Source: Bacteroidota bacterium
GTDB lineage: Bacteria > Bacteroidota > Bacteroidia > Bacteroidales > F082
Reading direction: 5' to 3'
DNA: 64,000 bases
NCBI GenBank assembly: GCA_020444415.1
Contig: JAHLLA010000001.1
Coordinates: 124,001-188,000 of the forward strand
Part shown: positions 1 to 64,000 of the stretch, piece by piece
How positions within the stretch are numbered: the first letter of the stretch is position 1
Layout of the letters: every line of letters begins with the position of its first letter
Translations under genes and position numbers: made by a program
The notes under the pieces: model-generated
Database searches by the model: none
What the model was told of the DNA's origin: nothing
What the model saw: the letters and a program-made list of their open reading frames with translations, nothing else

Positions 1-1146
1 AGGGAACAATTTGAAACCCTTTTAAATTCGGCATGGGGGCAAATGTTGGTGGATATTTCTGCAAGCCGCAATATCAGCATAGACGATCTGAATAACATTG
101 CCGACAAATTGGAATTAACGACTGCTGAAAATGCCCTTGAATACAACTTTATTGACGGAATTTTATACCGGGATGAACTGATCGATTTATTGAAGGAGAA
201 AACCGGGCGTGAAGAAGATGATAAAGTAAACAGCGTGAGCTTTGGAAAATACACCAACGCGAAAAGCAAAAAAGAACGCAAAATGACCAAAAATAAAGTG
301 GCAGTAATTTATGCTGAAGGCAGCATTGTTCAGGGCAAAGGCGGACAGGGAGAAATAGGTTCTGCGTCGCTGGCAGCTACAATTCGTAAGGTAAGAAAAG
401 ATGAAAATGTGCAAGCTATTGTTTTCCGCGTCAACTCACCGGGCGGCGATGCACAGGCATCTGAAGAAATTCGCCGGGAAGTCGAACTTGCAGGGGCTAA
501 TATCCCTCTTATAGTTTCCATGGGCAACCTGGCTGCATCTGGTGGTTATTGGATATCTACCAATGCCGATTATATCTTTGCACAACCCACTACCATTACT
601 GGTTCAATAGGTGTATTTGGTATCATCCCCAACTTTAAAGAATTATTCAACAACAAACTCGGAATCACCTTTGATGAGGTGATGACCAATGAAAATTCCG
701 ATTTCATTGATGTGATGAAGCCAATGAGCGAATTCCAGAAAGCTGTAATAAATGAGCAAATCGTTGAAATTTATGAAGATTTCACAAATCTTGTGGCCAA
801 TACACGTAACCTGGATGTAGCATACGTAAACGAAGTGGGCCGTGGCAGGGTATGGCTAGGTACCGATGCCCTTGAACTGAAACTTGTTGACCAAATGGGC
901 GGCATTGAGGATGCCATTGCCTATGCTGCCGAGCAAGCCGAATTAGGCGAAGAATACCGTTTATCTGAGTACCCCAAACAAGAAGATTTCTTTGAACAAT
1001 TAGTAAAAGAGATCATGGGTGATATAAAAACACATATCATAGGAAATGAATTAGGTGAGTTCAGAACCTATTACGACCAATACCAAAGCATTCGTAAAAT
1101 GGAAGGTGTTCAGGCACGTTTGCCATTCATTTATACAATTGATTAA
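1..1146 (+). CDS. sppA: Signal peptide peptidase SppA, 67K type (C-terminal part; 5-prime end outside window)
   Basis: Membrane-bound serine protease of family S49 that degrades leftover signal peptides in the membrane. The frame is open from base 1, so the gene enters from the left edge and only its C-terminal half is here. The second S49 repeat is clear: NSPGGDAQASEEI, followed by GNLAASGGYWIS, whose serine (codon 538-540) corresponds to the nucleophile of the Ser-Lys dyad, known in E. coli SppA. The partner lysine should lie just upstream of the window. The ATG at 43 is an internal Met, not the start, because coding similarity (REQFETLL) continues upstream of it. The gene ends in a strong hairpin terminator. 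Confidence 0.9.
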   Translation, partial: REQFETLLNSAWGQMLVDISASRNISIDDLNNIADKLELTTAENALEYNFIDGILYRDELIDLLKEKTGREEDDKVNSVSFGKYTNAKSKKERKMTKNKVAVIYAEGSIVQGKGGQGEIGSASLAATIRKVRKDENVQAIVFRVNSPGGDAQASEEIRREVELAGANIPLIVSMGNLAASGGYWISTNADYIFAQPTTITGSIGVFGIIPNFKELFNNKLGITFDEVMTNENSDFIDVMKPMSEFQKAVINEQIVEIYEDFTNLVANTRNLDVAYVNEVGRGRVWLGTDALELKLVDQMGGIEDAIAYAAEQAELGEEYRLSEYPKQEDFFEQLVKEIMGDIKTHIIGNELGEFRTYYDQYQSIRKMEGVQARLPFIYTID

Positions 1147-1165
1147 TTTTTGAAAAACTTTTAAT

Positions 1166-1203
1166 AGGGATAGTAACTTTTATTGTGTTACTATCCCTTT
1201 TCT
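1166..1203 (+). terminator. Rho-independent terminator of sppA
   Basis: A perfect 12-bp stem, AGGGATAGTAAC (1166-1177) with GTTACTATCCCT (1187-1198), encloses a 9-base loop and runs into a T-rich tail. It lies 20 bases after the sppA stop. Confidence 0.85.
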
Positions 1204-1378
1204 ATTGGTATGCGATAAAAAAGGGAATGTTCATATTCCTAACCCATCTTTATTCCAGGTATAATTTATTCTTTATTCTTTTGCTCCTGTTTTGTTAAGT
1301 ATTTGTTAATTAATAAGTAAGGGTTCGTAAATTATTTACTTTCGGCCCACTTATCAATTTTTATTAAAATATAAACAC

Positions 1379-2119
1379 ATGAAAAAAACATTTATGCTTA
1401 CCGCTTTACTTATTGGAGCGTGCCTGATGACCATTGGTCAAACTGATTACAAAATGTGGCAACTGGTATATTTAAAAGCACTGCCAGGTGCTGATATGGA
1501 AGCCGCAGCAAAGGCCATGGCCGACCACAACAAAAATTTTCATCCCGATGGAAAATACCATGCCTCTGTATGGGCCAACAATACAGGCAGCCGTGTAGGA
1601 ACCTTATGTTGGGTAATGGGACCTGCTACTTTTACAGATCATGATGCCCGTCCTTCAGGTAAAGATCATGACAAAGACTGGCGCAATGTGATGCAATATT
1701 TTAAACTTGTTTCCAACGAATACTGGAAATTGGATGAAAAGAAATCATATGAACCCGAAGGTTTCGAATTTGGAGATAAGGTTATATGGACAGTTTATGA
1801 TATAGCTCCGGGAGAAGGTTACAGATTCGCAGCCTTATTAGAGAAAATTTCTGAAGTATATAAAGAGAAAAAATATGATCATAATTTCGCTGTCTACTGG
1901 AATAAATTCGACAATAAAGATGGTCGTGATGCAGCTATTGAAGTTTCCTTTAGCAAGTGGGCTTTTATAGACGAAGATAATTCCATGAAAAAGGACTATG
2001 AAGAAGTTCACGGAGAAGGCAGTTGGTGGAAAGCAATTGAAGAATACCGTGATTGCGTTGTTTCCTCAGAAGATGAAGTTTCGGTACTGATTCCTGAAAT
2101 GAGTTCTCCTGTAGAGTAG
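1379..2119 (+). CDS. Secreted protein of unknown function, 246 aa (paralogue of 25908-26648)
   Basis: I do not recognise a named domain. The first 20 residues (MKKTFMLTALLIGACLMTIGQ) form a Sec signal peptide, so the protein is periplasmic or surface exposed. The mature part begins TDYKMW. The same length, the same TDY start after the signal peptide, and shared blocks occur in the gene at 25908-26648: MGP-TFTD, SEVYKEK-Y, RDAA, and EVHGEGSW near the C-terminus. The two are therefore paralogues of one small family. The fold could be of the dimeric alpha-beta barrel type (NIPSNAP/ABM-like: short beta-alpha-beta repeats), but this is inference. It is a single-gene unit with terminators on both sides; a TACTTTCG at 1337-1344 may be a variant -7 element. 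Confidence 0.8.
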   Translation: MKKTFMLTALLIGACLMTIGQTDYKMWQLVYLKALPGADMEAAAKAMADHNKNFHPDGKYHASVWANNTGSRVGTLCWVMGPATFTDHDARPSGKDHDKDWRNVMQYFKLVSNEYWKLDEKKSYEPEGFEFGDKVIWTVYDIAPGEGYRFAALLEKISEVYKEKKYDHNFAVYWNKFDNKDGRDAAIEVSFSKWAFIDEDNSMKKDYEEVHGEGSWWKAIEEYRDCVVSSEDEVSVLIPEMSSPVE

Positions 2120-2140
2120 AACACCATCATTAAAAATATT

Positions 2141-2173
2141 AATCCCGGCAGAACCATCTTCCGGGATTTTTTT
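2141..2173 (+). terminator. Rho-independent terminator
   Basis: AATCCCGG (2141-2148) pairs with CCGGGATT (2161-2168), followed by a T run. It closes the single-gene unit 1379-2119. Confidence 0.8.
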
Positions 2174-2245
2174 ATCTGAATTATTCAAATTTATATCTTC
2201 GCAGCATGTCTGACCAAACTGGTTAGCAAGTCCAATTAAAACCAT

Positions 2246-2590
2246 ATGGCATTTGATGAATTCCTGGCCGACCGCATTCGTGTCGCATTGAAAGAGAAAA
2301 AAGCCCGCTTCACCGAAAAGAAGATGATGGGCGGAATGGCATTTATGGTTGATGATAAAATGTGTGTGGGTGTCATTAAAAACAACATGATGGCCCGCAT
2401 TGATCCTGGTGTTTATGAAGCTTCAATAACAAGACACGGTTGCCGGCCCATGGATTTTACCGGAAAGCCAATGAAAGGTTGGGTGTACCTGGAACCGGAA
2501 GCCATCGACATGGATGATGATTTGAATGACTGGATTCAACTGGCGCTTGATTACAATCCAAAAGCTGTTTCAAGTAAAAAGAAAAAGTAA
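2246..2590 (+). CDS. TfoX N-terminal domain protein
   Basis: A 114-aa protein that is almost entirely a TfoX_N domain: MAFDEFLADRIR at the start, then the typical KKMMGGMAFMVDDKMCVGV and a C-terminal stretch ending in lysines. In Gammaproteobacteria the two-domain TfoX/Sxy controls competence, but stand-alone TfoX_N proteins like this are common in Bacteroidota and have no settled role. The DNA-binding-associated TfoX_C domain is missing, as is usual for these short forms. It abuts the next gene (its TAA is directly followed by the next ATG at 2591), so the two are probably co-transcribed. A TATCTTCG at 2194-2201 could be a weak -7 element. Confidence 0.85.
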   Translation: MAFDEFLADRIRVALKEKKARFTEKKMMGGMAFMVDDKMCVGVIKNNMMARIDPGVYEASITRHGCRPMDFTGKPMKGWVYLEPEAIDMDDDLNDWIQLALDYNPKAVSSKKKK

Positions 2591-3031
2591 ATGGAAGATA
2601 TATGGACATGCCCTGATTGTGGCCAGCAATTTCTGCATGAGAACCAATATCACTCCTGTAACGACAGAACCGTGGATAGTTTCTTCGTAGGAAAATCAAA
2701 TGATGTGATTGAACTTTTCAGGTATTTTGTGGAGGAATATCAAAAAATAGGAAGATTTGTATTACATCCGGCCAAGTCGCGTATTGCATTTGCTGCTAAG
2801 ATTCGTTTTGGTTATATAGCAAGAGTTGGTAAAGATTTTATAGATGTAGCGCTTACTTTTAACAAAGCTTACCATGATAACTTATGCTTTTACCGCATAG
2901 GGGAAGTGCCGGGTGGCAAAATCTTTCAACATTACATTCGGCTCAGGCACAAAGATGATCTTAACGAAGAAGTAAGAAAGTTTATGCGAATGGCATTGCA
3001 GGCTGGCAATAAACAACTAATAAGCGGTTAA
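2591..3031 (+). CDS. DUF5655-like protein with N-terminal zinc-ribbon-like cysteines
   Basis: A 146-aa cytoplasmic protein. Residues 1-25 carry a C-x2-C...C pattern with a nearby His (TCPDCGQQF...YHSCN), suggesting a small metal-binding knuckle. The rest (FFVGKSNDVIELFRYF...FVLHPAKSRIAFAAKIRFGYIARVGKDFIDV) resembles DUF5655, a domain of unknown function sometimes found near restriction or transport genes. The start codon directly follows the stop of the TfoX_N gene, so translation is likely coupled. The family assignment is by recognition of the sequence pattern and is moderately sure; no catalytic residues can be named. Confidence 0.7.
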   Translation: MEDIWTCPDCGQQFLHENQYHSCNDRTVDSFFVGKSNDVIELFRYFVEEYQKIGRFVLHPAKSRIAFAAKIRFGYIARVGKDFIDVALTFNKAYHDNLCFYRIGEVPGGKIFQHYIRLRHKDDLNEEVRKFMRMALQAGNKQLISG

Positions 3032-3039
3032 TATTATTT

Positions 3040-3504
3040 ATGATGATGATTCATTTAAGATTTTTGAAATACTTATTCTTATCCTTGATTTTCATTACAA
3101 ATTCTCTCGTTTCGCAGGATAAAATTGAAACAGGAAATATTGAGGTGACCATTCAGGATATTGATTTGGATGAAGAAGGAGAATTGGTGATTCTGCTGTT
3201 CAATAGCGAAGAATCGTGGTTAGAAGCTGATCAATACTATAAGGTCATCAAAGTATCTCCAGCAAAAAAGTCAGAGAAAATCATATTTGAGAACATTTCT
3301 TTCGGATCCGGTTATGCTATTGAAGTGGTTCATGATGAAAACAACAACTTGAAAATGGATATGCGCATACTCCCCTACCCCAAACCCAAAGAAGGAGTTG
3401 GAGTGTCCAACAATACATTCCGGGCCGGACCACCTGAATATGAAAAAGCGAAATTTTCTCTCGACCAGCCAACAGTTGAACTTCATATTCAGATGAAATA
3501 TTAA
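3040..3504 (+). CDS. DUF2141 secreted protein
   Basis: A 154-aa exported protein. After a hydrophobic signal peptide (residues about 1-25, ending near LVSQ) the mature part matches the DUF2141 pattern: a beta-rich domain with LVILLFNSEESWL near the start, a central GSGYAIEVVHDENNNLKMD and the following GVGVSNN. The D-x-N-x-N-x-x-D-like stretch suggests a calcium-binding-like loop, as seen in this family. The function is unknown. Three in-frame ATGs (3040, 3043 and 3046) make the exact start uncertain by a few residues. It is 8 bases after the DUF5655-like gene and probably part of the same transcript. Confidence 0.8.
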   Translation: MMMIHLRFLKYLFLSLIFITNSLVSQDKIETGNIEVTIQDIDLDEEGELVILLFNSEESWLEADQYYKVIKVSPAKKSEKIIFENISFGSGYAIEVVHDENNNLKMDMRILPYPKPKEGVGVSNNTFRAGPPEYEKAKFSLDQPTVELHIQMKY

Positions 3505-3550
3505 ACAACGCTTGAACAATAATTATATCTAAATGTTTCTAATCTAAAAG

Positions 3551-4039
3551 ATGCATATCATGAACAAAGAATTCTATACATACCATGCTATATCGCTTCA
3601 GGGCGAAGAAATCAGCATGGAACAATATAAAAATAAGGTAGTTTTAATCGTTAATACAGCCAGCAAATGTGGTTTTACACCTCAGTATGAAGGTCTGGAA
3701 AAGCTGCATGAGAAATACCATAAAGAAGGATTGGTAATTCTCGGATTTCCATGCAACCAGTTTGCCAACCAGGAACCCGGAGGAAAAACTGAGATTGAAG
3801 CTTGTGTGTTGAATTACGGGGTATCATTCCAAATGTTCGACAAAGTAAATGTAAATGGAAAGGAAGCACATCCCCTGTTCAAATTTTTAAAAAAATCATT
3901 ACCCGGTACACTGGGTGGTCGTATCAAATGGAATTTTACCAAGTTCCTGTTGGATGCCGAAGGCAACCCTGTCAAACGATTCGGTCCTTCCACCAAACCT
4001 CAGGAAATAGAAAAAGACATCAAGAATCTATTGCAATAA
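3551..4039 (+). CDS. Glutathione peroxidase family (thiol peroxidase)
   Basis: Reduces hydrogen peroxide or organic peroxides. In bacteria lacking glutathione the reductant is usually thioredoxin (family knowledge). At 162 aa it has the normal length of the small monomeric GPx. Catalytic signatures are complete: the peroxidatic Cys40 in NTASKCGFT, the Gln in [13 protein letters not shown], and the Trp-Asn pair in KWNFTKFL. The cysteine form, not selenocysteine, is used. A second cysteine (FPCNQ region, Cys68) could resolve the disulfide. There is no signal peptide, so it is cytoplasmic. An alternative start is the Met at 3560. It is followed after 14 bases by the metallo-hydrolase gene. Confidence 0.92.
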
Positions 4040-4053
4040 GCCTTTGAAATCAA

Positions 4054-5169
4054 ATGAGAAAATTCCTCAAGTGGCTGTTCATTTCTGTTATTCTAGTCAT
4101 ATTTATCATAATTGCTGCGATCATGATTGTTCCTAAAATAGCTCCGCAATTTGGGGCCAATGCCACTGGTTCCAGGCAGGAAAGAATAGAAAATTCACCA
4201 CATTTTAAAGATGGTCAATTTAAAAACCTGGTTGATACGCCCATGTACGGCGAAAATACATCGCTCTGGCAATCTATGGTCAAATTAATAAAAGGTGGTA
4301 AAAACAGGGAGCCAGACACAGTCATTGAAACTAAAAAATTAAATGTTGATAGTGCAAATCCTGATGAAGTATCCGTCACATGGTTTGGCCACTCTACTGT
4401 TTTATTGCAAATAGCCGGGAAAAATATGCTGATTGATCCGGTTTTCAGCAACCATGCTTCTCCATTTGCTTTTATGGGTCCCAAAGCTTTTCCGTATTCC
4501 CATCCATATAGCATAGATGATCTGCCGGAAATCGATGCTATTATTATTTCTCATGACCATTATGACCACCTGGATTATGAAACCATCTTAAAACTGAAAA
4601 ACCTGGCCATTCCATTTTATGTACCGCTCGGGTTGGGGGCTCATTTGGAGAAATGGGGCATCCCGGCTCACAATATTACCGAGGCAGAATGGTGGGACGA
4701 ATTCCAATTTAATCGGGAAATAGTATTCGCATGCGTGCCCATGCGCCACTTTTCAGGAAGGGGAATTGCCGACAGGAATAAAACCCTTTGGGCCGGATGG
4801 GTGATCAAATCAGAAAAACACACTGTTATTCATACAGGTGATTCTGGCTATGGCGAACATTTTAAACAAATCGGCGAAAAATACGGTCCATTCGACCTCA
4901 CCATGGTTGAGTGCGGCCAATATAATGAAGGATGGCCTTACATCCACATGACACCCGAGGAAACCGTTCAGGCCCATATCGACCTGGGTGGCAAATTGTT
5001 ATTACCTATCCACTGGGGACGGTTCAATTTAAGTTTACATAGCTGGACCGATCCTGTAGAACGGGCTTCTGTGGCTTCAAATCAAAATCGTGTCGATTTA
5101 ATTACACCAGTGCCAGGCCAAATGGTAACCATTAGCAATCCTCTGGCCTATTATGAATGGTGGAAATAG
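4054..5169 (+). CDS. Membrane-anchored metallo-beta-lactamase-fold hydrolase (NAPE-PLD-like)
   Basis: A 371-aa protein with an N-terminal membrane segment (residues about 7-28), so the catalytic domain is likely periplasmic and tethered. The MBL fold is clear: WFGHSTVLLQ, IDPVFSNHASP, the metal motif SHDHYDHLD (His167, His169, Asp171, His172), HFSGRGI, HTGDSGYG and the final LPIHWGRF. The MGPKAFPYSHPY stretch and the ECGQYNEGWPYIHMTPEE block are typical of the group that includes N-acyl-phosphatidylethanolamine phospholipase D and E. coli UlaG-like proteins. The substrate is not known; a phospholipid or lactone is possible. It may share a transcript with the peroxidase gene upstream. Confidence 0.88.
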   Translation: MRKFLKWLFISVILVIFIIIAAIMIVPKIAPQFGANATGSRQERIENSPHFKDGQFKNLVDTPMYGENTSLWQSMVKLIKGGKNREPDTVIETKKLNVDSANPDEVSVTWFGHSTVLLQIAGKNMLIDPVFSNHASPFAFMGPKAFPYSHPYSIDDLPEIDAIIISHDHYDHLDYETILKLKNLAIPFYVPLGLGAHLEKWGIPAHNITEAEWWDEFQFNREIVFACVPMRHFSGRGIADRNKTLWAGWVIKSEKHTVIHTGDSGYGEHFKQIGEKYGPFDLTMVECGQYNEGWPYIHMTPEETVQAHIDLGGKLLLPIHWGRFNLSLHSWTDPVERASVASNQNRVDLITPVPGQMVTISNPLAYYEWWK

Positions 5170-5272
5170 TTGTTCGTACTGATTATAAATTAGCAAATGA
5201 CTGTTAATCTTCTCATGGATATATAAATTATTTATACTTTTATCCCATTGTAAAAATCAAAATTCTATCGAT

Positions 5273-5539
5273 ATGACAAGAGTAGTTTTAGAAGCATGTA
5301 AAGGCAACAAACACGGGGACTGTGTTGAAGTATGTCCTGCGGATTGCTTTTATGAATTAGACGATATGCTGGTTATTAATCCTGATGATTGTACAGATTG
5401 TTCAGCTTGCGAAAGCGAATGTCCTGAAGAAGCCATTGTTCCTGATGATGAGGCTCCCCAGGAATGGATCGATTTCAATGCCAATGCTGATTTTGACAAT
5501 TTGAAAAATATCACGGATAAAGATGAGATAACCAGGTAA
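5273..5539 (+). CDS. fdxA: 7Fe-type ferredoxin (3Fe-4S plus 4Fe-4S)
   Basis: A small acidic electron carrier of 88 aa. It follows the Azotobacter ferredoxin I pattern closely: Cys9, Cys17, Cys21, Cys25 ([12 protein letters not shown]), then Cys40, Cys43, Cys46, Cys50 ([14 protein letters not shown]). By analogy Cys9, Cys17 and Cys50 would hold a 3Fe-4S cluster and Cys21, Cys40, Cys43 and Cys46 a 4Fe-4S cluster. The non-ligand Cys11 of Azotobacter ferredoxin is replaced by Asn12, which leaves the cluster ligands intact. A likely partner is the PFOR encoded 1.2 kb downstream, or the ferredoxin-NADP reductase at 22098. A possible -7 element is TACTTTTA at 5235-5242. Confidence 0.9.
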
Positions 5540-5560
5540 TCAAGTGTTAACTCAAAAACA

Positions 5561-5600
5561 AAAGCCGCTCGAAAGAGCGGCTTTTTTTATGTTGGGCCCA
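5561..5600 (+). terminator. Ferredoxin terminator, first copy of a repeated terminator module
   Basis: AGCCGCTC (5563-5570), loop GAAA, GAGCGGCT (5575-5582), then a T run and ATGTTGGGCCCA. Nearly the same 40 bases recur at 6692-6731, with the loop reading TTTC instead of GAAA. Confidence 0.9.
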
Positions 5601-5661
5601 GATTTATGACCAAATACTGATTCACGATTTTACTTAGGATTACCTTTTAACCGACAAGAAA

Positions 5662-5692
5662 TTGCATTAATTTGACTATCTGTCTAAATTTG
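5662..5692 (+). promoter_or_regulatory. Bacteroidota-type promoter for the acyltransferase gene
   Basis: TTG at 5662-5664 (-33 element), 20 bases of spacer, then TAAATTTG at 5685-5692, a perfect match to the -7 consensus TAnnTTTG. It predicts a leader of about 75 bases before the ATG at 5777. Confidence 0.7.
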
Positions 5693-5776
5693 CACCGGTA
5701 TAATTAATTCATATACTCTGCCAGATCGCCTTACCAATTTGTATCCGGCGGCAGGATAAGTATCCGATAAAGCCAG

Positions 5777-6652
5777 ATGAAATACAAGAACATCATTAAA
5801 TTTTTTCCTTTCTACTTGCTATCAATTGCACCGATTGCTTTTTTATATCTGTTATCGAGCGTGGTATATTTCATGCTTTATCATCTATTGAGGTACAGAA
5901 GAAAAATAGTAAACAACAATCTCAGTAGAGCTTTTCCAGATAAAAGCGAACAGGAGATCAGAAGTATTGAAAAAAAATTCTACCGGCACTTTTGTGATAT
6001 CTGGTTCGAATCAATTAAAGTGTTGACGATAAGCAAGACGACCTTATTCAAACGGTTCCGTGTGTTGAATCCTGGTCTGATCGAAAAGTATTTTGATGAA
6101 AACAGGAGTGTAATTTTATATACGGCGCATCAGGGAAATTGGGAGTGGCTCATATTTTTGCCTTTGTTTCTGCCACACCATGTGTTGGCACTTTATCAGC
6201 GGCAGTCGAGCAGTTATTTTGATGAATTGATGAAACTGATTAGGGAAAGATTTGGTGTAAATTGTGTTGAATCGGACAAAGGTTACCGCACCATTCTGAA
6301 TTTTAAACAACGGGATCTTCACACCTTAACTTATATCCTCGGCGACCAGAGTCCCAAAAAGAATATGAATAAACACTGGGTACAGTTCATGAACCGTGAA
6401 ACCGCTTTCCTGATCGGTGCCGACCGGATTGCGAAAAAAAGCAACCAGGTAGTTGTATTTGCTGCGTTTAAAAAACCCCGGCGAGGTTATTATGAACTTG
6501 AGTTTACTGTGATCGAAGAAGCACCTACGCAAAATAAACATTTCGAAATCATTGACCGGTATGCCGGCTTGCTGGAAAAAACAATTACAGAATCACCGGA
6601 ATTATACTTATGGAGCCACAACAAGTGGAAATTAACAAATAATGGAAGTTGA
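5777..6652 (+). CDS. LpxL/HtrB-family lipid A (lysophospholipid) acyltransferase
   Basis: Inner-membrane enzyme that adds a secondary acyl chain to lipid A or a related aminolipid. It has 291 aa, the usual length. An N-terminal hydrophobic anchor (residues about 7-38) is followed by the family stretch NNNLSRAFPDKSEQEI, the catalytic H-x4-D/E motif as HQGNWE (His118, Glu123), and the later GDQSPKK block. It stands alone between two copies of the same terminator module and has its own consensus promoter. Exact acyl donor and acceptor cannot be told from the sequence. Confidence 0.9.
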   Translation: MKYKNIIKFFPFYLLSIAPIAFLYLLSSVVYFMLYHLLRYRRKIVNNNLSRAFPDKSEQEIRSIEKKFYRHFCDIWFESIKVLTISKTTLFKRFRVLNPGLIEKYFDENRSVILYTAHQGNWEWLIFLPLFLPHHVLALYQRQSSSYFDELMKLIRERFGVNCVESDKGYRTILNFKQRDLHTLTYILGDQSPKKNMNKHWVQFMNRETAFLIGADRIAKKSNQVVVFAAFKKPRRGYYELEFTVIEEAPTQNKHFEIIDRYAGLLEKTITESPELYLWSHNKWKLTNNGS

Positions 6653-6691
6653 TGAGAACCGTGATGTTACATGCTTAAGAATCTAAAAAAT

Positions 6692-6731
6692 AAAAGCCGC
6701 TCTTTCGAGCGGCTTTTTTATGTTGGGCCCA
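6692..6731 (-). terminator. PFOR terminator (bidirectional), second copy of the repeated terminator module
   Basis: AGCCGCTC (6695-6702), loop TTTC, GAGCGGCT (6707-6714), flanked by A-rich and T-rich runs, then ATGTTGGGCCCA. Read on the minus strand the loop is GAAA, so it can end PFOR as well as the acyltransferase transcript. Confidence 0.85.
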
Positions 6732-6738
6732 CCGGGTT

Positions 6739-9700
6739 TTATTCAACTAATGAATAATCCATAGCAGCATGACGTTTATAAAACTCATACCGCCATTTTG
6801 CATTCTTGATAGCTAAGGCTCCAAGTTCTTTTGCCCTTTCAGGGAAAGTTTTTTTCAATGATAAGAAGCGAACTTCCATATCACGGAATTGCTCGAATTT
6901 ATTCCAGTCAGGTTCTTTTGAATCCAATTGGAAAGGATTCTTGCCTTCATCCTCAAGCAGTGGATTGTAACGGAATAAAGACCAGTAACCTGAATCGACC
7001 GCAAATTTCTCTTCTGCTTGCGATTCGGCCATCGTATTACGCAAACCATGAGCGATACAAGGTGAATACGCAATGATCAATGAAGGGCCGGGGAATGACT
7101 CGGCTTCTTTCACTGCTTTGAAGTACTGGTTCATATTGGCGCCCATGGCCACCTGTGCCACATATATATAACCGTAGGTCATGAAAATAGCACCCAGGTC
7201 TTTTTTACGCACCACCTTACCGGAAGTCGCAAATTTAGCCACCGCTCCTGTAGGGCTTGCTTTTGACGCCTGTCCTCCCGTATTGGAATACACTTCCGTA
7301 TCCATTACAAGTATATTGATGTCTTCACCAGAGGCCAGTACATGGTCTAAGCCACCGTATCCGATATCATAAGCCCAGCCATCACCTCCGAATGACCAAA
7401 CTGATTTCTTGATGAAATACTGTTCGAGTTTCATCAGTTGCTTGGCAAGGTCATCTTTTTTTCCTTTGAGCACTTCCGAAACTTTAGCTGATGCTGTTTT
7501 GGAAGCTTCTCCGTCATGCATGGCTGCGAGCCATCCTTCAAATGCTTCTTTCCTGTCGGCATCAATTTTATTTTCCAATGCTTCTTTCATCAGAATTTCA
7601 ATACGCTCACGCATTTTTCTAACTCCTATAGCCATTCCGTAACCATATTCGGCATTGTCCTCAAATAACGAGTTAGCCCATGCTGGTCCTTTGCCTTCGG
7701 CATTGGTGGTATAAGGTGTAGATGGAGCTGAACCGCCATAGATGGATGAACAACCCGTAGCGTTTGCGATCATCATACGATCACCATACAATTGGGTGAT
7801 AAGTTGAATATAAGGTGTTTCTCCACAGCCCGCACATGCGCCTGAAAACTCAAATAAGCTTTGGGCAAACTGGCTATTTTTAAGATTGGCAAATTTATCC
7901 ACCACATGATCTTTGGGAGAAATATTATTGATAAAGAAATCCCAATTGGCATCTTCATGCATCTGTTCTTCCAACGGAACCATAACCAGCGATTTTTCTT
8001 TGGAAGGGCAAACGTCAGCACAACTACCACAACCCGTACAGTCAAGCACACTCACCTGGATGCGGAATTTATGCGGCGCCAGTTTTCCTTTGGTATCGAG
8101 TAATACAACATCATCAGGAACCTGTTTGGCTTCTTCCTCATCAATTAAGAATGGCCTGATAACAGCGTGCGGACAAACAAAAGCACACTGGTTACACTGG
8201 ATACAATTTTCAGGCAGCCATTCTGGTACATTCACCGCAATACCCCGTTTCTCAAATGCGGCTGTTCCCGGAGGAAAAGAACCGTCTTCGCGACCCAGGA
8301 ATGCGCTTACAGGAAGATCATCACCTTTCAGGTGTTCGATAGGTTTTACCACATCACGAACAAATTCTGGCATATCAGCATAAGGATTTGCTTCTTTCTT
8401 CAGTCCGATCTTAGCCCATTCTTTGGGGACTTTCATCTCAATCACTTCAGCACCTTTGTCAACAGCAGCAAAATTCATCCCGACGATCTCGTCACCTTTT
8501 CTTCCGTATGTCTTTTTGATGAATGATTTCATCAATGTTTCAGCTTCTTCATAAGGAATGATCTCTGCCACTTTAAAGAAAGCCGCCTGCATAATGGTAT
8601 TGGTTCTGCTTCCCAGTCCAATATCTGATGCAATCTTAGTCGCATTGATCATATAGAATTTGATATCGTTCTCCGCCATGAATTTCTTCATATGGTCAGG
8701 CAGACGATTGTTTGTTTCTTCTTCGTCCCAGATACTATTCAATAAGAAAGTTCCACCCTTTTTCATACCTTTCAGCATATCATACTTATTCAGATAAGCA
8801 GGCACGTGGCAGGCCACAAAGTCCGGTGTGTTCACTAGATAGGTAGAGCGAATCGGGTGATCGCCAAAACGCAAGTGCGATGTGGTGATACCTCCTGATT
8901 TTTTGGAGTCGTAAGCAAAATAGGCCTGTGCATATTTATCAGTCGCTTCTCCGATAATTTTGATGGAGTTTTTGTTCGCTCCCACAGTTCCGTCAGCACC
9001 CAAGCCATAAAATTTGGCTTCGTAAGTACCTTTGGGTGTAATACTAACTTCAGGCAGTAATGGTAATGATTTGTATGTCACATCATCAACGATACCTACT
9101 GTAAAACCATTTTTAGGTTCAGGAAGTTTGAGGTTTTCAAACACTGAAATGATTTGTGCCGGTGTCGTATCTTTTGAACTGAGCCCGTACCTGCCACCAT
9201 ATATTTCCGGGGCATTTTTCTTATTATAGAAAATCTCTTTGATATCCAGATAAAGTGGTTCGCCATTAGCGCCCGGTTCTTTTGTCCTGTCGAGAACTGC
9301 GATCTTTTTCACAGTTTTTGGCATCACCCTCAATAAATATTTTTCTGAGAACGGGCGGTATAAATGTACTGAGATCATTCCCACTTTTTCGCCTTTGCTC
9401 ACGAGATGATCAATGGTTTCACGGATGGTTTCCGTGGAGGAACCCATAGCTATTACCACATGTTCAGCATCTTCTGCGCCATGGTATGCAAACGGATGGT
9501 ATTCACGTCCGGTTAATTTTTTAATTTCCTGCATATACTCTTCCACGAGGTCAGGGATCGGATCATAAAAACGGTTGGAAGCTTCACGTGCCTGGAAATA
9601 AATATCAGGATTTTGAGCAGTTCCGCGTGTTACGGGATGCTCAGGATTCAAAGCATTGTCCCTGAATTTCTGCACATCTTCCCATGGGAATAAATGATTT

Positions 9701-10278
9701 AAATCTTCGTGTTCAAAGTATTCAACTTTCTGGATTTCGTGTGAAGTACGGAATCCATCAAACATATGTAAAAATGGAATTCTTGTACGTAAACTTACAA
9801 AGTGTGCGATCGGTGCAATATCCATAATTTCCTGGACGCTGCCGGTCGCCAGTATGGCAAAACCTGTTTGACGCGCACTCATCACATCACTATGATCGCC
9901 AAAAATAGATAGCGCCTGTGCAGCAAGGCTCCGGGCACTTACATGGAAAACTGCCGGTAAAAGTTCACCTGCAATTTTATACATATTCGGTATCATTAAC
10001 AGCAGTCCCTGTGACGCTGTGAAAGTAGTGGTTAAAACGCCAGACTGCAAAGAGCCATGCACCGCACCCGCGGCACCGCCTTCTGATTGCATTTCGGCGA
10101 CACTTACCGTTTCATTAAAAATATTCTTTCTTCCATATGCCGACCATTCATCAACATATTCGGCCATAGTTGAAGAAGGTGTAATAGGATATATGGCGGC
10201 CAGTTCACTAAACATATAGGCTACATGAGCAGCTGCATAGTTACCGTCACAAGTGATAAATCTTTTCTTTTTATTCAT
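6739..10278 (-). CDS. nifJ: Pyruvate:ferredoxin (flavodoxin) oxidoreductase, single chain
   Basis: Oxidises pyruvate and CoA to acetyl-CoA and CO2, passing two electrons to ferredoxin or flavodoxin: a central step in anaerobic Bacteroidota. The 1179 aa match the fused homodimeric PFOR. In order: the pyrimidine-binding domain (AAHVAYMFSELAAIYPITPSS), the CoA/transketolase-like domain, the gamma domain (GLGADGTVGANKNSIKIIG), two 4Fe-4S motifs (CIQCNQCAFVCPH and CTGCGSCADVCPS), and the TPP domain (CAGCGETPY, FGGDGWAYDIGYGG, MDTEVYSNTGGQ). All cluster cysteines seen are intact. It is convergent with the acyltransferase and divergent from the flavoprotein at 10484. A possible -7 variant on the minus strand is TATTTTCG (10327-10334). 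Confidence 0.97.
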   Translation of the reverse strand: MNKKKRFITCDGNYAAAHVAYMFSELAAIYPITPSSTMAEYVDEWSAYGRKNIFNETVSVAEMQSEGGAAGAVHGSLQSGVLTTTFTASQGLLLMIPNMYKIAGELLPAVFHVSARSLAAQALSIFGDHSDVMSARQTGFAILATGSVQEIMDIAPIAHFVSLRTRIPFLHMFDGFRTSHEIQKVEYFEHEDLNHLFPWEDVQKFRDNALNPEHPVTRGTAQNPDIYFQAREASNRFYDPIPDLVEEYMQEIKKLTGREYHPFAYHGAEDAEHVVIAMGSSTETIRETIDHLVSKGEKVGMISVHLYRPFSEKYLLRVMPKTVKKIAVLDRTKEPGANGEPLYLDIKEIFYNKKNAPEIYGGRYGLSSKDTTPAQIISVFENLKLPEPKNGFTVGIVDDVTYKSLPLLPEVSITPKGTYEAKFYGLGADGTVGANKNSIKIIGEATDKYAQAYFAYDSKKSGGITTSHLRFGDHPIRSTYLVNTPDFVACHVPAYLNKYDMLKGMKKGGTFLLNSIWDEEETNNRLPDHMKKFMAENDIKFYMINATKIASDIGLGSRTNTIMQAAFFKVAEIIPYEEAETLMKSFIKKTYGRKGDEIVGMNFAAVDKGAEVIEMKVPKEWAKIGLKKEANPYADMPEFVRDVVKPIEHLKGDDLPVSAFLGREDGSFPPGTAAFEKRGIAVNVPEWLPENCIQCNQCAFVCPHAVIRPFLIDEEEAKQVPDDVVLLDTKGKLAPHKFRIQVSVLDCTGCGSCADVCPSKEKSLVMVPLEEQMHEDANWDFFINNISPKDHVVDKFANLKNSQFAQSLFEFSGACAGCGETPYIQLITQLYGDRMMIANATGCSSIYGGSAPSTPYTTNAEGKGPAWANSLFEDNAEYGYGMAIGVRKMRERIEILMKEALENKIDADRKEAFEGWLAAMHDGEASKTASAKVSEVLKGKKDDLAKQLMKLEQYFIKKSVWSFGGDGWAYDIGYGGLDHVLASGEDINILVMDTEVYSNTGGQASKASPTGAVAKFATSGKVVRKKDLGAIFMTYGYIYVAQVAMGANMNQYFKAVKEAESFPGPSLIIAYSPCIAHGLRNTMAESQAEEKFAVDSGYWSLFRYNPLLEDEGKNPFQLDSKEPDWNKFEQFRDMEVRFLSLKKTFPERAKELGALAIKNAKWRYEFYKRHAAMDYSLVE

Positions 10279-10483
10279 ATTTTTTACTTTTAGAAAAGCT
10301 TGATTATAATTTTCAAAAAATTTTAGCGAAAATACTCATTTCGGATGTCTTTTAAACCGAATTTTAAGACAATTATCGCTGCCTGAATAATTTAAAACGA
10401 ATTTAGATTATCATACGGTCCTATTAAGGTTTTTTTGTGCTAATTTTACCCCTCAAACGATTGCAAACGCAAAAAATAAACAT

Positions 10484-11497
10484 ATGGACCTGAAAACAAA
10501 ATATCTTGGCTTAGAATTAAAAAATCCAATCATAGTGGGTGCCAGCAATCTGGTAACCAATATTGGGATGCTCAAAGAACTGGAAAACGCGGGCGCTGCT
10601 GCCATCGTGTACAAATCGTTATTTGAAGAACAAATCCAGTTGGAGAATTATAAACTGGATGAACAAATGACCGGTTATGATGAACGATACGGTGAAATGA
10701 CTTCCCTTTTCCCGAGTGATATTTATGAAGCAGGACCTGAGGAGTTTTTAATGCATTTCCGAGATGCGAAAAAAGCGTTGAGCATTCCATTAATTGCTAG
10801 CTTAAATGCTGTGCAGTTCGATACCTGGAATGAATATGCAAAAAAACTGGAAGATGCCGGTGCTGATGCCCTTGAACTAAACCTATACAACAACCCGAAA
10901 GAATTTGAAATGGATGGCCGTTCCATTTTGAACGAGGAACTCGATATTATTGAGGGCGTTAAAAAACATGTTAAAATTCCGGTGAGTGTAAAGTTGAGCC
11001 CGTTTTATACGAATCCATTGTACACCTTTAATGAAATGGATAAAAAAGGTGTAGATGGACTGGTATTGTTTAACAAGCTTTTTCAGCCCGACATTAATGT
11101 GAATACACAGGAAATGTTCTATCCATATAACCTCAGCTCAGAGTTCGACAGCCGTTTGCCTATGCGATATGTAGGTATATTGTATGATGAAATAAACGCG
11201 GATATTTGCGCCAATCGCGGTTTGTTTACCGGCGAAGATGTGGTGAAAATGATACTTGCAGGTGCCAATGCCGTTGAAGTGGTAAGTGCCATATACAAAC
11301 ACGGGCCAAAGCAGATCACCAAAATGCTGGAGGATATGGAAATCTGGATGGCGAATAACCAATACGAAAGCCCTGATGAATTCAGGGGTAAATTATCCAA
11401 AAAGAATATTAAAGATCCGTTTGCCTACAGAAGAGCGCAATACGTGGATATTTTAATGAAATCCTCAGAGATATTTAAAAAATACCCGATTATTTAA
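10484..11497 (+). CDS. Dihydroorotate-dehydrogenase-like FMN protein
   Basis: A TIM-barrel flavoprotein of 337 aa resembling class 1 dihydroorotate dehydrogenase: MDLKTKYLGLELKNPIIVGAS at the start (substrate loop), SVKLSPFYTN in the middle, and the phosphate-binding GANAVEVVSAIYKHG near the end. Genuine PyrD has a catalytic Cys or Ser in an N-x2-CPN-like loop; here the equivalent stretch reads LNLYNNPKEF, without that cysteine, so pyrimidine synthesis is doubtful. This -like group is, as I recall, often next to nifJ in Bacteroidota and cyanobacteria, and here it is divergent from PFOR by 205 bases. A redox role linked to PFOR is inference. Confidence 0.8.
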   Translation: MDLKTKYLGLELKNPIIVGASNLVTNIGMLKELENAGAAAIVYKSLFEEQIQLENYKLDEQMTGYDERYGEMTSLFPSDIYEAGPEEFLMHFRDAKKALSIPLIASLNAVQFDTWNEYAKKLEDAGADALELNLYNNPKEFEMDGRSILNEELDIIEGVKKHVKIPVSVKLSPFYTNPLYTFNEMDKKGVDGLVLFNKLFQPDINVNTQEMFYPYNLSSEFDSRLPMRYVGILYDEINADICANRGLFTGEDVVKMILAGANAVEVVSAIYKHGPKQITKMLEDMEIWMANNQYESPDEFRGKLSKKNIKDPFAYRRAQYVDILMKSSEIFKKYPII

Positions 11498-11506
11498 AAA
11501 TTTATT

Positions 11507-11531
11507 AGCTGCCAGCCGGCAGCTTTTTTTT
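11507..11531 (+). terminator. Terminator between convergent genes
   Basis: AGCTGCC (11507-11513), loop AGCC, GGCAGCT (11518-11524) followed by eight Ts. It ends the flavoprotein gene just before the convergent T9SS protein gene. Confidence 0.85.
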
Positions 11532-11532
11532 C

Positions 11533-14094
11533 TTAGTCAGTTATCTGAATCTTTACGGTATATATTTCTTTATCTAGTTTAATACTGCCGATATATAATC
11601 CCGGCGCTACTTTTGCACCGCCGAAGTTCGTCGCATCCCAAATGACTTTGTTATGACCAACAGGAAGATGCAACACTTTCACTTTTCTTCCTGAAATATC
11701 AGTGATCTCGATTTGGCTGTTTTCCTTAAACAATCCGTTGATCTCTATGGTAATATTTCCGTTCCGGGCACTGGCCGGATTTGGATAAGTTCTAAGCTTA
11801 GAAGATGCTTCAAATGTAGCTTCTTGGGTACCTACCAGGTAATCCAGGTTCAGGCTATAGGCCGAAATTCCATAAGTTCCGATCACCAGCTTACGCGTGG
11901 GGTTATGAATCTTCATGGCAGTAACGGGTACATTGGGCAGGTTGTTCATGATATTTTCCCAGTATTCGCCACCATCTTCTGAATAATACACCCCGGCATC
12001 GGTTCCAACAAAAAGGTATCCTTCATTTTCGGGATCCAATTTAATGTTATTCACAGGTAGATCGGGCAGATTGCCGGAAATATTTGTCCAGTTTTCACCA
12101 AGATCAGTCGATTTGAACACATGGGGCTGTGCTTCATCCCATCTGAATCCGGAAACGGTTGCGTAAATGGTATTTTCATCGAATGGGTCAGTTTCAACAC
12201 GGGTGATCCAGCGCACCGGCAATCCTTCAGTAATATCTGTCCAAACCAGCCCGTTGGTGGTGGAAATATGCACCCTTCCATCTGCCGATCCGGCCAACAC
12301 AATAGTAGGGTTTAAAGATGATATGGCAAGCGTGGTGAGTGTATGAAAGCTGCCTGAGCTGCCCTCTGTAAGATCGCCTGAAACCGGCGTCCAATTCCAA
12401 CCTCCATTGGTCGTTTTCCATACCCTGTGTGTGCCAAAATATAGTGTTTCCGGGTCTTCTGGATGCATGATCAATGGTGCCGACCAGTTGATACGGTCAT
12501 TGTCCATTTGCCCGGCGATATAATCAAAATCCCAGCCCCCGTCAGTTGATTTATACAAACCACCATTTTGTGATTCGGCATAGATGTTATCGTTATTGGT
12601 GTAATCCACAAGGCTGTAAAAGCCATCGCCACCAAGTATGGCTTGCCAGCTATCCGTAGCGCCGGTTAAGGTACGTACCGTGTTATTATCCTGCGTGCCA
12701 CCGTACAACCTGTGCGGCATCAGGTAATCAATTTCAATATCATAAAACTGTGTTATTCCGAGCTTATTCAGCTTCTGCCAGTCTTCTCCATAATTATCAC
12801 TGATGTATAATCCGCCATCATTTCCTTCAAATATTCTACCTGTATTTTCATCAATAAACATGGCATGATGGTCTACATGTATTTCATTGAAATTAAAATA
12901 ACCGGCAATGTGGTTCCATGAATTGCCACCATTATCGGAGCGGTACATATCCACACCGAATACATACACCCGGTTTTCATTCACAGGATCCACCCTGATC
13001 TGCCCAAAATACCAGCCAAAGGAGCTGTTCATGCCATCGAGCGCATTGTCATTTGTCTGGTTCCAGGTATCGCCCCCGTCATTTGTTTTATAAACGTTAA
13101 CTTCTGTGTTCGGCATATCATACACCGCGTATAAAACATCGGGATTAGATTTTGCAATAGCAAGGCCAATTCTGCCAACATTGCTTCCTGTTGGCACGCC
13201 ATTGGTCATCTCTTCCCAGGTATCGCCACCATCGGTTGATTTCCATATACCGGAACCGTCGCCAAATGAATTACGGGAGTTTAATCCACGCTTCCGTTCC
13301 CACATGGCTGCATATAATATTTCCGGGTTTTCAGGATGCTGCACCAGGTCAACACCGGAAGTAGAATCGTTGACAAACAGCACTTGTTCCCAGTTCACTC
13401 CCCCATTCTGGCTCCTGTAAATACCTCTTTCGCCACCAACTGAAAAAAGATTGCCACAAGCGGCTACAAAAACATTTTCTGAGTTGCTGTAATCAACTAA
13501 AATACGACCCACATATGCAGACGCATTTAACCCGATATTTTCCCAGGTTTCACCACCATTGGTTGTTTTATAAACACCATCACCGATAAAACTATAACTG
13601 GAGGCATTGGCTTCACCGGTTCCTGCATACAATACGTCCGGGTTATTCGGGTCGATAGCAACAGCACCTATAGAAATTGTTGTCGCTGCTGTAAAGGTAT
13701 TTTCCCAGGTAGTGCCAAGGTCGGTTGTTTTTAATACACCTCCTGAAGCTGCAGCAACATATATTGTATTCAGGTCTGATGGATGAATGGCCAAGTCCGT
13801 GATACGTCCACCAATATTGGTCGGGCCTTCAAACTCCCAGTCCAGTCTAAGATCGCGGGATGCATTTTTTTGCGCAGAAGCTTCACGCATGGCACTGATG
13901 TATGATTCAGGCTTGATGTACTCGTATGGATAGCTTCGTTGGTAATCCATCCAGTGGCTCGGATAGAAAGGTGTATTCTTTTCAAATGCCTGTTCAGTTG
14001 CTAAACTTGTATTTTCATTTAAAAGATCAAACATTAATACGGCCACCATGCAAATGGCAGTTAAAACTGTTATCATTAAGATACGATACCTCAT
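11533..14094 (-). CDS. Secreted BNR/VPS10-like repeat protein with T9SS sorting domain
   Basis: An 853-aa exported protein. An N-terminal signal/anchor (residues about 4-25) is followed by a long beta-propeller region built of sortilin/BNR-type Asp-box repeats, visible as STDGGDTWEE, KTNDGGDTWNQ, RSDNGGNSWNH, KTTNGGWNW and STDLGENWTN. The last 80 residues form a type A T9SS sorting domain (TYPNPASARNG...GLYIGSIKL...YTVKIQITD), so it should be secreted across the outer membrane by the gliding/Por system and attached to the surface. No glycosidase catalytic residues can be assigned. It is the last gene of the five-gene glycan operon, 39 bases after GH92, so surface glycan or glycoprotein binding is a reasonable inference. 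Confidence 0.85.
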   Translation of the reverse strand: MRYRILMITVLTAICMVAVLMFDLLNENTSLATEQAFEKNTPFYPSHWMDYQRSYPYEYIKPESYISAMREASAQKNASRDLRLDWEFEGPTNIGGRITDLAIHPSDLNTIYVAAASGGVLKTTDLGTTWENTFTAATTISIGAVAIDPNNPDVLYAGTGEANASSYSFIGDGVYKTTNGGETWENIGLNASAYVGRILVDYSNSENVFVAACGNLFSVGGERGIYRSQNGGVNWEQVLFVNDSTSGVDLVQHPENPEILYAAMWERKRGLNSRNSFGDGSGIWKSTDGGDTWEEMTNGVPTGSNVGRIGLAIAKSNPDVLYAVYDMPNTEVNVYKTNDGGDTWNQTNDNALDGMNSSFGWYFGQIRVDPVNENRVYVFGVDMYRSDNGGNSWNHIAGYFNFNEIHVDHHAMFIDENTGRIFEGNDGGLYISDNYGEDWQKLNKLGITQFYDIEIDYLMPHRLYGGTQDNNTVRTLTGATDSWQAILGGDGFYSLVDYTNNDNIYAESQNGGLYKSTDGGWDFDYIAGQMDNDRINWSAPLIMHPEDPETLYFGTHRVWKTTNGGWNWTPVSGDLTEGSSGSFHTLTTLAISSLNPTIVLAGSADGRVHISTTNGLVWTDITEGLPVRWITRVETDPFDENTIYATVSGFRWDEAQPHVFKSTDLGENWTNISGNLPDLPVNNIKLDPENEGYLFVGTDAGVYYSEDGGEYWENIMNNLPNVPVTAMKIHNPTRKLVIGTYGISAYSLNLDYLVGTQEATFEASSKLRTYPNPASARNGNITIEINGLFKENSQIEITDISGRKVKVLHLPVGHNKVIWDATNFGGAKVAPGLYIGSIKLDKEIYTVKIQITD

Positions 14095-14133
14095 TTTTTT
14101 ATTTTTTAATTTTTATTTTCTCAAAATTACAAT

Positions 14134-17109
14134 TTATTTTACCCACACTTCGTCTACAAAAATCCAGGAAGGTTCCCCGGAACCTTTGTGCCAATCAGGA
14201 CAAAAGGCTTTATTTTTAGCGTATACCCTTATATATCTTACGTTTTGCCTGGAAATCCTGATTTCAAAATCTTTGACAATTCCTCCTTCGGTTTTTTCAT
14301 CTACATCACTTTCGATACGTTTAAGCGTTTCAAAATGTATGCTATCTGCTGATATTTCAAACTGCACCCATTCGGGCATAAAAATCCATGAATTCTGATC
14401 CTGTAGGAATCCAGCACCTATTCTTCTCACTTGTTGCACCTCACCCAGATCAATTGTAGCGTCCAGGTCAACACCCCAATAGCCCTGCCAGTTACCAGTT
14501 TTAAAATCGGCACCACCCCTGAGGGTATTTACCAGCGCTATATCGCCACCGGCAGTGTATTGCACACTGTAAGGATTGGTTATTGTTACGGATCTGCCCG
14601 GGGGTATTTTTACAAATTCTGCTTCTTCCAAGAGGCTTTTTTCGCCCTGCAAACTGGCTAAAGCAACCAATGAAGTTTTTTCATGAAGTGTTAATGTCAG
14701 ATTGTATTCTTTCAAATCGGGTGTAGCCGAATTTGTTTGATAGGCCCAGAATAATTCTGCATCTTCGGAGATATGCTTTATTTCCACTTCCAGAGGATCC
14801 GTAAAAGTTTTAGAATCTGCTTTGAAATACGGTACTGGCGTGATCAAATGTTCTGTGATTTTTTGAACGGGACGATTATCAGGCACCAATCCCCAGGATT
14901 TTTTAGGTTCTTTACCCATCGTAAATTCAAGCAACCCACCATTCATGATCATATCATGGGTGATGTATGATTTCGTCCAGGGTTCTCCATTATAAGTGAT
15001 CGCATGGACATAAACATTACTTTTCGAAGCTTCCTTCGCCTTTATTTCAAACGATTTACCATTTTCCAATTCGATGACCATCGATTTAAATAGTGGCGTT
15101 CCGAAAACATATTTGTCGCTTCCAGGCGTGACAGGGTAAAACCCCATAGCACTCATCACATACCATGCCGACATCTGTCCGCAATCTTCATTACCACTCA
15201 GTCCATCCGGTTTGTTGGAGTATAATTCGTCCATAATCCGACGTACCAGTTTCTGTGTTTTCCATGGTTTTCCCACATAATTATACAGGTAAGCCATATG
15301 ATGGCTGGGCTCGTTTCCATGGGCATACTGACCAATTAGTCCTGTGATATCCGATTGGTGACGCCCAGTTAACAAAGCATCTGCAGTAAACAACTCATCG
15401 AGCTTTTTATCATAAGCCTCATCACCGCCAAGCATTTCAATATGGGTATTAATATCCTGTGGTACAAAAAAGTTGTATTGCCAGGTATTCGCTTCGGTAA
15501 GCATAAAATTAACCTCGGTGGGATTAAATGGTTCGACAAAGCAGCCATTCGTTTTACCCCTGAAAAAGCCTGATTCTTTATCAAATATATTTTTATAATA
15601 TTGTGCTCTTTTTGTATATTCCTGGTAAACTTCATCCCGCTCTAGAATCCTGGCCATTTCTGCTATACACCAATCATCGTAGGCGTATTCCAGTGTTCTC
15701 GAAACCGACTCCCCTTCCATATCGGCAGGAATATATCCTTTTTCACGATACACTTTCAATCCAAACTGATCCGCATTGGCAGATGCCTGCATGGCACGGA
15801 GTGCTTCCCCGGCATCAAAATCATGAATTCCTTTCACATAAGCATCAACAATTACAGGTACCGCATGATAACCGATCATGCAATTGGTTTCATTGGCTGC
15901 TAACTCCCATACCGGAAGTAAACCCTGACGCTTATAGATATCGAGCATGGACAAAATAAAATCATTGGTACGTTCCCTTTCAATAATGCTGAATAATGGG
16001 TGAAGTGCTCTGAATGTATCCCAGAGTGAAAATACGGTATACATATTGAAGTCCTTTGCCGTATGTTTTTTCAAATCATGACCCCTGTACCGACCGTCAA
16101 CATCTGTATATAAATTAGGTGCTAACATGGTATGATAAAGGGCGGTATAAAAAACTTCTTTTTGTTCGTCTGTCCCGCCTTCTACTTTCATTTTATTTAT
16201 CTGTTCTTTCCACTTTGTTTCAGCTACCAGTTTTACTGAATCAAAATTCCAGGAAGGTATTTCCGTTAAAAGATTGTTTTTAGCTCCTTTTATATCGACC
16301 GCAGATATACCCACTTTAACAAAGATCAAGGTCCGTGAGTCGGTGGAGAAATCAAACCAGGCTTTAAGATTTTCACCTTTTGCAGACTTTGCACCGTTCT
16401 TTTCAAGGTCATCTTCCAGAATTACATAGGATGAGAATGGTTCTGAAAATTCGGCATAGAAATACAGGAACTGATCTTTCGCCCAGCCATTTGTTCTTCT
16501 GAAACCTGAAATGGCGCGGTCACTCTCTATCTTTATTTCCGAACTGATGATGGTTTCAGAAATAACGCTTTCCTTCAGGTCAACAATGATGTGCGCCTGG
16601 TCAGTTTTTGGGAATAAATATTTATGAAACCCTGCGTGTTCTGTGGCTGTCAGCCCAACATAAATGTCATAATCGTGCAGGTGTACCGCGTAATAACCAG
16701 CTTTGGCCATTTCCATATCATGCAAAAAAGTGGAGGCGTATCCCGAATCGGGATGTTGAGCCGTGCCGGGCATTGTTTGAACTTCACCCACGGTAGGCAT
16801 AAACCTGATGTCGCCGTAATCGCCAACACCTGTGCCACTCAGGTGGGTATGGCTAAATCCGAAAATAATGCTGTCAGAGTAATGATAACCTGAGCATCCA
16901 TCCCAACTGTCTTTACGCGTATCAGGGCTCAGTTGCACCATTCCGAATGGAACGGTAGCTCCCGGGTAAGTATGTCCATGACCTCCTGTTCCAATGAATG
17001 GGTTGATATAATCATAAGGTTCTTTGGGTTGTGGCTTGCTGCATGCCTGAAATAAAAAGAAGCTTGCTAATAAAGCGAAAAGCAATACTTTAAAAATTGG
17101 ATTTTTCAT
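14134..17109 (-). CDS. GH92 alpha-mannosidase lipoprotein with C-terminal discoidin-like domain
   Basis: Exo-alpha-mannosidase (calcium-dependent, inverting, family GH92) trimming mannose from N-glycans. From the ATG at 17109 the 991-aa protein has a lipoprotein signal ending ASFFLFQAC, so it is membrane anchored. GH92 blocks are strong: NPFIGTGGHGHTYPGATVPFGMVQLSPDT at the N-terminus (in pieces), TDVDGRYRGHD, EPSHHMAYLYNYVGKPW and GLSGNEDCGQMSAWYVMSAMGFYPV (in pieces). A chitobiase-like C-terminal segment and an F5/8 type C (discoidin) domain follow, likely for carbohydrate binding. The further upstream in-frame start would overlap the asparaginase gene and precede the signal peptide, so it is rejected. 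It lies 1 base after the asparaginase stop. Confidence 0.93.
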   Translation of the reverse strand: MKNPIFKVLLFALLASFFLFQACSKPQPKEPYDYINPFIGTGGHGHTYPGATVPFGMVQLSPDTRKDSWDGCSGYHYSDSIIFGFSHTHLSGTGVGDYGDIRFMPTVGEVQTMPGTAQHPDSGYASTFLHDMEMAKAGYYAVHLHDYDIYVGLTATEHAGFHKYLFPKTDQAHIIVDLKESVISETIISSEIKIESDRAISGFRRTNGWAKDQFLYFYAEFSEPFSSYVILEDDLEKNGAKSAKGENLKAWFDFSTDSRTLIFVKVGISAVDIKGAKNNLLTEIPSWNFDSVKLVAETKWKEQINKMKVEGGTDEQKEVFYTALYHTMLAPNLYTDVDGRYRGHDLKKHTAKDFNMYTVFSLWDTFRALHPLFSIIERERTNDFILSMLDIYKRQGLLPVWELAANETNCMIGYHAVPVIVDAYVKGIHDFDAGEALRAMQASANADQFGLKVYREKGYIPADMEGESVSRTLEYAYDDWCIAEMARILERDEVYQEYTKRAQYYKNIFDKESGFFRGKTNGCFVEPFNPTEVNFMLTEANTWQYNFFVPQDINTHIEMLGGDEAYDKKLDELFTADALLTGRHQSDITGLIGQYAHGNEPSHHMAYLYNYVGKPWKTQKLVRRIMDELYSNKPDGLSGNEDCGQMSAWYVMSAMGFYPVTPGSDKYVFGTPLFKSMVIELENGKSFEIKAKEASKSNVYVHAITYNGEPWTKSYITHDMIMNGGLLEFTMGKEPKKSWGLVPDNRPVQKITEHLITPVPYFKADSKTFTDPLEVEIKHISEDAELFWAYQTNSATPDLKEYNLTLTLHEKTSLVALASLQGEKSLLEEAEFVKIPPGRSVTITNPYSVQYTAGGDIALVNTLRGGADFKTGNWQGYWGVDLDATIDLGEVQQVRRIGAGFLQDQNSWIFMPEWVQFEISADSIHFETLKRIESDVDEKTEGGIVKDFEIRISRQNVRYIRVYAKNKAFCPDWHKGSGEPSWIFVDEVWVK

Positions 17110-17110
17110 A

Positions 17111-18103
17111 TTAATAATAAGATTTGCTATCATGCATTGCATTTTTATTTTCCTGGTATAAGGCAAAATTAAAACCCGGTTGCAGACAAAAAGCTCCGGT
17201 TTCGCCTTTTTTATTCACAGCGATAAATCCGACCTGTCGGATCTTATTTTCAGGCACTTTATTTACGATTCTTGTTACTGTTTCTTCGCATGCCTGCTGC
17301 GGGCTCCTGCCATTGCGCATCAATTCTACCACCAGAAATGAACCGACCACTTTTATTACCAGTTCACCCATACCGGTAGCTGTAGCGCCACCTACTTCGT
17401 TATCAACATACAAACCAGCCCCGATAATGGGAGAATCGCCTACACGTCCTCTCATTTTATAACCCAAACCGCTGGTTGTGCAGGCTCCGGCAATATCACC
17501 ATTTTGATCTACGGCCAATAATCCGATGGTATCATGAAATTCATTGGGTTTATTTTCCCAATTGGCTTCAGGGTTATATTTTGATTCTTTTAGCCACTCT
17601 TTCCATGCTTTTTCTGCTGCTGGTGTCAGCAAGTCTTGCTCCACAAATCCATTTTCTAAAGCGAACTGCAAAGCGCCTTCACCTGACAGCATTACATGTG
17701 GGGTTTTTTCCATCACCAAACGGGCGACAGATATGGGATGAACAATATTTTCAAGAAAACAAACCGAACCTGCATTTCCATCCGGGCCCATAATGCATGC
17801 ATCAAGGGTAACATATCCATCCCGGTCAGGTAATCCACCCAAACCTACACTTCTGTTTTCGGGGTCAGCTTCAGGAATCATAACGCCCTGTTCAACAGCA
17901 TCTACAACGCTGCCGCCACATGTTAGCACCTCAATAGCTTTTGCATTGGCATCAATTCCGTGAATCCATGTGGAAATGATAACAGGCAATGATTTTTCAG
18001 GTGCAAACTCATTAAATATCGGTTGGGCTTTTAATGTACCAGGTATCAAACTCAATGCCCCTGCTGCTGAAAGATTTTCTATAAATTTTCTTCTGTTGAT
18101 CAT
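17111..18103 (-). CDS. N4-(beta-N-acetylglucosaminyl)-L-asparaginase (glycosylasparaginase)
   Basis: An Ntn-hydrolase that cleaves the bond between asparagine and the first GlcNAc of an N-glycan. The 330-aa precursor self-cleaves before the catalytic threonine, Thr192 in NEFHDTIGLLAVD, and the conserved RVGDSPIIGAGLYVDN and GGATATGMGE blocks follow. The N-terminus has a Tat-like signal (NRRKFIENL followed by a hydrophobic stretch and LKA), suggesting folded export to the periplasm. It overlaps the transporter gene by 4 bases and leads directly into GH92, so the products work together on N-glycans. Confidence 0.93.
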   Translation of the reverse strand: MINRRKFIENLSAAGALSLIPGTLKAQPIFNEFAPEKSLPVIISTWIHGIDANAKAIEVLTCGGSVVDAVEQGVMIPEADPENRSVGLGGLPDRDGYVTLDACIMGPDGNAGSVCFLENIVHPISVARLVMEKTPHVMLSGEGALQFALENGFVEQDLLTPAAEKAWKEWLKESKYNPEANWENKPNEFHDTIGLLAVDQNGDIAGACTTSGLGYKMRGRVGDSPIIGAGLYVDNEVGGATATGMGELVIKVVGSFLVVELMRNGRSPQQACEETVTRIVNKVPENKIRQVGFIAVNKKGETGAFCLQPGFNFALYQENKNAMHDSKSYY

Positions 18104-19470
18104 AACACTATTTTGTGAGGTTTATAACCGCTAATACCATAAAATGCGATGTATAAATAACTAAATACAGGTACAATAAATGAAATATGTACCCCATAGC
18201 CATCAGCTATCATTCCCTGGAAAAGTGGTAATATGGCACCTCCCAGGATCATCATCACCAACAAAGATGAACCCTGGCTGGTATATTTTCCGAGTCCGGC
18301 AATAGCCAGCGTAAAAATATTGGACCACATGATTGAATTAAACAAACCGATAGCGATGATTGCCCATAATGCGATGGCTCCTGTATTTGTCAGAGCAATA
18401 AAAAGTAAAACGATATTTATCGAAGCAAATAGGTATAAAGTTCTGTTTGGCAAAGATTTACCCAGAAAAAAAGCTCCCAGGTTAACCAATAGGAACACCC
18501 CATAGATCAAAGCAGTTTCAAGGTTGGTTACCATGGAAATAACCAGAAAGGCCAGGATGGGAATGGCGATCATTGCACTGTATTTGAGCATTTTATTTTC
18601 CATTTTACTCAATGATACAGCACCTAAAAACCGCCCGATCATTTGCCCTCCCCAGTAGATCGCCACATATATGCTGGCTTCCACTTCTGTAAGTCCTCCG
18701 ATTTCCTCCAGGCCCAGGTAACTGATCATCATGCTGCCGATGCTTACTTCACCACCTACGTACATAAATATGGCGATCATACCAAAAACCAGTTGCCTGA
18801 ATTTCAGTGCGCCAAAGCCAGTTTGTGTTTCTTCAGGGTTGGTAAAGCGCGGCAGTTTGGTTGCTTTAATGACGCCTGCCATCAATAAAAATATCAACGC
18901 AAAAAACAAATAAGGAATTTTTACAGCATCAGAGCCAGCGGCATCACCGAAGTATTTAAAAATGAGATAGCCCCCGATAACAGGTCCAATGGTCGTACCC
19001 AGCGAATTAAATCCCTGCGCCAGGTTCAGACGGGATGAAGCTGATTTTTCGGGCCCAAGAATAGCCACGTATGGATTTGCTGCTATTTGCAATAAGGTAA
19101 ATCCAAGTCCCAATACAAACAGCGCCGATAGAAAGAAACCATAGATATGAAATTGTGCGGCCGGGTAAAAAAGCAGGCTACCGATACCCGAGAGAAGTAA
19201 TCCGGCAATAATCCCTTTTTTATAGCCTATCCGATTGATGGGATCGCCGTAAATGACCGACAGTGCGAAATAAATAACAGAACCAATAAAGTAGGCGCCA
19301 AAAAATGCAAACTGTATCAGCATGGCTTTGGTATGGTTCAGATCAAAAACCCCTTTCATGTATGGGATCAAAATATCATTGAGCACCGTCATAAAGCCCC
19401 ACATGAAAAACAAGGCTGTAAGGCTGCTGAAAGCAGTTGTATATGTTTTCTGACTCGACTTTTCTATCAT
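18100..19470 (-). CDS. FucP-like MFS sugar transporter
   Basis: Inner-membrane sugar:proton symporter of the major facilitator superfamily, FucP/GluP (FGHS) subgroup. The 456 aa contain about 12 membrane segments. Family marks include FFMWGFMTVLNDILIPYMKG near the N-terminus (in this group the N-D-x-L region contacts sugar) and LLQIAANPYVAILGP in the fourth to fifth helix, plus LNLAQGFNSLGTTIGP. Within this operon mannose, or a mannose-containing product freed by the two mannosidases, is the most likely substrate (inference). It lies 6 bases after beta-mannosidase and overlaps the asparaginase gene by 4 bases. Confidence 0.9.
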   Translation of the reverse strand: MIEKSSQKTYTTAFSSLTALFFMWGFMTVLNDILIPYMKGVFDLNHTKAMLIQFAFFGAYFIGSVIYFALSVIYGDPINRIGYKKGIIAGLLLSGIGSLLFYPAAQFHIYGFFLSALFVLGLGFTLLQIAANPYVAILGPEKSASSRLNLAQGFNSLGTTIGPVIGGYLIFKYFGDAAGSDAVKIPYLFFALIFLLMAGVIKATKLPRFTNPEETQTGFGALKFRQLVFGMIAIFMYVGGEVSIGSMMISYLGLEEIGGLTEVEASIYVAIYWGGQMIGRFLGAVSLSKMENKMLKYSAMIAIPILAFLVISMVTNLETALIYGVFLLVNLGAFFLGKSLPNRTLYLFASINIVLLFIALTNTGAIALWAIIAIGLFNSIMWSNIFTLAIAGLGKYTSQGSSLLVMMILGGAILPLFQGMIADGYGVHISFIVPVFSYLYIAFYGISGYKPHKIVL

Positions 19471-19476
19471 GTTATG

Positions 19477-21984
19477 CTATTGTATATCATTTAAACATTT
19501 TATTTCAAATTCTGGTATTTGATCATTTGTTGGACCAGGGACAAAATACAAGCTTTTTTTCTGTCCCGGCAGCAGATCAAAATTTTTATCACTGAAGTGC
19601 CCGTCAACTGTACTTGATACACTGACATCTTTAGCAAGAGTTTCAGATGTAAGTTCAATCAAATAATTTTTATTTTTTTCCAGTACCTGTATTTGTATGT
19701 CAGCCGATGGTAACGTCAATTGATTAGGTTTTACAAAATAATGCTCTGCAGTGCTCAACAGTGTATTTTGGCTCCATAATTCGACTGATAAAAAGAATTC
19801 TGATTTTCTGCCAGCCAATTGATTACATCCAACTTCTGCATAAATCCCTGATGAATTTTTCAGTACAGAAATCTCTTTCTGTCCCTCCCTCAGCGAATTA
19901 CCATTGAAATCCATCAACTTCCATGTTAAGTTTGCATTCACATCCGAAATTGAATCAGACACGACATAAATCGCCAAGTGTTCATTCTTCTCTTCAAATG
20001 ATATCAGGTAGGTTTTATAAGCCCTTTTTACAGCATATTGCAGGGCTTTCCATCGTCCGTAATAATCAATCCCCGACCAGGACGTAACCGGCCAACAATC
20101 GTTGAACTGCCAGTACAACGTTCCCATGCAATGGGGTTTTGCCCTGCGATGGGCTTCCATAGCTGTTTTGATACCTTTGGCCTGTAATAGTTGACTTATA
20201 TATACATAATCTTCAAAACTTTCAGGTGCCTTGTAATCTCGTTCCATATATTCTTGTATGGCTTCCCAACCAAAGGGGTGTTTTTGGTGCACATCCATTA
20301 CTTTAGAACCAAGATGCCTGTCAACCGGTTCTGTAAATGCATGAATGGTTTTCAGATCGGGTATTCCCTGGAAACCATATTCACTCATAAAACGGCCTAC
20401 TTTTTCCTCATACTTTTCAAAAGGTTCTTTTCCCCACCAAACACCCCAATAATGGACATCGCCTGATGTGTATGCTTCGGGGCGACCCCATCCGGTTGAA
20501 GGAGAACTGGGCCAATAGGGAATTTCTGGATTGTATTTTTTCACCAGGCCGGGTAACAAATCTTCAAAAAGATCGCGGTAGTGATTCCATATTTCTACAG
20601 AATCTTCCGGCGAATAATTAAATTGCTTTTGCCAACCCCAGTTGTGCCAGGCTTCGTCAACTTCGTTATTGCCACACCATATAACTAGTGAAGGATGGTT
20701 TCGTATTCGACGAATATTATCAGTCGCCTCTCTTTTTACGTTTTTAACGAACTGGCTGTCGCCAGGATACAGATTGCAGGCAAACATAAAATCCTGCCAC
20801 ACCATAATCCCATGTTTATCGCACAATTTGTAAAAAATATCATTTTCATATATGCCGCCGCCCCAAACACGTAACATATTCATGTTTGACTTTTTAGCAT
20901 CTAATATTAAATTCTCATAATTTTCTTCCTTCAGCCTGGGTAAAAAATTATCCTGGGGAATGTAGTTGGCACCTTTGGCAAAAACCGGAATTCCATTTAT
21001 TTTAAAATAAAAACTGCTTCCAACGGAATCAACTTCCTGTACTAGTTCAACTTTCCTCAGGCCTGTTTTGAATGAAACTTCATCCATAAGCTTATCCTCA
21101 TCCAGCAGTTTGACGGTTAACTTATATCTATGCTGTTCACCATAGCCATTTGGCCACCATAATTTTGGATTCAAAATCCTTACGGGAATTTTGCTGAGGT
21201 TGATGCCCTGATCGAATTGAACACCATATTCAGAGTTCACCGAATCATTGACAAACACCTGAATTTGATACTGTTTATGAGTTGTTGCTTCAACTTCTGT
21301 TTCAAGCATAACATTCGCTTCATTCCCTTTTACCTCAAAAGAACGTTGATACACATCTCGGATCACTGCCCCATCCCATGCTTTCAAATAAGCGGGTTTC
21401 CAAATTCCAGAAGTAACAAATGTGGGTCCCCAGTCCCAGCCAAACTGATAGGCTGCTTTTCTGGTAAACCCTCTAATATCAGGTAAAGCATACGATAATT
21501 GTTCTTGTCTGGCTTTGTTCTTTTTTTCGGGAGAAGAGAAACAAATACTCAAGGTGTTATTTCCGGGGTTCAATATATCTTTGACTTTAATACGCCAGTT
21601 TCGAAACATATTATCGGCTAATAAAACCAAAGAATCATTTAATACAACCTGGGCATAAGTATCCAGGCCTTCAAAAACAAGTTCGATATGCTCATGATTA
21701 AAAAAAGAGTCCTCTAAATCAAAATTTGTTACAAATGTCCAATCGTACTCACTAACCCACTGTAATTCTTTTTCATGATCCCGGTAGAAAGGGTCAGGAA
21801 TAAGCCCGGCTTCTAAAAGTGCCAGATGCACATCTGCAGGATTTACATTTTTCAGGATAATGGAGGAATCGTCACTGGTAAGCGACCATTCAAAGCCTGA
21901 AAGGTCAATATTTTTGACCTGATCATCCCGGCAGGAAAATAAGAGGATTAGAAACGGGATAAAGAAAAGATTGCAATATTTCAT
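19477..21984 (-). CDS. GH2 beta-mannosidase lipoprotein
   Basis: Hydrolyses terminal beta-mannose, as in the Man-beta-1,4-GlcNAc link of the N-glycan core. The 835-aa protein has a lipoprotein signal ending ILLFSC. The layout follows GH2: N-terminal sugar-binding domain (FEWSLTSDD...), immunoglobulin-like domain, then the TIM barrel with VWGGGIYEND, the acid/base Glu441 in WCGNNEVDEAWHNW and the nucleophile Glu535 in MSEYGFQ, then LYWQFNDCWPVTSWSGIDYYG (in pieces). It is the first gene of the operon; a -7 element TAAATTTG lies upstream on the minus strand. Confidence 0.93.
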   Translation of the reverse strand: MKYCNLFFIPFLILLFSCRDDQVKNIDLSGFEWSLTSDDSSIILKNVNPADVHLALLEAGLIPDPFYRDHEKELQWVSEYDWTFVTNFDLEDSFFNHEHIELVFEGLDTYAQVVLNDSLVLLADNMFRNWRIKVKDILNPGNNTLSICFSSPEKKNKARQEQLSYALPDIRGFTRKAAYQFGWDWGPTFVTSGIWKPAYLKAWDGAVIRDVYQRSFEVKGNEANVMLETEVEATTHKQYQIQVFVNDSVNSEYGVQFDQGINLSKIPVRILNPKLWWPNGYGEQHRYKLTVKLLDEDKLMDEVSFKTGLRKVELVQEVDSVGSSFYFKINGIPVFAKGANYIPQDNFLPRLKEENYENLILDAKKSNMNMLRVWGGGIYENDIFYKLCDKHGIMVWQDFMFACNLYPGDSQFVKNVKREATDNIRRIRNHPSLVIWCGNNEVDEAWHNWGWQKQFNYSPEDSVEIWNHYRDLFEDLLPGLVKKYNPEIPYWPSSPSTGWGRPEAYTSGDVHYWGVWWGKEPFEKYEEKVGRFMSEYGFQGIPDLKTIHAFTEPVDRHLGSKVMDVHQKHPFGWEAIQEYMERDYKAPESFEDYVYISQLLQAKGIKTAMEAHRRAKPHCMGTLYWQFNDCWPVTSWSGIDYYGRWKALQYAVKRAYKTYLISFEEKNEHLAIYVVSDSISDVNANLTWKLMDFNGNSLREGQKEISVLKNSSGIYAEVGCNQLAGRKSEFFLSVELWSQNTLLSTAEHYFVKPNQLTLPSADIQIQVLEKNKNYLIELTSETLAKDVSVSSTVDGHFSDKNFDLLPGQKKSLYFVPGPTNDQIPEFEIKCLNDIQ

Positions 21985-22012
21985 TCAACAGAAGCCCTAA
22001 AAAAGTGAAACC

Positions 22013-22020
22013 CAAATTTA
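22013..22020 (-). promoter_or_regulatory. -7 element of the glycan operon promoter
   Basis: TAAATTTG on the minus strand, a perfect TAnnTTTG, 29 bases upstream of the beta-mannosidase ATG. No clear -33 TTG is seen at the proper distance. Confidence 0.55.
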
Positions 22021-22062
22021 TGCAAATATCAAATCATTGTGAGGAAACATAGTTAATATTTG

Positions 22063-22070
22063 TATTTTTG
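22063..22070 (+). promoter_or_regulatory. -7 element of the ferredoxin-NADP reductase promoter; decides the start
   Basis: TATTTTTG at 22063-22070, with a TTG at 22037-22039 (23-base spacer, slightly long). The in-frame TTG at 22068 overlaps this box and so cannot be the translation start; the ATG at 22098 is preferred. Confidence 0.6.
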
Positions 22071-22097
22071 CACCTTCAAAAAAATATATTTTACGAT

Positions 22098-22910
22098 ATG
22101 GATTTAACCCAGGAATTAAATTGCATGATCATTCAGTCGGTGCAGGTTTCTCCCATTATGAAAATTGTAAAAGTAAAACCTGACGGTTGGAAACTACCTG
22201 ATTTTTCAGCAGGACAGTTTGTGGCATTGGGATTGCCACCACAGTTTGAAAGGTGTGCAGATGCTACCGAGGAATTTGAAACCAGTAAACCTGACAAACT
22301 TATTAAAAGAGCTTATTCTATAGCGTCATCCTCTACTGAAGACGTGGTAGAATTTTACATCACGCTGGTACATTCTGGTCAGCTCACCCCGCGAATTTTT
22401 AACCTGAAAATTGGCGACAGAATATGGATGGGCCGGAAAGCTGTAGGCATGTTCACTCTGGATCAAATTGATGAAGACAGAAATGTGGTTCTTATTGCTA
22501 CAGGAACCGGAGTTGCGCCATACATGAGCATGCTCCGCTCCAATGCCTTAAAAAGAAAAGGAAACATCATGGTTATTCATGGCGCTTCAAATAGTTGGGA
22601 TTTAGGCTATTCTTCCGAATTAAAACTATTGGCCAATATGTTCGATAAATTCGGTTACTACCCAACCATTACCGAAACCCAAAAAGAACCACCGGGATGG
22701 CAGGGTGATACGAGATTTATTGAAGAAATCTGGAAATCAGGAGAAGTAGAAAAGAAATGGGGATTCAAGCCCTCCCCCGACAATACGGATGTTTTCCTTT
22801 GTGGTAATCCGAAGATGGTTGATAGCATGAAAGCATTGCTTTACGAAGATGATTTCAGAGATCATAAAAAGAAAGAACCCGGCCAGATACACGCCGAAGA
22901 GTTTTTTTAG
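22098..22910 (+). CDS. fpr: Ferredoxin/flavodoxin-NADP(+) reductase
   Basis: FAD enzyme that exchanges electrons between reduced ferredoxin and NADP. From the ATG at 22098 the protein has 270 aa, normal for the bacterial subclass. The FAD-binding RAYSIASSS, the GRKAVGMFTLD stretch and the NADP-binding VLIATGTGVAPYMSMLR are clear, as is the final NPKMVDSMKALL. A Bacteroidota -7 element overlaps an alternative upstream TTG start. It is a single-gene unit ending at a good terminator. PFOR and the 7Fe ferredoxin in the same window are plausible electron partners. Confidence 0.9.
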   Translation: MDLTQELNCMIIQSVQVSPIMKIVKVKPDGWKLPDFSAGQFVALGLPPQFERCADATEEFETSKPDKLIKRAYSIASSSTEDVVEFYITLVHSGQLTPRIFNLKIGDRIWMGRKAVGMFTLDQIDEDRNVVLIATGTGVAPYMSMLRSNALKRKGNIMVIHGASNSWDLGYSSELKLLANMFDKFGYYPTITETQKEPPGWQGDTRFIEEIWKSGEVEKKWGFKPSPDNTDVFLCGNPKMVDSMKALLYEDDFRDHKKKEPGQIHAEEFF

Positions 22911-22922
22911 AATAATTTATAG

Positions 22923-22947
22923 AAGGATGAGTCATCATCCTTTTTTT
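22923..22947 (+). terminator. Rho-independent terminator
   Basis: AAGGATGA (22923-22930), loop GTCA, TCATCCTT (22935-22942) and a run of Ts, 13 bases after the reductase stop. Confidence 0.85.
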
Positions 22948-22995
22948 ATGAGAAGACATTTACAGAGCAGGAATTAAAGGTAACCGCATTCTGCC

Positions 22996-23003
22996 TAACT
23001 TTG
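22996..23003 (+). promoter_or_regulatory. -7 element immediately before mutS2
   Basis: TAACTTTG ends only 4 bases before the mutS2 ATG (23008). If it is used, the mRNA would start at or inside the start codon, that is, be leaderless or nearly so. Confidence 0.45.
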
Positions 23004-23007
23004 CCTT

Positions 23008-25395
23008 ATGATCTACCCAAAGAACTTCGAACAAAAAATTGGATTTGACCAGATAAGGGAATTGCTGAAAGATTTATGCATCAGCGATATGGGTATTCAG
23101 TTTGTTGATAAAATTAGTTTCATCTCCAAACCCGATCTTATTCAAAGGCTGCTCGACCAGGTACATGAGTTTGTTGAAATTCTAACCATTGGGAAATCGT
23201 TTCCGGGCCACGACTTCTTCGACTTGAGAGATGAACTGCAACGTGTAAAAACTCCGGGAAGCTATATTGAACAGGAAGCCTTATTCGACCTCAAATCATC
23301 CTTGCGAACCATCCAGGAAATATTAATCTATTTCAAGAATTCAGATTCCAATAAATACACGGAATTAAAAAAACTCACCGGGCAAATCGAATTTCCGTCT
23401 GAAATCCTTTTAAAGGCTGAACAGATAATTGATGACAAGGGAGATATAAGGGACAATGCTTCTTCCAGGCTGGCAGAGATCAGGAAGGAAATCCAGCAAA
23501 AGCAGCGAAAAGTAAACCGTGAAACGAAGAAAGCTTTTGAACAAGCTCAAAAAGCCGGTTATATCCCTGAAAATTCGGAAATCACCATCCGGAATGGGCG
23601 GCAGGTTATTCCATTGAAGGCTGCTGAAAAGAGAAGTATCGGTGGCTTCGTACATGATGAATCATCTACAGGTCAAACTGTATTTGTTGAGCCGGCAGGT
23701 TCATTTGAGGCCAACAATGAAATCCGGGAACTTGAAAATGAAGAAAGACGTGAGATCATTAAAATTTTAACGCTTTTCACAAATACCTTGAGACCCTTTA
23801 TTGAAGAATTATTAGCGGCTTACCGTTTTTTAGGCATCATTGATTTTATCAGGGCCAAGGCTTTGTTTTCAATCAAAATAAATGCACATAGGCCGGTGAT
23901 CTCAGCGGATGAATCCATGAATTTTATTGACGCTGTTCATCCATTATTGTATCTTTCTCATAAAGCGCAAAAAAAAGACATCGTACCACTTGATTTATCG
24001 CTGAATATTGTCAACAGGATATTGATCATTTCCGGCCCCAATGCGGGTGGCAAGTCGGTTTGCCTCAAAACAGTCGGTTTGCTTCAGTACATGCTTCAAT
24101 GCGGTTTATTGGTTCCTGTGTCACCCAATAGTGAATTCACCCTATTCTCAAGATTATTTATTGATATTGGCGATGAACAGTCGCTGGAAAATGACCTGAG
24201 CACCTATAGTTCGCATCTGCTGAACATGAAATACTTCATGAAGAATGCCACAAATGAAACACTATTTCTTATTGATGAATTTGGAACCGGTACAGAACCT
24301 CAATTGGGAGCCTCCATAGCAGAAGCAACATTGGAGGAACTGAATAAGAAACAGGCTTTTGGCGTTATAACTACCCACTACTCAAACTTAAAACTTGCTG
24401 CTGAACGACTGGAAGGCTTGCAAAATGGAGCCATGCTTTTTGACACCGAGAAAATGCAACCACTTTATATTTTGAAAATCGGGAAACCCGGCAGTTCCTT
24501 CGCCTTTGAGATCGCTAAAAAAATAGGCTTTCCTTCTTTTGTTTTACAAAATGCAAAGAAAAAAAGTGGTGGTAAACATGTCAGGTTCGATCAACAATTG
24601 CAACAATTGGAAACGGATAAACTCGCTATCGATAAAAAGCAAAAACAACTGGATTCGGCTGATGAAACCCTGTCGGAAATCGTTGAAAAATACACAAGTC
24701 TTTTAAAAGATTTGTCAAAATCTAAAAAACAACTCATTGAAGATGCCAAAAAAGAAGCCTCGGCCATTATTGAGGACTCAAACAAAGCCATCGAAAAAAC
24801 CATACGGGAAATAAAAGAAGCGCAAGCCAATAAAGAAGCGACCAAAATCATCCGCAAGAAACTGGAGGATAAAAAAGTTCAGTTAAAGAAAGAAAACAGG
24901 GAAATTGAAACACCAAAACTAATTGAAACGGGTAATGAAATACAAGCAGGTGATTTCGTAAGCGTAATAGATACGGATATTACAGGCGAATTGATCGTAA
25001 TTGAAGATGATGAGGCTTTAATCAATGTAAACGACATCAAGCTTCGGATTTCGCTTGATAAACTAAAAAAGTCCCTAAAAAAACCAGGGCAAAAAACAAA
25101 ACGGAGCAGTTCCGCAAGTATCATCAACGAAATAAATCAAAAGGCTGCCCGATTTGAACTAAATATTGACCTGAGAGGTAAGCGATCGGAAGAGGCATTA
25201 TACTTGTTACAAAAATACATTGACGAAGCACTCCTGCTGAGCATGAAGGAAGTAAGTATTTTGCATGGCAAGGGATACGGCATATTGCGGGACAATATCC
25301 GTGAATATCTCAGAAGTGTTGACGAGGTGAAACACTTTGAAGACGCTCCTTTAAGCATGGGCGGTACCGGTATCACAAGGGTATATTTTAAATAG
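23008..25395 (+). CDS. mutS2: Endonuclease MutS2 / ribosome-collision ATPase (RqcU-like)
   Basis: A 795-aa ATPase with the MutS2 layout. In order: an N-terminal core/lever region (residues 1-300), the ABC ATPase domain with Walker A GPNAGGKS (about 343-350), signature region SLENDLSTYSSHLLNM, and Walker B TLFLIDEFGTGTEP. A long lysine/glutamate-rich coiled coil follows (about 510-640), then a KOW-like segment, and a C-terminal Smr domain (LDLRGKRSEEAL...HGKGYGILRDNIREYL). MutS2 was first linked to suppression of recombination; in Bacillus it splits stalled ribosomes. Both roles are family knowledge. It lacks the mismatch-binding domain of MutS. Confidence 0.93.
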   Translation: MIYPKNFEQKIGFDQIRELLKDLCISDMGIQFVDKISFISKPDLIQRLLDQVHEFVEILTIGKSFPGHDFFDLRDELQRVKTPGSYIEQEALFDLKSSLRTIQEILIYFKNSDSNKYTELKKLTGQIEFPSEILLKAEQIIDDKGDIRDNASSRLAEIRKEIQQKQRKVNRETKKAFEQAQKAGYIPENSEITIRNGRQVIPLKAAEKRSIGGFVHDESSTGQTVFVEPAGSFEANNEIRELENEERREIIKILTLFTNTLRPFIEELLAAYRFLGIIDFIRAKALFSIKINAHRPVISADESMNFIDAVHPLLYLSHKAQKKDIVPLDLSLNIVNRILIISGPNAGGKSVCLKTVGLLQYMLQCGLLVPVSPNSEFTLFSRLFIDIGDEQSLENDLSTYSSHLLNMKYFMKNATNETLFLIDEFGTGTEPQLGASIAEATLEELNKKQAFGVITTHYSNLKLAAERLEGLQNGAMLFDTEKMQPLYILKIGKPGSSFAFEIAKKIGFPSFVLQNAKKKSGGKHVRFDQQLQQLETDKLAIDKKQKQLDSADETLSEIVEKYTSLLKDLSKSKKQLIEDAKKEASAIIEDSNKAIEKTIREIKEAQANKEATKIIRKKLEDKKVQLKKENREIETPKLIETGNEIQAGDFVSVIDTDITGELIVIEDDEALINVNDIKLRISLDKLKKSLKKPGQKTKRSSSASIINEINQKAARFELNIDLRGKRSEEALYLLQKYIDEALLLSMKEVSILHGKGYGILRDNIREYLRSVDEVKHFEDAPLSMGGTGITRVYFK

Positions 25396-25412
25396 CATTA
25401 ACCGCTTTTATG

Positions 25413-25420
25413 TATTTTTG
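25413..25420 (+). promoter_or_regulatory. -7 element of the thioredoxin gene
   Basis: TATTTTTG, a perfect TAnnTTTG, 17 bases upstream of the ATG at 25438, giving a very short leader. No good -33 TTG is visible. Confidence 0.5.
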
Positions 25421-25437
25421 CAAAAAACAAAGCCCAA

Positions 25438-25860
25438 ATGAATTACTATTTCTGGATACCTATTGCTATACTTGCTGTGCTTTTAGTGGCAGCACTTTAC
25501 AAAAGATACAGGCTTCTCAAAAACCTGGCCGATGCACCTGAAAATGAAAATGTGATCAAACTGACAGATGACACTTTTGAGAAAACAACAGAAATTGGCA
25601 TCTCTTTAATTGATTTTTGGGCTCCCTGGTGCGCTCCCTGCAAAATACTTGCGCCCACCATCAATGAACTGGCAGATGAATTTGGTGAAAAGGTAAATAT
25701 TTGCAAAATGAATGTAGACGAAAATCGGAAAACTTCTACAGCACTAAAAATAAGGAGCATTCCCACTGTGATTATCATGCAGAATGGCACTATTGTAGGG
25801 CACTTTGTGGGGGTTAAACCGAAATATGTATATGCAAAAGCTTTAAAAGAATTGGTTTAA
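25438..25860 (+). CDS. Membrane-anchored thioredoxin
   Basis: A 140-aa thiol-disulfide oxidoreductase. Residues about 5-22 form one membrane segment followed by KRYR, and the thioredoxin fold occupies residues about 40-140 with the active site WAPWCAPCK and the cis-proline loop RSIPTVII. The positive charges after the segment (KRYR) suggest the thioredoxin domain faces the cytoplasm by the positive-inside rule, though an outside orientation cannot be excluded. It is a stand-alone gene with its own -7 element and a bidirectional terminator after it. The anchor distinguishes it from ordinary TrxA of about 105 aa. Confidence 0.88.
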   Translation: MNYYFWIPIAILAVLLVAALYKRYRLLKNLADAPENENVIKLTDDTFEKTTEIGISLIDFWAPWCAPCKILAPTINELADEFGEKVNICKMNVDENRKTSTALKIRSIPTVIIMQNGTIVGHFVGVKPKYVYAKALKELV

Positions 25861-25888
25861 AAAAAACCGGAGTTGTCTCCGGTTTTTA
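25861..25888. terminator. Bidirectional terminator
   Basis: CCGGAG (25867-25872), loop TTGT, CTCCGG (25877-25882), with an A run on the left and a T run on the right. It serves the convergent thioredoxin and 246-aa protein genes. Confidence 0.85.
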
Positions 25889-25907
25889 TTATTTACTGTT
25901 CTGAAAT

Positions 25908-26648
25908 TTATTCAAAATCACCACTTAAATCCGGGAGCAATTCCCAAATTTCATCGACTGATTCTTCAATCACATCCCTGGCTTCCGTTCTGAAAGTTTC
26001 CCATGAACCTTCGCCATGAACCTCTTCAAAGTCCTTTTTAAATACGCGGTCTTCATCGTCAAAATTAGCCCACTTGTTAAATCCATATACCACTGCGGCA
26101 TCTCTGTTGTCATCTGAGTCAAACTGTGGGTAGTAAGAAGCGAAGAAATTGTTGTAGTTCTTTTCTTTGTACACTTCAGCTACTTTGGAAACCATTTCCT
26201 TAAAACGGTGTTTTGAATCATCTTCCAGTTCAAAAAAGCTGACAATAATTTTTGAAGGTACAGCCTCTGTTGGTGCATGCACATGTTTTTCATCTCTGCG
26301 CCAGTAGCCGCCATCTTCAATGCCCCAAACATTTGGCATTACATTGTAAAGCCAGTCTTCCATATGCTCTTTTGAATCAGGTCTTGAATCCATATCTGTA
26401 AAGGTACAAGGACCCATTTGCCATAGAAAAGTACCTGCATTCGGTCCGGTAGTAACACTCCAGATTCGTGCATGGTGTGGCCCATGGTTATGATAGGTTT
26501 TGTTGTGATGGGTAACTGCCTCTCCAAATTCTTTATACTTATTTGTTTTTACCTTCAGATAGGTATTTTCATACATGAGGTAGTCAGTTTGAGAGAATGC
26601 CATGCCTACAAATAGCAAAACTGTAAAGAGTAATAATGTTCTTTTCAT
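25908..26648 (-). CDS. Secreted protein of unknown function, 246 aa (paralogue of 1379-2119)
   Basis: Same family and exactly the same length as the protein at 1379-2119. A signal peptide (residues 1-19, ending MAFSQ) is followed by TDYLMYENTYLK. Shared blocks with the paralogue are MGPCTFTD-DSRP, VAEVYKEKNY, NRDAAVV, FNKWA-F-DED and FEEVHGEGSW. This copy is richer in histidine near residues 45-60 (HHNKTYHNHGPHH), which might bind a metal; the other copy has only part of this (DHNKNFHPDGKYH). No domain is recognised. On the minus strand a TTAGTTTG lies about 45 bases upstream as a possible -7 box. Confidence 0.8.
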   Translation of the reverse strand: MKRTLLLFTVLLFVGMAFSQTDYLMYENTYLKVKTNKYKEFGEAVTHHNKTYHNHGPHHARIWSVTTGPNAGTFLWQMGPCTFTDMDSRPDSKEHMEDWLYNVMPNVWGIEDGGYWRRDEKHVHAPTEAVPSKIIVSFFELEDDSKHRFKEMVSKVAEVYKEKNYNNFFASYYPQFDSDDNRDAAVVYGFNKWANFDDEDRVFKKDFEEVHGEGSWETFRTEARDVIEESVDEIWELLPDLSGDFE

Positions 26649-26755
26649 TGTATAGTTGTTTAAATGAGTAATGAATTAATAATCAGGGCCAAACTAAGCA
26701 CTTAATCCATTGTTTCCCAAAATTTAACACAACTTTAACAAAAGGTTGAGCGCCG

Positions 26756-27112
26756 TTAGTCATTATTTAAGATAAATTCTTGCTCCTTTTTAGGCAGTTT
26801 CTCCACCACAAGGCGGTATGAATCATCTATCCATCTTTTAAGCTGGTTCTTAGTAATACGGCCATCCACAATAATAGTATTCCACAATCTTTTATTCATA
26901 TGGTAACCCGGTATTATGGCATCAAATTCCTCACGTAATCGTAAAGCCTCTTCCGGATCGCATTTTAAATTCAATTGTAACGCTCCTTCAAGGTTTACCA
27001 AAGCGAACATCTTTCCGATTACTTTAAAAGCAAGTGTATCATCTCCAAACGGCATATCTTCAGCAGTTCCCTTTTTTGCAAGGCAGTAGGCTCTTATCTC
27101 CTCAATATTCAT
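26756..27112 (-). CDS. MmcQ/YjbR family (DUF419) protein
   Basis: A 118-aa protein from the ATG at 27112 (MNIEEIRAYCLAKKG), matching the usual YjbR length. Family features are the start IEEIRAYCL-KKG-EEDMPFGDDTLAFKV, the central LKCDPEEALRLREEF and PGYHMNKRLWNTI, and the KNQLKRWIDDSYRLV end. These proteins have a double-wing/CyaY-like fold and may bind DNA, but their cellular role is unsettled. An upstream in-frame start adds nine residues outside the family and is rejected. It is divergent from the carboxyltransferase operon. Confidence 0.9.
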   Translation of the reverse strand: MNIEEIRAYCLAKKGTAEDMPFGDDTLAFKVIGKMFALVNLEGALQLNLKCDPEEALRLREEFDAIIPGYHMNKRLWNTIIVDGRITKNQLKRWIDDSYRLVVEKLPKKEQEFILNND

Positions 27113-27180
27113 AGACTGTTTTTCTATTAAAAAAAGCAATTTACGTCTAAATTATAAAAATGAGCAAAAGAAAAAGAAAC

Positions 27181-27210
27181 TTGCTATATTTTTAATTTGC
27201 GCTATCTTTG
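27181..27210 (+). promoter_or_regulatory. Consensus Bacteroidota promoter of the carboxyltransferase operon
   Basis: TTG at 27181-27183, 19-base spacer, TATCTTTG at 27203-27210. It gives a leader of about 80 bases before the ATG at 27299; in-frame ATGs inside this leader are not supported. Confidence 0.7.
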
Positions 27211-27298
27211 CATGAAAAGAGATAGGTTTTATTCTTCACAGAAAGCTGCAAAGCAACTCAACTTGTCTCTTTTTTTTTGCAAACCAAAATCGAATCTA

Positions 27299-28846
27299 AT
27301 GGGTTTAAAATCGAAATCATCAGACCTCCGCAGACGCTTGCGTAATGCCAGAAGCGGTGGTGGTGAAAAAGCCATTGAAAAACAAAAAGCAATTGGAAAA
27401 ATGACCGCCATGGAGCGCATTATTTCATTGCTCGATCCAAAATCTTTCCACGAGTATGACGTGTTTGTTGAACATGCCGGGAAAGATTTCGATATGGATA
27501 AAAAATACCTGCCTGGTGATGGCGTTGTAACCGGAACCGGCATGCTGAGTGGCCACCCTGTTTGTATTTACGCTCAGGACTTTACGGTTGCGGGTGGTTC
27601 ATTGGGATGGATGCATGCTAAAAAAATCACCAAGATCATGGATCATGCCTTAAAACTTAAGGTGCCACTAATCGGTATAAATGATTCAGGGGGCGCACGT
27701 ATCCAAGAAGGTGTGAACTCACTTGCCGGGTATGGTGAGATTTTCTTCCGCAACACACTGGCATCCGGTGTGATTCCTCAAATATCAGTAATTCTTGGTC
27801 CCTGTGCAGGCGGTGCTGTTTATTCTCCTGCGCTTACAGATTTTGTTTTTACAGTAGAAAAGATTACAAAAATGTTCATTACCGGACCCGAGGTGATCAA
27901 AACTGTTTTGGGCGAAGAAATATCGATGGAAGACCTGGGTGGTGCTCGTGTACATTGCGAAACAACAGGAAATGCACACTTTTATGCTGAAAGTGAAGAA
28001 GAATGTTTCAGCCAGATTAAACAACTGGTAAGTTTTATTCCATGGAACAATGTGAAAAAAGCGGAGAAGTTTCCCAAGAAGTCGCCAAAAACACGTCAGT
28101 ATAAGATTGACAATGTGATGCCATCTGATCCGAAGCAACCCTATGATGTGCGCATGCTCATCAAAGCCGTTGTGGATGATTCTGAATTTCTCGAGATACA
28201 GGATCTTTTTGCACAAAATATTGTGATTGGTTTTTCAAGAATCGATGGTGAAACAGTTGGAATTGTGGCCAACCAGCCACTTATCCTGGCCGGCGTGCTT
28301 GATGTGGATTCATCCGACAAAGCAGCCAGATTCATCCGTTTTTGTGATGCTTTTAATATTCCTTTGGTCACTTTAGTTGACCTTCCCGGTTATTTACCCG
28401 GCGTCGACCAGGAACATGCTGGCGTTATACGTCACGGTGCTAAAATATTGTATGCCTATTCAGAAGCTACCGTACCTAAAATTACCGTAATTACAAGGAA
28501 AGCATATGGAGGTGGTTATATTGCCATGTGTTCGCACCATTTACGTGCCGACTTTGTATTTGCATGGCCTACTGCCGAAATAGCCGTTATGGGTCCGGAA
28601 GGTGCCGCCAATATCATCTTCAGAAAAGAAATATCAACAGCCGAAGATCCGGATGATATGCGCAAGAAAAAGGTTGAAGAATATAAGGAGAAGTTTGCTA
28701 ATCCTTATGTAGCTGCTGCATATGGATATATTGATGCGGTAATAGAACCTGAAGAAACACGAAAAATGCTGGTGCACGCACTCGAGATTTCAAAAGGCAA
28801 AGAAATTAGCATGCCAAGGAAGAAGCATGGCATTCCACCATTTTAA
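27299..28846 (+). CDS. Acyl-CoA carboxylase carboxyltransferase subunit (propionyl-CoA/methylmalonyl-CoA type)
   Basis: Transfers CO2 between carboxybiotin and an acyl-CoA, typically propionyl-CoA/methylmalonyl-CoA. From the ATG at 27299 it has 515 aa, the standard length. It has the two crotonase-like halves: the N-terminal GVVTGTGMLSGHPVCIYAQDFTV (in pieces), the oxyanion segment GPCAGGAVYSPALTDF, and the C-terminal LVDLPGYLPGVDQEHAGVIRHGAK (in pieces) with KAYGGGYIAMCS. The next gene encodes the biotin carrier, 11 bases on. No biotin carboxylase or membrane decarboxylase beta subunit is in the window, so whether it works as a carboxylase or sodium-pump decarboxylase is open. Confidence 0.92.
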   Translation: MGLKSKSSDLRRRLRNARSGGGEKAIEKQKAIGKMTAMERIISLLDPKSFHEYDVFVEHAGKDFDMDKKYLPGDGVVTGTGMLSGHPVCIYAQDFTVAGGSLGWMHAKKITKIMDHALKLKVPLIGINDSGGARIQEGVNSLAGYGEIFFRNTLASGVIPQISVILGPCAGGAVYSPALTDFVFTVEKITKMFITGPEVIKTVLGEEISMEDLGGARVHCETTGNAHFYAESEEECFSQIKQLVSFIPWNNVKKAEKFPKKSPKTRQYKIDNVMPSDPKQPYDVRMLIKAVVDDSEFLEIQDLFAQNIVIGFSRIDGETVGIVANQPLILAGVLDVDSSDKAARFIRFCDAFNIPLVTLVDLPGYLPGVDQEHAGVIRHGAKILYAYSEATVPKITVITRKAYGGGYIAMCSHHLRADFVFAWPTAEIAVMGPEGAANIIFRKEISTAEDPDDMRKKKVEEYKEKFANPYVAAAYGYIDAVIEPEETRKMLVHALEISKGKEISMPRKKHGIPPF

Positions 28847-28857
28847 AAAGACACAGC

Positions 28858-29205
28858 ATGCCGAAAAAAGAAAAAGAAGAAAAAATACGTTATAACTCCC
28901 TGGTTGTTGACGGTGTGAAATATAAGACGTTGTTGACTCAAAAATTTATTAACAGGCCTATATTTAAAGAGAAAGATCCCGGTATGGTCAAAGCATTCAT
29001 TCCAGGAACAATTCTTAAAGTAAGGGTCAAAAAAGGCAAAAGGGTAAAAGAAGGTGATTTGCTGTTAATCCTTGAAGCCATGAAGATGAGAAATGTAGTA
29101 GCATCACCGGTTGATGGCGTCATAAGAAAAGTACTTGCAAAAGCCGGCGACAGGGTGTCGAAAAATCAACTCATGATAGAGATTGATCACGAATTTAAAA
29201 GCTGA
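28858..29205 (+). CDS. Biotin carboxyl carrier protein
   Basis: A 115-aa carrier whose C-terminal biotinyl domain (residues about 45-115) contains the biotinylation site EAMKM, with Lys76 as the attachment residue, and the surrounding GDLLLILEAMKMRN and SPVDGVIRKV. The first 40 residues are charged and less conserved (KKEKEEKIRYNSLVVDG). It follows the carboxyltransferase gene by 11 bases and clearly forms a complex with it. Its last 19 bases overlap the 3-prime end of the convergent engB gene. Confidence 0.92.
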   Translation: MPKKEKEEKIRYNSLVVDGVKYKTLLTQKFINRPIFKEKDPGMVKAFIPGTILKVRVKKGKRVKEGDLLLILEAMKMRNVVASPVDGVIRKVLAKAGDRVSKNQLMIEIDHEFKS

Positions 29206-29789
29206 TTTGTTTCATTGATAAAATCAAGAATTTCTTCCTTCCCCAATCCGGATTTGGACGAAGCAATAAAAATACCCGGCAACTCTTCCCAATTTTTCAA
29301 TAAATGTTTTTTATATATTGCCAGGTTATTTTCAAGCTGCATTTTCTTCAGTTTGTCTTCTTTTGTAAATACAATCACAAATGGAATTTTTGAAGCACCC
29401 AGCCATTCCATAAAATCTATGTCCAGCTTTTGAGGTTCATGCCTCGCATCTACCAATAGAAAAACGTTCAGCAGGTTTGTTCTTTTCAGAATATAACTTC
29501 GGATCATCTTTTCCCATTTCGCTCTTTCAGTTTTGGAACGTTTGGCAAAACCATAGCCCGGTAAATCTACTAAATACCAATTTTCATTAATTAAAAAATG
29601 ATTGATGGTAATCGTCTTTCCCGGACTTCCTGATACTTTTACAAGTTTCTTTCTACCCGTCAGCATATTGATCAATGATGACTTTCCTACATTCGATCTG
29701 CCTATAAAAGCATATTCGGGCTTGTTGGGTTGCGGACATTGCTCAATTTTGGTTGAACTGGTAATAAATTCTGCCTGGTTAATCTTCAT
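29187..29789 (-). CDS. engB: Ribosome biogenesis GTP-binding protein EngB/YsxC
   Basis: TRAFAC-class GTPase needed for assembly of the large ribosomal subunit (family knowledge). From the ATG at 29789 it has 200 aa. Motifs: G1 GRSNVGKSS (residues 30-38), G3 DLPGYGFAKRSK, G4 TKEDK, G5 SSKSGLG. An upstream TTG would add five residues and is not favoured. It overlaps the convergent biotin carrier gene by 19 bases, tail to tail, and follows the OlsB-like gene by 20 bases, so it probably shares its transcript. Confidence 0.95.
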   Translation of the reverse strand: MKINQAEFITSSTKIEQCPQPNKPEYAFIGRSNVGKSSLINMLTGRKKLVKVSGSPGKTITINHFLINENWYLVDLPGYGFAKRSKTERAKWEKMIRSYILKRTNLLNVFLLVDARHEPQKLDIDFMEWLGASKIPFVIVFTKEDKLKKMQLENNLAIYKKHLLKNWEELPGIFIASSKSGLGKEEILDFINETNQLLNS

Positions 29790-29809
29790 GGATAGATTTT
29801 TCAATAATG

Positions 29810-30739
29810 CTATTCTGGTTTCGTATAGGTTAAAATATGACGGTCCTTTTTTACATTATAAATATCTTTAACCGTCACTAAAATTCCTGTTTCCTCTACA
29901 TTCCCGAAATGATCATTCAAAGCAGTTCCGAAAGTTTTCATGGTGGAAGATAAATTCATATAAGCATTTACCAGGGGCGGTACATTTTCCCCCAATTTGC
30001 GAACTTTCTGAATTAAAATCTTATAATCTTCCTCGTAATTACAGCCAGTAAAAATGCTATTCAGGATTTTATCTGAAGTAATGATCTCAAGCGGCTCGAT
30101 TGGTTCAATTAGTTTTTCATGATCTGGAAAATACTTATGCAGGAAAAACAGGATCATATCCCTTGCCAGTTTATCGAAATCAGGATACATGGTAACTTTA
30201 CCAAAAAGAAATTTGAATTCAGGGTTTTCTATGATGAGTGCCCCAATACCATCCCACAAGTTGTCAAGTGCAAACATGCCCCTTCTTAAATTAAAGGCAG
30301 GTTGATAGAGTGGCTGCACAAACGAACGGCCAAGCTCAACGGTATTTTTTAAATATTCATCGATAAATTTTTGAGAATACCTGAAAAGATCTGCCGTGGG
30401 CGAATGAACGATAGTGCCCTCAATTTTCAGATGCTTGCAATCAATATACCGGTAGCCACCTGTAATTTCTTTCTCCTTTGGATCCCATACGATCATTTGC
30501 TCAAATCCTTGTTCGCCATAATCATACTCATCCAGGTCAATTTCTTTGCCTGTTCCACCACCGGCATCCCTGAATGTAACTTCGCGTAACCGGCCAATTT
30601 CCCTGACAACATTTGGTGAATTGACCTCGTTAACAATGTAGATCAGGTTATTACCATTGTTGGTTTTTCGAAGTAACCGTTCTTTGGTTAGCTCCTTTTC
30701 AAGCAAACGTTTATCTATGGGTGGAATAATTGTTTTCAT
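29810..30739 (-). CDS. GNAT/hemolysin-like N-acyltransferase (OlsB/GlsB-like)
   Basis: A 309-aa protein from the ATG at 30739. It has the OlsB-type acyltransferase pattern: REIGRLREVTFRDAGGGTGKEID near residue 60 (in pieces), YGEQGFEQMIVWD, GGYRYI, then FRYSQKFI and ELGRSFVQPLYQ. In Bacteroides, GlsB of this family adds a fatty acid to the amino group of glycine to start glycine-lipid synthesis; OlsB elsewhere uses ornithine. The usual O-acyltransferase partner is not next to it here. A consensus -7 element lies 23 bases upstream, overlapping the rejected longer start. Confidence 0.82.
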   Translation of the reverse strand: MKTIIPPIDKRLLEKELTKERLLRKTNNGNNLIYIVNEVNSPNVVREIGRLREVTFRDAGGGTGKEIDLDEYDYGEQGFEQMIVWDPKEKEITGGYRYIDCKHLKIEGTIVHSPTADLFRYSQKFIDEYLKNTVELGRSFVQPLYQPAFNLRRGMFALDNLWDGIGALIIENPEFKFLFGKVTMYPDFDKLARDMILFFLHKYFPDHEKLIEPIEPLEIITSDKILNSIFTGCNYEEDYKILIQKVRKLGENVPPLVNAYMNLSSTMKTFGTALNDHFGNVEETGILVTVKDIYNVKKDRHILTYTKPE

Positions 30740-30761
30740 TTTACATCTTAATGCTGATTTA

Positions 30762-30769
30762 CAAAGATA
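30762..30769 (-). promoter_or_regulatory. -7 element of the OlsB-like gene
   Basis: TATCTTTG on the minus strand, a perfect TAnnTTTG, 22 bases before the ATG at 30739. No -33 TTG at the proper distance. Confidence 0.5.
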
Positions 30770-30820
30770 ATTCAAACACCTGAACTTTGAAGTAACTGAA
30801 AGAGCAAGCTTTCAATAAAG

Positions 30821-31633
30821 TTAAATCTGCCGGACCAATTCCTTAAAAATTATAATCAAATCCCTTTCAGCAATAGCGGCATTGTTCAAAATATCATCAA
30901 TATCTATGGGCTGAAGGTTATCAGGATTACAGCTATCCGTTATTACAGAAACAGCAGCTACTTTCATACCCATATGCCTTGCAACGATTACTTCCGGTAC
31001 TGATGACATGCCCACTACATCGGCACCCATTATTTTAATAAACCGGTATTCGGCCCTGGTTTCGAGGCTAGGACCTGTCCATGCTACATAAACGCCTTTG
31101 TTGATTGATATCTTATTTTTACGTGCAATATCTTGCATTTTTTCAATGAGTTGTCTGTCGTAAGGTTCACTCATATCAACAAACCGCGGTCCAAGTTTAC
31201 TATCATTACTACCTATCAGAGGATTTCCGGGTAGCATGTTAATATGGTCATCAATGATCATCAGTGATGCAGGTTTATAATCAAGATTTACGGTACCGCA
31301 GGCATTCGAGACAAGTAAAGTTTTTATACCCAGTGCTTGCATCACCCTGACTGGAAATGTAATGTGCTGAAGCGAATACCCCTCATAATAATGAAAGCGT
31401 CCGTGCATCACCAGTACTTTTTTACCCGAAAGATTTCCGTAAATGAGCCTGCCATTATGAAATGAACCTGCCGCTTCCGGGAAGTACGGAATTTCAGCAT
31501 AACTAATGCTTACTTCCACATCCATCTCGTCAACTAAAAGGCCTAATCCAGTACCTAGGATGATGGCTATTTCAGGATTTCCAACGCCTTTGTTTTCAAC
31601 ATATTCCTTTGCGGCTCTGATTTCATTGATCAT
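30821..31633 (-). CDS. punA: Purine nucleoside phosphorylase
   Basis: Phosphorolysis of inosine/guanosine to the base and ribose-1-phosphate, in purine salvage. From the ATG at 31633 the 270 aa match the trimeric low-molecular-mass PNP family: ILGTGLGLLVDEM (phosphate loop), HGRFHYYEGYS, SNACGTVNLDYKPASLMII, AWTGPSLETRAEY and VGMSSVPEVIVARH, then TDSCN for the base-binding Asn. The earlier in-frame start overlaps the -7 element and is rejected. It is 81 bases upstream of the OlsB-like gene, which has its own -7 box. Confidence 0.93.
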   Translation of the reverse strand: MINEIRAAKEYVENKGVGNPEIAIILGTGLGLLVDEMDVEVSISYAEIPYFPEAAGSFHNGRLIYGNLSGKKVLVMHGRFHYYEGYSLQHITFPVRVMQALGIKTLLVSNACGTVNLDYKPASLMIIDDHINMLPGNPLIGSNDSKLGPRFVDMSEPYDRQLIEKMQDIARKNKISINKGVYVAWTGPSLETRAEYRFIKIMGADVVGMSSVPEVIVARHMGMKVAAVSVITDSCNPDNLQPIDIDDILNNAAIAERDLIIIFKELVRQI

Positions 31634-31661
31634 TGTTAGAAACTCAATTTTATATGGTTTA

Positions 31662-31669
31662 CAAACGTA
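31662..31669 (-). promoter_or_regulatory. -7 element of the purine nucleoside phosphorylase gene
   Basis: TACGTTTG on the minus strand, 28 bases before the ATG at 31633; it supports that start over the longer reading frame. Confidence 0.5.
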
Positions 31670-31755
31670 CAAAATAGGTGGTTATCTTTAAATATAAATT
31701 TCTTCATTCAACCACATTATAGCCGTTTTTAACAAGTAAATATATTTATTAGGCC

Positions 31756-31763
31756 TACTTTTG
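31756..31763 (+). promoter_or_regulatory. -7 element of the CotH/T9SS gene
   Basis: TACTTTTG, a perfect TAnnTTTG, 22 bases before the ATG at 31786. No clear -33 TTG. Confidence 0.5.
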
Positions 31764-31785
31764 CCTTTTATTTATAAACGCACAC

Positions 31786-34041
31786 ATGAAGCATATCTTT
31801 ATAATTTCAAGCATCATCTTATTACTTGCAACTCAATCGAAAGCACAAACCTTTTTCCCTGAAAATGGTGAGTTGTACATTGACACAGCAGTTCCGAGAA
31901 TTGATATTTCCATAGATCCTGACACCCTTGCCTGGCTGTATGAATGGGAAAATTTGGAAAGTGATATAGAATTTACTGCCTCTTTTGTATTTGACAATGG
32001 AAATGTGCGCGATACCATTTACCCGGTTGGGTTCAGGTTGAGGGGAAATACATCACGATACTCGCAAAAAAAGTCATTTAAAGTGTCTTTTAACCGGTTT
32101 ACATCGGGAGGCAAATATTATGGTGTTGAAAAGCTCAATCTGAATGGTGAGCATAACGATCCATCGGTGATCAGGTCGAAAGTTTGCTGGGATATATTGC
32201 GGAAAATGGAAATTCCTGCCCCACGCGCCAATCATGTGCGGGTTTACATCAATAACGAATACTATGGGCTCTACATCAGTGTCGAACATATTGACGAAGA
32301 ATTTATTAAAACTCGCTTTACATACAACGACGGCAACTTATACAAATGCCTTTACCCTGCCAACCTCAATTATTTAGGCTCCGATCCCGATTTATACAAA
32401 CTTGGGGAAGGCGACAGGCGTGTTTATGAATTGAAAATAAACGAAGAAACGGATGACTACTCGGACTTAGCGAATTTTATTGACATATTGAACAACGCTC
32501 AGAATGAAGATCTTGTGTGTGATCTCGATGAAGTATTCAACACCTACGACTACTTGAAAGTGATTGCCGCTGACATCCTGATGGGCAATTGGGACGGCTA
32601 TATATACAACCAGAATAATTTCTATCTCTACAATAATACTTCTACTAATAAAATCGAATACATCCCATATGATCTGGACAATACCCTGGGTATTGATTGG
32701 ATCGGCAGGGATTGGGGCACCCGGGATATGTACGACTGGCAACAGCACGGCGATCATTACAGGCCCCTTTATGAACGAATTATGAACAACCAGGAATTGC
32801 GTGATCAATACACGTTTTATATGGATCAACTGATTCATGAAACCCTGGATTTAGATTCGCTGATCCTGGCCATAGAGCAAGGCAGGGATATGATTGCACC
32901 TTATTTAATAGATGATCCTTTCTATCCGCTGGATTATGGGTATACGATGAACGATTTTTACAATTCGTTTAATAACGGGCTGGAAGGCCATGTACCATAC
33001 GGACTTATACCTTATCTACAGACAAGGGTAGCCTCCATCCAAAACCAGTTGGAAAATACATCGATACACCCGGTGATCAAATTCATCAGCCATAAACGTC
33101 ATTCTGCTTCTGAAATTTCAATTCGTGCATTTACAGATGTTCAAAGTTTACCAGCCAACATGAAGATTTTATTTACGATAGAGGGCGAAAGTTTAACAGA
33201 ATTGCCCATGTATGACGATGGACAGCACAATGATGGCATTGCAGACGATCATATTTATGGGGGGAATATTGCCGAGATACCAGAAAATTCATTTGTTACC
33301 TACCAGGTATCCGTTACTGACAATCAAAACCGGAATAGCATCATGCCCTGCGAGGCCGTTTTGGTGCCATCAGCAGGAAGCGGAGATGTAATGCTTTATA
33401 TCAATGAGTTTATGGCATCAAATGATGAAACCATTTCAGATGAACATGGAGATTATGACGACTGGATAGAAGTGTACAACGCGGATGACGAAACTGTTTG
33501 GCTAGGTGACAAATTTCTTACTGACAATTTAAGCAAGCCTGATAAATGGCAAATGCCGGATGCATATATAGAACCAGGTGCATTCCAGATTTTCTGGGCA
33601 GATGACGAACCTGAACAAGGATCTTTTCACACCAGTTTTAAATTAAGTGCTGATGGAGAGGATATCGGTATTTTTGACGCCAGCGAGAATAGTATTGACG
33701 CATATGTTTTTGGACCGCAAACCACCGATATTTCCGAGGGCAGATTCCCCAATGGAAGTGATAACTGGGTTTTCTTTGAGCGTGCTACACCGGGCGCCAG
33801 TAACGGGTATTCAGATGTTGCTGAGTTTGGATCAGATAATATGATTGTTGCTTATCCAAACCCTGCGACAGGATCAATTGTAAATTTATCAAAAGCATGT
33901 AATTACAGGGTCTACAATTTTATGGGTCAATTTGTTGAAGAACAGAAAATTTTAAAAATAATTAACATTTCTTCATACAACAAAGGACTTTATTTTGTTG
34001 TTATTGATAACGGACAAACCATCAAGTTGATGGTGCAATAA
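31786..34041 (+). CDS. Secreted CotH-family kinase-like protein with lamin-tail and T9SS domains
   Basis: A 751-aa exported protein. Signal peptide residues 1-20 (ending QSKAQ). The CotH domain (residues about 30-420) shows VGFRLRGNTSRYSQKKSFKVSF (in pieces), the loop LNLNGEHNDPS, and the kinase-like MGNWDGYIYNQNNFYLY with PYDLDNTLG, equivalent to the metal/nucleotide-binding residues of this atypical kinase fold. A lamin-tail (LTD) domain follows (LYINEFMASNDETISDEHG...DDWIEVYN), and the last 65 residues form a T9SS sorting domain (AYPNPATGSIVNLS). CotH phosphorylates spore-coat proteins in Bacillus; for secreted Bacteroidota versions the substrate is unknown. Confidence 0.9.
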   Translation: MKHIFIISSIILLLATQSKAQTFFPENGELYIDTAVPRIDISIDPDTLAWLYEWENLESDIEFTASFVFDNGNVRDTIYPVGFRLRGNTSRYSQKKSFKVSFNRFTSGGKYYGVEKLNLNGEHNDPSVIRSKVCWDILRKMEIPAPRANHVRVYINNEYYGLYISVEHIDEEFIKTRFTYNDGNLYKCLYPANLNYLGSDPDLYKLGEGDRRVYELKINEETDDYSDLANFIDILNNAQNEDLVCDLDEVFNTYDYLKVIAADILMGNWDGYIYNQNNFYLYNNTSTNKIEYIPYDLDNTLGIDWIGRDWGTRDMYDWQQHGDHYRPLYERIMNNQELRDQYTFYMDQLIHETLDLDSLILAIEQGRDMIAPYLIDDPFYPLDYGYTMNDFYNSFNNGLEGHVPYGLIPYLQTRVASIQNQLENTSIHPVIKFISHKRHSASEISIRAFTDVQSLPANMKILFTIEGESLTELPMYDDGQHNDGIADDHIYGGNIAEIPENSFVTYQVSVTDNQNRNSIMPCEAVLVPSAGSGDVMLYINEFMASNDETISDEHGDYDDWIEVYNADDETVWLGDKFLTDNLSKPDKWQMPDAYIEPGAFQIFWADDEPEQGSFHTSFKLSADGEDIGIFDASENSIDAYVFGPQTTDISEGRFPNGSDNWVFFERATPGASNGYSDVAEFGSDNMIVAYPNPATGSIVNLSKACNYRVYNFMGQFVEEQKILKIINISSYNKGLYFVVIDNGQTIKLMVQ

Positions 34042-34054
34042 TACACTTAACACA

Positions 34055-34546
34055 ATGCGATTATTACTATTGATAGCTATTATCACAACTACATTATCAG
34101 TTAACAGTCAAAATACAAAAAATGACATGAAGGATAAAAACAACATCCAAAAAACCGAAGAACAGTTGAAACAAAAACTTTCACCAGAGGAATACGATGT
34201 GATGCGGAATTGTGGAACCGAACCACCGTTTACAGGTAAATACTATAAACACAACGAAAAAGGGACATATAATTGTGCAGCTTGTGGCGCTGAATTATTT
34301 AGTTCCGATACCAAATATGATTCGGGTTCAGGTTGGCCTAGTTTTTACAATGCGATCGACAAGAAAGCCATTAAAGAAGTAATGGATAATAGTTTTGGAA
34401 TGCAACGCATCGAAATTAAATGCGCCAATTGCGACAGCCACCTGGGTCATGTTTTCCCAGATGGCCCCAAACCAGCCGGGTTAAGATATTGTGTCAATTC
34501 TATTTCGCTGGATTTTGATAGTGATAGCTTAAGAAAAGGTGAATAA
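34055..34546 (+). CDS. msrB: Exported peptide-methionine (R)-S-oxide reductase MsrB
   Basis: Repairs methionine-R-sulfoxide in proteins. The N-terminal 19 residues (MRLLLLIAIITTTLSVNSQ) form a signal peptide, so it acts in the periplasm. The MsrB domain (residues about 35-155) has zinc ligands in CAACGAEL and CANCDSHLGHVF and the catalytic Cys146 in RYCVNSISLDF. SGSGWPSFY is the substrate-binding block. It follows the CotH gene by 13 bases and may be co-transcribed. An MsrA partner is not fused or adjacent. Confidence 0.93.
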   Translation: MRLLLLIAIITTTLSVNSQNTKNDMKDKNNIQKTEEQLKQKLSPEEYDVMRNCGTEPPFTGKYYKHNEKGTYNCAACGAELFSSDTKYDSGSGWPSFYNAIDKKAIKEVMDNSFGMQRIEIKCANCDSHLGHVFPDGPKPAGLRYCVNSISLDFDSDSLRKGE

Positions 34547-34604
34547 AAAGACGGTTCGACATCCGAAATGTTTACCTTTATCAGCGTAAAACATAATTCA
34601 TACC

Positions 34605-34961
34605 ATGAATGACGTCTATCCTTTTGAACAGAGAAAAATAGAAAATGTAAGGCTGATTTATATCCTTTATTTAATTGGGCTTGTGTTTGGCATTACGGCT
34701 ATAGCAGGAGTAGTGGTAGCCTATTCTAATAAAGATGACGAAATGCCCGACTGGTTAAAAAGCCATTATCACTACCTGATAAACACTTTTTGGAAAGGTC
34801 TCATTATGATTCTGGTCGGCGTATTAACCATCGTTCTTATCGTAGGAATCTTTATTCTTATTTTCTGGACTGTATGGATCATCGTTCGATGCGTAAACGG
34901 CATTAAATACCTGGATTCAAAACAAGCACATCCAAACCCTGATGGCTGGTGGTTTGATTAA
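34605..34961 (+). CDS. COG3671-type small membrane protein (DUF4870-like)
   Basis: A 118-aa inner-membrane protein with three predicted membrane segments (about residues 17-40, 62-78 and 80-100). The features fit the COG3671 group: YILYLIGLVFGITAIAGVVVAY, the central DWLKSHYHYLINTFWKGL, and the C-terminal WIIVRCVNGIKYLDSKQAHPNPDGWWF (in pieces). The function is unknown; relatives are annotated as DUF4870 or tryptophan-rich membrane proteins. There is no clear link to its neighbours. Confidence 0.75.
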   Translation: MNDVYPFEQRKIENVRLIYILYLIGLVFGITAIAGVVVAYSNKDDEMPDWLKSHYHYLINTFWKGLIMILVGVLTIVLIVGIFILIFWTVWIIVRCVNGIKYLDSKQAHPNPDGWWFD

Positions 34962-35152
34962 ACAGCGGATTTTATGATCATCATTTAAAAATACTTTCGC
35001 AGACCAATCACAAACTTTATTGACGTCAAATAGGAAAAATGAATCGTTTCTTTATTTTTTCTAAATTAGCTGTCTCCCAGCATTAAATAAAATTAAAGGT
35101 TCCTGTTCATTACGATGAATATGGTAATCATTGGGTTTTTAAACCGGAAAAC

Positions 35153-38100
35153 ATGAAAAGCAAGCCAATAAGTCAGACTGACGGACATATCAATCATACA
35201 GATCACTACCGTGCGCTGTACGAATCTGCCAACGATTCTATTTTTCTGATGAATCGGGATGTATTCCTATCATGCAATCCTAAAACACTCGAAATGTTTG
35301 GGTGCAAAGAGGAACAAATTATAGGGCACACTCCCAGCAAATTTTCACCTGAAAAACAACCGGATGGAAGTTTATCCTCTGAAAAAGCACTTGAAAAAAT
35401 AAACCTGGCTTTAAAAGGACATCCCCAACGTTTTGAGTGGCTGCATAAGAAATGCGATGGAACCACATTTGCTGCAGAAGTTTCATTGAACCGGATCATT
35501 GTCAATAATGAAACCTATATACAGGCCATTGTACGCGATATTACAGAGCGAAAAAAAGCGGAAGACCAGCTGAAAAAAAGTGAAGAAACCTACAGGCTGC
35601 TCATCGAATCAACCAACGAAGGGTACTGGCGTATTGACAACCGACAGAAGACCATTGATGTAAACGACTCATTATGCCGAATGCTTGGATACAGTCCAAA
35701 TGAGATGCTTGGCAAATCCCCCTTAAGCTTTACTGACAGGGAAAACCAAAGGATATTTAAAAAACAGATTTCATACCGGGATACGAGCAAACATAGATCA
35801 TATGAAGTTGTTTTGCAGCATAAAAACGGAACAGCAATATATACCCTGTTTAACGCAACAACACTTCGTGATAAAAAGGGGAAGCCCATTGGTTCGTTTG
35901 CTTTTATAACAGATATAACAGATGAGAAAAAGGCAAAAGATCAATTGCTGGCGTTGGAGAAAAGAACAGATTATTTTGTAAATACGATGGTCGATATAGT
36001 TTTCAGCATTTCCCCAAAAGGTTATATCACCTATGTAAGCCCCAATGTAGAAAAACTTTATCACTATCAGCCCGAATTTTTAACCGGGAAGCATTTAAGT
36101 TTGACAACCCCTATTGAAGAAGTACCTAAAGCCATCGGTGCCATTAAAAAAGCATCAAGGGGTGAGTTGCTTACAAATTTCGAGATTCATCAGATAGATG
36201 GCAAAGGCAACAAAATACCTACTGAAATTAATGCGACCCCCATTATTGAAAATGGACGTATCACTGCCTTCCAGGGTGTTATGCGAGACATCTCTTCGCG
36301 AAAAAAAATTGAAACGGAATTATTACAACAGAAAATAAGTTTTGAAAACATCTTCAATAATGCCATTGATGCCATTTATGTGCAGGCGCTGGATGGTACT
36401 TTTATTGATGTGAATGATGCAGTAGTGGAAATGTATGGTTATTCCAAAAAAGAAATGATCGGGAAATCTCCAGATATTGTCGCAGCTCCTGGAATGAATG
36501 ATTTAGAGAAAATAGTAGAATACACAAAAAAAGCTGCCAATGGTTACCCACAACGTTTTGAATTTTGGGGTCAAAGAAAAAACGGGGAGATTTTTCCAAA
36601 AGACGTAAGGCAATCCAATGGAGAGTACTTCGGGGAAAAGGTTGTATTTGCTTTTGCGGTTGATGTTTCGGAAAGAAAATTAGCAGAAAAAAAGCTCAAA
36701 GAAAGTGAAGAAAAATTCAAACGGATCATCCGCGAATTAGATGTAGGTTTCTTTAGTGCTACTTTCAATGGCAAACTTTCAGAATATAACAAGGCATTTT
36801 GTAAGATCCTGGGATTAGATGCACGTAGAAATCATCAAAACATTTCCCTGGTCTACTTTTGGAAAAACAAGGAAGAGAGGGAAAGGTATATTACAACCCT
36901 TCAACAGCATGGAAGCGTTAGAAATTATACGATGAATGCTAAAAAGAAAAATGGGGAAACCATCATTCTCCAGGTAAATTCACATCTAATTGTAAATAGC
37001 AAAGGTCATTATTCAGGTATTGAAGGTACCATTTCAGATATAACAGAACAACGTGAAGCCACCGAAGCCATCATCAATAAAGAAAAACAATACCGCACGC
37101 TGTTTAATTTCTCACCCAATGGCATCCTACTTGAAGATGCTTCCGGTAAAATTATTGATATCAACCCTGCCTATTCCGAATTAATGGGATACAGCAAAGA
37201 TGAACTTATTGGCCAAAACGTAATGGTGTTAACACATCCTGATCAACAGGGAGAAGTTAAAAAAAACATACGTCAATTGCTGGAGGGTAAAACGCTTCAT
37301 CATATTGAACGAAGTGTTAAAAAAGACGGATCTTTCGCCTATATGGAATTGTCGGAAAAATCATTTACCCTCCCAAATGGCGAAAAAGGAATTATTTGCA
37401 TCGTAACTGATATAACTGAACGTATATTGGCCGAGCAAGCTTTGCAGCAAAGCGAAGAAAAATACCGGATGCTCATCGAAAACCAAACTGACCTCGTGGT
37501 TAAAGTCAATACGGAAGGAGAATTTTTATATGTGAGCCCATCCTATTGCAGGATGTTTGGCAAGACTGAAGAAGAACTGATTGGCCAGAAATACCTGCCC
37601 CTGGTTCATGAGGAAGACAGGGAACTTACCGAAATAGCAATGAAAAATTTGTATCATCCACCATATACCATGTATGTGCAACAACGGGCTCTGACGGCGA
37701 GCGGATGGAAATGGCTCGAATGGATGGATACAGCCGTGTTGAATGATCAAAAAGAGGTTATTGAAATTATTGGAGTTGGCAGGGATATTACGGAGCAAAA
37801 AAATGCAGAGTTCGAATTACAAGAGAGCCAAAGAAGGTTGTCAACGCTTATGGGAAACCTTCCCGGTATGGTATACCGGAGCTTAAATAACAAGGAATGG
37901 ACGATGCAGTTTGTGAGTAAAGGCTGTTATGAACTCACCGGATACCCTTCGGATGAACTGATTGAAAACAGCTTTAGATCCTACAACGATATCATCCATC
38001 CCAATGACCGTGATTATGTTTGGAAAACGGTTCAAAAAGCTGTTGATAATAAAACTTCATTCCAACTCGAATACAGAATTATCACAGCTCAGGATACAAT

Positions 38101-39631
38101 CAAGTGGGTTTGGGAACAGGGAAGCGGAATTTACAATGATGGTGAATTGATCGTATTAGAGGGGTTTATCAGCGACATAAACGACCGGAAACTTGCCGAA
38201 GAAGCTTTAAGAGATAGCGAAGAACGTTATAAAGGATTATTCCTCCACGCCCCGGTAGGCATTGTTACTATCGACCTGAATGGAAACCCTATTCATGCCA
38301 ATAACAAGTCTCTGGAAATTCTGGGTTCTCCTTCAGGAACTGAGACTTCAAAGATTAACATACTTTCATATAAACCCTTAATTAATGCCGGATTTGCAGC
38401 CGCTTATCAAAACTGTATTAAAACCGGTACTATCATCCGCAATGAAAGTTTTTATAAAACCTTTTGGGGTAAGGAAGTATACCTGCGCTATATTATCACA
38501 CCCATCCATGGTAAAAAAAACAAGATTGTTGGCGTGCAATGCCTGATGGAAGATATCACTCAACGAAAACTGGCAGAAGAAGCCCTCAAAGAAAGCGAAT
38601 ACCAATTACGGGAATCACAAAAAGTAGCGCATTTAGGTTCTTATGTATACGATTTATCGAATGGTACATGGGAGAGTTCATCGGTTTTAAATGCTGTTTT
38701 AGGTATTCATGAAGGTTATAAAACAGATTTTGAAGGCTGGCTTCAGATCATCCATCCTGAAGACCGGGACATGATGAAGGATTACTTTAAGAGACACGTA
38801 CTGACTCGCCATGAATTCTTTAACAAAGAATACCGTATCAGGCGAATGAACGATAAAAAAATACGATGGGTACATGGCCTTGGTGAATTGGAATTCGATG
38901 CCCATGGACATCTTATAAAAATGATTGGTACCATCCAGGATATCACTGAACGAAAACTGGCAGAGCAATCACTTAAAGAGTCAGAAGAACAACTCAGGCA
39001 ACTTACCATTTATATGGATTCAAAAACCGAAGAAGAGAAAAAAAGAATCGGAAGGGAAATACATGATGGGCTGGGACAGTTATTAACCGGGTTAAAAATG
39101 GATTTGCAATGGATTTCAAAAAAGTGGCCCAAAGAAAGTGAGTTCCTCAAAGATAAATTCAGATCAATGAACAGCATTATCGATACCAGTGTTAAGGAAG
39201 TACAGAAATTGTCTATCCAGCTTAGACCCAAAATGCTGGATGAACTTGGGCTAATTGAAACCATACAATGGGAGGCTGATCAATTTGAAGAAAGAACCGG
39301 CATTTATTGCAACGTGCAGTTCATCCCAGAAGAATTTGAAGTAGACCATGAAAGATCTTCAACTATATACAGGATACTTATGGAACTTCTAACCAATATT
39401 TATCGCCATGCAATGGCAACAAAAGTTAAGATTTCACTTGAAAAACGAAAATCATCATTTAAACTAACGGTGAATGATAATGGAAAAGGTATCAAACAGG
39501 AACAAATTGAAAGCAAATACGCATTTGGATTAATCAGCATTACGGAACGGGTAAATATGTGGAACGGACATGTTAAATTTTCAGGAAAGAAAAATAAAGG
39601 AACTACCATCGAAGTTATTATACCCTACTAA
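35153..39631 (+). CDS. Ten-PAS-domain cytoplasmic sensor histidine kinase (NarL/HisKA_3 type)
   Basis: A 1492-aa soluble kinase without membrane segments. I count ten PAS units in tandem, starting near residues 20, 145, 275, 395, 520, 645, 770, 895, 1020 and 1150, each opening with a YRxLxE-like helix and mostly closing with an RDITERK-type linker. The transmitter follows: HisKA_3 with [16 protein letters not shown] (phospho-acceptor His1304) and an HATPase with [10 protein letters not shown] and NDNGKGI. Such kinases commonly sense redox, oxygen or small ligands through heme, flavin or other cofactors; none can be named here. It is 11 bases upstream of its response regulator, a clear two-gene operon. 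TACTTTCG at 34991-34998 is a possible promoter variant. Confidence 0.93.
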
Positions 39632-39642
39632 ATAACAATCAT

Positions 39643-40272
39643 ATGAAATTACTAATTGCAGACGATCATCCCATTGTAAGAAATGGTATTAAGGACATCC
39701 TTCAGGACATTTCCCCATCTTTTGTAATTGATGAAGCTGAAGATGCACCTGAAGTTGTCCAGAAGGTGATTGCCAATGATTATGATGTGATCATACTTGA
39801 TATATCCATGCCCGGAGGTGGCGGTTTAAATGCTCTAAAGCAAATTAAACAAGCCAAACCTTTAACTAAAGTACTGATGCTTAGCATTTATGATGATGAA
39901 CAATACATCAACAGGGCCCTTAAAGCAGGCGCGTCAGGTTATCTGACCAAGTCCGTGGCTTCAGAAGAACTGGAACTGGCCATTAAAAAGGTAATCTCTG
40001 GAGAAAAGTATTTGAGTTCAGAAGTGGCGTCCAAAATGGCCACCTTCATATATTCCGACAAAGAAAAAACGAAACACGAATTGCTTTCTGAAAGAGAGTA
40101 CCAGGTATTTAGTCTGCTTGCCAGGGGTGATACAACCGTTGAAATTGCTGAAGAATTGCATATCAGCCCCAAAACCGTTAGCACTTATCGCGACCGGATC
40201 ATGGAAAAAATGGGGATGTCGAGAAATTCTGAATTGATACATTATGCCATAAAGAATAAATTAATAGATTAA
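39643..40272 (+). CDS. NarL/FixJ-family response regulator
   Basis: A 209-aa DNA-binding regulator and partner of the PAS kinase. The receiver domain (residues 1-120) has the acidic pair Asp7-Asp8, phospho-acceptor Asp53 in VIILDISMPGGGG, and Lys in LTKS. The LuxR-type helix-turn-helix (residues about 145-205) reads LLSEREYQVFSLLARGDTTVEIAEELHISPKTVSTYRDRIMEKM (in pieces). It starts 11 bases after the kinase gene. Its targets are unknown; the tandem RNA-like elements begin 60 bases downstream. Confidence 0.95.
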   Translation: MKLLIADDHPIVRNGIKDILQDISPSFVIDEAEDAPEVVQKVIANDYDVIILDISMPGGGGLNALKQIKQAKPLTKVLMLSIYDDEQYINRALKAGASGYLTKSVASEELELAIKKVISGEKYLSSEVASKMATFIYSDKEKTKHELLSEREYQVFSLLARGDTTVEIAEELHISPKTVSTYRDRIMEKMGMSRNSELIHYAIKNKLID

Positions 40273-40333
40273 AAAACCATTCCTGAAAAAACTGTAATAT
40301 CCTCTTTCTTAGGGTTTTAAAGTATGTTTCTTG

Positions 40334-40650
40334 TATTTTGTAAGGATATTTCCCACATGACATTCAGTAATTACCTTATACCCAAGGGCTCTAGAATATT
40401 GTATTATTGCATTAAGGAATTACATTGGAAAGCGTTTGATATCAATATGTAGCGAACAAACAAGCCAATGAATAACAAGCAAAAGAGCACCGGTTGATTG
40501 GGAAAGTTTGTCAATTGGAAAACAATTAAACGAGCACACAGGCACCGTACAATGTAACAGAAGAATAGCAGGGAACAAACAAGAGTCTCAGGAGAATCGG
40601 TAAAACAAAAAAGAAGGGCGTAAATGTGTAGCATTTGTGCCCTTCTTCAT
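40334..40650 (+). ncRNA. Candidate structured non-coding RNA, copy A
   Basis: No protein gene fits here. The segment shares a series of conserved blocks, in the same order, with 40760-41060: TATTTTGTA at the start, CATTCAGTAATTACCTTATA (40361-40380), AAGAGCACCGGTTGATTG (40483-40500), CACCGTACAATG (40543-40554), GAATAGCAGGGAAC (40563-40576), AGTCTCA and CGGTAAAACAA (40598-40608). A long-range stem joins ACCGGTT (40489-40495) to AATCGGT (40595-40601), and GATTG (40496-40500) can pair with CAATT (40523-40527). A 16-bp hairpin (40611-40647) ends the unit. The G-U wobble pairs make sense only if the plus strand is the RNA. The promoter and ends are inferred; the family is not recognised. Confidence 0.6.
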
Positions 40651-40759
40651 TTAAAGTTGATAGCAGATAATATTTCTGTTTGAATGTAACTCGCTAATTA
40701 CAAGACTACAGCAGCCCCTTCTCCCAATAAAACAACTAATGTTGAAAACCACTCATCTC

Positions 40760-41060
40760 TATTTTGTAGGAAATATACCTACAAAACATTCAGTAAATAC
40801 CTTATAAGCTATCTTTCTTAATTGCAGTATTCTTGTTGCAAGAAATTTGCATTGTTAGGTGGGCACCAAATATGATGCAAGCAAACAAGAGCACCGGTTG
40901 ATTGCGAAGATAGTTTCAGTTGGGAAAGCAATCTAAATGAGCAAAGTTGCCACCGTACAATGCGACTATACGAATAGCAGGGAACGAATTCAAAGTCTCA
41001 AAAGAAACCGGTAAAACAAGAGAGAAAGCGTAAATGAATATCATTTGCGCTTTTTCAATT
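40760..41060 (+). ncRNA. Candidate structured non-coding RNA, copy B
   Basis: Second, diverged copy of the element at 40334-40650. Conserved blocks: CATTCAGTAAATACCTTATA (40787-40806), AAGAGCACCGGTTGATTG (40887-40904), CACCGTACAATG (40951-40962), GAATAGCAGGGAAC (40972-40985), AGTCTCA (40994-41000), CGGTAAAACAA (41009-41019). Stems: ACCGGTT (40893-40899) with AACCGGT (41006-41012); GATTGC (40900-40905) with GCAATC (40928-40933); AGTTGC (40945-40950) with GCGACT (40962-40967), the last not kept in copy A. The end is a 15-bp hairpin (41022-41036 with 41042-41056). Against copy A, four pairs in this hairpin differ on both sides yet still pair, which argues for selection on RNA structure. Confidence 0.6.
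40762..40786. repeat. Perfect inverted repeat at the 5-prime end of copy B
   Basis: TTTTGTAGG (40762-40770) and CCTACAAAA (40778-40786) flank AAATATA. It overlaps the presumed -7 region of copy B, so it could be an operator or a 5-prime hairpin; copy A has only a decayed version. Confidence 0.5.
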
Positions 41061-41092
41061 CGATATTTTTCATAGTTTTTGTATATTAAGGT

Positions 41093-41119
41093 AGGCTTCC
41101 GGTTCGGAGGCCTTTTTTT
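41093..41119 (+). terminator. Rho-independent terminator after ncRNA copy B
   Basis: AGGCTTCCG (41093-41101), loop GTT, CGGAGGCCT (41105-41113) with one G-U pair, then seven Ts. It may be the real end of a transcript through copy B, or serve a third short RNA. Confidence 0.8.
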
Positions 41120-41183
41120 ATGAACAAAACTCTCTCACCATTTTTAGCACGATATAGATTTGCATTTTTTTCGCTCGTCAATA

Positions 41184-41226
41184 AAAAAACCCATTATCTA
41201 ACTTATTGTTAAATAACGGGTTTTAT
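41184..41226 (-). terminator. Probable original terminator of the tRNA-Asp gene
   Basis: A-T-rich hairpin AAAACCC-ATTAT-TAAC / GTTA-ATAA-GGGTTTT, with a T run on the minus strand. It directly follows the displaced tRNA-Asp 3-prime end (41232-41250) in minus-strand reading, as expected for the pre-insertion tRNA locus. Confidence 0.6.
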
Positions 41227-41231
41227 TATTA

Positions 41232-41250
41232 TTTGGCGGTCTGGACGGGA
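41232..41250 (-). repeat. Distal attachment-site copy (tRNA-Asp 3-prime end fragment)
   Basis: TTTGGCGGTCTGGACGGGA, identical over 19 bases to 56408-56426, the last bases of tRNA-Asp with CCA on the minus strand. After it (41251) the similarity to the tRNA stops. Confidence 0.75.
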
Positions 41251-41379
41251 AAATTCAATGGTATCTTACTATATCTTATTCATTCATAACTGTCATATTA
41301 TAAAGTGATTAATAGAATAATTTCTTGTAATAACTTCTTAAAATCCAGCTTTAAACTGGTGTTGTGCTTCCCTTTTTAC

Positions 41380-41667
41380 ACACTTTAATAAAAAATTGTT
41401 CAGCTCAAATTTCTCATTCAAACTTACTTTCAAGTGAAATGAAATATCTTTATCGTGTCCAATTTCTTTTGTAGACATACAGGCATTACCATTGAGAAGT
41501 ATATCAACTTGCAACTAATTGAAAAAGTAAAGGAATTATTGATATATGATAAACTTACATTAAGTGAAATTGCTAACCAGACAGGCTATAGCAGTGTGCA
41601 ACACCTCTCAAACCAGTTTAAAAAAATCATGGGAATAATCCTTACAATGTTTAAGAAATTCAGGTAA
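41380..41667 (+). pseudogene. Truncated, probably frameshifted AraC-type regulator
   Basis: The readable 65-70 residues from about 41455 (SNFFCRHTGITIEKYINLQLIEKVKELLIYDKLTLSEIANQTGYSSVQHLSNQFKKIMG, in pieces) are the C-terminal half of an AraC-family DNA-binding domain, of the group that in Bacteroidota has an N-terminal metal-binding-like half and sits next to metal-efflux genes. There is no start or N-terminal domain; just upstream another frame reads NLLSSEMKYLYRV, which looks like the preceding piece joined by a frameshift near 41454. The C-terminal end (ILTMFKKFR) is also altered. It is likely the former regulator of the copper genes, now dead. Confidence 0.65.
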
Positions 41668-41839
41668 AAAACAGAAAACCAATTGATAAAGTTAAAATTC
41701 ACAGGATTCTGTTTATCCATAAATAATGTAATACTTTTAAAAAATTACGTAATAATGATCATCTGATATTGTCATTCCTTCGTAGCCTTAATTGTGTTAG
41801 TAAATCATATAGATGATAGTATTCTCTGAATCACAATAT

Positions 41840-41858
41840 GTTAAAATTTAGTTAAAAT
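41840..41858 (+). promoter_or_regulatory. Candidate operator: GTTAAAAT direct repeat
   Basis: Two copies of GTTAAAAT (41840-41847 and 41851-41858) with an 11-base period, about one helical turn, 36 bases upstream of the -7 box of the copper operon. The placement fits an activator site of an AraC-type or similar regulator. Confidence 0.4.
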
Positions 41859-41893
41859 AGCTTTTTTACATACTTAAGCACTATTATTGATGA

Positions 41894-41901
41894 TATCTTT
41901 G
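41894..41901 (+). promoter_or_regulatory. -7 element of the copper operon
   Basis: TATCTTTG, a perfect TAnnTTTG, 20 bases before the TTG start at 41922. No TTG is found at the usual -33 spacing, which suggests dependence on an activator. Confidence 0.6.
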
Positions 41902-41921
41902 TAAAGATAAGACTTGCGTTT

Positions 41922-42293
41922 TTGAAGAAAACCATTCACATATTATTCACACTTGTTTTCACAGTTATAACACTGGGATTTACGATTAACAAGCACTATT
42001 CTGGTGGTGAATTGTTTTCGTTTTCTATATTTGGTGAACCTGAATCGTGTTGTGCCGATGTATGCAACTGCTGCGACGAAGAAACACAGACCATTCAGTT
42101 TCATGCAGATTACGTTTTTTCGATTGATGCTTTCGACCACGATCAGGTTGAACTGGAATTGTTCGCAGCAGCACTTCCGTTAAGCACTATTGAAACCACA
42201 TGTGTATTATCCAACACAGCAGTTATTGACCTGGACCTGCCGCCACCCGACACTCATTCCATATTTTCTTTCATACAATTCTACCTTTTATAA
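41922..42293 (+). CDS. HYC_CC_PP family secreted cysteine-rich protein
   Basis: A 123-aa exported protein. Its start is a TTG at 41922, giving MKKTIHILFTLVFTVITLGF as signal peptide; no in-frame ATG exists upstream after the promoter. The family is named for its conserved HYC, CC and PP motifs. Here they read His25-Tyr26-Ser27 (the usual Cys is Ser), Cys43-Cys44 within ESCCADVCNCCDEE, and LDLPPPDT near the C-terminus. Five cysteines within nine residues suggest binding of a soft metal such as copper, but this is inference. The family is commonly beside heavy-metal transport genes in Bacteroidota; here it is the first gene of the copper operon. Confidence 0.75.
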   Translation: MKKTIHILFTLVFTVITLGFTINKHYSGGELFSFSIFGEPESCCADVCNCCDEETQTIQFHADYVFSIDAFDHDQVELELFAAALPLSTIETTCVLSNTAVIDLDLPPPDTHSIFSFIQFYLL

Positions 42294-42394
42294 TTGAACG
42301 GATGATTGAGATCCGGTAATGGCACCTTTTTTGGGGTGCTGTTATGCGGCTTTTTTCTATATCTTCATTTTAGTTCATTATTTAAACAAAGGGT

Positions 42395-45300
42395 ATGTTA
42401 AACACCATCATCAGATTTTTCCTTGAAAACAAATTAGTTACCATCCTGCTGTTAACCGGATTAGTAACCTGGGGAATTGTAACCTCTCCATTTGGCTGGG
42501 AGATCGGGGCCCTTCCATCCGACCCGGTTCCGGTGGATGCCATTCCCGATATCGGAGAAAACCAGCAGATCGTTTTTACCGAATGGATGGGAAGATCCCC
42601 GCAGGATATCGAAGACCAGATTTCATATCCGCTCACCACTTACCTGCTGGGAATACCGGGTGTGAAATCTATTCGTAGCTCGTCCATTTTCGGATTCTCG
42701 AGCATCTTCATCATTTTTGAAGAGGATGTGGAGTTTTACTGGTCGCGATCCCGGATTTTAGAAAAGCTGGCTTCACTGCCGACAGGCTTATTGCCCGGAG
42801 GTGTACAGCCGGCTTTGGGTCCCGATGCAACAGCTCTCGGGCAAATATTCTGGTACACCATCGAGGGCCGTGACAAAAATGGCAACCCCACCGGTGGCTG
42901 GGATTTACACGAAATCCGCACTGTGCAGGATTTCTATGTGAAATACAGCCTGAACGCGGCCGAAGGAGTTTCTGAAGTGGCCTCCATTGGAGGATTTGTA
43001 AAGGAATACCAAATCGATGTCAGCCCGGATGCGCTTAATACTTACGGAATACCGCTGCATGCCGTGATGCAGGCAGTACAGAAATCGAACCGCGATGTAG
43101 GCGCCAAAACCATCGAAATTAACCAGGCGGAATACCTGGTGCGTGGATTGGGGTACGTTAAGAATGTTGAGGATATTGAACAGGCTGTTGTTGCCGTTCA
43201 GGAAAATGTACCCATTCGGGTGAAGGACTTAGGAAACGTTAGCCTGGGCCCGGCTACACGCCGAGGAGCTCTTGACAAAGACGGTGCTGAAGTTGTCGGT
43301 GGCGTTGTGGTTGCCCGTTACGGTGCCAACCCGCTGGAAGTCATCAATAATGTAAAAGCAAAAATTGCGGACATTGCACCGGGTCTGCCTTCAAAAGTAT
43401 TACCTGACGGAACAGAAAGTCAGCTCACCATCGTACCTTTTTATGACCGTTCAGGACTGATTTACGAAACGCTTGGCACGCTGGAGGAAGCGCTTTCGCT
43501 GGAAGTTCTGATTGTCATTCTCGTGGTCATCATCATGGTTTATAACTTGCGTGCATCGCTGCTGATATCGAGTTTGCTTCCCATTTCCGTTTTAATGGTT
43601 TTTATCGCAATGCGTTATTTTGGCGTCGATGCCAACATCGTGGCGCTTTCGGGTATCGCCATCGCCATTGGAACCATGGTTGACCTGGGTGTGATTCTTT
43701 CGGAGAATATCATTAAACATACCAAAGAAGCGCCACCCGGACAAAAGTTAATCACCACGGTTTACAACGGCTCGGCAGAGGTAAGTTCTGCAATTTTAAC
43801 AGCGGTCTCCACCACAATTGTGAGTTTTATTCCGGTATTTACCATGCAGGCCGCCGAGGGAAAACTGTTTATTCCACTGGCATTCACCAAAACATTTGCA
43901 CTGATAGCCGCTCTGATTGTTTCGCTGTTTATCATGCCGGCATTGGCACACTGGTTTTTCGGCGTGCGAATCAATAGCAAAAACATCCGGAAATGGGTGA
44001 ACATCATGCTGATTCCGGTTGGAATTGCATTGTTGATCTTCGGCCAGATTTGGGGCGGAATGATGATTTTAGCGTTTGGTTTAGCGGGCACAGCTAAAGA
44101 AGTCGGGAGTCCGAAGCCGGAAAGCCGTAGACTCGAGAATGAAAATTTAAGTTGGCTGGATCGTATCCATAGAACAGTAAATTGGGTGATGGAATATATC
44201 GAAATAATCATTGTATTGGTTGGGGCTACCTGGCTGCTGGCACGATACTGGTTACCGCTCGGTCCGGCAAAAAGCCTGGTGATGAACGTACTGTTTGTAG
44301 CCATTTTGCTGGTTGTTATTTTGGGGGCATTTGCGCTGCTTGAATATTTCTATAAAAGCGTTATAACCTGGTGCCTCAACCACAAAGCAGCATTTCTTTC
44401 TATACCAACTTTCTTAATTATTCTAGGATTGACCATCTGGATGGGATTTAATACCCTGTTCGGGTTTGTTGCCCGTGGATTTGATTATGTTGGATGGAAT
44501 ATTCGTACCACGGAAGTTTGGTCATCGCTAACTCATGAATTTCCCGGAATTGGTAAAGAATTTATGCCGTCGCTCGACGAGGGTAGCTTCTTGTTGATGC
44601 CAACTTCGATGCCGCACTCCGGGATAGCATATAACCGCAAAGTACTGGGCCAACTTGATATGTTGATTTCCAATATTCCCGAAGTGGAATTGACCGTTGG
44701 AAAACTCGGACGAGTTGAATCAGCGCTCGATCCAGCGCCCATTTCGATGTACGAAAACGTGATCAACTACAAACCGGAATACATGCTGAATGAAAGCGGC
44801 CACCGTGTGCGATTTAAAGTAGATAAAGAAGATCGTTTCATTCTTGCTTTGGGCGATACGCTCTCCAATAAGGAAGCGTTGAAACGGGACATTTCACGAG
44901 AAGAATTAATTCCCGATAAGCGTGGAAACTATTTTCGCAACTGGCGTGAAGATATTCAGTCGCCCGATGACATCTGGGATGAAATCGTGCGTGTTTCCAA
45001 AATTCCGGGTGTTACTTCGGCACCCAAGCTGCAACCCATCGAAACACGATTGGTGATGCTTCAAACAGGAATGCGTGCACCCATGGGAATTAAAGTTTAT
45101 GGCCCCGATCTGACAACCATTGAAGAGTTTGGGCTGCAACTCGAAGATGTTCTGAAAACAGTTCCTTCGGTAAAAGAAGAGGCAGTGTTTGCCGACCGGA
45201 TCGTGGGAAAACCATACCTCCACCTCAACATCGACCGTGAAAAGATTTCACGTTACGGATTGAATGTGGACGATGTGCAGCGTACCATTGAAACGGCAAT

Positions 45301-46258
45301 AGGTGGAATGCAAATTACGTCCACCGTAGAAGGCCGCGAGCGTTTCCCAGTTCGGGTGCGCTATCCGCGCGAACTGCGCGACGATCCGGAATCACTGAGA
45401 AAAATACTGATGCCCACGCCAACCGGAGCGCAAATCCCTTTGGAACAAATCATCGATTTTGAATATGTACGCGGACCGCAGGCGATTAAGAGCGAAGAGA
45501 CCTTTTTGGTAGGTTACGTGTTGTTCGATAAAAACGAGGGATTCTCGGAAGTTACGGTAGTGAACGATGCTCGTAAAGCGATTCAGGAAAGAATCGATTC
45601 TGGCAACTTGGATGTGCCGGCGGGCGTGAATTACAAATTTTCGGGTAGTTACGAAAACCAGGTACGGGCCGAAAAACGATTAGCGATCATTGTGCCACTT
45701 GTACTTGGTATTGTATTCCTGATCCTCTATTTTCAGTTTAAATCGGTAAGCACGTCGCTGATGATTTTCTCGGGAATCGCTATGGCTTTCAGTGGCGGGT
45801 TTGTGATGCTCTGGCTTTATGGACAGGGGTGGTTTGTTGATTTTTCCATCTTTGGAACCAACATCCGCGAGCTATTCCAGATGCACACCATCAACCTCAG
45901 TGTTGCCGTCTGGGTAGGATTTATTGCACTGTTTGGTATTGCAACCGACGATGGCGTGCTGATGGGAACTTACCTCGACCAGAGTTTTGCACGAAATCGC
46001 ACCGATAATTTGAAAGGAATCCGCGCAGCAGTTGTAGAAGCCGGGCAACGCAGGATCAAACCTGCAGTAATGACTTCGGCTACAACGATTATCGCGTTGC
46101 TGCCGATTCTGACCTCCACTGGCCGTGGTGCCGATATCATGATCCCGATGGCCATTCCGGCATTCGGCGGGATGATTTTTGCCGCCGTCACCTATTTTAT
46201 TGTGCCGGTGCTTTACAGCTACCGCGAAGAGCGAAAACTTAAAAAAAGTCAGTCATGA
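42395..46258 (+). CDS. cusA: CusA/CzcA-type heavy-metal efflux RND pump, extended form
   Basis: Proton-driven inner-membrane pump of a tripartite system that expels Cu(I)/Ag(I) or divalent metals. The family core is clear: VDAIPDIGENQQIVFTEW (N-terminal pore domain), TMVDLGVILSENIIKH and ATDDGVLMGTYLDQSF (proton-relay helices), and GKEFMPSLDEGSFLLMPTSMP (CusA hallmark with methionines). At 1287 aa it is about 240 residues longer than E. coli CusA; the surplus is mainly residues about 530-700, with extra membrane segments (WVNIMLIPVGIALLIFGQIW and others). Its ATGA overlaps the start of the TolC-family gene by 4 bases. Copper/silver is favoured by its partners. Confidence 0.92.
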   Translation: MLNTIIRFFLENKLVTILLLTGLVTWGIVTSPFGWEIGALPSDPVPVDAIPDIGENQQIVFTEWMGRSPQDIEDQISYPLTTYLLGIPGVKSIRSSSIFGFSSIFIIFEEDVEFYWSRSRILEKLASLPTGLLPGGVQPALGPDATALGQIFWYTIEGRDKNGNPTGGWDLHEIRTVQDFYVKYSLNAAEGVSEVASIGGFVKEYQIDVSPDALNTYGIPLHAVMQAVQKSNRDVGAKTIEINQAEYLVRGLGYVKNVEDIEQAVVAVQENVPIRVKDLGNVSLGPATRRGALDKDGAEVVGGVVVARYGANPLEVINNVKAKIADIAPGLPSKVLPDGTESQLTIVPFYDRSGLIYETLGTLEEALSLEVLIVILVVIIMVYNLRASLLISSLLPISVLMVFIAMRYFGVDANIVALSGIAIAIGTMVDLGVILSENIIKHTKEAPPGQKLITTVYNGSAEVSSAILTAVSTTIVSFIPVFTMQAAEGKLFIPLAFTKTFALIAALIVSLFIMPALAHWFFGVRINSKNIRKWVNIMLIPVGIALLIFGQIWGGMMILAFGLAGTAKEVGSPKPESRRLENENLSWLDRIHRTVNWVMEYIEIIIVLVGATWLLARYWLPLGPAKSLVMNVLFVAILLVVILGAFALLEYFYKSVITWCLNHKAAFLSIPTFLIILGLTIWMGFNTLFGFVARGFDYVGWNIRTTEVWSSLTHEFPGIGKEFMPSLDEGSFLLMPTSMPHSGIAYNRKVLGQLDMLISNIPEVELTVGKLGRVESALDPAPISMYENVINYKPEYMLNESGHRVRFKVDKEDRFILALGDTLSNKEALKRDISREELIPDKRGNYFRNWREDIQSPDDIWDEIVRVSKIPGVTSAPKLQPIETRLVMLQTGMRAPMGIKVYGPDLTTIEEFGLQLEDVLKTVPSVKEEAVFADRIVGKPYLHLNIDREKISRYGLNVDDVQRTIETAIGGMQITSTVEGRERFPVRVRYPRELRDDPESLRKILMPTPTGAQIPLEQIIDFEYVRGPQAIKSEETFLVGYVLFDKNEGFSEVTVVNDARKAIQERIDSGNLDVPAGVNYKFSGSYENQVRAEKRLAIIVPLVLGIVFLILYFQFKSVSTSLMIFSGIAMAFSGGFVMLWLYGQGWFVDFSIFGTNIRELFQMHTINLSVAVWVGFIALFGIATDDGVLMGTYLDQSFARNRTDNLKGIRAAVVEAGQRRIKPAVMTSATTIIALLPILTSTGRGADIMIPMAIPAFGGMIFAAVTYFIVPVLYSYREERKLKKSQS

Positions 46259-47493
46259 AGAAGATAATAGCAATTATTATATTTTTCTCAGGGATAAGTG
46301 TTGTGCAGTCACAGTCGCTCAATACCTACCTTGAGATCGCAGCCGGGAACAACCCGGGCCTGCAATCGAAATACAAGGAATTTGAAGCCGCTTTACAAAG
46401 AATTACACAGGTAAAAGCGCTGCCCGATCCTTCGTTTTCTTTCGGCTACTTCGTTTGGCCGGTAGAAACAAGGGTAGGGCCACAACGCGCCAAATTTTCA
46501 TTAAACCAGATGTTTCCGTGGTTCGGAACCCTCCAGGCAAAAGGAGATGCCGCAGCCTTAATGGCCGAAGCCAAATACCAGGCTTTTCTTGAAGCCCGGA
46601 ACAAGCTGTTTTTCGATGTGGCGGCTGCTTATTTCCCTTTGTACGAGCTGCAGCAGATGCAGGAAATCGAACGCGAAAACATTGAAATTCTGGAGTCGTA
46701 CAAAACCATTGCTACCCGGAAATTTGAAAATGGGGCGACTCCCATGGTGGATGTACTGCGTGTGGATATCATGCTGAATGATTCACGGACCGGACTCGAA
46801 ATTCTGAATAAGAAGGAACAAGCGCTGGTTTCCGTGTTCAATAATTTATTAAACCGGAATGAAGACGAAGAGGTGATCGTTTCCGACACATTATTGGCTA
46901 AACCTGTTGATGTTGATGCTGTCAAAGATTCGCTGCTGTTGCGTAATCCGGCAATCAATGCACTCGATTTAAAAACCAGGGCAAGCAAAGTCAACGAAAT
47001 TGTTGCACAAAAACAGGGGCTTCCAAATATTGGAGCCGGACTGGATTATGCAATAGTGGGAGAACGTTCTGACCTGTCGGTCGCAGATAACGGCAAAGAC
47101 GTGATGATGCCCATGGTTTCGGTAAGCATCCCGCTATTCAGAAAAAAATATGACGCTGCCAGAAAAGAAGCACTATTCATGCAGGAAAGTTATGCATTTC
47201 AGAAAGAAAACATGCTCAATACACTATCGTCTGAATTCGACCAGACACTCTTTGAAATCTCACAACAGCTCGATTTACTGGAATTGTACCGGGAGCAGAT
47301 TACCTCCACCCGTCAATCGCTCAAGCTGCTGTTCAGCTCGTATGGCAACTCGGGTCAAGAATTCGAAGAAGTGCTGCGTATGCAGCAAAAACTACTGCAA
47401 TACGAAAAACTGATGGCCAAAGCAATGGCACAATATCATACAGCAATGGCTAGATTGGATTATATAACTGCAAAAAATACAACCAATGAATAA
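46255..47493 (+). CDS. cusC: TolC-family outer-membrane efflux protein (CusC-like)
   Basis: Outer-membrane exit duct for the CusA-type pump. 412 aa with a signal peptide (residues 1-19, ending VVQSQS). Two TolC repeats rich in long helices are visible: SLNTYLEIAAGNNPGLQSKYKEFEAA (in pieces) opens the first and LLRNPAINALDLKTRASKVNEIVAQKQGLPNIGAGLDYAI (in pieces) the second. It overlaps cusA by 4 bases and the adaptor gene by 8 bases, showing tight co-expression. It has no cysteine near the signal cleavage site, so unlike E. coli CusC it is not a lipoprotein. Confidence 0.9.
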   Translation: MKKIIAIIIFFSGISVVQSQSLNTYLEIAAGNNPGLQSKYKEFEAALQRITQVKALPDPSFSFGYFVWPVETRVGPQRAKFSLNQMFPWFGTLQAKGDAAALMAEAKYQAFLEARNKLFFDVAAAYFPLYELQQMQEIERENIEILESYKTIATRKFENGATPMVDVLRVDIMLNDSRTGLEILNKKEQALVSVFNNLLNRNEDEEVIVSDTLLAKPVDVDAVKDSLLLRNPAINALDLKTRASKVNEIVAQKQGLPNIGAGLDYAIVGERSDLSVADNGKDVMMPMVSVSIPLFRKKYDAARKEALFMQESYAFQKENMLNTLSSEFDQTLFEISQQLDLLELYREQITSTRQSLKLLFSSYGNSGQEFEEVLRMQQKLLQYEKLMAKAMAQYHTAMARLDYITAKNTTNE

Positions 47494-49288
47494 AAAGACA
47501 ATTATCACAGCTATTGTCACCCTGGTAGCAGGCTTATTACTGGGCTGGCTGATCTTTGGTGGTTCTGAAACTGAACCCACAAATGAACACCTACACGACA
47601 CAGAACTGGCAGAAGAGACGATCTGGACCTGCTCGATGCACCCGCAGATCCGTCAGCCGGAACCGGGTGACTGCCCCATTTGCGGGATGGATTTAATTCT
47701 GCTGGAAAATGAAGAAGAGGGAATCGATCCCAATGCCATCAGCATGTCGCCAACCGCCATGCAACTGGCCAATATACAGACGGCTGTTGTTGGTTACATG
47801 GATCCGGTGAAAAAGGTGCGGCTGAATGGGAAAGTACAATCCGACGAGCGGCTGGTGTATTCGCAGTCGTCTCACATTCCAGGCCGTATTGAAGAACTGA
47901 TGGTAAGCTTTACTGGGGAATACGTTCAAAAAGGCCAGGTGATCGCATCCGTCTATTCTCCTGAAATGGTGACTGCACAGGAAGAATTATTCGAAGCACA
48001 AAAAATCAGGAAAACACAACCAGCACTCTTCCGAGCAGCCAAAGAGAAGCTGAAAAACTGGAAGCTGACGCAAGCGCAAATTCAGCAAATTCTGGAGTCA
48101 GGTTCAACCAGGGAAACATTTGATATCCAGGCAGACGTTTCAGGTTATGTAACTGAAAAAATGGTCAATAGCGGTGATTACGTTAATCGCGGACAAGCCA
48201 TCTACGAAATTGCCGATCTGTCGCGGATTTGGGTATTGTTTGATGTGTATGAATCCGACATGACTTGGGTTAGCCGCGGTGATGAAATTACTTTTACCGT
48301 TGCTTCGCTACCGGGAGAAACCTTTAAAGGCGAAATCTCTTTCCTCGACCCGGTAATCGACCCGAAAACACGGGTAGCGAAAGCCCGGGTAGTGAAATCC
48401 AATCCGGGGTTGAAACTAAAACCCGAAATGTTGGCTTCCGGGGTGGTGGAGGCAGAACTGCCCAACCAGGACGACAAAGTGGTTGTCCCCAAAACCGCTG
48501 TGATGTGGACCGGCGAACGCTCGGTGGTTTACGTGAAATCGGAAACCGAAACAGCTGTGGATTTTATCATTCGCGATGTAACGCTTGGTCCGGGATTGGG
48601 CGAAAGTTACATTATAGAAGAAGGTTTGGAAGAAGGTGAAGAAATTGCTATCCATGGAACATTCAGCATTGATGCTGCGGCGCAGTTGGCCGGAAAACCG
48701 AGCATGATGAATCCCGAAGGCGGGAAGGTTTCAACAGGGCATGATCATAGTGGAATACCGATGAGTGATGAAGAAATGGAAAATAGGGATGCTGGTCAAT
48801 CTTCAAAAACGAAAACACCGGCTGAAACGCCAATGGAATTCAAAATGCAGTTCGGCAAAGTTGTTGACGGCTACCTGTTGCTAAAGGACGCTTTGGTTGA
48901 TTCAGATGAAAAGCAGGCTGAATCGGCCGCGCAAAAAACACTCGAAGCGCTTGACGGGGCGGATATGACACTTTTAAAAGGCGATGCACACAACCGGTGG
49001 ATGAAGCTGTTAAAGCCGATAAAATATAACCTGAACGGCTTGATACAGATGAAAGGGCTGGAGATGAAACGTTCGCACTTCAGTATTATTTCCAACAAGT
49101 TGACTGAAGCCATCGAAACTTTCGGTTTCCACAGCACACAGGCCAAAAGCCTGTACCTGGAATTCTGCCCGATGGCATTCGACAATAAGGGGGCCTACTG
49201 GCTAAGCGAGTCAAAGGAAATCCGCAACCCCTATTTCGGTGATAAAATGATGAAATGCGGAGAAGTGAAAAAAGAAATAAATAAATAG
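47486..49288 (+). CDS. cusB: CusB-type periplasmic adaptor with metal-binding and DUF3347 domains
   Basis: Membrane-fusion protein linking pump and duct, 600 aa. An N-terminal anchor (residues 5-25) is followed by a heavy-metal-binding domain with CSMHP (Cys49, Met51, His52) and CPICGM (Cys63, Cys66, Met68). The adaptor core shows VKKVRLNGKVQSDERLVYSQ (barrel), a coiled-coil hairpin (EMVTAQEELFEAQKIRK), and DVSGYVTEKMVNSGDYV (lipoyl). After a His/Asp-rich linker (GHDHSGIPMSDEEM), residues about 455-600 form DUF3347, with FCPMAFDNKGAYWLSES resembling a metal-handling motif. All features point to Cu(I)/Ag(I). It overlaps cusC by 8 bases. Confidence 0.92.
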   Translation: MNKKTIITAIVTLVAGLLLGWLIFGGSETEPTNEHLHDTELAEETIWTCSMHPQIRQPEPGDCPICGMDLILLENEEEGIDPNAISMSPTAMQLANIQTAVVGYMDPVKKVRLNGKVQSDERLVYSQSSHIPGRIEELMVSFTGEYVQKGQVIASVYSPEMVTAQEELFEAQKIRKTQPALFRAAKEKLKNWKLTQAQIQQILESGSTRETFDIQADVSGYVTEKMVNSGDYVNRGQAIYEIADLSRIWVLFDVYESDMTWVSRGDEITFTVASLPGETFKGEISFLDPVIDPKTRVAKARVVKSNPGLKLKPEMLASGVVEAELPNQDDKVVVPKTAVMWTGERSVVYVKSETETAVDFIIRDVTLGPGLGESYIIEEGLEEGEEIAIHGTFSIDAAAQLAGKPSMMNPEGGKVSTGHDHSGIPMSDEEMENRDAGQSSKTKTPAETPMEFKMQFGKVVDGYLLLKDALVDSDEKQAESAAQKTLEALDGADMTLLKGDAHNRWMKLLKPIKYNLNGLIQMKGLEMKRSHFSIISNKLTEAIETFGFHSTQAKSLYLEFCPMAFDNKGAYWLSESKEIRNPYFGDKMMKCGEVKKEINK

Positions 49289-49309
49289 TAATCTATAAAA
49301 CAAAGTACA

Positions 49310-49672
49310 ATGAAAAAAACAATGAAATCCATTTTGATAGTAGCTCTGCTATTGTTAGGTCTGGGAAGTCTCCAGGCACAAACTGCAAAAGCAGAGTTTA
49401 AAGTGTATGGCAACTGCGACATGTGTGAAGCACGCATTGAAAAAGCTGCTGAATCAGTTGAAGGCATTGAGTCGGCTGATTGGGACGAGGAAACGAAAAT
49501 GATCGTTGTAAAATACGATCCTGCTCAAGTGGAAACTTTAGAGATTCACAAGGCCATTGCCAAAGTAGGTCACGATACGGAAAAAGTAAAAGCGGATGAT
49601 AAAACTTATGTTGAACTTCCGGGATGCTGCCAGTATGACCGTGAGGAGGATTCAAAAAAGGAGGAAGACTAA
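49310..49672 (+). CDS. Periplasmic HMA-domain copper-binding protein
   Basis: A 120-aa exported metallochaperone-like protein. Signal peptide to about residue 24 (LGSLQAQ), then a single heavy-metal-associated domain with GNCDMCEARIEKA (Cys36 and Cys39), and a short tail with LPGCCQYDRE that adds two cysteines, followed by an acidic-lysine end. The first motif replaces the usual M-x-C with N-C. It would hand copper to the CusB-type adaptor or buffer it in the periplasm (inference from context). It lies 21 bases after the adaptor gene. Confidence 0.88.
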   Translation: MKKTMKSILIVALLLLGLGSLQAQTAKAEFKVYGNCDMCEARIEKAAESVEGIESADWDEETKMIVVKYDPAQVETLEIHKAIAKVGHDTEKVKADDKTYVELPGCCQYDREEDSKKEED

Positions 49673-49982
49673 ACAAGAGGAAAGGTCTTGGGCCAAAACA
49701 GCGGGAACCTGCCGACAATGGATACCTCTATCGAACAAGTTTCCGCATTTTTATAATACACCTTTTGTAGAGTTAATTCCACAGTCTTGTGAAAACAATT
49801 GCACAGTTTTCATTTTCAGGTATTTACCGGTTCTCATGTGAGCCAATAATATTGTAAGCAAAGATGTTCTTCGCTTTCCGTATCCTTTCTGGCATAATTA
49901 TTTTACGAGCTAAGTATTAAGAAATACAATTGATATTAGAAATAAAAATACAAACACATAAAACACTTTAAAATAAAATATC
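49673..49982. other. 310-base spacer inside the copper island
   Basis: No gene is supported here. There is one weak hairpin, GAAAAC with GTTTTC around 49793-49813 followed by ATTTTC, which could end or attenuate the cusABC transcript. No consensus promoter for the next gene is evident, though a start of transcription here is likely given the distance. Confidence 0.4.
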
Positions 49983-50549
49983 ATGAAAAAATTAGCAATG
50001 ATTTTAACAACCGTATTCTTTTTAAGTGGATTTACGGTAGAAGCCCAGATGGGCCAGATGAACAACAAACAATCAGTACAACAAGGTATGATGCAGAAAG
50101 GCATGATGGGCAACGAAATGTGCTCCATGTGCGGCAAAATGATGCAGCAGCAAATGCCCATGAAAAAATACATGATGTTGGTACATAAGCTGCCTGCCAT
50201 GCAGGAACAATTGTCGCTAAGCGATGAGCAGGTGAATCAGATGATTGACCTGCGAACGGCATTTAAAAAAGAACAGGTAGACTACCAGGCTACATTGTCA
50301 AAAAAGCAAATGCACATGAAGAAATTATTGAATAGCAATGCATCTGCCGCTGAGGTAAAAATACAAATGGAGCAGTGTGCCGATATCAAAGTCGATATGA
50401 AAGTAGCTGCTTACGAAACGGCAGGTAAAATGAAAGCCCTGCTTACAGATGACCAAAAGGATAAGCTGAAAAATATAATGATGCAGGATGACGATGATGG
50501 CAACATGATGCAACAAGGCAACAAGATGAAGAATAATAACAACCAGTAA
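49983..50549 (+). CDS. Methionine-rich Spy/CpxP-like periplasmic protein
   Basis: A 188-aa exported protein. Signal peptide to about residue 21 (TVEAQ), then a strongly Met-rich region (MGQMNNKQ, GMMQKGMMGNEMCSMCGKMMQQQ in pieces, QMPMKKYMM) with Cys47 and Cys50. The middle is a four-helix Spy/CpxP/ZraP-type fold with an LTxxQ-like motif (LSLSDEQVNQMIDLR and LLTDDQKDKLKNIM). The tail is again Met/Asn/Asp-rich. Met clusters with a CxxC suit Cu(I) or Ag(I) binding, and Spy-like proteins act as periplasmic chaperones under metal stress; both are family knowledge applied by inference. Confidence 0.85.
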   Translation: MKKLAMILTTVFFLSGFTVEAQMGQMNNKQSVQQGMMQKGMMGNEMCSMCGKMMQQQMPMKKYMMLVHKLPAMQEQLSLSDEQVNQMIDLRTAFKKEQVDYQATLSKKQMHMKKLLNSNASAAEVKIQMEQCADIKVDMKVAAYETAGKMKALLTDDQKDKLKNIMMQDDDDGNMMQQGNKMKNNNNQ

Positions 50550-50568
50550 AAAAGAAAGGAGTAACCTT

Positions 50569-50805
50569 ATGATGAATGGATATGAAAGTCATGGATGGTT
50601 CATGGGTCTTGGAATGGGCTGGTGGTGGATCATCGGTATCATTGTCTTTATCGTAGTAACCTGGTTGATAATAAAAAATGTAAACATCAAAAACAGGTCA
50701 TATTTTCCGGGAAATAAATCCTCACTCGATATCCTGAAAGATAGATATGCTAAGGGAGAGATTGATAAAGAAGAGTTTGAAGAAAGAAAAAAGGGGCTAC
50801 AGTAA
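50569..50805 (+). CDS. Small SHOCT-domain membrane protein
   Basis: A 78-aa protein with one membrane segment (GWWWIIGIIVFIVVTWLI) and a C-terminal SHOCT domain (SLDILKDRYAKGEIDKEEFEERKKGL in pieces). The N-terminus is Met/His/Gly-rich (MMNGYESHGWFMGLGMGWWW), common in copper-island versions. A good Shine-Dalgarno-like GAAAGGAG lies upstream, unusual for Bacteroidota. SHOCT segments are oligomerisation tails of unknown role. It lies 19 bases after the Met-rich gene. Confidence 0.85.
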   Translation: MMNGYESHGWFMGLGMGWWWIIGIIVFIVVTWLIIKNVNIKNRSYFPGNKSSLDILKDRYAKGEIDKEEFEERKKGLQ

Positions 50806-50917
50806 ACACGATGAAGCGTTTGAATATAGAATGGGTAATAAATGCGTCTGGTTTTTCCAACCTAAAACACAAACATGTTAGAGAAGTTGTTCCCTGCACG
50901 GATGTTTAAATAGGCAT

Positions 50918-52234
50918 ATGAGCGAATATAAAAAGAACAGCCTGACGCTTACCGGCGCCGTTTCCCTCGGTACGGGCGTGATGATCGGGGCAGCCATTTT
51001 TGCCCTGGTGGGCCAGGTGGCCGAACTATCAGGTTCACTATTCCCAGTTGCCTTTGTAGGTGGCGCCATCATTGCTGCCTTCAGTTCCTACGCTTACGTT
51101 AAAATGTCTGATGCCTATCCATCAGCCGGGGGCATCGCAATGTACCTTACCAAAGCTTATGGTAAAACCACGATTACGGCATCTTCGGCACTGCTCATGG
51201 CTTTCGCAATGGTCATCAATCAAAGCCTTACAGCTCGTACATTTGGATCATACACCCTGCAATTATTTGATGTTTCAGAAAACAGTTATTGGGCGCCTGC
51301 GCTTGGTGTTGCACTATTGTTAACGGTATTCCTGATCAATATAGCGGGTAATAAAACGATTCAAAAAACTTCGTTTATAATGGCACTCGTCAAGATCGGG
51401 GGAATAGCCGTGTTTGCGATTGGTGGTCTTTGGGCGGCGGGTTTTTCGCTTGGTGAGGCTGTTCCGTCCCATATTTCAGGTGAGTATTCAATTGCAGATT
51501 ACCTGGGGGCGCTTGCACTGGCCGTGCTGGCGTACGCCGGATTCACTACCATAACCAATAGCGGCGAAGAAATAAATAAACCTCATAAAAATGTAGGAAG
51601 GGCTATTATTATTTCACTTGCTATTTGTGCCATCATCTACCTCATGGTGGCTCTCGTTGTTTCTTCAAATCTATCAGTCGATAAAATTATTGAAGCAAAA
51701 GATTATGCACTTGCAGAAGCAGCAAGACCTACTTTTGGAAAATACGGCCTTTGGTTTACAGTGGGTATTGCCATTATCGCCACCATATCAGGGGTGTTGG
51801 CCAATGTCTTTGCTGTTTCAAGAATGACGGCTATGCTGACGAAAATGAAATTGATCCCGCACAAACATTTTGGAATGCCGGGCAGGATTCAGGTACACAT
51901 GTTGGTCTACATCATTGTGATCGCCATCGTACTTACCATGCTTTTCGATTTGACACGTATTGCATCCATTGGAATTATCTTCTACCTGGTTATGGACATC
52001 ATAATACAATGGGGTGTGCTTAAAAACCTGCGTAAAAAAGTGGAGGCCAGTGCCTGGGTGATCATCTCTGCTATTGTGCTCGACCTGGTTGTTTTAGTTG
52101 CATTTATCTGGGTTAAAGCTACATCCGACATGTTGGTAGTCATTGTGACAGCAGTTGCTTTGTTGTTGATTTTTAGCGGGGAAAAGCTGTTTTTATCGAA
52201 TCAAAAAACACCACAAGAAAATTCAAATAATTGA
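50918..52234 (+). CDS. APC-superfamily amino-acid permease
   Basis: A 438-aa transporter with about 12 membrane segments. The APC consensus helix 1 is GAVSLGTGVMIGAAIFALVGQVAEL (in pieces), with the unwound GTG-IG motif, and helix 6 reads LALAVLAYAGFTTITNSGEEI, with the FTTITN-GEE block typical of the group. The substrate is unknown; amino acids or a polyamine are likely. It sits between metal-handling genes and is followed after 4 bases by the copper ATPase, so it belongs to the same transcript. It may carry a copper-chelating amino acid, but this is only a guess. Confidence 0.85.
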   Translation: MSEYKKNSLTLTGAVSLGTGVMIGAAIFALVGQVAELSGSLFPVAFVGGAIIAAFSSYAYVKMSDAYPSAGGIAMYLTKAYGKTTITASSALLMAFAMVINQSLTARTFGSYTLQLFDVSENSYWAPALGVALLLTVFLINIAGNKTIQKTSFIMALVKIGGIAVFAIGGLWAAGFSLGEAVPSHISGEYSIADYLGALALAVLAYAGFTTITNSGEEINKPHKNVGRAIIISLAICAIIYLMVALVVSSNLSVDKIIEAKDYALAEAARPTFGKYGLWFTVGIAIIATISGVLANVFAVSRMTAMLTKMKLIPHKHFGMPGRIQVHMLVYIIVIAIVLTMLFDLTRIASIGIIFYLVMDIIIQWGVLKNLRKKVEASAWVIISAIVLDLVVLVAFIWVKATSDMLVVIVTAVALLLIFSGEKLFLSNQKTPQENSNN

Positions 52235-52238
52235 CGTA

Positions 52239-54284
52239 ATGAATAAAAATCATCATCAGAAAGAAAAGTCAAAGCAAGACCATCATGGACACAGTGAACA
52301 CGACAGCCATAATTCGCACGATCACCATGACCACCATGCCATGATGATCAAAGATTTCAGGAGGCGCTTCTGGATATCGCTCATTATCACCATTCCCATT
52401 TTGGTATTATCCCCCATGATACAGAATCTGCTGGGATATGAGTTTTCGTTGATCGAAAAATATGATCAATACCTGCTTTTCGCTCTTTCTACCATCGTTT
52501 ACTTTTATGGGGGCTGGCCTTTTTTAACCGGCCTGGCCGACGAACTGAAGAAAAAGCAACCCGGCATGATGACGCTGATTGCCGTTGCCATTACCGTGGC
52601 TTGGGGCTATAGTTCAGTAACAACATTTGGGGTAGAAGGCAGCACCTTTTTCTGGGAACTTGCCACGCTGATTGACATCATGCTACTGGGCCATTGGATA
52701 GAAATGAAATCGGTGATGGGTGCTTCAAAGTCGTTACAAAAGTTGGTTGAATTGATGCCCTCGGAAGCACACCGTTTGATAAACGGGGAAACCGAAGATG
52801 TAAAACTGGACCAACTGCAAAAGGATGATATTGTTGTGGTGCGCCCAGGCGAAAAAATACCGGTAGACGGCATCATCACCGAAGGAGAAAGTACCGTAAA
52901 CCAGTCCATGGTGACGGGCGAATCAAAGCCGATTAAAAAATCGAAAGACGACAAAGTGATCGGGGGTACCATCAACGGCAATGGTTCAATAAAGATAAAA
53001 GTGCAGCAAATTGGGGAGGATGCTTACCTGAACAAAGTGATCCATATGGTTCGTGAGGCTCAGGACAAAAAGTCGAAAACACAGCACCTTGCCGACCGCA
53101 TCGCTTTCTGGCTTACTATCATAGCCCTTACCATCGGTTTTGGCACGTTGGTTACCTGGCTGGTAGTGGGCAAGCCATTCGTATTTGCCCTCGAACGTAT
53201 GGCCAGCGTTATGGTAATCACTTGCCCACACGCCTTGGGCCTTGCTGTTCCGCTGGTGGTAGCCATATCAACTTCCATGGCTGCCGGTCGTGGGTTGCTT
53301 ATCCGTAACAGGACGGCTTTTGAGAATTCTCGTAAAATTACCCTGTTGGCTTTTGATAAAACCGGAACCCTTACCAAAGGCAATTTTGGTGTTACCCGCT
53401 ACGGATCCCTTAGCGATCAGTTTGATGACAAGGAGATTTTGCGGTTGGCAGGCGCTTTGGAAGAAAAATCGGAGCATCCCTTGGCCATTGGCATCATGCA
53501 GAGAGTAAAAGCCGAGGAAATAGAACTGCCTGTCGCAGAAAACTTCAATGCCATCACCGGAAAAGGCATTGAGGCCGATATAAACGGAAAAAAAGTAAAA
53601 GTGGTAAGCCCCGGTTTCGTGAAGGAAAAGAACATGGATGTGCCCGGTAAAGCATATAAAAACGAAGCCGAAACGGTTGTGTTTGTGATGGTTGACGATG
53701 CACTGGTGGGTTTTATAGCCATGGCAGATGAAATCAGGGAGGAGTCGTACGATGCCATCAAGACATTAAAGAAGAATGGCCTTAAACTGTATATGATGAC
53801 GGGCGACAACGAAAAAGTGGCCAAAAGCGTGAGTGATGAACTCGGTCTCGACGGCTATTTTGCTGGCATACTACCCGACCAGAAACTGGAAAAAATAAAA
53901 GAATTCCAGCAGCAGGGCGAATTTGTGGCAATGACGGGTGACGGCATCAATGATGCTCCCGCATTGGCCACCGCCGATGTGGGCATTGCCGTGGGCAGTG
54001 GAACCGATGTGGCTGCCGAAACCGCCGACATCATCCTGGTCAATAGCAATCCAAATGACATCGCTACTTTGGTTGTCTTTGGAAAAGCAACCTACAAAAA
54101 GATGATCCAGAATTTTATCTGGGCAACCGGGTACAACGTTGTGGCTATCCCTCTTGCAGCAGGAGTGCTGTATGCTGTAGGTATTCTCATTAGCCCGGCC
54201 CTGGGGGCAGTACTTATGAGTTTAAGTACTGTGATTGTTGCTATTAATGCACAACTTTTAAAACTAAAAATGAAAACCAGTTAA
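52239..54284 (+). CDS. copB: CopB-type copper-exporting P1B-ATPase
   Basis: ATP-driven export of copper or silver. 681 aa. The N-terminus is a His-rich metal-binding tail (HHQKEKSKQDHHGHSEHDSH in pieces, DHHDHHAMM) instead of HMA domains, as in CopB. The transmembrane metal site is CPH (Cys329, in TCPHALGLAVP), typical of the CopB subgroup and distinct from CPC of CopA. Phosphorylation site Asp373 in FDKTGTLTKG; other motifs are VTGESKPI, the nucleotide-binding KSEHPLA, and MTGDGINDAPALATADVGIA (in pieces). It is 11 bases upstream of the DUF302 gene. Confidence 0.95.
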   Translation: MNKNHHQKEKSKQDHHGHSEHDSHNSHDHHDHHAMMIKDFRRRFWISLIITIPILVLSPMIQNLLGYEFSLIEKYDQYLLFALSTIVYFYGGWPFLTGLADELKKKQPGMMTLIAVAITVAWGYSSVTTFGVEGSTFFWELATLIDIMLLGHWIEMKSVMGASKSLQKLVELMPSEAHRLINGETEDVKLDQLQKDDIVVVRPGEKIPVDGIITEGESTVNQSMVTGESKPIKKSKDDKVIGGTINGNGSIKIKVQQIGEDAYLNKVIHMVREAQDKKSKTQHLADRIAFWLTIIALTIGFGTLVTWLVVGKPFVFALERMASVMVITCPHALGLAVPLVVAISTSMAAGRGLLIRNRTAFENSRKITLLAFDKTGTLTKGNFGVTRYGSLSDQFDDKEILRLAGALEEKSEHPLAIGIMQRVKAEEIELPVAENFNAITGKGIEADINGKKVKVVSPGFVKEKNMDVPGKAYKNEAETVVFVMVDDALVGFIAMADEIREESYDAIKTLKKNGLKLYMMTGDNEKVAKSVSDELGLDGYFAGILPDQKLEKIKEFQQQGEFVAMTGDGINDAPALATADVGIAVGSGTDVAAETADIILVNSNPNDIATLVVFGKATYKKMIQNFIWATGYNVVAIPLAAGVLYAVGILISPALGAVLMSLSTVIVAINAQLLKLKMKTS

Positions 54285-54295
54285 ATAATTTAAAT

Positions 54296-54682
54296 ATGAA
54301 ATACTATATCGAAAAAATCACAAATTATGGCTTTGACGAAGCCATTGAAAAAGTAACCGAAGAACTTAAAAAAGAAGGTTTTGGCGTGTTATCTGAAATA
54401 GATATCCACAATAAGCTAAAAGAAAAGCTGGATGTTGATTTCAGGAAATACAAAATCCTGGGCGCTTGCAACCCGCCCAAAGCTTACGAAGCCTTGAAGG
54501 CCAAAAACAAGATCGGCACCTTGCTACCCTGCAATGTCATCGTGCAGCAACTTGATGACAACAAAGTAGAAGTAGCGGCGGTCAATCCCAAGGCTTCAAT
54601 GATGGCAGTAAATAACCTCGGGCTGGAAAAACTTGCCGGAGAGATAAGGGGCATACTCGAAAGGGTGATTGTCGCGGTTTAA
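54296..54682 (+). CDS. DUF302 protein
   Basis: A 128-aa cytoplasmic protein that is all DUF302: YYIEKITNYGFDEAIEKVTEELKKEGFGVLSEID (in pieces), then KYKILGACNPPKAYEAL and IGTLLPCNVIVQQL. The two conserved cysteines (GACNPP and LLPCNV) are both kept and may bind a metal or haem group. The role is unknown; DUF302 genes often accompany heavy-metal efflux genes. It is the last gene of the copper operon, with a terminator about 180 bases on. Confidence 0.9.
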   Translation: MKYYIEKITNYGFDEAIEKVTEELKKEGFGVLSEIDIHNKLKEKLDVDFRKYKILGACNPPKAYEALKAKNKIGTLLPCNVIVQQLDDNKVEVAAVNPKASMMAVNNLGLEKLAGEIRGILERVIVAV

Positions 54683-54858
54683 ATTTGGAAGACTTTACTT
54701 TGTGATCTATGACTTCTGTATGCCGACCGTTGTTATTGCTGAACAATGATCATGACCATGCCTATTTGATCTGTTTCACGTTTTTTCCACATTTGTTGCA
54801 CTCTTTATTGTTAAAAAGCTGTTAAGGCTAGTGGTAAAATTGGTTGTGAAACAAAACG

Positions 54859-54884
54859 ACCCTATATTACACATAGGGTTTTAA
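54859..54884 (+). terminator. Terminator after the copper operon
   Basis: ACCCTAT (54859-54865), ATAGGGT (54873-54879), then TTT. It lies 29 bases before the next gene and about 180 bases after the DUF302 stop; I see no gene between. Confidence 0.65.
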
Positions 54885-54912
54885 TCTAATCTTAAAAAAA
54901 AGAAAACTTAAT

Positions 54913-55701
54913 ATGAAACGATTTTATATACTTCTCACAATTACATTCAGCATGCTGACAATGCATGCACAGCTAACACTTGAAAACGCGTATCCGGAAT
55001 CAGTTGCATTCGCCTACCTTGAAGGGGAATACTATTACTCGGTTGATTTTATAAATAATACATGTGCTATTTACAATCTTGATCATACGCTAAAAACAAT
55101 GGTAAATTTTGATCTTGCAACAGAATGGTACTTATATGATGTTGCGTTCATTTCCAAAAAGGTATTTAATGATGATGAACTTATTGAAATGATGGTTGTG
55201 AATTACAAATATGTAGCCATAACAGACACAACCGGATACTATGAATACGAGACCCGGGTGATCAGCGAAAATGGCAGCATCTTGCTGGACGTGCCTGGGG
55301 GTGGCTACTCTGACATTTATAACACGAACGAAGGTAAATCGAAACTGATGGTTCAAACCTACGATTTCTCAGTAAGTCCTCCTGTTTACGGTACAAATGT
55401 TTATAATCTGCCCGACAACGATGCTTCGTTTAATGCGGAAACGCCATCATTCATACTTCCTCCTGCATATCCTAATCCTTCAGGGTCTTTTATCAATATT
55501 CCATATCAGTTGAATGAATATATGAACGAAGGTGCATTGGTTATAACTAATATGAATGGGCAAGAAAAAAAAAGACAAAGAATTCATGAGAAGAGTGGAA
55601 TGATAATCCTTAACTCTAACAATATGACGCCAGGTCAATATCTGTATTTTATTCAGTCTGGGAAACTGATGTCAGGATCAAAAAAAATAATTGTAAAGTA
55701 G
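54913..55701 (+). CDS. Secreted protein of unknown function with T9SS sorting domain
   Basis: A 262-aa exported protein. The signal peptide ends near MHAQ (residue 19). Residues about 20-175 are tyrosine- and acid-rich beta-like sequence without a recognised domain (LEGEYYYSVDFIN, VVNYKYVAITDTTG). The last 80 residues are a type A T9SS sorting domain (PAYPNPSGSFINIPYQL, NMTPGQYLYFIQSG). It lies beyond the copper operon terminator, inside the island near its right end, and has no evident metal link. Its 3-prime end overlaps a transposase remnant on the other strand. Confidence 0.82.
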   Translation: MKRFYILLTITFSMLTMHAQLTLENAYPESVAFAYLEGEYYYSVDFINNTCAIYNLDHTLKTMVNFDLATEWYLYDVAFISKKVFNDDELIEMMVVNYKYVAITDTTGYYEYETRVISENGSILLDVPGGGYSDIYNTNEGKSKLMVQTYDFSVSPPVYGTNVYNLPDNDASFNAETPSFILPPAYPNPSGSFINIPYQLNEYMNEGALVITNMNGQEKKRQRIHEKSGMIILNSNNMTPGQYLYFIQSGKLMSGSKKIIVK

Positions 55702-55709
55702 GATTTTGC

Positions 55710-55970
55710 ATATAAGCATCGAGTGTGAGCATCTTGTGTATCATCAATAGCAGTATATTGGGAACGATGAATCATTTTACCAGATGAATCATGAAGTGAG
55801 GCAAACTTCACATCTATCTGTATCGTCCTAAAAATATTTTTAGCATACGCTTTCATTGAAGTCCTGCATGAAGTTGTTTTAAGCAGAAGATTTAAACCTC
55901 GTTTTCTCAGTATTCTTGTAATTCGCGGTTCAGATACTTTTATATTATTAACCAAATATCCGTTCGACGG
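55710..55970 (-). pseudogene. Transposase remnant (integrase-core, IS481/IS3-like)
   Basis: On the minus strand an unstarted fragment reads PRITRILRKRGLN and then IQIDVKFASLHDSSGKMIH followed by YTAIDDTQDAHTRCLYAK. The QIDVK and TAIDD pieces correspond to the first two acidic residues of the DDE integrase core (QIDVK...YTAIDD is common in IS481-like transposases). The third acidic residue and the C-terminal half are missing, and an in-frame stop lies just upstream, so it is a dead fragment. It marks the debris-rich right end of the island. Confidence 0.6.
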
Positions 55971-56028
55971 CTATAATGATTACGGTTTCAGTGCTAGGCG
56001 CCTTAGGGTTTAAAGGTAGCATTAACTT

Positions 56029-56060
56029 AAAAAAAGGGATTAAAATTTGACCCCTTTTTT
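56029..56060 (-). terminator. Hairpin next to the middle att copy
   Basis: AAAAAAGGG (56030-56038) with CCCTTTTTT (56052-56060); T run on the minus strand. It stands 40 bases downstream, in minus-strand sense, of the tRNA-Asp end fragment at 56100-56114, like the terminators behind the other two copies. Confidence 0.55.
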
Positions 56061-56099
56061 ATACCCTCTTCTGTAATTTATTGATTTACTGATTTATAA

Positions 56100-56114
56100 G
56101 CGGTCTGGATGGGA
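56100..56114 (-). repeat. Middle, imperfect attachment-site copy
   Basis: GCGGTCTGGATGGGA matches the tRNA-Asp 3-prime end GCGGTCTGGACGGGA with one mismatch. It lies in the same orientation as the copies at 41232 and 56408. Confidence 0.6.
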
Positions 56115-56375
56115 AAAACAAATTAAATCTTTCATATCATGATCACACTTAAATAATAACCTTAACAATTGTCCATCTGTGTTTGAAGATTTACACTACC
56201 CACCATACTAGTTATCCAGATATATGGAACCATATGTAATGGAATAATAAACAAAAATCAGGACGGAGTTATGTAAGGGATTACGCAGCTTTTAGCATCC
56301 GCTGCATCAAAGATTAAATTGTATCAAATTAAACTTAAATATATTTGCCACCTCTCTTGCCACCTTAAAAAAGAA
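56115..56375. other. Right remnant between middle att copy and tRNA; no gene
   Basis: About 260 bases without a supported gene. It contains an inverted repeat ATATGG-AA-CCATAT near 56220-56235 and two direct copies of TTGCCACC (56345-56352 and 56357-56364). Reading frames running into the tRNA here are artefacts. Confidence 0.45.
56345..56364. repeat. Direct repeat TTGCCACC, possible integrase arm sites
   Basis: Two exact copies 12 bases apart, 50-60 bases from the tRNA end. The position resembles arm-type binding sites of a tyrosine integrase beside an att core; this is inference. Confidence 0.35.
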
Positions 56376-56398
56376 AACCCCCTGTTTAACAGGGGGTT
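56376..56398 (-). terminator. Present terminator of tRNA-Asp
   Basis: AACCCCCTG (56376-56384), loop TTTAA, CAGGGGGTT (56390-56398); on the minus strand followed by TTCTTTTTT. It lies 12 bases after the tRNA end and was probably brought in by the inserted element. Confidence 0.8.
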
Positions 56399-56409
56399 AA
56401 TTTTGTTTT

Positions 56410-56487
56410 TGGCGGTCTGGACGGGACTCGAACCCGCGACCCCGTGCGTGACAGGCACGTATTCTAACCAAACTGAACTACCAGACC
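56410..56487 (-). tRNA. tRNA-Asp (anticodon GTC), CCA encoded
   Basis: Minus-strand cloverleaf: acceptor GGTCTGG with CCAGACC, discriminator G, encoded CCA; anticodon stem CGTGC with GCACG around loop CTGTCAC, giving anticodon GTC; T arm GCGGG-TTCGAGT-CCCGT. The gene is intact, with a consensus promoter upstream and a terminator downstream. Its last 17 bases together with two flanking bases form the attachment core of the genomic island. Confidence 0.95.
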
Positions 56488-56522
56488 ATCTTTATATTAA
56501 GAACTCCCTTAAAAAGGGTTTG

Positions 56523-56552
56523 CAAATATAAAGGCTTTTTATAAATCTGCAA
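56523..56552 (-). promoter_or_regulatory. Consensus promoter of tRNA-Asp
   Basis: On the minus strand TTG (56550-56552), 19-base spacer, TATATTTG (56523-56530). Transcription would start about 30 bases before the tRNA. Confidence 0.75.
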
Positions 56553-56645
56553 TAAAATTAAAAAATTATTTTTCCAACAACTAATTTATACTCTTCCTGC
56601 TTACTAAAACTCTTCTCAGAAATATCTGATTTATTTACGATTCAT

Positions 56646-57422
56646 TCAATTCTTTGGCACCAGATGCATCAAATTCGCTATTTTTCTGAGTTTGGGCCAG
56701 GTGTAATATCGTAACTTTGCCACGAAAGGTAAACGCCAGCCCAGGCCCTCCCTCACAACAGTTCTGCATGGATGACACTTCCCACAAGGTCTATTATTCC
56801 TGTCAGGCGAATGACAAAACCAAGTCAGTTTCATCACATCAAAAGCACCTTCCTTTTTGGATATTTCAATCATATCAAGCTTGGTATAATCAAAAACCGG
56901 GAATATAAAATTGCCGTAAATTTTATATTTATCGCTATCCTTCACTCTTTCATTTAGTTTATAGTATACCCCTCGCTCTGTTTCAAATCTATCCAAATCA
57001 TCACCCAATAGCTTCCTGGTTCGGTTGTCTTCATCAAATATAGCGGTCTCATTACTAATTTCAATATTCTTAATCCCTTCTGCATTACAAAATCGCGCCA
57101 ACCACTCGTATTGTATCCCAATACTTTCAACTAATGCCAGCCTTTTATAACTTTCAGCGATTTGTTCATTCTTTTCAATCTGACGCAATTCTTTAAAAAT
57201 TGTAGGCAATATAAAATGATTCAAATCCGGATTTTTTTCAATCAGTGCTTTTTTAATATCCGTCATTGTCTTGATCTCGATTAATGTAGAATTTCTTTCC
57301 GGATCAATAATATAATAGGGTTGAACTACCATCTTGTGAATGAGCAGTAGTTGAATGAATCGAAAAGTGGAATCCCAGCCACCTGTCCAGAATAGTTTTA
57401 CCGGTTCACTTTGTTTTATCAT
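56646..57422 (-). CDS. QueC-like PP-loop ATPase of unknown substrate
   Basis: A 258-aa member of the adenine nucleotide alpha-hydrolase (PP-loop) group. The ATP-pyrophosphatase loop reads FWTGGWDSTFRF (residues 11-22), a variant of SGGxDS. Near the C-terminus a C-x9-C-x2-C-x2-C site (WFCHSPD...PCGKCHPC) matches the zinc site of QueC, the enzyme making preQ0 for queuosine and related modified bases. The sequence between is not close to standard QueC, and no queD/E/F genes are nearby. It could modify a base, or amidate a carboxylate in another small molecule; the true substrate is open. Confidence 0.75.
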   Translation of the reverse strand: MIKQSEPVKLFWTGGWDSTFRFIQLLLIHKMVVQPYYIIDPERNSTLIEIKTMTDIKKALIEKNPDLNHFILPTIFKELRQIEKNEQIAESYKRLALVESIGIQYEWLARFCNAEGIKNIEISNETAIFDEDNRTRKLLGDDLDRFETERGVYYKLNERVKDSDKYKIYGNFIFPVFDYTKLDMIEISKKEGAFDVMKLTWFCHSPDRNNRPCGKCHPCRTVVREGLGWRLPFVAKLRYYTWPKLRKIANLMHLVPKN

Positions 57423-57482
57423 GAGGTTCTTTTTTTAGGGCAGCTAAATTTACACAGTTCTTTTCGATAAATCCCCCTTCCG

Positions 57483-59570
57483 TCAATTTTCCAGGATAAA
57501 CGCACCTTGTTCGCTCACATTAAAACACTTAAACCGCATTTCCGCAGCCTGCTCCTTTACTTTTTTCTGTTTCCAATAGGGCACCGAACTGTCAATTACA
57601 AGGTATTCGAAAGTTACCGCCTCCGCAAGTGCTTCAATATCTATTCTTCTTTTACCAGAAATAATGACAAAATCAACAGCAAGTGCTTGTTTATTACCAT
57701 AAGGAATTTTATCATTGATCCGCATGAATGTAAGATCTCCGAAGGCACCAAACTGACCGTCGTAAAACAGATTCAAGTCAGTTTTCTCATATCTATCCTC
57801 AATAGATTCGCTATTCTTAGCCAGTCCCCAGTTAATTCGGCAATTCGAAAGATGGTATTCCAACTTATGGTCTTCTTCTAAAAGAGCTGAATCAACCAAC
57901 AACACATGTTTGTTTTGGCGGATAAAGTCAATGGCACTGTGCTGATTCACGCTATAAACTGCTACCCTCTCCTGATTTAATATCCGGTATGAATGTTCTG
58001 TTTGAAATAAAAGAACAAACAATAGAACCAACAAAGCCGGAAATAGTAATTTAATCTGCTTATTAAACACCAACGGGATCAGCATGAGGATTAACAGATA
58101 AACAAGCAGCACTTTGAACCGTGGGAAGTATAAATCATGGATGCCATGATGAGGCAGAAAACTGACAGATTCCACTATAAGGTTAAGCACGAAAACAAAC
58201 CCTGATAAAAGCATGCCAACCCATCCTGAAACAACAGGCACCCATGAAAGTGCCATAAGTAACATGCCTGTTCCCACGATGGCAAATGACAAAGGGAAAA
58301 TAAAAATATTGGTGAGCCAAAAGTAAGATGGAAAAAAATGAAAATAATGCGCTGCTAACGGAAAAGTGCCCAGTTGTGCTGCAATCGAAACAGCAACGAT
58401 CTCCCAGACTTTCCTTGCCACAGGATTTTTAATGTAAAACAAGCCCGCGATGGGTTTGTAAAACATAAGAATACCTAGTACAGCTGTATATGACAACTGG
58501 AACCCTACATTAAAAATTATAAATGGATCAATAAATATCAATATCACCGCTGATGCGGCCAGTGTATTGTAAACATCCTTCTGTTTTGATGATAAGGTGG
58601 CAACAATAAAAAGAGTTATCATTAAAGATGCTCGCTGCACCGATGGCGAAAAACCCGTTAACAGGGCATAAAACCATATCATGGTTAAAAGCAGAACCAC
58701 TTTTACAATTTTCTGAAATTTATTCCTGCTTAAAAAACCAAGTAAGAAATTCAGAACAAGGTAAATAATCCCAACATGCAACCCTGAAACACATAAAATA
58801 TGCATCGCTCCAGCGGTCACAAAATTTTGCTCCAATTCCGGTTCAAGCAATTGGTCGTAACCCAACAAAATGGCAGCAGCAACAGCATAATCATCGCCTT
58901 CTATACCATTATTATTAATTACATTCAGCAGATATTTCCTGGCTTTGATGGCCAGCGATATTAGTGTATTTGAAGTAGTACCCACCAGGCTCCAGTTATC
59001 ACTTGAAATAAAAACGATATAGTGCACATTATTCAGCGCCAGAAATTCGGCATAGTTAAACTCACCCGGATTTTTTGGCCCCTCAGGTGTAGTTAGTTTG
59101 CCTTTAAACACAATTATATCGCCATATTCCAAATGCACACTTAAGCTATCTTTTCTGAAAAAAGCCATAGTCCGGCCTGGTGCTATGTGAACGGTGTCAC
59201 TACTTACTACCTGATTAATATCAACTACCGTTCTTACGGTTACATCAGTTTCAACAGGCTCTTCGATCACCCTGCTAATATAGGTTTCAAAATTTGCAAC
59301 ACGTATTTCAGGTGGGTTAGCCTGTTTTAAGATTACCAACAACATTCCGGTAATAAAAATAGAAAAACCTAAAATGATTCCCGGCATCCACCTACGGCTC
59401 CATGAGAAACTCAATTTATAAATGATATATCCGGTCAGTAATAAAACAGCCAGCGATATGAGCAATAAATTCAAGCGTAACTCACCCACAAAAGGTACCC
59501 AATAAGCCACCAATATACCGGGAATAAGAAATATAAAGATGCGTAAAAATGGCCTCGCTGACCAATTCAT
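57483..59570 (-). CDS. comEC: ComEC/Rec2-family DNA uptake channel, without a clear nuclease domain
   Basis: A 695-aa inner-membrane protein for entry of single-stranded DNA in natural transformation. Residues 1-100 hold N-terminal membrane segments, about 100-200 the OB-like DUF4131 part (GRTMAFFRKDSLSVHLEYGDIIVFKGKL in pieces), and 220-510 the Competence domain (AAAILLGYDQLLEPELEQNFVTAGAMHILCVSGLHVGI in pieces, the hallmark HILCVSGLHVG). The last 160 residues occupy the place of the metallo-beta-lactamase domain but lack the HxHxDH metal motif, as in many Bacteroidota proteins. It is separated by 60 bases from the QueC-like gene. Confidence 0.9.
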   Translation of the reverse strand: MNWSARPFLRIFIFLIPGILVAYWVPFVGELRLNLLLISLAVLLLTGYIIYKLSFSWSRRWMPGIILGFSIFITGMLLVILKQANPPEIRVANFETYISRVIEEPVETDVTVRTVVDINQVVSSDTVHIAPGRTMAFFRKDSLSVHLEYGDIIVFKGKLTTPEGPKNPGEFNYAEFLALNNVHYIVFISSDNWSLVGTTSNTLISLAIKARKYLLNVINNNGIEGDDYAVAAAILLGYDQLLEPELEQNFVTAGAMHILCVSGLHVGIIYLVLNFLLGFLSRNKFQKIVKVVLLLTMIWFYALLTGFSPSVQRASLMITLFIVATLSSKQKDVYNTLAASAVILIFIDPFIIFNVGFQLSYTAVLGILMFYKPIAGLFYIKNPVARKVWEIVAVSIAAQLGTFPLAAHYFHFFPSYFWLTNIFIFPLSFAIVGTGMLLMALSWVPVVSGWVGMLLSGFVFVLNLIVESVSFLPHHGIHDLYFPRFKVLLVYLLILMLIPLVFNKQIKLLFPALLVLLFVLLFQTEHSYRILNQERVAVYSVNQHSAIDFIRQNKHVLLVDSALLEEDHKLEYHLSNCRINWGLAKNSESIEDRYEKTDLNLFYDGQFGAFGDLTFMRINDKIPYGNKQALAVDFVIISGKRRIDIEALAEAVTFEYLVIDSSVPYWKQKKVKEQAAEMRFKCFNVSEQGAFILEN

Positions 59571-59642
59571 AAGTTACATTTTAGAGCAACAAGATAGCCA
59601 AAATGTAAAAAATATCAAAATCAGGTCTGTCAGTGAGAAGAA

Positions 59643-60188
59643 TTATTTTTTAAAACTTTGAATAAACGTTTCATCGGTGTAGATCCAGAATAGTGGCTGC
59701 CATCTTTCTATCCCCATTGGGTCGATCCTTCGTGCAACTGGTGCTATACCCAGCACTTTCTTATCAAAAAGAAGTTGTTCCGGGTCGACGCTCCATTCTT
59801 CCAGAAATCTGATTTTTATTATGTCTTCCCGCTGAATCGTATACACAATCGTAGTATCATAATATTCGTATGGCGGTTCTTTTGCCATCAATGTTAAAAC
59901 AGAAGTGTCGGAGAGTATCTTAGAGACCTCGAACGCTGATATGGGATTATTAAAATAATCGTAGGACTGGTACTGGCCGCTTAATGCGCCTTCCAGCAAC
60001 ATATCCACAAGGTTTTCGCGTTGCGGGCCGGGCAGGTTTTGAATCCACCAGTCGTAGTCAGGGGCAGGGCTTTTAATAAGCACATCGTACTGTATTTTTT
60101 GGGTTATCAGTTGCTTTTGATCCTGCTGACACGATGCAAGTGCCAATAGCAAGATGGTAGTCATATAAATAACAAATTGCTTCATCAT
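59643..60188 (-). CDS. GldN/PorN-like lipoprotein
   Basis: A 181-aa lipoprotein from the ATG at 60188 (or 60185): MMKQFVIYMTTILLLALASC, with the lipobox LASC. The C-terminal half resembles GldN/PorN of the T9SS and gliding machinery: IKIRFLEEWSVDPEQLLFDKKVLGIAPV (in pieces) followed by PLFWIYTDE; GldN proteins share the WxxD...LGIAPV...PLFWIY pattern. Real GldN is longer and lies in gldKLMN, which is not here. An earlier TTG start overlaps a -7 box and is rejected. Its role is unknown; a T9SS-linked part is inferred with caution. Confidence 0.65.
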   Translation of the reverse strand: MMKQFVIYMTTILLLALASCQQDQKQLITQKIQYDVLIKSPAPDYDWWIQNLPGPQRENLVDMLLEGALSGQYQSYDYFNNPISAFEVSKILSDTSVLTLMAKEPPYEYYDTTIVYTIQREDIIKIRFLEEWSVDPEQLLFDKKVLGIAPVARRIDPMGIERWQPLFWIYTDETFIQSFKK

Positions 60189-60200
60189 TTTGGATTTTCT

Positions 60201-60208
60201 CAAATGTA
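60201..60208 (-). promoter_or_regulatory. -7 element of the GldN-like gene
   Basis: TACATTTG on the minus strand, a perfect TAnnTTTG, 12 bases before the ATG at 60188; it excludes the longer TTG start. Confidence 0.5.
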
Positions 60209-60230
60209 TAAAATCAAAACGATTATCGCG

Positions 60231-60238
60231 TAAATTTG
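60231..60238 (+). promoter_or_regulatory. -7 element of the D-threonine-aldolase-like gene
   Basis: TAAATTTG, perfect TAnnTTTG, 19 bases before the ATG at 60258. It is divergent from the GldN-like promoter only 22 bases away. Confidence 0.5.
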
Positions 60239-60257
60239 TTACTATAAAATTCGACCC

Positions 60258-61322
60258 ATGTGGAAAAAGCCTACATTTATTATTGACACTGATAAAGTAG
60301 TACAGAATATTGATTTGATGTTGCGCAAGGCGGATGAAAACAACACGATATTAAGGCCTCACTTTAAAACACATCAATCGGCTAAAATTGGTAAACTTTT
60401 CAGGGAAAGAGGCATTTCTAACATCGCAGTTTCTTCGGTTTCTATGGCCCGGTTTTTTGCCTCTGATGGGTGGAAAGATATTACCATCGCGTTTCCGTTA
60501 AACCTTTGTGAAATTGATGAAATGAATGAATTGGGTTCCACAATCACTTTGAATTTGCTGGTAGAATCCACATATTCTATCAAATTTTTAGCAGATCACA
60601 TTGCGTTCCATGCAGGTATTTTCATAAAAATTGACACCGGCTACCACCGCACGGGTATAGATGCCAAAAACCTGAAAGATATGGAAGCCATATTACTTCT
60701 CATTGAATCCTCGGAACATCTTCACTTTAAAGGTTTCTTAGTACATGCCGGGCATACCTATCAGGCTCGATCAACAAATGAAGTCAGGGATATTGGCACA
60801 TCATCCATTGCACAACTACAAACGCTTAAAAGCATGTTCGCAGATGATTATCCTCAGCTTATTACCAGCTTTGGTGATACACCTTCATGCAGCATTATGG
60901 AGGATCTATCGGGCATTGATGAATTACGGCCGGGAAATTTTGTGTATTATGATGTGATGCAAATGCACATTGGGTCATGCAATGCTGATCAGATCGCTGT
61001 GGCAGTTGCCTGTCCTGTTGTGGCCATTCACAAAGATAGAAATGAAATGGTTGTATATGGCGGTGCAGTGCATCTTTCAAAGGAATATTTGCCAAATGAA
61101 GACGGCTCCAAAAATTACGGACTGATGGTAAGATTACACGATAATGGCTGGAGCGAGCCTATTCAGGGTGCTAATGTCAGTTCACTTTCACAGGAACATG
61201 GGATCGTGCGTATACCTGATTCACACATCAATAAATTTAAGCCGGGAGACGTGATTGGCATACTTCCTGTACATTCCTGCCTTACAGCGAATTTATTGAA
61301 AGAAGACATGTATTTCCTTTGA
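60258..61322 (+). CDS. D-threonine aldolase / D-serine dehydratase-like PLP enzyme
   Basis: A fold-III (alanine racemase-like) PLP enzyme of 354 aa, acting on D-3-hydroxy amino acids. Lys37 in RPHFKTHQSA is the PLP lysine. The C-terminal domain carries the metal site typical of this family: QEHGIVRI and ILPVHSCLTANL (His and Cys ligands). LVHAGHTY and GDTPSCS bind PLP phosphate. It could be a D-threonine aldolase or a D-serine ammonia-lyase; the sequence pattern does not separate them. It is a single gene with its own -7 element, convergent with the PEP/pyruvate-binding gene. Confidence 0.88.
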   Translation: MWKKPTFIIDTDKVVQNIDLMLRKADENNTILRPHFKTHQSAKIGKLFRERGISNIAVSSVSMARFFASDGWKDITIAFPLNLCEIDEMNELGSTITLNLLVESTYSIKFLADHIAFHAGIFIKIDTGYHRTGIDAKNLKDMEAILLLIESSEHLHFKGFLVHAGHTYQARSTNEVRDIGTSSIAQLQTLKSMFADDYPQLITSFGDTPSCSIMEDLSGIDELRPGNFVYYDVMQMHIGSCNADQIAVAVACPVVAIHKDRNEMVVYGGAVHLSKEYLPNEDGSKNYGLMVRLHDNGWSEPIQGANVSSLSQEHGIVRIPDSHINKFKPGDVIGILPVHSCLTANLLKEDMYFL

Positions 61323-61370
61323 TAGAGATGCGTGTTTATCATGCAGCAGATAATACCATAATGGGAAATG

Positions 61371-64000
61371 CTATTTCTTATACTTGTACCCCGGCTTCAA
61401 CACTACCCCAGTATTTTTTCTACCATCAATCACAATCTGGATTGGTTTTTTAAAACGTATGTGCCGAACCGTTTCATTTTCAAAAACAGCTTTCTGGCTG
61501 TCAAGAAAATCGATATCATAATATCCATCATTTATAAATGGATTGATGGTAAAATAACCAACCCTGAAAGATGTCAGGTTTTGGAAAAAATGGGTGCCCT
61601 GGCTCGGGTCAATTCGGTACTTGTCAATCCCCGATTCAATAATCAGCCTGGCATTGGATATTTGCGGCCATTTAACTGGTATACCGAGCCAGGGATCTGA
61701 TGAACCCCATCTGCCGGGGCCTATTAAAACGTAGTTTTTACCAGATTTGCTAAACTGCTCGTTGATAGCACCTACCATATTTACCGTTTCCTTGTTGTTG
61801 GCAGCATTAAAATTTTGAGGCCGCACATATACAATATCATGGATGTTATTCACTATACCATTTCCCAGAGCTGAATCAGAAATAATAAGGGATTCTTTTC
61901 TTTTAATTTTTTTCTTTTCAATACTCACACTGTCAGCTATAGAAGCTATGGGCCTGATCTGTAAAAGATCGAATGTGATCTTGCCTTCTTCATTCGGCTT
62001 CAGATCCACGACAAATTCAATTTCCACCGGCTTTCCCATTTCCTGCTCACCAAACTTCAGCACCTTTTGAATGATTTCGGCAATCGGTAAGGTTTTATGC
62101 TTCAAAATATTTGAAAAGGTAATTAGTTTTTTGCCATCATAATTATAGCCATCTCTGAGTATGTTGTTATGCAGATCATAAGTTGAAGCAATTTTACTGA
62201 TCGATCCGTCTTTTTCAGCATCTTTTATGCTCAGTTTTAGCAGGTCCTTGCTATCGTCGGGACTTGGCGAATACACATCCATATCCATTTTCAGTGCAAA
62301 AAAGTGTTTTTGAGTTTCTTTTAATGCCATTTCGGGCGAAGAAATTTGCAAAACACGGTCAGGATGTTTTGGGGAGAAGCGCAGGGAAAGTCCGCCATCG
62401 ACAATATATTTTCCCAGTCCGAGGGCGATGCTTGCGGTACCATCTTCTGGTTTTTCAGGTGGAATCGGATAATAATCGATGGACCGGGCCACACCCGAGA
62501 TGGTTGGATAATACCTGTTTCCGTATTCTGATCCGGTAACAGATTGGATCACCACAGCCATTTTTTCCTCATCAATTACATTGGATGTAGCCTGCATATA
62601 AGCCTTACTGTCGGCATAAAAAGCGGAAGCATATACGCCTTTGATCGCCTTTCGTACCATATGGAACATTTTCCTATAATTGCCTTTGATAAAGGGCACC
62701 ATATAGGTGTTGTAAATTCCGGCGAAAGGCTGGTAATATGAATCTTCCAGCAAACTTGACGACCTTATAGCCAGTGGTTTTTCCACCTGTGAAATAATGG
62801 CTAAAATATCTTCACTTAAACGATCAGGAAGTTTCGCTTTTAAGAAAGCTTCCAATATTTCTTCGTCACTGATTTTATCGTCCAGTGCAATATTATAAAG
62901 CTGATTTTGTTCCATGAATTCATCGAACAGATCAGTTCCCAATACCACTGTTTTCGGGATGGTAATCTTGATGCTCTTAAAATGATCATACAGATGATTC
63001 CTTTTAATAAGTGAATCAAGGAAAGCGAGGCCCCTGGCTTTACCACCGATAGAACCATCGCCGATACGGGAAATTGTGAAATATTCATCAAAAGTTTCCC
63101 TGTTAAATTGGGCGATTACACCCCTTGATTTAATAAGTCGGAAATTAGCGATGGCATCAAAAATAAATGCCCTGATCTCGTGACTATTATCAAAATCATC
63201 CGTTGTAAATTGCCTTAATAAAGTAGCCAGAGGAAACAAAGCACGTGCCCGGAGCCATTTTGATATATGATCTCTCTTGATATGGTACATCAATGACCTT
63301 TCAGGCACCTGGTAGATTTTTTCCTGTAAGTCCTTCAAATCTTTGGCTCTGGCAACCGATTCACCAGTTTCAGGATCTTTAAATACAAAATCACCGAAAG
63401 CGAAATATTCTTTAATAAACTCGCGCAAATCATGCATCAGCGTTTTCGAGTTCTTATCGATAAAACCCACTCTCAGTACTTTTGCTTTCGCCCAATTTTC
63501 CTGATCTGATGATTGCAATAGCAACGGTGTATACTTATTTTCATTTTTAATATGCATGACGAGTGAAATGCCGGCTTCAGGATCTTTTTTTCCACCCCGG
63601 TTGTAACTAATATCAGAAATAACCCCCAGCAAGTTATTTTTATATTGGTTATACAATTTCAGGGCATCTTCGTAATTGGTTGCCAATAGTATTTTGGCAC
63701 GCCCACGGGCACGGTTCATTTTTTGATGTTCATTCAGGCCTTCACTCATAAAAGCCTTCGACTGCTTAAAGATTATTTTATAAATAAGCGGTAAAAAGCT
63801 GGAGTAAAACCTGATATTATCCTCCACAAGAATGATCGTTTGAACGCCCACTTCATTTACATCATGCTCCACATTCATCTTATCCTCAATAAGTTTGATG
63901 ATTGCCAGCAAAATATCTGCATTACCAAGCCAACTGAACACATAATCAATTGACCCCATTTTACGGCTCTCAACTTTCAGGCTTACTTCCCTCGAAAAAG
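61371..64000 (-). CDS. PEP/pyruvate-binding (PPDK N-terminal domain) protein with receiver-like region (5-prime end outside window)
   Basis: The frame is open to the right edge (FSREVSLKVESRKMGSIDYVFSWLG, in pieces), so the Met at 63959 is internal and the gene begins beyond the window. Present: the end of one receiver-like (CheY-fold) domain, a second receiver-like domain (VGVQTIILVEDNIRFYSSFLPLIYK in pieces), then the ATP-grasp pyruvate phosphate dikinase N-terminal domain (IGGKARGLAFLDSL, LAIRSSSLLEDSYYQPFAGIYNTY in pieces, and later GPGRWGSSDPWLGIPV). The phosphohistidine and PEP-TIM-barrel domains of PPDK are missing, so it is not a full PEP synthase. The function is unknown; it may phosphorylate or sense in a regulatory circuit. 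Confidence 0.85.
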   Translation of the reverse strand, partial: FSREVSLKVESRKMGSIDYVFSWLGNADILLAIIKLIEDKMNVEHDVNEVGVQTIILVEDNIRFYSSFLPLIYKIIFKQSKAFMSEGLNEHQKMNRARGRAKILLATNYEDALKLYNQYKNNLLGVISDISYNRGGKKDPEAGISLVMHIKNENKYTPLLLQSSDQENWAKAKVLRVGFIDKNSKTLMHDLREFIKEYFAFGDFVFKDPETGESVARAKDLKDLQEKIYQVPERSLMYHIKRDHISKWLRARALFPLATLLRQFTTDDFDNSHEIRAFIFDAIANFRLIKSRGVIAQFNRETFDEYFTISRIGDGSIGGKARGLAFLDSLIKRNHLYDHFKSIKITIPKTVVLGTDLFDEFMEQNQLYNIALDDKISDEEILEAFLKAKLPDRLSEDILAIISQVEKPLAIRSSSLLEDSYYQPFAGIYNTYMVPFIKGNYRKMFHMVRKAIKGVYASAFYADSKAYMQATSNVIDEEKMAVVIQSVTGSEYGNRYYPTISGVARSIDYYPIPPEKPEDGTASIALGLGKYIVDGGLSLRFSPKHPDRVLQISSPEMALKETQKHFFALKMDMDVYSPSPDDSKDLLKLSIKDAEKDGSISKIASTYDLHNNILRDGYNYDGKKLITFSNILKHKTLPIAEIIQKVLKFGEQEMGKPVEIEFVVDLKPNEEGKITFDLLQIRPIASIADSVSIEKKKIKRKESLIISDSALGNGIVNNIHDIVYVRPQNFNAANNKETVNMVGAINEQFSKSGKNYVLIGPGRWGSSDPWLGIPVKWPQISNARLIIESGIDKYRIDPSQGTHFFQNLTSFRVGYFTINPFINDGYYDIDFLDSQKAVFENETVRHIRFKKPIQIVIDGRKNTGVVLKPGYKYKK

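Follow-up and report, generated by a model that had tools for sequence, protein, structure and literature searches.

Tandem small RNA genes behind a PAS-domain kinase and a NarL/FixJ-type regulator in a Bacteroidota bacterium: a probable two-component output

Two diverged tandem segments occupy positions 40.34–41.06 kb of the 64,000-nucleotide stretch analysed here (the window), and raise the question of what they are and what governs them. A sequence-only reading had taken them for two copies of an unrecognised structured RNA of about 300 bases. The reading that we consider likely is more specific, namely that they are two-component-controlled tandem regulatory sRNAs, a proposed decoy function being its least certain part. 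To our knowledge, few Bacteroidota sRNAs have a known input signal. With its kinase, regulator and defined operator, and with a regulon that is small and computable, such a system would make Bacteroidota sRNA control directly testable.

Two conserved RNAs and their structure

The location of the two copies was confirmed on the sequence. Their alignment recovers the claimed blocks, about six in number and in conserved order, which include AAGAGCACCGGTTGATTG (18 identical bases), CACCGTACAATG, GAATAGCAGGGAAC and AGTCTCA. The sequence-only reading was right in recognising a pair of conserved, plus-sense noncoding RNAs, but it missed the promoter, the terminator and the two-component system. Its estimate of length also needs revision: the segments are conserved in tandem, but each begins with ~75 nt of promoter/operator DNA, so that the RNAs have a predicted length of ~210–240 nt rather than 300. 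The RNA features are the following:

40416–40650, + strand: predicted sRNA copy 1, ~235 nt, from conserved body and terminator; its start is an estimate, 5–8 nt past the -7 box
40489–40601, + strand: structured core of copy 1, closed by ACCGGUU/AAUCGGU, with inner stem GAUUG/CAAUU
40611–40647, + strand: terminator-type hairpin of copy 1, U tract interrupted (from sequence)
40842–41060, + strand: predicted sRNA copy 2, ~220 nt, conserved in genomes G001–G003; the transcript may continue to a second terminator near 41120
40893–41012, + strand: structured core of copy 2, closed by ACCGGUU/AACCGGU, with inner stem GAUUGC/GCAAUC
41022–41056, + strand: terminator-type hairpin of copy 2, then a T run (from sequence)
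41063–41122, + strand: element with a weak FopS-like match and a strong intrinsic terminator at 41093–41113 (terminator scan)

The RNA bodies of the same-genus genomes G001 and G003 are 90–94% identical, against 34% for the spacer, which argues for selection and not chance; between the window's genome (G000) and G002 the corresponding values are 81% and 32%. The region holds no plus-strand ORF of at least 80 aa. No Rfam family matches either copy at gathering or relaxed thresholds, and the covariance models for tmRNA, RNase P, SRP and 6S find nothing in the copies, although the 6S-Flavo model gave no match in any control genome either. Phages, plasmids and viral contigs gave no match, hence there is no sign of a mobile element; the recognisable copies amount to one syntenic locus plus diverged paralogues on contig C13 of the window's genome. 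The expectation that homologues would turn up beside unrelated genes was mostly disappointed, since the recognisable ones follow the same regulator, except for a diverged C13 paralogue.

The pairing described for the two 3' hairpins (40611–40647 and 41022–41056) is exact: four pairs differ on both sides with pairing kept, comprising, from the loop outward, three changes from G-C to A-U and one from A-U to G-C. All seven copies, from four genomes, keep the long-range stem (ACCGGUU/AAYCGGU) as well as the inner stem (GAUUG/CAAUY), and the wobbles in these stems are G-U on the plus strand, so the strand chosen earlier holds. Pair counts over the seven copies support the long-range stem (7 pairs), the inner stem (6 pairs) and the terminator, with 97.0% of cells pairing versus 94.4% in shuffled alignments and 34–42% when partners are slid; each copy folds better than its own shuffles (z ~ -2.1). 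The significant covariation that had been anticipated is slight outside the terminator. Two-sided changes affect five pairs, four of them within the terminator, which leaves a single pair elsewhere in the seven copies; the long-range stem has wobble substitutions only. Because the covarying 3' hairpin is a terminator, its covariation tells little of a special fold. A stricter terminator scan reports 41093–41113 only, the end hairpins of the copies being identified from sequence and alignment.

Promoters, predicted operators and the adjacent two-component system

The 5' conserved blocks of each copy are activator-type promoter DNA, not RNA. They lie immediately behind a kinase/regulator pair:

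35153–39631, + strand: histidine kinase with many PAS domains, HisKA_3 and HATPase_c (Pfam), a probable sensor; syntenic in G001–G003
39643–40272, + strand: NarL/FixJ-type response regulator, Response_reg and GerE (Pfam)
40339–40357, + strand: predicted operator 1 of copy 1, TGTAAGGATATTTCCCACA, 4 of 6 symmetric positions
40364–40381, + strand: predicted operator 2 of copy 1, TCAGTAATTACCTTATAC
40402–40409, + strand: -7 box of copy 1, TATTATTG, 5 of 6 positions of TAnnTTTG (consensus from PMC7366714)
40765–40783, + strand: predicted operator 1 of copy 2, TGTAGGAAATATACCTACA, perfect 6+6 palindrome
40790–40807, + strand: predicted operator 2 of copy 2, TCAGTAAATACCTTATAA
40828–40835, + strand: -7 box of copy 2, TATTCTTG, 5 of 6 positions of TAnnTTTG

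Upstream of each copy, TGTAGG-N7-CCTACA is followed by TCAGYAAT..CTTATA and then by the -7 box, at constant spacing; copy 2 has a perfect palindrome, copy 1 a degenerate one. Eighteen promoters of this type, drawn from three genera, can be aligned across 74 nt at the cost of one 1-nt gap, and the -7 box of every one matches 5 or 6 of the 6 positions of TAnnTTTG, the -7 consensus of the Bacteroidetes primary sigma factor (PMC7366714). The operators are 83–89% identical between G001 and G003. An own promoter with conserved regulator-type sites and an own terminator, two features of the two-component-activated sRNA class, are both found here. At the level of sequence, then, conserved RNA bodies, a fixed promoter architecture, terminators and linkage to a kinase/regulator pair occur together.

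As the RNA genes lie directly behind a sensor/switch pair and carry its apparent landing sites, they are probably its RNA output. Signals received by the PAS-domain kinase would cause the response regulator encoded upstream (39643–40272) to bind two sites ~20–65 bp upstream of each -7 box and to switch on both sRNA genes, the two copies being transcribed independently as terminator-ended regulatory sRNAs. That this regulator is the protein binding the sites, and that it activates, we infer; it is the probable activator of both RNA genes.

Regulator orthologues with the same promoters behind them were found in G001–G003, G026 and G037. Of 173 family genomes, six have a regulator orthologue of at least 68% identity, and full-length sites are confined to these six (Fisher p ~2e-10); the promoter stands behind the regulator in each of the six genomes with a close orthologue. 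Since sites and regulator share a locus, this co-occurrence alone shows only a conserved locus. Dispersed sites on contigs C13, C18 and C27 add support for the link to the regulator, as does a second kinase/regulator pair on C13, whose regulator is 78% identical and is followed by the same promoter and a short RNA. Promoter hits in two further genomes, G206 and G054, are partial, lie inside coding DNA and were set down to chance.

A profile of the promoter finds the two window sites and, elsewhere in the window's genome, five on C13, one on C18 and one on C27, so that the same promoter precedes further sRNAs as well as exported-protein genes. Small RNA units follow it at C13:18465, C13:31845 and C27:93, the last one truncated. 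At C13:36533 it precedes exported-protein genes, the first and the next of which have T9SS sorting domains, and at C18:1497 an exported-protein gene that is lipoprotein-like by its leader; the gene behind C13:186 is cut by the contig end and C13:859 precedes a sigma-70 region 2 fragment. The stretch C13 1–36726 (L056, L058, L057), which contains the second kinase/regulator type, the five promoters and the T9SS-sorted proteins, also carries a DUF4402/PapD-like cluster resembling a chaperone-usher pilus.

A survey of 393 genomes of the order gave, among its better hits outside the family, sites immediately following NarL-type regulators (G559, G329) and, in G347, two sites on one contig ahead of protein genes; several weaker hits lie in coding DNA and look like chance. 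In other families of the order the genes that follow the site code for proteins; it is therefore not an sRNA-only feature. Palindrome and second site recur in these families (L152 in G559, L156 in G329, L154 and L170 in G347), where they follow NarL-type regulators or precede PAS-kinase, sigma-like and CheW-like genes, which suggests an old, wider regulator site across the order.

Possible output of the RNAs and comparison with known systems

The layout is probably the one known from Pseudomonas Gac/Rsm, occurring here in Bacteroidota with an undescribed sRNA and with the usual partner protein not found in the window's genome. In the gamma-Proteobacterial GacS/GacA - RsmX/Y/Z (CsrB/C) systems, as in the window, the regulator is of the NarL/FixJ type, a palindrome of the form TGTARG-N6/7-CYTACA lies upstream, and several terminator-ended sRNAs have a similar role. 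Regulator sites of Gac/Rsm lie far upstream, unlike the sites described here, which are close to the -7 box. A NarL/FixJ-type palindrome stands, as a predicted site, beside a Response_reg and GerE protein, and resembles the GacA site of rsmY, TGTAAGCATTCTCTTACA (PMC4353343). Where the regulator drives tandem sRNAs, the module functions as Gac/Rsm does. The differences are that the sRNAs of the window adjoin the regulator gene, that their promoter is of the TAnnTTTG type, that GGA is not enriched (33 observed versus 33.7 expected in shuffles), and that CsrA (PF02599) was not found in the window's genome, which is 96% complete, whereas control genomes match. As neither CsrA in this genome nor an enrichment of GGA was found, CsrA titration was rejected for this genome and the module is not filed as a Gac/Rsm member; it would show that the design in which a response regulator drives tandem sRNAs exists without CsrA. 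We found no report of a kinase/regulator plus tandem sRNA module in the open-access literature.

Qrr sRNAs of Vibrio are likewise related sets under a response regulator, and use sigma-54 and Hfq. In contrast, the -7 boxes described here are of the primary-sigma type, and Hfq was not found in any of the six genomes searched. The FopS/GibS family of Bacteroides (RF04319) offers another likeness as a paralogous Bacteroidota sRNA family with many members; the window copies, however, do not match the FopS model, and an RbpB-type RRM protein was not found in five of the six genomes. The available part of the FopS description (PMC11697453) mentions no two-component tie, whereas the RNAs of the window adjoin a two-component system. 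Genomes with the module thus mostly show neither Hfq nor an RRM protein (RRM proteins in one of six), and neither an Hfq nor an RbpB-type partner is supported.

How the RNAs might act is suggested by a short motif, AACAAGCA. The 13 RNAs contain it 12 times, compared with 0.5 in shuffles, a figure to be read with the motif chosen after inspection and the RNA copies related rather than independent. The motif lies directly before the start codon in all three regulon protein genes with a visible start; at 659 gene starts sampled from 0.9 Mb of the window's genome, taken as stretches, it was found within 40 nt only twice, once at a regulon gene. Given the choice after inspection, the p-value computed for the motif is too favourable. 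That sRNAs and mRNA leaders carry it in the same sense hints at a partner common to both, and so at a decoy or feed-forward role. Acting in trans, the sRNAs would imitate, with their AACAAGCA-type segments, the region around the start codon of co-regulated surface-protein mRNAs and thereby sequester a repressor, much as Rsm RNAs titrate CsrA/RsmA. Taken alone, this step is tentative. The motif is absent from RNAs C13_18465, G037 and G026_1 and is matched only approximately in copy 2 of the window, and common ancestry of the leaders could explain its sharing. It is tempting to go further and envision a separately arisen, Gac/Rsm-like global switch of Bacteroidota, in which fast-evolving tandem sRNAs titrate a non-CsrA RNA-binding protein that represses surface-protein mRNAs through AACAAGCA at the start codon; we regard this extension as rather unlikely.

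About as likely as the decoy role is that the regulator-controlled sRNAs pair antisense with target mRNAs, like FopS/GibS and Qrr, an alternative whose input side is the same and whose output alone differs. The conserved CCACCGUANAAUGC and AAUAGCAGGGAAC would be the pairing segments: outside the helices, conservation is highest in unpaired stretches that hardly vary among the seven copies, and Bacteroides FopS sRNAs repress translation of target mRNAs (PMC11697453). However, neither segment is kept in the G026 or G037 RNAs, and the failure to find Hfq in six genomes also speaks against pairing of this kind. Comparison with G026 and G037 bears equally on the proposal of an RNA with intrinsic function (a ribozyme, a scaffold or something riboswitch-like), which the wording of the sequence-only reading implies and which the two stems kept in seven copies and the lack of an Rfam family would favor. 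The fold is not kept in those genomes although the module persists there; the folding score is only z ~ -2.1, covariation outside the terminator is slight, and a cis element would lack a downstream gene. We therefore find this proposal very improbable.

The wording shared by RNA units and protein leaders (promoter, AACAAGCA and start region) could also mean that the RNAs are relics of mRNA leaders, by-products of a duplicated promoter and 5' UTR of regulon genes whose coding part was lost. The C13:31845 RNA, in which ATTATGAAATCA is retained and followed by a 19-aa ORF, fits such a history, and leader descent may still be the origin of the RNA family. As an account of what the RNAs are now it is improbable, given bodies under selection, conserved stems, terminator ends and retention behind the regulator in three genera. 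Coding for small proteins is barely credible and was rejected: several copies contain short ORFs, but none stays in frame across the copies, frameshifting indels are frequent, and the copies share no small ORF. Control of the tandem sRNAs by the two-component system is compatible with either a decoy or an antisense output.

Homologues and downstream neighbourhood

A DNA search of 100 relatives found the element clearly in three same-genus genomes (G001–G003), where the order is a SelR-domain protein (msrB type), a DUF4870-like protein, the PAS kinase, the NarL-type regulator and the RNA copies. Two copies are present in G001 and G003, with tRNA-Asp next (interrupted by N in G003), and one in G002. 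In the tree of copies, first copies pair with first and second with second for G001 and G003, and copy 2 of the window groups with G002; the deepest node is unsupported (0.35). G026, of another genus, has three promoters in tandem behind the regulator; short terminator-ended units follow the first and second, and the third is cut by the contig end. G037 has one promoter in this position. RNA sequences of both have diverged beyond resemblance to the window's, so that what persists is the module (regulator, operators, short RNA and terminator) and not the RNA fold.

More distant matches were discarded for the most part. In the genome collection, a DNA pattern gave three same-genus records and isolated matches in a Dehalococcoidales MAG and in Lysobacter, which we attribute to chance, as the promoter model gives no hit there. 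The core RNA model, run on the 173 family genomes, gave weak hits outside the genus that lack the motifs or lie in coding-looking stretches, and short BLAST hits in other genera (L013–L016, L018) are mostly isolated and in coding-looking DNA. L015 is a possible exception: positions 200–350 of contig C19 in a distant genome of the order (G072) contain AAAGTCTCAAAAGATACCGG with AATAGCAG upstream, and are either a remote relative of the RNA core or chance.

Directly downstream of copy 2, the element at 41063–41122 contains a conserved TTTTCATAG stretch and then the strong terminator hairpin, and is 84% identical in G002. Its likeness to FopS, the one sub-threshold Rfam hit of note, scores 29.2 bits and so falls short of the cut-off of 56; the element could act as a further terminator for copy 2 or be a small RNA in its own right. 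TTTTCATAG and terminator also lie behind copy 2 in L021, L020 and L022 and behind the C13 31845 RNA.

Further on, a 3'-end fragment of tRNA-Asp (GGTCTGGACGGGA at 41238) and an intact tRNA-Asp (56410–56487) bracket ~15 kb of metal-efflux genes (41238–56487). No integrase-like ORF was recognised by eye. As the RNA genes of G003 directly adjoin the tRNA, followed by an orthologue of window gene 56646–57422, the ~15 kb looks like an island inserted at tRNA-Asp; G002 has the left-type junction in common with the window. On C13, a degenerate relative of the RNA 3' half (381–494, minus strand; L040), with GAATAGCAGGGAA and a GCGTAAAT-type terminator, lies directly behind the sigma-factor fragment.
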